Assembly: GCA_015478675.1 (NCBI GenBank)
Contig: JADMIH010000037.1
Location: forward strand, 1-27,500
Origin: Chloroflexota bacterium
Lineage (GTDB): Bacteria > Chloroflexota > Chloroflexia > QHBQ01 > JADMIH01
Reading direction: 5' to 3'
DNA length: 27,500 nucleotides
The notes under the pieces are model-generated. The model searched no databases. It was not told where the DNA came from and saw nothing but the letters and a program-made list of their open reading frames with translations. Positions 1 through 27,500 of this stretch are shown in pieces. How positions within the stretch are numbered: position 1 is the first letter of the stretch; each line of letters opens with the position of its first letter. The position numbers and the translations under genes were made by a program.

Positions 1-1023
1 CCTGTGAACTATGCGGCCGGTTCCCCGGCCACAGGCGTGTTGGGCACGCCGACCGGGGCTGGATTAACATCTGCTTACGCCAGTAGAACAAGCATCGTGC
101 TGCCCGCTGTGCTGCCCGCAACGCGAGGAGCTTCGGCACAGCTCGCCATATCGCCAACAGTGCCGAAGCCACAGCCCTTTGGCAGCAACTTGCCTATCAC
201 AGCGCTATCCAGGCATGCAGCACAGGGTATGATCGGGCAATCTTCTCGCCTGGCCAGCCTGGCTCCGACTGCCTCGCCGCAGGGTGTTACGGCGTTCGTA
301 CCCGCAGCGACACGGCCTTCTATGGTCATGCGCACACCGCAGCAGATGTCCTCCACACTTGCCCCTTATGTTGCAGAAGATAGCAGCGCCGATCTGTTGA
401 TGGATGCTGGTGAGGTCGAGACGCTGCTGCATTCACTTTACGCGCCCGATCCTATGGGCCTCGATATGCCTCTCGCTATTCCTTACACCGGCTTTGCATC
501 TGCACCGGAAGAGATTGCTTACCCACAGCAAGCAGGAGCGGATCAGCTATTCGGCGGCTACGCAGCGGAGACGAGCGTTTCTTCGACAGATGAAGAGTGG
601 GCGGCAGCAGATCTTGCCTTCCCTGAGCCTCGTGAGCAGGTAGGCTGGCCTGTGCCCTCGCGCAGCGAGCGGTCAGCCGCAGCAACTATTACCGACTACT
701 CTTGGGGTCCAGGCAGCGACGATGCAGCTTCGAACGAGGCCTCCGTCTGGGCCGACGTGGTGGCTTCGGCAGTCGACTCCGGCCCGGGCATCAGCGCACC
801 TTCTTACGCGCCCGCCCTGGCGCTTGCGGGCGACGAGCGCGCGCAGGGCCAGCCATCACAGGGTGGCGGCGGAGGCGGAGGAGGCGGCCAACAAGAAGAG
901 CAAAGGACTGCTGAGGGCAGTAAGCCCGGCCCCGATCCAGCTGAACTGGACGCATTAGCCGATACAGTCTACGACATCATACGCAGAAGGATAACAGTGG
1001 AGCGAGAGCGTTATCTCGCTTGA
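1..1023 (+). CDS. Pro/Ala/Ser-rich CIS-associated protein with conserved C-terminal helix (5' partial)
   Basis: The reading frame is open to the first base, so the true start probably lies upstream; a GTG at 4 is the first possible start inside the window. The visible 339 residues are low-complexity and rich in Ala, Pro, Ser and Gly, and include a run of nine glycines encoded around 862-890. The only well-ordered part is the last 25 or so residues, a charged amphipathic helix (LADTVYDIIRRR followed by ERERYLA). From memory, helices of this kind end proteins encoded just before the LysM tube-type gene in other extracellular CIS loci, which matches its place here. The role is unknown. A structural linker or tube/baseplate adaptor whose C-terminal helix docks on a partner is an inference. 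It is followed by the LysM gene after 47 bases. Confidence 0.6.
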   Translation, partial: PVNYAAGSPATGVLGTPTGAGLTSAYASRTSIVLPAVLPATRGASAQLAISPTVPKPQPFGSNLPITALSRHAAQGMIGQSSRLASLAPTASPQGVTAFVPAATRPSMVMRTPQQMSSTLAPYVAEDSSADLLMDAGEVETLLHSLYAPDPMGLDMPLAIPYTGFASAPEEIAYPQQAGADQLFGGYAAETSVSSTDEEWAAADLAFPEPREQVGWPVPSRSERSAAATITDYSWGPGSDDAASNEASVWADVVASAVDSGPGISAPSYAPALALAGDERAQGQPSQGGGGGGGGGQQEEQRTAEGSKPGPDPAELDALADTVYDIIRRRITVERERYLA

Positions 1024-1047
1024 TGCACGGGGCAGATGCACGGGGCA
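1022..1047 (+). repeat. 13-bp tandem direct repeat at a gene junction
   Basis: The 13-mer gatgcacggggca occurs twice in direct succession (1022-1034 and 1035-1047). It starts inside the stop codon of the upstream gene and ends before the ribosome binding site of the LysM gene. It looks like a simple slippage duplication that lengthens the intergenic spacer; no function is evident. Confidence 0.8.
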
Positions 1048-1070
1048 ACGGTGGATAGGAGATAAAGATC

Positions 1071-1730
1071 ATGTCAGATAACACACAGGACAAGGCGTAC
1101 ATAAAAGACCTTATCAGCAACGAAGAGCTTGAGTGCGTCTTCAGGCCCAAAGAGTTTACCTTCTCCAAGAAGAACGACTGGACCCCGGGCAAAGTGGTTG
1201 GCGCGCAACTTCAGCCGCCGCAGTTTACCGGCAGCGCGCCAATGGAGCTTCAAATGGAACTCCTCTTTGACACTTACGAGGCGGGCACCGACGTTCGAGA
1301 GAAAACAGGCAAGCTCTGGAAAATGATGAAGCTCTCCGAGCAGCGGCGCGACCCGAACACAAATACCAGCGAGCCGCCGCACGTAGAGTTCCGTTGGGGC
1401 GCGTTCTACAGCTTTAAAGCTGTGATTACCACCCTTTCTGAGAAGTTCACCTTGTTCCTCTCAACGGGTGTGCCCGTGCGCTCGCTGGTTTCCGTGCGCT
1501 TCTTGCAGGCGCAAGATATTGAAAGATGGCCCGCGCAAAATCCAACTTCGGGAGGGCGAGAGGGCTACGCCATGCACGTCGTCAAGCAAGGCGAGACGAT
1601 AGATTGGATCGCCTTCGCTGAGTACGGCTCAAGCAATGCTTGGCGGCAACTGGCGGATGCTAACCATCTTGATGATCCCAGCAATTTACAGCCAGGCCAA
1701 CGTCTCTTGATACCACCGCTGAACGACTAG
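1071..1730 (+). CDS. CIS tube-type/LysM baseplate protein (Afp7-like)
   Basis: This 219-residue protein has the two-part layout of the Afp7 family. Residues 1 to about 155 match the CIS tube-type domain, with the typical opening AYIKDL, then a beta segment FRPKEFTFSK, and later LQMELLFDTYEAGTDVR. Residues 168-217 form a LysM domain (HVVKQGETIDWIAFAEYG through PGQRLLIPP). In related particles this protein sits at the junction of tube and spike in the baseplate hub, and its LysM domain helps hold the hub together. The ATG at 1071 has an AGGAG at 1057-1061. The next gene is the spike, the usual Afp7-Afp8 order. The identification is secure from domain order and neighbours. Confidence 0.93.
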   Translation: MSDNTQDKAYIKDLISNEELECVFRPKEFTFSKKNDWTPGKVVGAQLQPPQFTGSAPMELQMELLFDTYEAGTDVREKTGKLWKMMKLSEQRRDPNTNTSEPPHVEFRWGAFYSFKAVITTLSEKFTLFLSTGVPVRSLVSVRFLQAQDIERWPAQNPTSGGREGYAMHVVKQGETIDWIAFAEYGSSNAWRQLADANHLDDPSNLQPGQRLLIPPLND

Positions 1731-1808
1731 GCGCGAACCCAGACGTCACTTGCAAATCGCAGCCGAAGAATGATCCGGCAAAATAGCTATAACTAGAAGG
1801 ACCTGAGA

Positions 1809-3704
1809 ATGCCGCAGCGCACAAGCCATATAGACCAGATGTACGTGCAGTGGACCGATGGGGACCTCAGCGGTTCATTCACCGACCTGGAGCCGCGCCT
1901 TGTCGCCAATATCACAAGCGTTGAGGTGGACGACTCTCTATACCTGCCCGACATGTTCATAATTCACCTCCTCGACCCAGACTTGAAGATTCTCCAGGAG
2001 GACTTTTTCAAGCTGGGCCGCAAGATCAAGATTTCGGTGGGTCCGAGGGATACAAACACCCGGTACGAGATCATGCGCGGCGAGATAACCTCAATAGAGC
2101 CTGAGTTGAACGCAGAAATCCGTTCTACCCTTACGGTCAGGGGTTACGACCTGTCACACAAGATGAACCGCACCAGGGTGGTGACTACCTACCAGAACGT
2201 GACGGACTCTGACCTTGCCACCCGCCTGGCGAGCCAGTCGAGCCTGACAAGCCAGGTGACAGCCACATCCATTGTCTACCCCTATTTGATGCAGGCAAAC
2301 CAGACCGATTGGGAGTTCTTATCAGAGCGTGCCCAGCGTATAGGATATCGCCTCTTCGTTGAGGGCAAAAAGTTGCACTTTGAGCCACCCCCTGCATCAC
2401 CTCCTGAGATACCACTCGTGTGGGGAGAGACACTGGAGCGCTTCCGCCCCAAGCTGACGACCGTGGAGCAGATTACCCAGGTGACGGTGCGTGGTTGGGA
2501 CCCCAAAACCAAGGCGGCCATTGTCGGCCAGGTTTCCAGCCCCACAAGCACCATGCAGAACCGCACAAACAATGGGCAGACAGGAGGTAGCACCGTATCG
2601 GCGGCTCACTCGCAACAACCAAAGGGCCTGGTGGTTGACATGCCGGTAGTGAATCAGTCTGAAGCTACCAAGATGGCCCAGGCATTAATGGACAAAACCG
2701 CCGGTGGCTTTATGGAGGGCGAAGGTCGGGCAGGGGGTAATCCTCAGATCCTGGCAGGCTCAGCCGTAAACATCAGTGGTGTCGGAGATCGCTTCAAAGG
2801 CAAATATCTGGTGACGCACGCCCTCCACCGGTACACCGCCGACGGATATAGCACCACCTTCTGGGTGAGCGGCGGCAGCAGTAGTCTCTCTCTCACCGGC
2901 CTCCTCTCAAACAATGGCGGCAACGGCCACGTGATGAACGGCAAGGGGGGCGAAAAGCCAACAGAGAAGGGGATCATGGTCGGCATCGTCACGAATAACA
3001 ACGACCCCGATAACCTGGGCCGCGTGCAGGTGAAGTTCCCTTCGCTCGGCGACAACATCCAGAGCTATTGGTGCCGCCTGGCAAGCAGCATGGCGGGACC
3101 TACACGGGGATTCGCCTACTTCCCTGAAGCCAACGACGAAGTGGTAGTGGCTTTTGAGCATGGCGACCCGAGCAACGCATATGTCCTCGGCGCTGTCTGG
3201 AATGGCGTGGATAAACTCCCCAAGCCACTCTCCAAGCTGGTAACAGGCGGACAGACGATACGCCGTGTGATCCGCAGCCGTAAAGGGCACGAGATCACCA
3301 TTGACGACAGCGGCGAGCCGACCGAGGGCATCATCGTCATAGACAGCACAGAAAAGAACTTTATGCAGATAAAGACCCTTGAGAACAAGATCATCATCAC
3401 CTGCAAGGGCGACCTTGAGATCTCTTCACAGGAAGGCAACATCAGCATCAAAGCCACAATGGGGAAAGTAGATATTCAGGGGCAGCAAAACATAGGTGTT
3501 AAGAGCGACAACGGCAATGTGGCTATCGAAGCCAGCCTCGGCAATGTGGCTATTGAAGCCAGCGCCGGCAAGTCAACCATAAAAGGTCTCGCCGGCGTCG
3601 AAGCCACGAGTGACACCGGTGGGGCCAAGATACAGGGGATGACCACCGATGTGACCGCTACGGCCATGGTTAAGATACAGGGCAGTTTGGTCAAGATCAA
3701 CTAG
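1809..3704 (+). CDS. VgrG-like central spike protein (Afp8-like)
   Basis: This 631-residue protein forms the baseplate spike. Residues 1 to about 370 correspond to the gp27/late-control-D-like hub domain. Residues about 388-470 are the gp5-type OB-fold, recognisable by GIVTNNNDPDNLGRVQVKFP, the following SYWCRLA, and then NDEVVVAFEHGDP. From about residue 520 to the end the sequence turns into short alternating beta strands (GNISIKA, GKVDIQG, GNVAIEA twice, MVKIQGSLVKIN), as in trimeric beta-helical needles. Residues of the two GNVAIEA units are encoded by nearly identical DNA around 3512-3560. No enzymatic extension follows the needle. The start at 1809 has AGAAGG at 1795-1800. It sits between the LysM gene and the gp25 gene, the standard baseplate order. 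Confidence 0.95.
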   Translation: MPQRTSHIDQMYVQWTDGDLSGSFTDLEPRLVANITSVEVDDSLYLPDMFIIHLLDPDLKILQEDFFKLGRKIKISVGPRDTNTRYEIMRGEITSIEPELNAEIRSTLTVRGYDLSHKMNRTRVVTTYQNVTDSDLATRLASQSSLTSQVTATSIVYPYLMQANQTDWEFLSERAQRIGYRLFVEGKKLHFEPPPASPPEIPLVWGETLERFRPKLTTVEQITQVTVRGWDPKTKAAIVGQVSSPTSTMQNRTNNGQTGGSTVSAAHSQQPKGLVVDMPVVNQSEATKMAQALMDKTAGGFMEGEGRAGGNPQILAGSAVNISGVGDRFKGKYLVTHALHRYTADGYSTTFWVSGGSSSLSLTGLLSNNGGNGHVMNGKGGEKPTEKGIMVGIVTNNNDPDNLGRVQVKFPSLGDNIQSYWCRLASSMAGPTRGFAYFPEANDEVVVAFEHGDPSNAYVLGAVWNGVDKLPKPLSKLVTGGQTIRRVIRSRKGHEITIDDSGEPTEGIIVIDSTEKNFMQIKTLENKIIITCKGDLEISSQEGNISIKATMGKVDIQGQQNIGVKSDNGNVAIEASLGNVAIEASAGKSTIKGLAGVEATSDTGGAKIQGMTTDVTATAMVKIQGSLVKIN

Positions 3705-3780
3705 AGTCGGGGCACTCGGCTCTCAGCCGCGGTTTCACACGCCTTACAGATGCAGAGGCTCAGCAAGGAGCATACAGAGG

Positions 3781-4179
3781 ATGGACAATGGAGATTTTCT
3801 TGGCAGCGGGTGGTCCTTCCCACTCAGGATCAGCCCTACGGGCGGGATCGCCCTCTCCAGGCACGAGTTCGATATAGATGAGGCGATCAGAATCATACTT
3901 AGCACCGCTAAAGGCGAGCGTCATATGCGCCCGCAGTTCGGCTGTGGCATACACGACCTGGTTTTTGCTCCCAATAACGCCACTACCGCTGGACTGGTAG
4001 AAACCTACGTTAGCGAAGCGATAGGCTGGTGGGAGCCGCGTGTAGAGCTACTCAAGGTGCTTGTGGAGACCGACCCTGATGAGCGCAACAAACTGCTCAT
4101 CAACGTCCATTACCGCGTGCGCGCCACCAACGACATGCGCAACCTGGTTTATCCGTTCTACCTGATAAGATCCGAGTAA
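3781..4179 (+). CDS. gp25-like baseplate wedge protein (Afp9-like)
   Basis: This 132-residue protein has the size and sequence character of the gp25/lysozyme-like baseplate family: GWSFPLRISPTGGIALS at the N-terminus, EAIRIILSTAKGERHMRPQFG in the centre, then IHDLVFAPNN and a C-terminal beta segment ending LVYPFYL. The family forms part of the inner baseplate wedge and contacts the first sheath ring; it is not an active lysozyme. The ATG at 3781 is preceded by AAGGAG at 3764-3769. In the Afp locus a PAAR tip gene (afp10) follows at this point, but here the next gene is directly the baseplate J gene. Confidence 0.95.
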   Translation: MDNGDFLGSGWSFPLRISPTGGIALSRHEFDIDEAIRIILSTAKGERHMRPQFGCGIHDLVFAPNNATTAGLVETYVSEAIGWWEPRVELLKVLVETDPDERNKLLINVHYRVRATNDMRNLVYPFYLIRSE

Positions 4180-4250
4180 CATAGATAGATGCGACTTTCA
4201 TAAGCTACATCGCGGCGACTGATACTTATATTAGAATTGCGGAGTGAATA

Positions 4251-6212
4251 ATGGTATTGCCCGTTCCTAAGCTGGACGACCGCACATTTCAAGACCTGGT
4301 AAATGAGACCAAGCGCCAGATACCGCGCTACTGTCCTGAGTGGACGGACCACAACGTCTCTGATCCAGGAGTGACGCTAATTGAGCTATTTGCTTACATG
4401 GTGGATATGCTTCTCTACCGTATAAACCGTGTGCCTGAACGCAACTACGTCAAGTGGCTGGAGATGCTCGGACTTAAGCTGGAGCCGCCTCGCCCGGCAC
4501 GCACCGATGTGACCTTTTACCTCAGTGGACCTCAGCCCGATACCGTGACCCTTCCGGCAGGCACGGAAGTCGCCACCGTGCGAACCGAGTCGCAGCAATC
4601 TATAGGCTTTTCGACCGATGTTGACATGACGATCTACGTGCCAACCCTTTTCCAACTCCTTGTGAGCCGCGATGGGCAGAGCTACCACGATTACTTGCCC
4701 GCCCTGCGTAATCCTTCTCTCAACGTTGGCATATTCCAGGACCCACCGCAGCCAAACGATGCCCTTTATTATGGGTACCACGAGGACCTGCGCGGCCATA
4801 TTCTGCGCCTGACCATAGACAGCCAGATCGAGGGTATAGGTGTTGACCCCAAGGACCCACCCCTCGTCTGGGAATGCTGGAATGCTGAGGCCCAGGAGTG
4901 GGTGCCACTCTACATGGAGTCGGACACCACAGGTGGCCTGAACAGGGGGGGTGAAGTGATCCTGCATGTGCCATATAGTGCGCGGCCTCGCGATATAGAT
5001 GGGCGCGTGGCTTTCTGGCTACGGTGCCGGGCGACCGCCCCGCGCCCTCGCCAGCCCGCCTACTCTGCTGCCCCACGCCTGCGTGAGGTAGAGACAGTGT
5101 CCCTTGGTGGCATTGTGCCCGCCAGCCAGGTAGAACGGATTGAAAACGAAGTGTTAGGGCGCTCAAACGGCAAGCCTGGACAAGAGTGGCTGCTGAACTA
5201 TCCGCCCGTCCTTGAGCGGCGACCTGACGAGGTGCTGCAAGTCGAACAAGAGGATGGCTCTTTCCTTGCTTGGGAAGAGGTGCCCGACTTTGGCGCATCA
5301 CGCCCTGGCGATATGCATTACACACTCGACAGCCTGACGGGTATCATCCGCTTCGGCCCGGCCATACGAGATGCCGGCGGGCGCGAGCTGCAATACGGCT
5401 CTGTGCCGCCTCTAGGCAGCCTGTTGCGCTTCACCCGCTATCGGACAGGAGGGGGGACAAAGGGCAACGTTGGCACAAGCGCAATCAACGTCCTTAAGTC
5501 ATCTATACCTTATATAGCCAGCGTCACCAATGGTGCGCCTGCTATCGGCGGTGAAGACGCCGAAACGCTGGAAATGGCTATGCTTCGTGGCCCACAGATA
5601 TTGCGTGCTCGCTCGCGTGCTGTGACCACCGACGACTTCGAGTACCTGGCGATGCAGGCGACGCCTGAGGTATCCAGAGCGCGTTGCATACCACCTACGC
5701 CGGAAGAAGTAGCAGCCGCCAAAAGTGTCATCAAACTGCTGGTGGTGCCATCAAGCGGGCATACCGATACGCCTATACCGCCTGTAGAGTTGCGTCTCGG
5801 CGATCGGACGCGGCAGGAAGTCATGGATTACTTGAATGCTCGCAGGCTGATCACAGCTTTGTTGCAGCTCGACCCGCCGGACTACCGCTATGTTTGCGTA
5901 GAGGTTGACGTAAAGTCTCGGAAACGCATTAACAAAGATGCGCTCCAGGCTACTATCGAGCGCTCATTATATAGCTTTATAAATCCGGTTAATGGCGGGC
6001 CTGATGGGACCGGCTGGCCCTGGGAGCGCAACCTCTTTCAATCGGAGATTACAGCTCTCGTGCAAAGTGTTGATGGGGTGGAGTACGTGGAAGCGGTGCG
6101 CTTCTTTGTGGCCGACACAGCGACCGGCACTCGCTCCCGTGTTGAGGGAACGGTCACATGCCCACGTAACGGCTTGCTGGCCTCGTTCAGCCATATGGTA
6201 AACGTCAAATGA
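4251..6212 (+). CDS. Baseplate J-like protein (Afp11-like)
   Basis: This 653-residue protein belongs to the putative baseplate assembly (gpJ/gp6-like) family that builds the baseplate wedges. The N-terminal signature is plain: PKLDDRTFQDLVNETKRQIP, then WTDHNVSDPGVTLIELFAYM and a following YRINRVPERNY. A middle part (about 150-330) is beta rich. The J domain proper runs from about residue 370, with the GTSAINVLKSSIPYI segment and VTNGAPAIGGEDAETLE, and ends in a ferredoxin-like C-terminal part (YVCVEVDVKSRKRINKDALQ, SVDGVEYVEAVRFF). The start has GGAG at 4241-4244. Its last codons overlap the start of the next gene by four bases (ATGA), so the two are probably translationally coupled, which fits proteins that assemble together in the wedge. 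Confidence 0.95.
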   Translation: MVLPVPKLDDRTFQDLVNETKRQIPRYCPEWTDHNVSDPGVTLIELFAYMVDMLLYRINRVPERNYVKWLEMLGLKLEPPRPARTDVTFYLSGPQPDTVTLPAGTEVATVRTESQQSIGFSTDVDMTIYVPTLFQLLVSRDGQSYHDYLPALRNPSLNVGIFQDPPQPNDALYYGYHEDLRGHILRLTIDSQIEGIGVDPKDPPLVWECWNAEAQEWVPLYMESDTTGGLNRGGEVILHVPYSARPRDIDGRVAFWLRCRATAPRPRQPAYSAAPRLREVETVSLGGIVPASQVERIENEVLGRSNGKPGQEWLLNYPPVLERRPDEVLQVEQEDGSFLAWEEVPDFGASRPGDMHYTLDSLTGIIRFGPAIRDAGGRELQYGSVPPLGSLLRFTRYRTGGGTKGNVGTSAINVLKSSIPYIASVTNGAPAIGGEDAETLEMAMLRGPQILRARSRAVTTDDFEYLAMQATPEVSRARCIPPTPEEVAAAKSVIKLLVVPSSGHTDTPIPPVELRLGDRTRQEVMDYLNARRLITALLQLDPPDYRYVCVEVDVKSRKRINKDALQATIERSLYSFINPVNGGPDGTGWPWERNLFQSEITALVQSVDGVEYVEAVRFFVADTATGTRSRVEGTVTCPRNGLLASFSHMVNVK

Positions 6213-6892
6213 GTAATCGTATTACCGAGCTAACATCAGCCATATCGGTGGTGCCCGCTATCCCAACGGGTCCATTGACCAACGGCCACAAACCGCCTCT
6301 CTATGGTGATGGCAAGGAACCGGAGCCTTCTACCTACCTTGACTTGCTGCCTGCCATTTACTCAATGGATACCTTTGTTGGCCGCTTCTTGCGGATCTTT
6401 GAGGAAGTGCTCGACCCGATCTCTGTGATGGTTGATAACCAGCCTTACTACTTCGATCCTATGACCGCGCCGCTCGACTTGCTCGAATATATGGCGATAT
6501 GGGTTGATCTTGACGAAGAGGGTGAGGACTGGCCCCTGCCCAAGAGGCGCGCGCTGGTCGCCGCCACCGCCGCGCTCTACCGTCTGCGTGGCACAAAAGC
6601 AGGGCTGAAACGTCACCTCGGCATCTATGCAGGAGGAGCGCCTTTTATACAGGAGCGCACTAACGGCTTCCGATTGGACCCTGATGCGCGCCTGGGGCTG
6701 AACACTTCGATAGGCGAGGAGCGCCAGCACGTCTTTACTGTCACCATCGCCGTGCCTGATCCCAGGAAACTGGACACTGACACACTGAAATCCATAATCG
6801 AGGCTGATAAGCCTGTTGAGACGAGCTACATATTGCGCGTCGTACAACTCGATATAAACAAAGAGAAGAAAAGAGGCAGGGCCGCAAGATAA
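6209..6892 (+). CDS. P2 gpI-type phage tail protein (Afp12-like)
   Basis: This 227-residue protein has the marks of the short tail protein I family found in CIS baseplates: TYLDLLPAIYSMD, GRFLRIFEEVLDPI and DNQPYYFDPMTAPLDLLEYM in the first half, then the RRALVAATAALYRLRGTKAG helix-turn segment and a C-terminal ferredoxin-like piece. In related machines it bridges the J-protein wedge and peripheral baseplate parts such as fibres. It starts inside the stop region of the J gene (four-base overlap). The C-terminus ends in a basic tail (KEKKRGRAAR). The first 40 residues or so are a Pro-rich lead that differs in length among family members. Confidence 0.93.
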   Translation: MSNRITELTSAISVVPAIPTGPLTNGHKPPLYGDGKEPEPSTYLDLLPAIYSMDTFVGRFLRIFEEVLDPISVMVDNQPYYFDPMTAPLDLLEYMAIWVDLDEEGEDWPLPKRRALVAATAALYRLRGTKAGLKRHLGIYAGGAPFIQERTNGFRLDPDARLGLNTSIGEERQHVFTVTIAVPDPRKLDTDTLKSIIEADKPVETSYILRVVQLDINKEKKRGRAAR

Positions 6893-6962
6893 GCCCATTC
6901 ACACCGTTGTTTTAGATTAGCGGGCCGGGCGAATGCTTAGGCCCCCCGCCACTCAGAGAACC

Positions 6963-6969
6963 AGAGGAG
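6963..6969 (+). promoter_or_regulatory. Ribosome binding site selecting the ATG at 6978
   Basis: AGAGGAG lies 8 bases before the ATG at 6978. The frame contains an earlier ATG at 6933, but that one has only GC-rich sequence without a purine-rich site before it, and the extra 15 residues show no family similarity. The start at 6978 is therefore preferred. Confidence 0.75.
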
Positions 6970-6977
6970 TTATACAA

Positions 6978-8141
6978 ATGGACAACGCCGTTCCCCGTGT
7001 ACAACTAAAGCGGGTGAACCCGTTTATGGGCCTGATGATTGACGCAGGCACCTGGCGCGACTCGCATGATTACCATCGCGTTGCCGGGCAAGCGCACGCG
7101 CTCGCCATGCATGGCTGGGGTATAGTGACGGGCCTTGAGGTAGATGCTGCCGACCCTGCGGATCGCTCAGTTTGGATCAGGCCGGGCGTGGCGGTTGACC
7201 CCGAAGGGCGGCTGATTATCGTTGCTCAGCCCTTCCGCTACCAGATCACCAGTCAGGAAGCGGGACAGAGCTACCTTGTGCTGATGTTCCGTGAGATACC
7301 GACCGAGAATGTGATCTCCATCGAAGACGGCGCTGAGCAGCCGAGCAGGATCCTCGAAGCCTACGCTATCTACGAGCGTGACCGCCTCCCCGACCAGGCG
7401 CACGTTGAACTGGCGCGCATCCAACAAAGCGCAGGTAAGAAAGCGATCAAGGATGCTGCCGATCCGGTCTACCCCAAGCAAGATGAGATTGATACGCGCT
7501 ACCGTGAACAGGCCGCTATTCGCCCAGGCCTGCGCACTACCCTCGGCATCTGGAAACCCGCAGATGTAGGCTCATCTCTTGTCCAGCACTTGCCAGGGCC
7601 AAAGCACCTCTTTGACGAGCTGAGCGCCAGCGTTGATTGGCGATTACGCCGCCGCGACCAGCCGCAGGGCACGGGTGACGAGCCTCTCGATTGCGATCTG
7701 TTGCTGATGCCTGTAAGCCCCAACACTAGCTTCAGCGACCCTGAAAAGAAGCAGCTGAAAGCCTTTCTTGATGGTGGTGGTGTGATGCTGGTAGAAGGCT
7801 GCGCCGCTGGGGGCGGGGACGTGCAGAAAGTATTTGCCCTCCTCGCGCAGGCCGTGGGTCGCAAGCCTCAGCCCGTGCAGCGCCAGCACCCTCTGCTTAC
7901 TGCGCGCCATATCTTCGCAGCGCCTCCCCCGGGGGCTGCCGCCGGCCAGCTTATCGAAGCCGACGGACTGCTCCTCAGCACCGCGGATTACACATGCGCC
8001 TGGAATGGCGGCACGCCTGACAAAGCGATGAACCGCGGTGACATACGAACAGCCGTAGAGTTCGCGGAAAACATGTTAACTTACGCACTGGTGCGCCGGG
8101 GCAATGCCCAGCGTGCTCAGCGGAGCGATAGGAGGGGCTAA
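6978..8141 (+). CDS. Baseplate-associated protein fused to a DUF4159-like domain
   Basis: Translated from 6978 this is a 387-residue protein with two parts. Residues about 8-180 resemble a family met in CIS loci whose core reads HGWGIVTGLEV, then WIRPGVAVDPEGRLII; here this follows NPFMGLMIDAGTWRDSHDYH. From about residue 185 the protein changes to an alpha/beta domain that resembles DUF4159 (class I glutamine-amidotransferase-like fold): CDLLLMPVSPNTSFSD, then KKQLKAFLDGGGVMLVEG, QRQHPLL, and a C-terminal WNGGTP. DUF4159 has no established biochemical function. The cysteine in VEGCAAGGG and the QHP triplet are the only polar candidates I can point to. The gene lies between the baseplate wedge genes and the membrane-protein block, and its stop is 3 bases before the next ATG. 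It could link baseplate and membrane proteins, which is inference. Confidence 0.72.
   Translation: MDNAVPRVQLKRVNPFMGLMIDAGTWRDSHDYHRVAGQAHALAMHGWGIVTGLEVDAADPADRSVWIRPGVAVDPEGRLIIVAQPFRYQITSQEAGQSYLVLMFREIPTENVISIEDGAEQPSRILEAYAIYERDRLPDQAHVELARIQQSAGKKAIKDAADPVYPKQDEIDTRYREQAAIRPGLRTTLGIWKPADVGSSLVQHLPGPKHLFDELSASVDWRLRRRDQPQGTGDEPLDCDLLLMPVSPNTSFSDPEKKQLKAFLDGGGVMLVEGCAAGGGDVQKVFALLAQAVGRKPQPVQRQHPLLTARHIFAAPPPGAAAGQLIEADGLLLSTADYTCAWNGGTPDKAMNRGDIRTAVEFAENMLTYALVRRGNAQRAQRSDRRG
8131..8137 (+). promoter_or_regulatory. Strong ribosome binding site inside the upstream gene
   Basis: GGAGGGG sits 7 bases before the ATG at 8145 and lies within the final codons of the DUF4159-like gene, whose stop is at 8139-8141. 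The tight arrangement indicates coupled translation of the baseplate-associated protein and the first Ig-transmembrane protein. Confidence 0.7.
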
Positions 8142-8144
8142 GAT

Positions 8145-9788
8145 ATGTCTACTCGCGTTGGCCTAACCACAGATGCGAAGTCAGTAGATATGGTCGCTGG
8201 CGGGGTCGGTTTAGTCCAGATCACGGTAGTGAACATGGGCAGAGTTGTTGACGCCTTCGACTTGCAAGTGCGTGGATTAGACTCAAGCTGGTACACACTG
8301 ACACCGGAGCGAGTGTCGCTCTTCCCGGGGGCCAAAGCAGCCGCCGTCTTGCAGCTACGCGCACCTGCCGCTTCCCTGGCGAACGCGGGCACCTACACGG
8401 CAGAAGTTATTGCGACCTCCCGCGACGCCCCAACCGAATCAACCTCTGTCGCTGTGCAGGTTGTGATAGCTGCGCAAAGCGAGCTTTCCATTGCTATCGA
8501 ACCTCAGCGTATTGTAGCCCGCCGCGCAACATTCACATCCACTGTGAGCAACGACGGCAATGTGGCTCGCGAAGTGGTGCTGCGGCCCACCGATGCTGAA
8601 GAGATGCTCCTCTTCTCCTTTGGCGCAGCCCGGCTTGCGCGGCTAAACGACCGTGCCCGTGCAGGGGGGAGTCCTGCAGCGCCGCAAACCAACATCTCGG
8701 TTGGCCGCCCTGTCGGAGAAAGCGTCCCTTCCGCAGCAACATCGGTGACAACCCAATGGAGCGCATCAAGCACGGAGGCTTCACAGGGGTACCTGACGCT
8801 CACCGTCCCACCCGCCAGCCGCGTGGACCTACCTCTCAGTGTGCAGACCAGGCGTCGCATCTGGACGGGGCGCGATAAACCGTTCAAGTTCGAAGTAGCC
8901 GCGACGCCGCCGGGGGTAGAATGGGAGGCGAGCGAAGCACGCAAAGCCAGCGCGGAACTGCTCTACCACCCGATATTCGCCTGGTGGTCGGCCATGCCCC
9001 TCCTTATGCGCCGCGTAGTGGGGGTACTACTGCCGCTGGTAATTCTGGGGCTGCTCCTTTATTTGCTGTTGAGGCCGCAGAACCAGCCGAAGATAGCGGC
9101 AAATACGTTGAATGTCGGCGCTACCCAGACCGCGCTGGCGTCAGCCGCGAGCGCCAGCCAAACTGCTGCCGCGCTCGCTCTGGCCGGCAGCGCGAGTGGC
9201 ACGCAAACGGCACTGGCGCTGCTATCTAGCGCAGGCGCGACACAGACCGCAATTGCTGCCGCGAATACCGGCGGTACGCCCGGAACCGGGCTGGCCGGGC
9301 CGCTACGTATAGTGCGCTTCGACTTCGGCACGGGCGCTGACGGCGGAGTGCAGGTTTCGTGGAATGTAACCAATGCTCTGACGGTCACACTCAACAATAA
9401 GACGGTGCCCATTTCGGGCACCCAGGCTGTGGATACCACCTCTGACCAGGCGCTGGTCCTCTCGGCAACCAACGGCAAGGACGTGGTTACACGCAGCGGC
9501 GGCATTGTGCTGATGCGCCCCCCTGAGATTAAGAGCTTCGTGGCGGAGCCTGCTGAGACCTGTCCCGGCTGCGAAGTGACGTTGCGCTGGAACACAGTGC
9601 GCTCGGAACAAATAATGGTTGACGGCACGCCCGTACCCAATCAGGCAACTGCGGGCAGCATGAAGGTAAAGCCTTCTGATACCACCGAATACTTGCTGAC
9701 AGCAAAGAGTGGCCTGGGACAGGTCGAGAGTAGTGTTACTGTGAACGTAAAGCCCGGCTTACCGACGCCATCACCTGCCGCGCCGTAG
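8145..9788 (+). CDS. Ig-like single-pass membrane protein 1 (547 aa)
   Basis: There is no signal peptide. Residues 1-105 and about 110-270 form Ig-like domains of the COG1470/NEW3 type (VVDAFDLQVRGLDSSWYTL, SLFPGAK, then IEPQRIVARR and RRRIWTGRDKPFKF). A hydrophobic helix at about 291-310 follows Arg289-Arg290. After it comes an Ala-rich linker with ATQTALA-like units (about 320-375), then two short Ig-like domains to the C-terminus; the second opens with a CPGC pair. The N-terminal part contains no cysteine. An N-in/C-out topology fits both the Arg pair and the cysteine placement. Ig domains on the cytoplasmic side could hold a CIS baseplate, which is inference. It is the first of three paralogues in a row; the next two share the same N-terminal plan. 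Confidence 0.8.
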   Translation: MSTRVGLTTDAKSVDMVAGGVGLVQITVVNMGRVVDAFDLQVRGLDSSWYTLTPERVSLFPGAKAAAVLQLRAPAASLANAGTYTAEVIATSRDAPTESTSVAVQVVIAAQSELSIAIEPQRIVARRATFTSTVSNDGNVAREVVLRPTDAEEMLLFSFGAARLARLNDRARAGGSPAAPQTNISVGRPVGESVPSAATSVTTQWSASSTEASQGYLTLTVPPASRVDLPLSVQTRRRIWTGRDKPFKFEVAATPPGVEWEASEARKASAELLYHPIFAWWSAMPLLMRRVVGVLLPLVILGLLLYLLLRPQNQPKIAANTLNVGATQTALASAASASQTAAALALAGSASGTQTALALLSSAGATQTAIAAANTGGTPGTGLAGPLRIVRFDFGTGADGGVQVSWNVTNALTVTLNNKTVPISGTQAVDTTSDQALVLSATNGKDVVTRSGGIVLMRPPEIKSFVAEPAETCPGCEVTLRWNTVRSEQIMVDGTPVPNQATAGSMKVKPSDTTEYLLTAKSGLGQVESSVTVNVKPGLPTPSPAAP

Positions 9789-9850
9789 AGAATTGTTTAC
9801 CGGTAGAGCGCCCGGCCGCGGGATGCGAATGCTAACCGCTAAGGAGACAG

Positions 9851-12800
9851 ATGCCATCTCAAATTGAAATACAACTAGACAGAAGCAGCCTCAATCTGGC
9901 CCCTGGGGAAGCATCTGAAGTGCGCGCAACGCTCACCAATGCAGGTAGTGTTGTTGACGCCTACGTATTACAAGTCGCGGGCATTGATCCGGCGTGGTAT
10001 ACGTTGAGCGCCAACGAAGTACGGCTCTTCCCTGGGCAATCATCTCAGGTTGTGCTAAAGCTCAAGCCACAGGGGACGCAAGCGCTGGCGGGTGCGCATG
10101 GCTTCAGCCTGATTGCTACCTCGCGTGATAACCCCGCCGTACGTGCGGTTGCATCGGGAATGGTGACGCTGGCGGCAGTAGGAGGCGCGGGGGCCATCTC
10201 CCTTGACCTTGAGCCGAAGCGGGTGCGTGGTCGCAAAGGTGCTTACGCCATAACTCTTGCCAATGCAGGTAATGCTGCGCTGCCCCTCGTGCTCCTCGCC
10301 ACCGACCCTGAAGAGGCCCTATCTTACACCTTCGGCACATCCCGCCCTGCGTCTGAGGCCCAGACACCACAAGCCCAGGGCAGCGCATCGGGCGCGTCGC
10401 AGCCCGTTGTGATGGGAAATCGGGTAGCCTCAGCTAACGGCAGCATCGAGCATGAATTGGAGATACCGCCGGGCGCCGCGATAGTAATGCCGATGGAGGT
10501 AACTCCACGCAAGCGAATATGGACCGGGCGTGAGCGCTCCTTCGCTGTAACTGTCGGCACCCACCCGCCGGGAGTTGAATGGGAGGTTACCGAGGCTCAG
10601 CGAGTACAAGGCGAACTTGTCTATAAGCCTGTTTTTGCGGCTCTTGCCGCGCTGCCTCTCACGCTACGCCGCGCCCTGGCGATAGTAGTCCCTCTGGCAG
10701 TGCTGGCCCTCCTCCTTTTCCTCCTTTTCAAGCCTAACGGCAGCAACATGCTTGCCGCGAACGCGCGCGCCACGCAAACGGCGCAAGCTGCGGCTGCATC
10801 GGCTGCCGCGCAGACAGCACAGGCCAGGGCCAATGCCGCGAGCGGTAACTCCGCAACCCAGACAGCGCGGGCTCTTGCTAGCAACGCCTCCGCCTCGCAA
10901 ACCGCGCTGGCCCTGGCAACTCTTGGCAGTGCAGGATCTGCCGGGTCTCCATCAGTCCAGGATTTCGTGCTGGTAGTACCCACGCCGAAGGCTGGGCAGG
11001 GCGGCGCGCCTGTGAGCGACACACCCAATCTGCAATATAACGTTAGTTCGGCGCGTGATGTGCGTGTAGATCAATCCTCGTCATCAGCCAATTTACCCGG
11101 CCTCGAAACCTCCACATTGCTTGGCTACCAGCTTGTGGCAACGGGCACCAACGGCGTTACTACAGACACGCTGACAGTGCTGCTGATACGCCCGGCGGCG
11201 ATCAACAGCTTCACGGCAAGCGCGACCTCTATTAGCGCGGGCCAGAGTACTGTACTTAAGTGGCAGGTGAAAGGCGCTAAATCTCTAACTCTCGATGGCT
11301 CCGCAGTTGCCCTCACTCCTACCGGCGAGGGAAGTGTTAGTGTTACACCGGGCAGCACGCACCGTTATATACTCTGCGCCACGAATGTCGTGGGCACCAT
11401 TTGTACCTCGGTCAAGATAACGGTTCAGGGTGGCTCTACCGCTACAACGGGTCCCGCAACGGCCACTAAAACCGCCGGCATCGCGTCCGCTTCAGCCACT
11501 CTCACACCTGTCGCTACTCCCTGCCAGGTAGACAACTACCAGATAGGCCAGGGTACAGAGACAGCTATTATCAGTGGTACCACTGATATAGGTCTAAATT
11601 GTGACAACTGCACGACGACTATAGACTTACCCTTCCAGTTCAGGCTCTACGACAAGTCCTTTACGACGGCTATAGTTGGCTCAAACGGCACACTGGGCTT
11701 TGTAGCAAACGCCAACACTATCACCAACACCGCCCTCACAGCGCAAGGTTTCAATTATGCAATCATGCCGCAGTGGGACGATCTCACCACGTCAGGAGCA
11801 GGGCTTGGCGTCTTTACCTCGATTTCCGGGAGCGCACCCAACCGTATCTTCAATCTGGAATGGCGTGCTCGTTATCCGAACGGCGGCATCGCCAACTTTG
11901 AGGTGCGCCTATTTGAGAACTCGCCTTTGCAGCAATTTGACGTAGTCTATGGCCGTGTAGATGATGGAGGTAAAAGCAGCACGGTGGGGGTGGAGAAAAC
12001 AGCAGGAAATAACTTCACCCAGTACGAATACAACAGCAGCGCTATTGATAGCGGCCTCGCGCTGAGTTTCACCTTGACTTGCGGCAATGGTGGCGCGGTT
12101 GATACGAGTGGCATCAATGTGCCGTCGAAGAACGCTTGTCTTCTGGGAAGAATTACCAATCCCATTGCTAACTCAACTTACCTTGCCGACAAGATCACTG
12201 TCCAAGCGGGCACGACAGTGCACTGGGCGAATATTGACAATAAGATACACACAACCACAAGCGTGAACGGCCTGTGGGATAGTGGCGCCCTAGCCCGGAA
12301 CGAAGGCTTTGACTACACATTCACTACTCCCGGAACCTACACATACAGGTCAACTACAGACAGCAACCTGAGCGGAACAGTGGTGGTAGTAAGCTCGTGC
12401 GCCTCTCCCACCGCGACGCAGACCGAGACGGCAACCCAGACGTTGGTTGCCACTCTGCTTCCGACAGGCACAGCTTCCGAGACATCGACCTCTATGCCGA
12501 CTGCTACCGGCACGGTGCCGACCGGCACCGCCACATCTACTTCAACGGCTCGGCCCAACACAGCTACCGTTACAGTAACCCAGGCGCCGACTACCAGGCC
12601 GCCCAGCGGTGGCCGCCCCACTCGGCCACCCGCGCCACCACCTCCGCCGTCCACACCGACCTGCCAACCAGGTTCGGGCTATTCTATCAGCACTTCCAGT
12701 GGGGCGACTATAGTGGCAGGGACAACAGATACAGGCAACCATTGTGACGACTGCGCGAACACTATCACTTTGCCCTTCCCGGTCCAACTTTATGACCAAA

Positions 12801-15800
12801 CCTTCAACGCTGCCACTCTTAGCTCAAATGGCAACATACAGTTCGCCAGTAGTGACGCTACGAGCAACAACCAGTGCTTGCCTACCTCCGCCCTCAACTA
12901 CGCAATAGCGCCCTATTGGGATGACCTCACCACAAACTGCTCAGGCTGCGGCATCTACACATCGGTTACAGGCACCGCGCCTAATCGCACCTTGAATGTC
13001 GAGTGGCGCGCGCAACAGGCAGGCGCGGCTACGCCTTCGACTGTGCCCGCGCAGCGTGACGCGCCACCTACAAAGCAAAAAGAGGTAGCACATTCCCCAA
13101 GCCGAGTCGTCAGCGACCTGACGATCCCGGGCTCTCCCATCTCCGTCATCGTGCGCGACAGCGGCGCTTACGGCGTCTATCGCAACAACGTTCAGCAGTT
13201 TTTCGGGGGCTATGCTGAGGGCACATATCTGTGGGTGCAAGCCCCTGGTGGCGCGGTTCAGGTCTGGGGACCGGAGTACGTACCCGCAGGGCGGCAGCCA
13301 AATACGTACACACCTATCAGCCACATGCTGGCAGGCGACGGCAGTGCCAGTAACCCCTATGTAGTGACAACGGTGCTCGGTGTGGGTACTACAGGTCTGC
13401 AACTGACGCAGCGCGTCAGCTACACTAACGGCGACGAGTACATTCGCAACGACTGGTCAATCACCAACACCGGCACAACCAATTACCCCGGTCTGCGTTT
13501 GTTCCATGCAGCTGATCTTTACACTGCAGGCAATGACGCAGGCTACGGCTATTACGACCCGGCGACCGGCGCAATCGGCGGTTACTCGCAGGACCGCTCG
13601 CTCTATCAGATCTTCTCGCCCATTACCCCAGCTTCTAACTATGAGGAAAATGGCTACAGCACAATTTGGAGCGATATTGGCGACACAGCCGGACCCGGCA
13701 CCGGCTTTCGTGATCTTTACTTCCCCGACCAGTATTTTGACAACGGCGCGGGTCTCGAATGGCAGTTCAATGTTGGACCGCGAGGCTCCGCAACCCAGGC
13801 AGACTTCGTTAGCTTCTCCAACAGGCCTATTATTCCGACGAGCGGTGTCAACTTTGAGGTGCAACTGCACGAAAACTCGGCAAACAAAGAATTTGATGTG
13901 ACCTACGGTCAGGGGAATGGGAATGGCGACAGCGCCACTGTTGGAGTGCAGGCGGGTACCGGCAGCAGCATATCACAGCTTGAGTGTAACACAGGCGGCA
14001 TCGTTCCTGGCCTGCGCCTGGCTTTTGTACAGACCTCCTGCGGTACTCCGCTGACCACAGTGACGACCACACCTACGCCTTCTACCACCACCACTGTCAC
14101 CAGCACTCCTATTCGCACGAGCACGGCCACGATGGTGCCGACGGGTACGCCCACTTCCACAGGGACCTCTACAGCCACCAGCACCCTCACAGGCACGCCT
14201 ACTCTCACCTCCACTTCCACCGATACCGCCAGCCCTACGCCTACGCCGACGCAGTGTGTGATTGACAACTATCAGATCAGCCAATCGACCGGGAATATCA
14301 CGCCGGGGCAGAACGATATTGGTAACCATTGCAACGACTGCGCGACGGGGCTGAACCTGCCCTTCCCTGTGCGCGTCTACGGCGAGACCTACAACTCGCT
14401 TAATGTGAGCTCCAATGGCAACTTGCAGTTCAATAGCGCCAACCCTAATGCCAACAACAGCTGCTTACCGGCGGCTGGTTTTAGCACCTCTATCTTCCCC
14501 TATTGGGACGACCTTGACACGAGCAGCATAGGTGTGCGCGGAGCGCCAGGTGGCGTGATCCCAGGCGTCTATACTTCCGTAACCGGCGTAGCGCCAAACC
14601 GAATCTTCAACATCGAGTGGCGTGCGTACGCCGCCAACGGCGCTCAGGCAAGCAAGCCTGCCGCTACCCCTACGGTGCCAGTCAAGGTGCCGCAGGCTTC
14701 CGGTACGCTCACTGTAACAGCCACTCCCACCCAGTGTGCCACGGGTGGCGCACCGTGGACCTTTGTCGCACCCTTGCCCACGCAGGTGGCTAACAACGCG
14801 GGCGCAGGTGACAGCACTAACTTCTACTCAGTTGGAGGCTTCCAGTCTGATGGGCAACCGACCCCCTCCGTCGTAGGCGCGAATACATATCAGTACAACG
14901 CCGCCTCCAATAGCTGGAACACAATGGCGCCCGTGCCCGCGGCAGGGCAATCGATGTCGGTGGTAGACACAGGCGGTAAGGTGTACGCCTTCGGAGGCAA
15001 CGATACCGACATCTATCGCAACAACACTCAAATCTTCGATCCAGCTACAGGCCAGTGGAGCCAGGGCGCCCCTATGCCAGATGCCCGCTTCGGCACCTAC
15101 GCGGGCGCGTACAACGGCAAGATTTTCGTGGCCGGAGGCAAGCAGTCGCTCTTTGGCTTCGCCGATGGCCGAACTTACGAGTATGACATCCAGGCAAACA
15201 GCTACACTACACCCACGACCATGACCCGGCCAAACTCCCAGGGCGCTTATGTGACGATGGGCCAGTACTTGTACACTTTTGGTGGCGACAGCGGCGGCAA
15301 GGGTAGCAACATTAATGCAGAAGCGAACCGCCTCGACATGTCAAACCCCGGCCTCGGCTGGACGAATGTTATGACGATGCCACTCGCTCTTAGAGGCGCA
15401 TCGGCATCGGTAGTAGGCAACAAGATATGGATCTTCGGCGGGCAGGACTCAAACTTTAACTCCACATTTAACACCTTTATCTACGACCCTGCCCTTGATA
15501 CCTACACAAATGGACCGCCCATGAACATGGCGCGCTCTGACTTCGCCGGTGGCAACGTCGCCGACAGGTCGATTGCCGCGGGCGGAAATACGCCCAATCT
15601 CATGACCAATACCGCAGAGACGTCAAGCTTCATCCCGTGCCCCACCAGCACCGCCACCGCCTCACCAACTTCTACTCTCACCAATACCTCAACCGCGACG
15701 CCAACGTCCACGAGCACCAATACCCCTACGCCTACACCCTCGCCCGTCTACGTCAACTTTGAAGTGCAGCTATACGAAAACTCGGTCACTTCGCCCGCAC

Positions 15801-17383
15801 AGGCTTTTAACATTATCTATGGGTCAACAGGCACCGGAAGCGGCGTCACTGTCGGCGCACAGAAGGATGCCGGCGCCCGGATAGCTCAGTATGAGTGCAA
15901 CACAGGCGGCCTGAGAACAGGCCTCGAGCTGACCTTTGCCTTGCCACCCTGCGGCAGTGTTACACCCTCAACCACCGCCACCGCGAGCGTTACGGTGACA
16001 GTAACACCTTCGAGGACCAGCACAGTTACCCCGACCTTTACTCCTACCGCTACTGCCACCTTGCCCGCGTGCGCGACAACAAACAGCTCGGATGTTCCTC
16101 TCCCCGTGGGTATCTTTGGTGTAGTTACTTCGACGCTAACAATCCAACAGCCGGGGCTTATCAACTCGATCCGAGTTGTTAATCTCGCTTTAGATAAAGT
16201 TACCCAGGACACTCCTGATAACGTGCGTGCTACGCTGATATCGCCCAGCGGATCTCAGGTTGTGCTGCTCGACTGGGCTTGTGGCACCGTGCCGTACACA
16301 GGCACTATGAGCGTTACCCTCGACGACGGTGCTCCTACGAACATAAACACGACCTACTGCAACCAGAACATAACAGGCAGCTACCGCCCCGACCCCGGCC
16401 CCCTGTCGAGCCTCAACGGACAGCAGGCACAAGGCACATGGCAGCTTCGCATAGAGACGCAAGCCAGCACCGCCCAGCTAAATAGCTGGGGCCTGGATAT
16501 ATGCTACCTGATCGGCGGCCAGCAACAGGGTACTCCAACAGCGACGCCTCTCTTGCAGACCCCAAGCGTGACCGCAACACGGGCAATCGGAATCGGCCAG
16601 CGCCCTACCTCCACTTCTACAACGACCCCTACCTTCACAGCCAGCGCGACTGCCGCCCCAACCGCCCCGCCTGCTGCCCTCACCGCTCGCCCTGCGCGAA
16701 CGCCCACGGCAGGCGTTGGTGATGCTCCCACCCGTACACCCGCCACTCGTCCAACGAGCGGTATAGTGCCTGCGCCGGTTGGAACAGCGCCGCCGCCGTT
16801 GCCTGAGTGCAGCACCTGGGCTTCCACACGTTCTTCCACACTCCCCGCCGCAGGCGGTATAATCAGATCAACTGTGAACGTGCCTCGGCAGGGTGCGATG
16901 GGCAGCATCCAGGTAAGCGTGGACATAGAGAAAGACGCCCCCGGCGCGATAGTAGGCGGGTACCTCGTCTCGCCGAGCGGCGCACAACTACAGCTATTCA
17001 ACTGGTCGTGCGGCTCTTCTCTGAACAGCCGTGGTGGTGCGCGCATGAACGCTACCTTTGCCGATTCCGCGCCCCGCCGCATTGATCAGGCATATTGCGA
17101 CGCAAATATATCGGGCACATTCAGGCCCGATCCTGATGCGCTTGCTGCCTTGCAGGGGGCTGATGCTGCGGGTACCTGGACGCTGGTGCTACAGACAAGC
17201 GGACCCGCCCCGGCCAGTGGGGGTAAGCTGAACGGCTGGAGCTTGCAAATCTGCTTCGCCAATGGCGCTGCCCAGGGGACAGGCAATGGGTTGCCCGTTG
17301 ATATCGCCTCCGAGGTAGTCGTCTCCTCTGTGCCGCAGCAGGAGCTTCTAAATGCTGAACGCTCCTTACCTCCTGACGGGTAG
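9851..17383 (+). CDS. Giant membrane-anchored mosaic protein with Ig, NIDO-like, kelch and P-domain-like modules (2510 aa)
   Basis: The first 300 residues copy the plan of the upstream paralogue: two cysteine-free Ig-like domains (GIDPAWYTL, RRIWTGRERSF is RKRIWTGRERSF here) and a transmembrane helix at about 275-295 after Arg273-Arg274. Then follow an Ala-rich ATQTA linker, an Ig-like domain (about 445-535), NIDO-like module 1 (558-744), a cupredoxin-like domain (about 755-845), NIDO-like module 2 (938-1397) interrupted by a foreign beta domain, NIDO-like module 3 (1469-2034) interrupted by a six-blade kelch propeller, and two P-domain-like modules (2074-2218 and 2320-2468). Thr/Pro/Ser linkers separate the modules, and most modules begin and end with a cysteine. 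No sortase motif or catalytic protease is visible. The ATG at 9851 has AAGGAG at 9841-9846. An anchored adhesive or receptor-like ectodomain standing in for a tail fibre is inference. Confidence 0.82.
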   Translation: MPSQIEIQLDRSSLNLAPGEASEVRATLTNAGSVVDAYVLQVAGIDPAWYTLSANEVRLFPGQSSQVVLKLKPQGTQALAGAHGFSLIATSRDNPAVRAVASGMVTLAAVGGAGAISLDLEPKRVRGRKGAYAITLANAGNAALPLVLLATDPEEALSYTFGTSRPASEAQTPQAQGSASGASQPVVMGNRVASANGSIEHELEIPPGAAIVMPMEVTPRKRIWTGRERSFAVTVGTHPPGVEWEVTEAQRVQGELVYKPVFAALAALPLTLRRALAIVVPLAVLALLLFLLFKPNGSNMLAANARATQTAQAAAASAAAQTAQARANAASGNSATQTARALASNASASQTALALATLGSAGSAGSPSVQDFVLVVPTPKAGQGGAPVSDTPNLQYNVSSARDVRVDQSSSSANLPGLETSTLLGYQLVATGTNGVTTDTLTVLLIRPAAINSFTASATSISAGQSTVLKWQVKGAKSLTLDGSAVALTPTGEGSVSVTPGSTHRYILCATNVVGTICTSVKITVQGGSTATTGPATATKTAGIASASATLTPVATPCQVDNYQIGQGTETAIISGTTDIGLNCDNCTTTIDLPFQFRLYDKSFTTAIVGSNGTLGFVANANTITNTALTAQGFNYAIMPQWDDLTTSGAGLGVFTSISGSAPNRIFNLEWRARYPNGGIANFEVRLFENSPLQQFDVVYGRVDDGGKSSTVGVEKTAGNNFTQYEYNSSAIDSGLALSFTLTCGNGGAVDTSGINVPSKNACLLGRITNPIANSTYLADKITVQAGTTVHWANIDNKIHTTTSVNGLWDSGALARNEGFDYTFTTPGTYTYRSTTDSNLSGTVVVVSSCASPTATQTETATQTLVATLLPTGTASETSTSMPTATGTVPTGTATSTSTARPNTATVTVTQAPTTRPPSGGRPTRPPAPPPPPSTPTCQPGSGYSISTSSGATIVAGTTDTGNHCDDCANTITLPFPVQLYDQTFNAATLSSNGNIQFASSDATSNNQCLPTSALNYAIAPYWDDLTTNCSGCGIYTSVTGTAPNRTLNVEWRAQQAGAATPSTVPAQRDAPPTKQKEVAHSPSRVVSDLTIPGSPISVIVRDSGAYGVYRNNVQQFFGGYAEGTYLWVQAPGGAVQVWGPEYVPAGRQPNTYTPISHMLAGDGSASNPYVVTTVLGVGTTGLQLTQRVSYTNGDEYIRNDWSITNTGTTNYPGLRLFHAADLYTAGNDAGYGYYDPATGAIGGYSQDRSLYQIFSPITPASNYEENGYSTIWSDIGDTAGPGTGFRDLYFPDQYFDNGAGLEWQFNVGPRGSATQADFVSFSNRPIIPTSGVNFEVQLHENSANKEFDVTYGQGNGNGDSATVGVQAGTGSSISQLECNTGGIVPGLRLAFVQTSCGTPLTTVTTTPTPSTTTTVTSTPIRTSTATMVPTGTPTSTGTSTATSTLTGTPTLTSTSTDTASPTPTPTQCVIDNYQISQSTGNITPGQNDIGNHCNDCATGLNLPFPVRVYGETYNSLNVSSNGNLQFNSANPNANNSCLPAAGFSTSIFPYWDDLDTSSIGVRGAPGGVIPGVYTSVTGVAPNRIFNIEWRAYAANGAQASKPAATPTVPVKVPQASGTLTVTATPTQCATGGAPWTFVAPLPTQVANNAGAGDSTNFYSVGGFQSDGQPTPSVVGANTYQYNAASNSWNTMAPVPAAGQSMSVVDTGGKVYAFGGNDTDIYRNNTQIFDPATGQWSQGAPMPDARFGTYAGAYNGKIFVAGGKQSLFGFADGRTYEYDIQANSYTTPTTMTRPNSQGAYVTMGQYLYTFGGDSGGKGSNINAEANRLDMSNPGLGWTNVMTMPLALRGASASVVGNKIWIFGGQDSNFNSTFNTFIYDPALDTYTNGPPMNMARSDFAGGNVADRSIAAGGNTPNLMTNTAETSSFIPCPTSTATASPTSTLTNTSTATPTSTSTNTPTPTPSPVYVNFEVQLYENSVTSPAQAFNIIYGSTGTGSGVTVGAQKDAGARIAQYECNTGGLRTGLELTFALPPCGSVTPSTTATASVTVTVTPSRTSTVTPTFTPTATATLPACATTNSSDVPLPVGIFGVVTSTLTIQQPGLINSIRVVNLALDKVTQDTPDNVRATLISPSGSQVVLLDWACGTVPYTGTMSVTLDDGAPTNINTTYCNQNITGSYRPDPGPLSSLNGQQAQGTWQLRIETQASTAQLNSWGLDICYLIGGQQQGTPTATPLLQTPSVTATRAIGIGQRPTSTSTTTPTFTASATAAPTAPPAALTARPARTPTAGVGDAPTRTPATRPTSGIVPAPVGTAPPPLPECSTWASTRSSTLPAAGGIIRSTVNVPRQGAMGSIQVSVDIEKDAPGAIVGGYLVSPSGAQLQLFNWSCGSSLNSRGGARMNATFADSAPRRIDQAYCDANISGTFRPDPDALAALQGADAAGTWTLVLQTSGPAPASGGKLNGWSLQICFANGAAQGTGNGLPVDIASEVVVSSVPQQELLNAERSLPPDG
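11522..12082 (+). repeat. NIDO-like module 1 (uninterrupted copy) in the giant protein
   Basis: Residues 558-744. It runs from Cys to Cys and contains NCDNC, LPFQFRLYDKSF, the SNGTLGF strand, MPQWDDL, NRIFNLEWRA and then, after only eight residues (674-681), NFEVRLFENS. It is the reference copy for the two split copies downstream. The resemblance to nidogen NIDO domains is by motif order (LPF, SNG, P.WDDL), without a search. Confidence 0.7.
12083..12400 (+). other. Cupredoxin-like domain with lost copper ligands
   Basis: Residues about 755-850 follow a plastocyanin-like pattern: ITVQAGTTVHWANID, His800 in a KIHTTTS segment, LWDSG, and a closing TTPGTYTYR strand. The usual copper loop after PGTY carries Cys, His and Met. 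Here the matching positions are Ser834, Asp837 and Leu840, so only the first His remains. A structural, non-copper role is likely. Confidence 0.65.
12401..12661 (+). repeat. Thr/Pro/Ser-rich linker in the giant protein
   Basis: Residues 851-937 are almost entirely Thr, Ala, Pro and Ser, with TATQTETATQ-type units and a final stretch of prolines. Comparable linkers lie at 14042-14254, 15641-15754, 15953-16069 and about 16520-16807. They look like extended, possibly glycosylated spacers between folded ectodomain modules. Confidence 0.85.
12662..14041 (+). repeat. NIDO-like module 2, split by a 279-residue insertion
   Basis: Residues 938-1397. The first half (GNHCDDC, LPFPVQLYDQTF, APYWDDL, NVEWRA at 1049-1054) and second half (VNFEVQLHENS from 1333) match module 1. 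Between them lies a beta-rich domain (about 1055-1332) containing VIVRDSGAYGVYRNN, GTTGLQLTQRVSY, ND-WSITNTG and LFHAADLYTAGNDAGYGYYD, of unknown function. Confidence 0.75.
14255..15952 (+). repeat. NIDO-like module 3, split by a kelch beta-propeller
   Basis: Residues 1469-2034. The first half ends at NIEWRA (1587-1592) and the second resumes at VNFEVQLYENS (1968). The 375 residues between hold Thr/Pro linkers and, at 1629-1930, a kelch propeller. Six blades can be counted by their glycine pairs (SVGG, AFGG, VAGG, TFGG, IFGG, AAGG), each followed by a YxY or FDPATGQW-like strand. The propeller is bounded by Cys1629 and Cys1930. Confidence 0.78.
16070..17254 (+). repeat. Two P-domain-like beta-sandwich modules
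   Basis: Residues 2074-2218 and 2320-2468 are paralogous. Each opens with a Cys, has LISPSG or LVSPSG, an inner WACG or WSCG pair, a YC followed by N-I-(T/S)-G and RPDP, then GTWQLRI or GTWTLVL, LNSWGL or LNGWSL, and closes on IC. This is the pattern of proprotein-convertase P domains, but no subtilisin-like protease is present in the chain. Confidence 0.72.
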
Positions 17384-17390
17384 TGGCGAG

Positions 17391-17408
17391 CAGGTAAATG
17401 TGTACCTG
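17391..17408. other. Short inverted repeat after the giant gene
   Basis: CAGGTA and TACCTG are separated by six bases in the 64-base gap before the third Ig-transmembrane gene. There is no following T-run, so it is not a convincing intrinsic terminator. It may only be a weak mRNA hairpin. Confidence 0.35.
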
Positions 17409-17447
17409 GAAAAGTAGCAACAACAGATAGTAGATTGGAGAGTAACT

Positions 17448-18560
17448 ATGATACAACAGTCACCGGCGTCTGCTGAACCTATCGTGATAAATCTCACGCC
17501 ACCTGAGATCAAGGTGGTCGCCGGGGCCGAACCGGTCGAGATGACCGCGAATGTGCGCAACGCAGGTAACACGGTTGACCAATACAGCATCGAGATTGAG
17601 AACCTCGATCCAAGCTGGTACACCATCGGCGTGCAAAGCGTCTCCCTTTTCCCGGGCGACAGCGCTCCGATCCCTATCAAATTGCACCCGCCCAAGGGGA
17701 GCAACACGCGGGCGGGGCATTACACTTTCGTGGTGCGGGCACGCTCACACGCCGACCCCACGCTCGTAGGTGTTACCAAAGGCGTTGTGCAGGTCGGCTC
17801 TTACGCCAACTTTCAGATAGACCTTGCACCTAAGAGAGTGACGGCATACCGGGGTAAATATCGCCTGAGCATCACAAACGGTGGCAATGGCGAAGCTGCA
17901 ATTGAGCTTTCGGGCCGCGACGCCGAGTCTAACCTGGTTTACAACTTCAAGAATGCCACTCCAACTGTGCAGCCGGGCACCAAACTGGTAGTCCCCGTCA
18001 CTGTGAAGCCGCGAGGTCTACACCTTATCGGCGAGGGTGAACGCCACCAGTTTGGCATAATAGCCATGCCCGTAGACGGCGAGGAGAAGGACGCGAAGGA
18101 AGTGCAAGGCGAGCTTGTGCATAAACCGCCTATACGCAACTGGAAGAAACCGCTGATCGCTCTCGTCGTCCTCTTCCTCCTGCTAGCTGTGCTGCTTAGC
18201 AAACCAAACTTCTGCTCTCTACCGCAGCCTATAGGTGGTTGGGCTTGTAACTTTGGCAGTGCCATCGCAGGGATGTTCCGTCAAACGAGAGCCGAGAAAG
18301 TGGCTTGCGCATCAGGCCCCGGCTTCAATGAGGTGCGCCTCAAGTACGAGAACGTGGTTGGCAAATGCGCTGAAGACGAATGGTACGATGGCCTGGGTAA
18401 CTCGCACCAACGCACCACCACAGGTCAGTTGATGTTCATCAAGCAGTCGCAGCAGATCTACTTTTTCGGGGACGACACCAAGATCTGGACCTTTGAAAGT
18501 TGCAGCCCGAAAGGCACCTTTAACAACTGCGACGTGGTCGAAGTGAAGAAGACACAGTAG
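17448..18560 (+). CDS. Ig-like single-pass membrane protein 3 (370 aa)
   Basis: This is the shortest of the three paralogues. Residues 1-110 and 115-225 are Ig-like domains with the shared signatures (AGNTVDQYSIEIENLDPSWY, SLFPGDS, then APKRVTAYRGKYRLSI); they contain no cysteine. A transmembrane helix lies at about 236-252 after Lys233-Lys234. The remaining 115 residues carry six cysteines (FCSL, WACN, KVACAS, GKCAED, ESCSP, NNCDV) and no Thr-rich linker. They form a small domain I do not recognise, with the FGDDTKIWTFESC strand near its end. The ATG at 17448 has GGAG seven bases upstream. The ATPase gene follows within seven bases, so the three membrane proteins are embedded in the CIS operon and not adjacent by chance. 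Confidence 0.8.
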   Translation: MIQQSPASAEPIVINLTPPEIKVVAGAEPVEMTANVRNAGNTVDQYSIEIENLDPSWYTIGVQSVSLFPGDSAPIPIKLHPPKGSNTRAGHYTFVVRARSHADPTLVGVTKGVVQVGSYANFQIDLAPKRVTAYRGKYRLSITNGGNGEAAIELSGRDAESNLVYNFKNATPTVQPGTKLVVPVTVKPRGLHLIGEGERHQFGIIAMPVDGEEKDAKEVQGELVHKPPIRNWKKPLIALVVLFLLLAVLLSKPNFCSLPQPIGGWACNFGSAIAGMFRQTRAEKVACASGPGFNEVRLKYENVVGKCAEDEWYDGLGNSHQRTTTGQLMFIKQSQQIYFFGDDTKIWTFESCSPKGTFNNCDVVEVKKTQ

Positions 18561-18567
18561 GGAGTTG

Positions 18568-20817
18568 ATGCAACAACGTACCACCACAACAGTCACCAGG
18601 CCGGCGGAACGCTCCTCGATCATGGACGCTCTGCTGGCCGACCTGCGCCTCCTTGATGAGCGCCTCACATCGGCTATTGACCGGCTTAGAATGTCACAGG
18701 CCCCTGACACGGACCCGACGCAGCGTGGGCTCCTCATCGAAGAAAGCGATGTGGATAGCTGGCTGGCAGGCCTCGGCCCCGCTAAGACAGACAAGAGCTA
18801 TGTGGAGGTAGCCGCAGGTCTCACTGCGCATCAAGAGAGCCGCCTGTCAACATTGGGCAAGGTCTTCGGCCTCAGCCGTCTGGAGCAAGCCATCATATTG
18901 ACGGCCCTTGCCCCTGAGCTAGACCTGGCATATGGCAACCTCTACAGCTACGTACAGGACGATGTTACAAAGAAGTACTGCACCCTGGACCTTGTGGTGG
19001 CGCTCTGGTGCCCCGGCTTACCTGACAAGCTGGCCGCTCGGCTTCTGCTCAGCCCTGAGGCTTCACTACGAAGCAATTTGCTGGTCAATCTCGATGAGAG
19101 CGCACATTCCCATGCGCCCTTGCTGGCGCGCCCCTTCTCTCTGGACCCGCGCATTGCCTCCTACCTTCTAGGGCAGGATGACCCCGACCCGGGGCTGCGA
19201 GGTGCGCTGACTGTTGCGCGTGCGGTGCACAGGACAGGCGACTGGGCCGTCGGCTGGCCTCAAATGGCCTCATTGCAGCGAATGGCACGCTCCGCGTTGG
19301 CGGGGTCGCGTCACGAGACGCGCGCCAGTGAAGGGGAGTCCGGTAAAAATCCAGCGAGTGGTCTGGCCCTATGGATGCGCGGGCCTGAGCGTCAGGCAAA
19401 ATCTGAAGTGGCTCATCAACTGGCAGCCTCTCTCGACGTTCCTCTACTAACTGTTGATACGCCCATGCTCATGGCCGCTGTGAGCGACACCCGGCAGGCT
19501 CTGCACCGCGCCTTGCGTGAGGCACGCCTGCAAGGTGGTATCCTCTTGTGGCAAGATGCGGATGCCATGCTCGCCAGGCACGACGACGGCGCGCCCGATC
19601 CTTCGGCCGAAACAGGCCGCCTGCTAGCACAGTGGCGCGGCTGCGTCCTCTTCGATCTTCGAGCCTCAGCGCCTATTTACGTGAACGGCGGCCCTCTTAC
19701 AGTGGAGCTTGACTTTCCAGCACCCACAAATGAGCAGCGCCGCGCCCTGTGGGAGGACGCCCTCGGTGGGGCAGGCAACCTCGCGGCTGATGTAGACTTG
19801 CCACTCCTCTCCGGCGCGTTCAGACTCACCGGCGAGCAGATCGAAGCGGCGGCAGGGAGCGCACGCCATTCCGCAACCTGGCGGGGGGCTCTCTCAGGCA
19901 GCGATGAACAAATCACCATGCGTGATCTCCTCTCTGCTTGTCGCGCTCATTCGAACCAGGGCCTCGGCGCTCTTTCGCGCAAGGTTACGCCGCGTTATAC
20001 ATGGGCCGACCTCGTTCTGCCCGCCGACAGGCTGGCACAGCTCAAAGAGATGTGTCACCATGTGCGCTACGGCCCAATGGTCTTCGAGCAGTGGGGCTTT
20101 GACCGCAAGCTGGCAGGTGGGAAGGGTCTCAACGTCCTTTTTGCCGGGCACCCAGGCACAGGCAAAACTATGGCTGCGGAAGTGGTGGCGACTGACCTCG
20201 GTCTTGAGATTTATAAGGTTGACCTGGCGGGGGTGGTTAGCAAATACATAGGCGAGACCGAAAAGAACCTGGAAAAGATCTTCCGCGAAGGGCAAACAAG
20301 CAACGCTATACTTTTCTTTGATGAGGCAGACTCGCTCTTTGGCAAGAGATCAGCGGTGAAGGATAGCCACGACCGCTACGCCAATATAGAAACTAGCTAC
20401 TTGCTGCAACGTATGGAGGAGTACGATGGCATCGTGATACTCGCCACCAACCTGCGCAAGAACATGGACGACGCCTTCGTCCGCCGTCTGCACGGTGCGA
20501 TAGAGTTCCCAATGCCAGAAGAACCGGACCGGATCGAAATCTGGCAGCGTACATTCCCTGTTGAAGCTCCACTTTCACCTGATGCTGACCTGGCCTTTCT
20601 CGCCAGGCAGTTCAAGCTAAGCGGTGGTAACATCAAGAATATTATATTAGAAGCAGCTTTCTTCGCAGCAGAAGCGGGCACATCAATCAATATGGCGCAC
20701 CTTGTGCGAGCCACCCGCCGCGAGCACCAGAAGATAGGCAAGCTAATCGCCGACAGCGATTTCGGGCCCTACGCCCACCTGAGCAGGTCATCCGAAAGCG
20801 CACAAGCGCCCAGTTAA
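18568..20817 (+). CDS. AAA+ ATPase of the CIS (Afp15-like)
   Basis: This 749-residue protein has the layout of the CIS ATPase. An N-terminal helical/winged-helix part (LSRLEQAIILTALAPELDLA) is followed by a degenerate first AAA module (about 265-430) lacking a proper P-loop, then an intact second AAA module. That module has Walker A GHPGTGKT at 527-534, Walker B LFFDEAD with Asp585-Glu586, sensor-1 ILATN and the RR pair of an arginine finger. The pore-loop region reads VVSKYIGETEKNLEKIF. Afp15-type ATPases are needed for particle assembly or maturation; the substrate is not known. A TTG at 18565 directly precedes the ATG at 18568, and the ATG is preferred. The GGAG at 18561-18564 is rather close to it, and the gap to the previous stop is only 7 bases. 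Confidence 0.93.
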   Translation: MQQRTTTTVTRPAERSSIMDALLADLRLLDERLTSAIDRLRMSQAPDTDPTQRGLLIEESDVDSWLAGLGPAKTDKSYVEVAAGLTAHQESRLSTLGKVFGLSRLEQAIILTALAPELDLAYGNLYSYVQDDVTKKYCTLDLVVALWCPGLPDKLAARLLLSPEASLRSNLLVNLDESAHSHAPLLARPFSLDPRIASYLLGQDDPDPGLRGALTVARAVHRTGDWAVGWPQMASLQRMARSALAGSRHETRASEGESGKNPASGLALWMRGPERQAKSEVAHQLAASLDVPLLTVDTPMLMAAVSDTRQALHRALREARLQGGILLWQDADAMLARHDDGAPDPSAETGRLLAQWRGCVLFDLRASAPIYVNGGPLTVELDFPAPTNEQRRALWEDALGGAGNLAADVDLPLLSGAFRLTGEQIEAAAGSARHSATWRGALSGSDEQITMRDLLSACRAHSNQGLGALSRKVTPRYTWADLVLPADRLAQLKEMCHHVRYGPMVFEQWGFDRKLAGGKGLNVLFAGHPGTGKTMAAEVVATDLGLEIYKVDLAGVVSKYIGETEKNLEKIFREGQTSNAILFFDEADSLFGKRSAVKDSHDRYANIETSYLLQRMEEYDGIVILATNLRKNMDDAFVRRLHGAIEFPMPEEPDRIEIWQRTFPVEAPLSPDADLAFLARQFKLSGGNIKNIILEAAFFAAEAGTSINMAHLVRATRREHQKIGKLIADSDFGPYAHLSRSSESAQAPS

Positions 20818-20889
20818 CCGTGATTTGCGCACGTCTGTAGCCGTCGCCGCGTCAGATTGCTAAGGCCGTACCAGTAAGGAGAAGAATAA

Positions 20890-21420
20890 ATGGCTGATGA
20901 GAGTAGAGACCTCAGGGACCACGAGGACCAACACTCAAGAGCGCGCGCTGTTGAGCACGACGCAACGCCCGAATACGAGGCGTCTCAACCGGGCGAAACG
21001 ACATATCCCATAAGCTTTATGGGAGAGACGAGAGCAAATGCTCGCGGCAATGCACCTGTGCGTGCTGCGGTAATGCAGAGAGCGCAGCAAAGATACGGCA
21101 ACAGGGCGCTACAGCGTTACATACAGCGTACGACAGCAACACAAATGGCGCTTCAGCGAGCTGAAGATGCTGGTGGCAATGATGTCCTGGGGCCATTCGC
21201 GCCTGTATCCGGCGCCACATCGACCGCTGGCAGCGGTGGGACTGGTGGCGGTTCGGGCGGCCCCGCACAGCTAGCGGGCAGCACGGTCGATATAAGTGGT
21301 GGCGTCGTGACAATAAACGCCCCTTTCACTAAAGTTAATGGCATCATTCAAGCAGATACCCTGGTCGCCACCAACGTCATGGGTTCTAACTACACACCCG
21401 GCGCAGGCAACGTCATGTAG
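20890..21420 (+). CDS. Signature-bearing small protein with spike-like beta C-terminus (176 aa)
   Basis: Residues 1-38 are charged and probably disordered. Residues 39-80 hold the signature shared by the next three genes (TYPISFMGE, RGNAPV, YGNRALQRYIQR). A Gly/Ser/Thr linker follows (about 108-130). The last 45 residues alternate Val, Ile and Thr (STVDISGGVVTINAP, then VNGIIQADTLVATNVMGS) and end in NYTPGAGNVM. That C-terminus resembles the end of beta-helical baseplate-V/VgrG needles. The protein may therefore be a tip or adaptor component rather than a toxin; no enzymatic domain fits in it. The ATG has AAGGAGA at 20876-20882. It opens the payload block after the ATPase gene. Confidence 0.68.
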   Translation: MADESRDLRDHEDQHSRARAVEHDATPEYEASQPGETTYPISFMGETRANARGNAPVRAAVMQRAQQRYGNRALQRYIQRTTATQMALQRAEDAGGNDVLGPFAPVSGATSTAGSGGTGGGSGGPAQLAGSTVDISGGVVTINAPFTKVNGIIQADTLVATNVMGSNYTPGAGNVM

Positions 21421-21429
21421 TGTCGTTCT

Positions 21430-21456
21430 CCGTTGCTTGCCTGAGGCAAGCAACGG
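21430..21456. other. Perfect 12-bp stem hairpin between two signature genes
   Basis: CCGTTGCTTGCC, a TGA loop and GGCAAGCAACGG form a perfect inverted repeat only 10 bases after the stop at 21418-21420. No T-run follows, so classical termination is not supported. The 3' arm ends 19 bases before the ATG at 21476. It could protect or process the mRNA, or tune expression of the downstream gene. Confidence 0.7.
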
Positions 21457-21475
21457 CAAGGGATCGCGTGGTTAC

Positions 21476-22246
21476 ATGTCTGGAAAATATGATCCGGAAG
21501 TCGAAGAGAGTATTAAGAAGCGCAGGAGCGTACAAAAGGCCTGTGAGCAACACAACGGTCCCGAAGCTGCGCGTCCCCGTATTGACGACCCTGCGTTCAG
21601 CCCAGCCCTACTTGCCGCACGCGGGTCGCGCACGCGTGGCAACGCCCCGGTTCAGGCGGCAGCGATAACACAGCTACAGCAGACCCAGGGCAATAGATAC
21701 GCCCAGCGCGTCGTGCAGCGTTCAGCCCCGCCAGCCTTTATACAACGAATGCCCGATACAAAGAAAGCAGATAACGACACGGGTAAAGGCTCTGGCAATA
21801 AGGATGACAAAGGGGGCTCCCCCGAAACCTCGAATAGCCTATTCGCAAAGGACGACGACCAGAGCAGCGAGATTTTACGGGCGCAACTTGACGAAGCTGA
21901 AGACATCTGCAAGAAGGCAGCCGCCTCCGAGGTTGGTGCGGAGGCACAAAAGCGACTCGAAGATGCAAGTCAGAAGTTCAGCCTTCTCAGCAAGGCTGTC
22001 GGCACAGGCTTTTCTCTCAAGGCAGAAGGCGCGCCCCTAATCAGCTTTACGAATGCTCTAAAAGAGCTACGTGAGCTTGACATGGATAGAGAGCGTGGCA
22101 AAGCGGCGCAAGCCCTGAGTGAACTGTTTGCCGCCACAGGAGAGCTTGCCAACGCCGTGACGCAGGACGGCCCCTGGCAAGGCTACCTGAAGCTCCTGGG
22201 TGAGGAGGAAGCGTTCTTTGCTCCTGCCGAGGCGAAAAATGGATAG
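21476..22246 (+). CDS. Small signature-bearing helical protein, putative payload (256 aa)
   Basis: From the ATG at 21476, residues 40-82 carry the shared signature (RGNAPVQAA at 54, TQGNRYAQRVVQR ending at 82). With this start the RGN and final QR fall at the same distance as in the neighbouring proteins, which supports it over an earlier in-frame ATG at 21338 that lies inside the previous gene. Residues about 95-125 are a charged Lys/Asp/Gly linker. The rest, about 130-250, is predicted mostly helical (EILRAQLDEAEDICKKAA, KRLEDASQKFSLLSKAV, NALKELRELDMDRERGKAAQ) with one cysteine. I do not recognise a family. It may be a payload, or a chaperone-like partner of the large protein encoded next. 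Confidence 0.7.
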   Translation: MSGKYDPEVEESIKKRRSVQKACEQHNGPEAARPRIDDPAFSPALLAARGSRTRGNAPVQAAAITQLQQTQGNRYAQRVVQRSAPPAFIQRMPDTKKADNDTGKGSGNKDDKGGSPETSNSLFAKDDDQSSEILRAQLDEAEDICKKAAASEVGAEAQKRLEDASQKFSLLSKAVGTGFSLKAEGAPLISFTNALKELRELDMDRERGKAAQALSELFAATGELANAVTQDGPWQGYLKLLGEEEAFFAPAEAKNG

Positions 22247-22325
22247 GCAATCATCGGTGGAATATAGGGAGGCATAGGGCGCTTCAGCTAGACGTTCGGC
22301 AAACCTCTGCTTAACAACGTGAGTA

Positions 22326-22331
22326 TATAAT
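22326..22331 (+). promoter_or_regulatory. Possible -10 element before the nuclease payload gene
   Basis: A TATAAT lies in the 123-base gap upstream of the ATG at 22370, in a locally AT-richer stretch. No convincing -35 hexamer is found at the right distance, so this is a weak promoter candidate that might give the large payload gene its own transcript. Confidence 0.3.
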
Positions 22332-22369
22332 TAGGGCGAAACAACAGCTTTAGCGACCAGGGTAAGTGC

Positions 22370-25300
22370 ATGGCTGAAACACGCAAGAAGACGGCAAATA
22401 ACCAGCGGCAGCAGCGTAATGCAGAGCGACAGACTGCCCATTCTGAGCGTGCCACGCACGAGTCTGACGCGCCTGTTGCTCTTCAGGAGAAGCCGTTATA
22501 TCCCGCACAGATGCTTGGCGACGCTCGACTTCGCGGTCGAGGGAACAGTGGTGTGAACGCTGTGCTAATCGCCCAGGTGCAGCAAACGCATGGCAACCAT
22601 GCTGTGCAGCGCTATTTGCAGCGCACAGCGGCAATAGCCCGGCCCTTATCTATCTCTGAGCACAACGTAAATGGGTCCGCAGTCGCTGAAGTCGCCCTCA
22701 ATGATCCCTTTGCGGTTCAACGTTGTGGCGCAGTAGCCTGTGATTGCCCACCTGAGCAGAAGGCGCTGGCTGAAACGACCGCAGCACTCATTGCCCCACT
22801 GAGCGAGACGCCGCCTGATAAACAACCTGTTCTTGCCAGAGCCACGCTCACTCCCACGTCTCGTATCGCTAAATCAGATCACAGAGCATCTGCGACTCTA
22901 AAGCAGACGAGACGCGTACAACGCTCCCGGTTCTCCGTTGCACGAACGCGCATCACGCGGCTGGCGCGCACTGTCAGTCGCGTCCAGCGCCTTGCGGCTG
23001 CTCGCACCCCCACAGGCATATGGCGCACCAGCAGCTCAGTTGCTGTCCAACGTTGGAATCCCTTCTCTGCAATCGCTAATGCCGCAAGCTCGGCCTGGGA
23101 GAGTATCAAGAGTTGTGGCGGCTCTGTTTTGAGCGCTGTGCAGAATGGTTTCAATACAGTGCGCGATCTGGGCGCGAAGGCGATGAGCACCGCCTCCAGC
23201 CTCGGCCAAAAGGCTTTCGACACCGGTAAGAACCTCGGCCAAAAGGCTTTCGACACCGCCCAGAGTGTTGGTAAAAAGGCCGGGCAGAGTGCCCTTAGCC
23301 TCGGCAGCCAGGCCTTCAACAGTGCCAAAGAAATAGGCGGGCGTGCTATCAAGAGCGCGAACGATGTCGGCCAGCAGGCCTTGACCAGCGCCAAAAATAT
23401 CGGCACAAAGGTGGTCAAGAACGCAGGCGAAGTGGGCAACAAAGCCCTCTCCAGCGCAAAGAACCTCGGCGGCAAAGTGCTGGAGACTGCAAGTGGCCTG
23501 GGCAACAAGGCCATAGAGAAGGCGCGCGCTGTGGTAAGCGCTGCAATGGAGAAAGGCAAGCGCACAGGCAGTGTTGTTTCGTCCGCTGGTGCGGGAGGCG
23601 GGGGCACCCTTGGCAGCAAAGCCATGAGCGCGGTAAAGGCGATAGCGAACAATGCTCTTTCTAATGTGAAGAGTACCGGTAAAAACATTTTTGACAAGAC
23701 GAGGAATGCAGGCACGCGGGGCGTTGATAACATCAAGCGCCTCGGCAGCAACGTGCTGGCTAAAGCCAGGCAGATGGGTGAGAGTGCGCGCAACTTCATC
23801 AAGGGCAGTGCCGGCAGGCTCCTTGACAATGCAACAAGGCTGGGCGAGCGTGCGTGGGCCAGCGCGAAAAGCATCGGCAGCAACGCTCTGGAGCGCGCAA
23901 GAAGCCTGGGCCAGAGCGCCGTAAGCACTGCCAAGGAGTTAGGCGGCCAGGCGTGGAACAGCGCGAAGGAACTGGGTAGCTCCATACTCAACACAGCGAG
24001 GGGGATCGGCGGTGGCAGCATCTGTAGCGCGGCAGTGAGTATGGTGAACACCATTCTCAATACTGCTCGAACTGTAGGCAGCCGCGCTATGGACACCGCC
24101 AAAGGCCTCGCAAGCAGAGCTATGGAGGCCGCTCAGAAGATGGCGGCCCGTGCCCTCGATGTCGCAAAGAATCTGGCAGAGAAGGCCGTTGACAGTGCCA
24201 AGAAGATGGCTGACAAGGCGCTACAAATGGCGAAGAGCCTGGCGGACCAGGCCATCGACAACGCGAAAGCGTGGGCAACAAGAGCGCTGCAAAACGCCGA
24301 GAAGCTAGCCACCACCGCGCTCGACAACGTCAAGAAGCTGGCGGAAAAAGCGATTCAGGCAGCAGAGAATATGGCCTCTCGTGCCCTCGACAGCGCGAAA
24401 AGGCTCGTGGGCAAGGCGCTCGACATCGCAGGCAGTGCGGCGGAGGCGCTGGGGCGCGGGCTTGCGGAAGGTGCGCTTGTCCTCATCAAGAAGGGCCTCA
24501 AGCTGGCGGGGATAGATGAGGGGCTGATAGACACTATAGTTGGCTTCTTGCAGAACGCGGGCAGTCTGATGCTGGAGATCGCCAAGAACCCTGGAACATT
24601 CCTCCGCAACCTGGTGAACGCAGTGAAGGGTGGCTTCGGCAAGTTTGCCAGCAATATTGCCCAACACTTGCAGCAGGGCCTGATCGGCTGGCTTACCGGC
24701 ACGATGTCGGGCATGGGCATCGAGATGCCTGCCACCCTCGACATGAAGGGGATCTTCAGCCTGGTATTGCAGGTTATAGGCGTTACGGCAGACAAGATCC
24801 GCGAGAAAGTCACCCGGATCATCGGCAAGGAAAATGTCGAAGGCGCGGAGGCGGCGTACGGTGCGGCTTCCAAAGCCGTGAGCCAGGGACCTGCTTTACT
24901 TGACAGGGCTTGGAGCATGGTATCGCAGTTCGTCAGCGGCGGTGTTGGTGGGCTGTGGGAGAAGGCCGCAGACTACGTGGGCGACCTCAAGTCGGTGGTC
25001 TTTGACGGCATCAAGAACTGGGTCATCGAAAAGGTGGTTACTCAAGCAGTGATCAAGGTCGCAAGCATGTTCAACCCCGCCGGAGCGATCTTCCAAATAG
25101 CGAACGCCGCCTACCAGGTAATAGTCTTCATTAAAGAGCGTGGGGCGCAGATCGCCGCCGTTGGTCAGTCGGTGGTACAGTCGGTATCCGAGATAGCAGC
25201 CGGAAGCATAGGTGGGGCGATAAGCGCAATCGACCAGACGCTTGCGCGCATCCTGCCCGTAGCGATCAGCTTCCTGGCCGATATAATCGGCCTGGGCGGA

Positions 25301-26638
25301 ATAGCTGAAAAAGTGAGGGAAATCATTTCTAAGGTTCGCGATGTCGTAGGGCGGGCAATTGACAAGGCGCTGCGAGTTATCCTCACTCCTATAAAGAAGA
25401 TCGCAGACAAGGTTCGTTCCAGGATAATGGGCGTAGTAGGAGCGGTAAAGGGCCGAGCCGGCGCAATTGCGGGTGCGGTGAAGGAGAAAGTGGGCGGTGT
25501 AGTCGGCGGAGTACGAAACCGGCTTGAGAAGATGGGCAAGCGCATATTCGGTGGCAAAGGAAAAGGGGGAGGCGCGCCTTCCGATCAATCCGCTCTGCAC
25601 CCCGTAGGAGTCTCGGCGGGCTTCAGCATAGATGGAGAGAAGCATCGCCTCTATACCAGCAATGCAAGCGGGCGGCCTGAACTGATGGTCGCTAGCACTC
25701 CTCAGCCCGTAGCAGCCTTCCTTGCCACAGTGCAAACAAGCATAAACGAGATCGACGACAGCGACGAGCGCAAGAATCTCCTGCTGACTGAGTTGGCTGA
25801 GGCAAGGTCATTGAGCGCCAGCTTGCAGCAACAACTCTTCGCGGTCGGCCAGGCCAGCCGGCAAGCGACGCTAGAAGCGCAGCTAGCAATTCTCATCAAG
25901 CTGCTAAAGGCGGTATGGATAAAGGCACGAAAGACACAACGCAAATCTGGGGATATAAGCTACAAAGCCGATGGCGACAGGCCCTCCGAAGCAAGCGGCT
26001 GGCTCAAGAGAAGCAGTGACCGCTCAGGAAGCGCCCAACGTGCAGTTTCCAGGCCCGTCAACGAGGCTATTGAGCGCCTGAACAATCAACTCAAAGAAGC
26101 AGGTAGCAGCGGGAGCATAGGCGCAACCTTCGATGCAGGACACTTGATCGGCGACAAGCTGGGGGGGAGCGGCGGCGCGGAGAACCTCGTGCCAATGGAG
26201 AGCGGCATGAACCAGAACTGGTTCAATACCTTCGAGGGCAAAGTGCGCGGGCGCGTTGAGAAGGGAGAGGAAATCTACGCCAGCGTGCGGGCCACCTACG
26301 ACGACGGCAAACCTTTCGACAAGCTGATAGACGATGCGGACGTGGAGAATAACAAGGAGATACTATCGCCGTACGTTCCGGCCTTCCAGCGCATTCCCCA
26401 CATGATCGCCTACACTGTGAGGCGCGGCGAAGAAGATGGCAAGGAGAGTGAGCTTTACAGTGAGCAATTTGGCCCAAGAGACCGTCTCGGCACTCTAGGA
26501 AAGATTGTGCGGCTGCTAGAAATACCAGGTGCGAAGCGAGTAGGTGATGTCTATGGCACCCAGAAGGAAAAAGAGCAGGCCGCAGAGGCAGCAAGGGAGA
26601 GCGGCCTGAAAACTCCTTTCCCTCGGCAGAAAAGCTGA
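22370..26638 (+). CDS. Large CIS payload with 11-residue repeats and C-terminal DNA/RNA nuclease (1422 aa)
   Basis: Residues 43-85 hold the shared signature (RGNSGV at 57, THGNHAVQRYLQR ending at 85). Residues 267-387 and about 447-689 are 11-residue repeats of the form LGxKAxxxAKN, later LAxKAxDxAKK, which would give long amphipathic helices. Residues about 700-1010 form a helical, rather hydrophobic block (MKGIFSLVLQVIGV, NPAGAIFQIANAAYQVIVF, AISFLADIIGLGGIAEKV) like the block preceding toxin domains in other long CIS-associated proteins. A Gly/Lys linker at about 1060-1070 leads to the C-terminus. There, about 1180-1400 resembles the Endonuclease_NS_2 type of DNA/RNA non-specific nuclease: DAGHLIGDKLGG with His1258, then NLVPM with Asn1272, and MNQNW. 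There is no DUF4157 domain and no evident immunity gene follows. A tape-measure role is a less likely alternative. Confidence 0.8.
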   Translation: MAETRKKTANNQRQQRNAERQTAHSERATHESDAPVALQEKPLYPAQMLGDARLRGRGNSGVNAVLIAQVQQTHGNHAVQRYLQRTAAIARPLSISEHNVNGSAVAEVALNDPFAVQRCGAVACDCPPEQKALAETTAALIAPLSETPPDKQPVLARATLTPTSRIAKSDHRASATLKQTRRVQRSRFSVARTRITRLARTVSRVQRLAAARTPTGIWRTSSSVAVQRWNPFSAIANAASSAWESIKSCGGSVLSAVQNGFNTVRDLGAKAMSTASSLGQKAFDTGKNLGQKAFDTAQSVGKKAGQSALSLGSQAFNSAKEIGGRAIKSANDVGQQALTSAKNIGTKVVKNAGEVGNKALSSAKNLGGKVLETASGLGNKAIEKARAVVSAAMEKGKRTGSVVSSAGAGGGGTLGSKAMSAVKAIANNALSNVKSTGKNIFDKTRNAGTRGVDNIKRLGSNVLAKARQMGESARNFIKGSAGRLLDNATRLGERAWASAKSIGSNALERARSLGQSAVSTAKELGGQAWNSAKELGSSILNTARGIGGGSICSAAVSMVNTILNTARTVGSRAMDTAKGLASRAMEAAQKMAARALDVAKNLAEKAVDSAKKMADKALQMAKSLADQAIDNAKAWATRALQNAEKLATTALDNVKKLAEKAIQAAENMASRALDSAKRLVGKALDIAGSAAEALGRGLAEGALVLIKKGLKLAGIDEGLIDTIVGFLQNAGSLMLEIAKNPGTFLRNLVNAVKGGFGKFASNIAQHLQQGLIGWLTGTMSGMGIEMPATLDMKGIFSLVLQVIGVTADKIREKVTRIIGKENVEGAEAAYGAASKAVSQGPALLDRAWSMVSQFVSGGVGGLWEKAADYVGDLKSVVFDGIKNWVIEKVVTQAVIKVASMFNPAGAIFQIANAAYQVIVFIKERGAQIAAVGQSVVQSVSEIAAGSIGGAISAIDQTLARILPVAISFLADIIGLGGIAEKVREIISKVRDVVGRAIDKALRVILTPIKKIADKVRSRIMGVVGAVKGRAGAIAGAVKEKVGGVVGGVRNRLEKMGKRIFGGKGKGGGAPSDQSALHPVGVSAGFSIDGEKHRLYTSNASGRPELMVASTPQPVAAFLATVQTSINEIDDSDERKNLLLTELAEARSLSASLQQQLFAVGQASRQATLEAQLAILIKLLKAVWIKARKTQRKSGDISYKADGDRPSEASGWLKRSSDRSGSAQRAVSRPVNEAIERLNNQLKEAGSSGSIGATFDAGHLIGDKLGGSGGAENLVPMESGMNQNWFNTFEGKVRGRVEKGEEIYASVRATYDDGKPFDKLIDDADVENNKEILSPYVPAFQRIPHMIAYTVRRGEEDGKESELYSEQFGPRDRLGTLGKIVRLLEIPGAKRVGDVYGTQKEKEQAAEAARESGLKTPFPRQKS
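23168..24436 (+). repeat. 33-bp coding repeats encoding 11-residue helical units
   Basis: Eleven contiguous 11-residue units run from residue 267 to 387 (23168-23530), and about twenty more from residue 447 to 689 (23708-24436) with one phase slip near 24030. Two neighbouring units share 25 identical bases (23201-23225 and 23234-23258), a sign of recent 33-bp duplication; the other copies have diverged. Confidence 0.85.
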
Positions 26639-26639
26639 A

Positions 26640-26656
26640 CTACTGTAAGGCAGTAG
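26640..26656. other. Small hairpin after the nuclease gene
   Basis: CTACTG and CAGTAG are separated by taagg directly after the stop codon. The stem is only 6 bp and no T-run follows, so it is at best a weak terminator or an mRNA end-protecting structure. Confidence 0.3.
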
Positions 26657-26670
26657 GGCGCAACTTGTAG

Positions 26671-26704
26671 TATAATAGTTGCATTGCTCACTGTGACAAT
26701 GTAA
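26671..26704 (+). promoter_or_regulatory. TATAAT followed by an operator-like palindrome
   Basis: TATAAT at 26671-26676 is followed by an imperfect palindrome centred on base 26692: CATTG, C, TCAC, T, GTGA, CAATG (26682-26701). It lies in the 99-base gap before the DUF4157 gene. The arrangement resembles a repressor site overlapping the transcription start. No good -35 box is visible, so the promoter part is uncertain. Confidence 0.4.
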
Positions 26705-26737
26705 ATGTAACAACAGAGACTCAATGGAGGTAAGGCT

Positions 26738-27500
26738 ATGGCTGAGGATTATAACATAGATCACGACGAAAAGAGCTTCAAGCGCCAGACTGAGCGGCTC
26801 GACGACGATACAAGTCACGCGCACCGCTCTGATGCAGGTAGTGAGTCCGCTACAGATTACCCCGCGTCGCTGCTGGGTGACAGCAAGTTGAGCGCACGCG
26901 GCAACACCTCTGTGCAGACGACGGTGATGCAGCGGATGCAGCAGTCGTATGGCAACAAAGCCGTACAGCGTTTCCTGCAACGGTCAGCCTCCGGCGCAAC
27001 CGACCAGGTCGAAGAGGAAAGCATTGCGAGCCGCATACAGTCGAAGTCGGGTGGCGGGAGCAGCCTGGATGGGGGCTTGCAGCGCAAGCTGGAGTCGGGC
27101 CTCGGCGCGGATATGTCAGGAGTGCGCGTGCATACTGACGGCGAAGCTGATCATATGGCACGCTCTGTAGACGCCGTGGCATTTACCACAGGGAGCGACA
27201 TCTTCTTCCGCTCAGGCGCATATAACCCGGAAAGCTCCCAGGGCTTGCACCTGCTGGCGCACGAAGCCACTCATACTGTGCAGCAGTCGCAGGGCCCTGT
27301 ATCAGGCACACCTTCCGCAGGCGGCGTATCAATCAGCGATCCTTCGGACAGCTTTGAACAAGCAGCCGAGCAATCTGCCGCCAACGTGGTCGCCGGGAAC
27401 CCTGCCTCCGCAGCCCAACGCGCCGTAGTCTCGTCGCCTCCACCAGTGCAGAGAGAAGCGGAGCAGGGGGAAGCTGAAGAGGAAGAGTTACAGACGATGC
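26738..27500 (+). CDS. DUF4157 HExxH-type CIS-associated protein (3' partial)
   Basis: The first 254 codons are present and the frame is open at the window end. The ATG has GGAGG at 26726-26730. Residues 41-82 carry the shared signature (TDYPASLLGD, RGNTSV at 54, SYGNKAVQRFLQR ending at 82). Residues about 115-185 form a DUF4157 domain: LQRKLESGLGADMSGVRVHT, VDAVAFTTGSDIFF, then LLAHEATHTVQQ with the zinc-type HExxH at His175, Glu176 and His179. DUF4157 is a hallmark of extracellular CIS loci, and such proteins are considered payloads or payload-processing peptidases. After it come Ser/Ala/Pro-rich and acidic stretches (EAEQGEAEEEELQ), probably a linker to a C-terminal effector domain outside the window. 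Confidence 0.92.
   Translation, partial: MAEDYNIDHDEKSFKRQTERLDDDTSHAHRSDAGSESATDYPASLLGDSKLSARGNTSVQTTVMQRMQQSYGNKAVQRFLQRSASGATDQVEEESIASRIQSKSGGGSSLDGGLQRKLESGLGADMSGVRVHTDGEADHMARSVDAVAFTTGSDIFFRSGAYNPESSQGLHLLAHEATHTVQQSQGPVSGTPSAGGVSISDPSDSFEQAAEQSAANVVAGNPASAAQRAVVSSPPPVQREAEQGEAEEEELQTM

Follow-up and report, generated by a model that had tools for sequence, protein, structure and literature searches.

Three paralogous Ig-transmembrane proteins in a Streptomyces-like CIS locus suggest a link to the cell's own membrane or membrane-directed cargo

The window that we analyzed, a stretch of 27,500 nucleotides from a Chloroflexota bacterium, contains a CIS locus in which three genes, A, B and C, encode paralogous proteins composed of an N-terminal Ig pair, one membrane helix and a C-terminal part (Ig-TM). 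Proteins of this architecture co-occur with CIS and occupy the slot used by CisA, and FHA domains are present on both the baseplate and the Ig-TM protein in relatives. These relatives suggest that the trio links the CIS to the cell's own membrane, or else that it is membrane-directed cargo. With moderate confidence we favour the reading that the three proteins are recruitable membrane-docking and trigger receptors of a Streptomyces-like CIS, whose particles would be free until signalled.

CisA (Sco4242), proposed to act as both sensor and docking factor (PMC12237407), is the one factor known to help a cytoplasmic CIS reach the membrane of its own producer and fire at it. According to the paper that imaged Roseiflexus particles, close cisA homologues are absent from Roseiflexus. 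The Ig-TM family supplies candidates for this role in three kinds of loci, namely Roseiflexus-type, Deinococcus and window-type.

The CIS locus and its Ig-TM trio

All window genes described here are on the + strand, and Cis names were assigned by analogy. Upstream of the trio are genes for a CIS tube protein with LysM (Cis7-like; 1071..1730; Pfam CIS_tube E 1e-24, LysM E 1e-7), a VgrG-like spike (Cis8; 1809..3704; Phage_base_V E 6e-26, best solved match 9gtr_q E 1.2e-49), a gp25-like baseplate protein (Cis9; 3781..4179; GPW_gp25 E 2e-26), baseplate J (Cis11; 4251..6212; TIGR02243 E 2e-141, 9gtp_1K E 5e-161) and a Tail_P2_I baseplate wedge (Cis12; 6209..6892; 9gtp_E E 2.6e-19). As in Streptomyces-type (IId-like) CIS, the tube, spike, gp25, J, Cis12 and AAA+ genes form one cluster, and for J, Cis12 and the spike the S. 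coelicolor CIS ranked first among solved structures (9GTP/9GTR). Judged by gene content and best solved-structure matches, the window CIS is predicted to be closest to this type; no sheath gene is present within the window. Because the baseplate is Streptomyces-like, Afp/PVC, with which the earlier note had compared the locus, is the wrong comparison.

The gene preceding the trio (6933..8141) encodes a protein with a Cis13-like N-half (CIS13_fam NF053767 E 1.8e-18, at 67 bits versus a cut-off of 370) and a DUF4159 C-half (E 1.5e-9), for which no solved-structure match was obtained at 0.1. Since this gene is Cis13-like, the trio stands after the fibre gene. The earlier note had placed the trio in the fibre position; the position is indeed shared, but the fibre gene is not replaced, and with the Cis13-like gene present we rejected the trio as a substitute for the fibre. 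Only 3 bases separate the Cis13-like gene from the start of A, which, like CisA, is encoded directly past the last baseplate gene. Next comes a gene (18565..20817) for an AAA+ ATPase that has a winged-helix domain and is of a kind also present in other CIS loci. A gene for a probable cargo protein (22370..26638) combines a long helical region with Endonuclea_NS_2 in a layout that appears Tme-like by comparison with the published account (PMC11126660). The presence of a separate cargo candidate in the locus was counted in favour of the receptor reading.

Three consecutive open reading frames were seen between the baseplate genes and the AAA+ gene, as first described: A (8145..9788, 547 aa; model and family alignments), B (9851..17383, 2510 aa) and C (17448..18560, 370 aa; model). 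Their paralogy is far above chance (BLASTP A-B E 6e-65, A-C 6e-22, B-C 1e-30). This paralogy, together with AlphaFold models of A and C showing two tandem Ig-like sandwiches, bears out the common N-terminal Ig pair (mean pLDDT 74.6 for A and 89.7 for C, with one helix in each model). Likewise, each protein has a single strongly hydrophobic segment with a basic pair ahead (A, MRR/291; B, LRR/275; C, WKK/235). The motifs that the earlier note called shared are similar across the trio but not identical: A has GLDSSWYTL, SLFPG, PQRI and RRIWTG; B has GIDPAWYTL, RLFPG, PKRV and KRIWTG; and C has NLDPSWYTI, SLFPG and PKRV, the RIWTG motif being missing. The C-terminal parts do differ across the trio, as had been claimed, but the divergence is not complete, with the A/B alignment (BLASTP) reaching residue 538 of A and 528 of B.

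In A, the tandem Ig pair (residues 5-274; 8157..8966; strands of the AlphaFold model) is followed by the membrane helix (residues 286-309; 9000..9071; hydropathy and model), a QTA-rich, disordered stalk (pLDDT under 50 at 311-383) and two more strand-rich, Ig-like domains (residues 388-535; 9306..9749; model). The helix of B (residues 275-293; 10673..10729) was placed by its hydrophobic segment, and the C-terminal part of B carries Kelch repeats, two P_proprotein stretches and T/P-rich linkers. C consists of a tandem Ig pair (residues 12-225; 17481..18122; model; HYDIN-type and FixG_C Ig families), the membrane helix (residues 233-250; 18144..18197; hydrophobic segment and model) and a small C-terminal domain (residues 262-370; 18231..18557; model). 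C has six Cys, located between residues 256 and 361, and in the trio as a whole every one of the 40 Cys is C-terminal to the helix. An LGFP-like fold, considered for the C-terminal domain of C on the basis of the consensus, had no such Pfam match in 41 family members at E up to 1.

Foldseek and VIA-align matched a wide variety of Ig folds, among them ciliary, chaperone and transglutaminase ones (for C, the VIA-align rows covered mainly residues 7-227), and these matches carry no information on function. A search of solved structures with the C family returned three matches, at E 0.06-0.1, to Ig-type parts of glycosidases, and the NCBIfam search gave no match for A and one below cut-off for C. 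In family C the Ig part shows 65% identity versus 35% for the ectodomain, the Ig value being higher in 817 of 820 pairs, which speaks for the receptor reading; in family A the values are 51% versus 49%, and the Ig part is higher in 108 of 171 pairs, a small difference that speaks against it.

Distribution of the Ig-TM family and the slot after the baseplate

We screened 400 genomes of the phylum, of which 53 contained both Ig-TM and a CIS tube, 11 Ig-TM only, 8 a tube only and 328 neither. The tube was thus found in 53 of the 64 genomes with Ig-TM, versus 8 of the 336 without (Fisher p 3e-46). In the underlying tables, some pieces weaker than about 1e-7 were omitted in genomes already counted, which leaves the E 1e-10 counts unaffected; at that threshold, seven Ig-TM genomes had neither tube nor J. 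Out of 100 Ig-TM hits, one hit not always being one separate gene, 56 were at most 30 kb from a CIS tube gene, 29 were on other contigs of tube-positive genomes and 15 were in genomes without a strong tube hit. Up to five candidates were scored per genome, so the Ig-TM gene counts for individual genomes are minimum values. The earlier note had asked whether homologues occur mostly away from CIS loci, and the hits within 30 kb of the tube indicate that they do not.

These data also bear on the reading that the trio are hitchhikers, i.e., general surface receptors merely encoded in CIS loci. Ig-TM copies distant from the tube gene do exist, and kinase-Ig-TM genes without FHA are also present in genomes where signs of a CIS are weak or absent (L064, L071 and L072). 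The strength of the co-occurrence, the proximity to J in the census given below and the five Deinococcus plasmid loci opened nevertheless make this reading highly improbable.

The slot following the baseplate genes was surveyed in loci picked from the hits, not randomly drawn. Forty-two loci had a close J, and 12 of these were excluded for having less than 4 kb of sequence after J; L004 was removed, being the same place as L053. In the slot, Ig-TM and CisA are distributed in a complementary manner: among the 30 loci, an Ig-TM gene lies less than 8 kb from J in 20 and a CisA-like gene is present in six, with both in none and neither in four. L001 has its Ig-TM gene on the opposite strand. In L061, counted as Ig-TM, a gene encoding a zinc ribbon and having no detected helix directly follows Cis12, and the Ig-TM gene is 7.5 kb away.

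A CisA-like profile was run against 36 genomes and gave E <1e-30 in 11, all belonging to the group that has CisA-type loci. Among 22 genomes that carry Ig-TM and in which no CisA-type slot gene was seen, none reached this value, the best match being 2e-7, to short pieces. Genomes of the CisA group carry Ig-TM genes too, beside the AAA+ gene in the loci read, so Ig-TM is not a simple substitute for CisA. In a genome whose sheath is 95% identical to an R. castenholzii fragment, five Ig-pair paralogues, four with a helix, follow the baseplate genes.

The trio and CisA share the slot, one helix after a long N-terminal part and, as predicted for the trio, a C-terminal domain on the envelope side. 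Zinc ribbons, a disordered region and an F5/8C-type domain are present in slot proteins of the CisA type; none of them was found in the trio, which has two Ig domains. Membership in the CisA family was considered and rejected, the Pfam scan having revealed neither zinc ribbons nor an F5/8C-type domain.

Kinase and FHA domains in relatives of the trio

Roseiflexus-type loci contain kinase-FHA-Ig-TM genes beside a Cis12 gene with FHA. The same arrangement was found in the five Deinococcus plasmid loci opened, out of six records, with the Cis12 frame broken in one of them. Deinococcus grandis, which makes CIS particles (PMC12998442), has one kinase-FHA-Ig-TM gene on its plasmid. In a lineage grouped with the window, FHA is on Cis13, beside an FHA-FHA-Ig-TM gene. 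The FHA regions of these relatives match TagH far below the TagH cut-off. Of 22 kinase domains in CIS loci, 12 retain the catalytic K/D/D residues; none of five Deinococcus domains does, and all five are, by their sequences, degenerate. The Pfam scan of A, B and C gave no match to a kinase or FHA, and Cis12 and Cis13 of the window gave no match to FHA.

Docking in the kinase/FHA-bearing relatives is probably phospho-regulated, because kinase and/or FHA are on the receptor while Cis12 or Cis13 has FHA. Covariation between baseplate FHA and receptor FHA rests on two independent pairs only and is not significant (sign test, median p 0.5); the traits were coded by hand in 32 of 61 rows, and FHA was scored as present in L092, whose receptor is divided between two frames and gives a weak Ig match, and in L123, whose record has a broken Cis12 frame. 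With so few independent pairs, statistical proof of the covariation was given up.

The T6SS PpkA-Fha pathway resembles these relatives in that a contractile machine comes with a transmembrane kinase and an FHA partner. In the relatives, unlike in that pathway, FHA forms part of the baseplate wedge or fibre as well as of the receptor, and no T6SS membrane complex was noticed in their loci. The window differs from the pathway further, with no Ser/Thr kinase match in the trio and no FHA match in Cis12, Cis13 or the trio. We tentatively propose that a second lineage of contractile machines, outside T6SS, may have independently evolved phospho-gated docking. In this proposal (pseudo)kinase-FHA-Ig receptors, encoded within the CIS operon, would recruit a cytoplasmic CIS to the membrane of its own cell via FHA on Cis12/Cis13. 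The trio would be a reduced form that lacks the kinase, its three receptors responding to distinct cues from outside. The pairing of kinase and FHA points to a concrete, testable mechanism.

The relatives are also informative about topology. Kinase and FHA are located on the N side of the helix, which argues for a cytoplasmic Ig pair, and in two relatives PASTA and peptidoglycan-binding domains come after the helix. Counts of K/R by side of the helix (positive-inside rule) were higher on the N side in 28, equal in 24 and lower in 20. The trio differs from WxLIP of Enterococcus, which is exported and has its Ig pair outside: in a hydropathy scan of the trio, no N-terminal segment exceeded 1.45.

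Docking receptors, anchors or cargo

We infer that A, B and C would be single-pass in the membrane, the Ig pair being cytoplasmic and the C-terminal part directed toward the envelope or the outside. Particles would be assembled unattached in the cytoplasm; once the ectodomain senses a signal, the cytoplasmic part may engage the outer baseplate (Cis12/Cis13), which would then be brought to the cell's own membrane for firing. The trio would thereby fill the slot of Streptomyces CisA without any CisA domain. In relatives, the putative receptor carries kinase and/or FHA ahead of the Ig pair, and Cis12 or Cis13 carries FHA, whereas the window type would operate without this phospho layer. In such a scheme the Ig domains may grip the baseplate and the ectodomains may sense or bind targets, as the earlier note envisaged.

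The earlier note regarded the trio as an anchoring module. We favour a role in coupling to the membrane, in the slot that CisA uses, but lasting attachment is unsupported, since particles were seen unattached in Roseiflexus and Deinococcota, whose examined loci have kinase-type members by the baseplate; the suggestion of a cell-attached CIS is therefore not upheld as a lasting state. This matters for the strong form of the earlier note's idea, in which the trio would permanently anchor a T6SS-like, cell-attached CIS that fires outward, and the ectodomains would grip neighbours or prey. The helix and slot position, the adhesin-like look of the C-terminal part of B (~2200 residues) and the anchoring of the Anabaena tCIS via a helix in Cis13 (PMC8894136) are consistent with it. 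The unattached cytoplasmic particles of Roseiflexus, C. chliarophilus and D. aquatilis (PMC12998442), the kinase-type members in Roseiflexus-type and Deinococcus loci (examined in strains other than those imaged) and a baseplate nearest to the Streptomyces cytoplasmic CIS make it improbable. The window resembles the Anabaena tCIS in having a membrane link beside Cis12/Cis13. It differs in that the link is in separate proteins and not in the Cis13-like protein, in which no strongly hydrophobic segment was detected (maximum 19-residue hydropathy 1.03).

A stronger competitor of the docking-receptor reading, which the earlier note did not consider, is that the trio resemble Sco4256-4258 in being effectors targeted to the envelope; they would be loaded in the tube, released on firing and inserted into the membrane via the helix. 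Streptomyces CIS-cluster proteins are homologous to the trio over the Ig pair and helix: comparison with Streptomyces plasmid CIS proteins gave hhalign values of 99.7% (E 1.5e-26) and 99.1% (E 8e-19), and E 1e-31 by HMM for the third. These plasmid proteins served as proxy for Sco4256, which was itself compared by description. They fit the published portrayal of Sco4256-4258, with one helix, a similar N terminus and a variable C terminus, and there are three paralogues in Streptomyces and in the window alike. Two reports describe the conserved N-terminal part of Sco4256-4258 as chaperone-like, i.e., an Ig-type fold, and mention homologues in type IId loci of Chloroflexi and Cyanobacteria (PMC10066040, PMC10020575). 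According to PMC10066040, the three proteins are tube-loaded effectors: the tubes of a triple mutant were mostly empty (~85%) versus ~97% filled in the wild type, CIS-dependent death was gone, and the proteins were toxic in E. coli.

Toxicity in E. coli does not discriminate, however, because CisA is also toxic there. Moreover, fused kinase/FHA matched by baseplate FHA suits a resident receptor better than cargo, B with its 2510 residues and Kelch propeller would, by its size, be hard to fit folded in a tube, and the window holds the separate endonuclease cargo candidate. We consequently regard the effector reading as rather unlikely for the trio, and the Ig-TM family gives reason to revisit Sco4256-4258 as cargo or receptors.

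Like the trio, Sco4256-4258 are paralogues in a Streptomyces-type CIS cluster with a conserved N-terminal part, one helix and a variable C-terminal part. The trio differs from them in its location after Cis13 and in the far larger C-terminal part of B (Kelch, P_proprotein), and relatives of the trio carry kinase/FHA, unlike Sco4256-4258. Homologues of B range from 1630 to 2510 aa, and some relatives of A, B and C bear the labels Chloroflexia or Chloroflexota.

Gene content of the operon and features of the trio

The genes on the + strand of the window read as a CIS operon, encoding a CIS tube protein with LysM (1071-1730), a VgrG-like spike (1809-3704), gp25 (3781-4179), the baseplate protein J (4251-6212), a Tail_P2_I wedge (Cis12, 6209-6892), a Cis13-like/DUF4159 protein (6933-8141), proteins A (8145-9788), B (9851-17383) and C (17448-18560), and an AAA+ ATPase (18565-20817). 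More genes follow until the window end, the final one with an eCIS core domain. Among solved structures, J (E 5e-161), Cis12 (E 2.6e-19) and the spike (E 1.2e-49) best match the CIS of S. coelicolor (9GTP/9GTR, as given in PMC12237407); the runner-up matches of J are at 7e-8 and weaker, with Afp11 at 1.5e-6. Therefore, the window CIS is related to the Streptomyces cytoplasmic CIS rather than to Afp/PVC.

The earlier note described A, B and C as three paralogues with an N-terminal Ig pair and one membrane helix (Ig-TM proteins). Their paralogy was confirmed by BLASTP (E 6e-65 for A-B, 6e-22 for A-C and 1e-30 for B-C), and the architecture is borne out by the predicted models of A (pLDDT 74.6, 20 sequences) and C (pLDDT 89.7, 41 sequences), which contain a tandem pair of Ig-like sandwiches, a single helix corresponding to the hydrophobic segment, and then separate domains. 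Foldseek and VIA-align matched these models to Ig folds of many kinds. The maximum hydropathy of the first 45 residues of A, B and C (1.45, 1.03 and 0.92, respectively) is far under that at the helix (2.93, 3.09 and 2.42), and by this measure a signal peptide is not apparent in any of them. All 40 cysteines of the trio are C-terminal to the helix (two in A, 32 in B and six in C). In its C-terminal part, B looks like an adhesin: a module built around YWDDL recurs there, together with Kelch repeats and a cupredoxin-like stretch. Protein searches gave at least 20 matches for A, at least eight for B (1630-2510 aa) and 67 for C, fragments and distant relatives counted in; six pairs apparently from the same source suggest that relatives of A, B and C travel together.

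Association of the Ig-TM family with CIS loci and the slot

One profile built from the three N-terminal parts and the CIS tube family were searched in the same 400 Chloroflexota genomes. At E 1e-10, 53 genomes contained both, 11 Ig-TM only, eight the tube only and 328 neither (Fisher p 3e-46, which overstates independence because the genomes are related to each other; operon position is unaffected by this). The earlier note, which interpreted the trio as the membrane-anchoring module of a cell-attached CIS, named homologues mostly away from CIS loci as a refuting outcome. This was not seen: a tube gene lies within 30 kb of 56 of the 100 Ig-TM matches, a further 29 are on other contigs in tube-positive genomes, and 15 are in genomes without a strong tube match. 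A J gene was detected in four of the 11 Ig-TM-only genomes (one weak) and not found in the other seven; thus, Ig-TM orphans away from CIS exist. Seven of the eight tube-only genomes have J, which is divergent or in pieces in five and on contigs ending soon after in two; in one of the latter (L085), Cis12 is followed by a kinase-FHA gene that extends to the contig end. L064, L071 and L072, whose genomes show weak evidence of a CIS or none, encode kinase-Ig pair-TM proteins that lack FHA and possibly represent an ancestral receptor kinase family.

CisA is a membrane protein required for firing, whose gene occupies the fibre slot (PMC12237407), directly after the last baseplate genes. We took the slot gene of Streptomyces sp. 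NBC_01324, which encodes zinc ribbons, a disordered part, a helix and an F5/8C-type domain, as CisA by position and layout, not by comparison with the CisA sequence, and its homologues as CisA-like (BLASTP E 3e-21 to L104). The slot was compared across 30 loci whose J is close to that of the window and is followed by at least 4 kb of sequence: an Ig-TM gene lies within 8 kb of J in 20, a CisA-like gene in six, both in none and neither in four. The last four contain an FHA gene together with a split gene that is weakly Ig-like and encodes a helix (L092), a different large ORF with a hydrophobic helix (L093), a PP2C phosphatase with a helix (L094) and no recognisable slot gene (L096). At L061, which is among the 20, Cis12 is immediately followed by a zinc-ribbon gene in which no helix was detected, and the Ig-TM gene is 7.5 kb further on.

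Among 36 genomes, a CisA-like profile matched at E <1e-30 in 11, all belonging to the group with CisA-type loci (the CisA group). There was no such match in the 22 genomes where Ig-TM is present and a CisA-type slot gene was not seen; some match at 1e-4 was obtained in 23 of the 36, those beyond the 11 being short or weak. CisA-group genomes also have Ig-TM genes, which are near AAA+ and eCIS-core genes in L074, L115, L116/L117, L118 and L119. Another Ig-TM gene of the CisA group, located on a different contig (L075), encodes a zinc ribbon at its start and a PASTA domain at its end. For Roseiflexus, close cisA homologues are stated to be absent, and cytoplasmic particles of Roseiflexus, C. chliarophilus and D. 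aquatilis were seen unattached (PMC12998442).

Kinase and FHA domains in Ig-TM and baseplate proteins

Sheaths were compared with the published Roseiflexus castenholzii fragment, and 13 of the 14 genomes tried matched. Identity was 95% for G169, 94% for G344 and 85% for G333, and at most 52% for the others. After the baseplate genes, these three genomes have five, five and four Ig-pair genes, respectively, all with FHA and most with kinase domains, one per genome lacking a detected helix; an FHA domain is also present at the Cis12 N-terminus (in G169, the candidate receptor matched Pkinase at E 7e-51 and FHA at E 3e-12, and Cis12 matched FHA at E 2e-16). Roseiflexus-type loci contain a paralogue with kinase, FHA and Ig pair in which membrane helix and ectodomain were not detected (L047:3088-4938 and L045:15746-17839), within the Ig-TM arrays a large helix-containing FHA protein that does not match the Ig profile (L044:3937-8229 and L045:9168-12926), and a methyltransferase gene (PKMT-like domains) between Cis12 and the array (L043:10928-12589).

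In all five Deinococcus plasmid loci examined, a kinase-FHA-Ig-TM gene adjoins Cis12, which carries FHA in four; in the fifth, a Deinococcus grandis plasmid record (L123:16168-22002), the Cis12 frame is broken and the FHA and Tail_P2_I parts are in different frames. Two of the Deinococcus receptors are annotated as 'FHA domain-containing serine/threonine-protein kinase' and one as 'protein kinase'. In a quick J tree, one lineage and the window group together (7 rows, SH-aLRT 97); the Ig-TM protein of this lineage has two FHA domains, and its baseplate-side FHA is on Cis13/DUF4159.

Among 32 loci coded by hand, 18 have both a baseplate FHA and a receptor kinase/FHA, 12 have neither, two have the receptor trait only and none the baseplate trait only. 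On the tree, however, the baseplate trait changes twice and the receptor trait three times, which gives two independent pairs (median p 0.5 in a sign test), and the covariation is suggestive rather than proven. Of the 22 kinase domains encoded in CIS loci, 12 retain the catalytic K/D/D residues; the overall figure is 15 of 35, and all five Deinococcus domains are degenerate. Judging from these residues, some kinase domains of the family would act as pseudokinases. At L094:9858-11687, the PP2C-type phosphatase with a hydrophobic helix is encoded shortly after a Cis12 gene that carries FHA, and next to an eCIS-core gene; the phosphatase is possibly the reverse arm of the kinase module. On a cyanobacterial CIS plasmid (Brasilonema, L126:1-1594), the tube gene is preceded upstream by genes for a serine/threonine kinase and for an FHA protein that weakly matches a zinc ribbon.

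No paper on a kinase/FHA module in a non-T6SS CIS was found in the open-access literature, judged from listings. Neither word occurs in the main text of PMC12998442, or in the accessible text of the tCIS paper (PMC8894136); that of Geller 2021 has no FHA and mentions histidine kinases and kinases activating regulators, and "FHA" in a Xenorhabdus paper, as far as its accessible text goes, is of the haemagglutinin kind.

A helix follows the start of the Ig pair in 72 of the 77 distinct Ig-pair proteins, and 66 have exactly one. K/R residues are more numerous on the N side of the helix in 28, equal in 24 and fewer in 20. The Ig pair can be argued to be cytoplasmic, because the kinase and FHA domains of relatives are on its side of the helix, and PASTA, peptidoglycan-binding, Kelch and P_proprotein domains are on the opposite side.

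Docking receptors or effectors

Sco4256, a component of the CIS, begins with a chaperone-like domain and has a helix; homologues are present in cyanobacterial and Chloroflexi loci of type IId, and about a third of its homologues have a third domain (PMC10020575). The trio is homologous to Streptomyces proteins matching this description, and the Ig-TM family is therefore already known, not new. Sco4256-4258 were termed effectors on genetic grounds (PMC10066040), and the published Streptomyces mutant, with empty tubes and no death, is direct evidence for such a role there. The window also encodes a long protein with helical repeats and Endonuclea_NS_2 (22370-26638), whose layout resembles that of Tme, a tape-measure-related nuclease effector of Streptomyces davawensis (PMC11126660); by this analogy, it is a candidate endonuclease cargo of the window's own. 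Given this separate candidate and the slot position of the trio, we consider it rather doubtful that A, B and C are themselves CIS cargo, and give an even chance to their being docking receptors, which would couple the baseplate to the membrane. For Chloroflexota and Deinococcota, the evidence for docking receptors is indirect and consists of the slot position, a distribution complementary to that of CisA, and the kinase/FHA domains on receptor and baseplate. A mixture is also possible, in which the members encoded beside AAA+ are cargo and the slot members are receptors.

Four consecutive downstream proteins (20890-27499), the last of which also has the eCIS core domain, share the N-terminal motif RGN...QQ..GN.A.QR..QR, possibly a loading tag.
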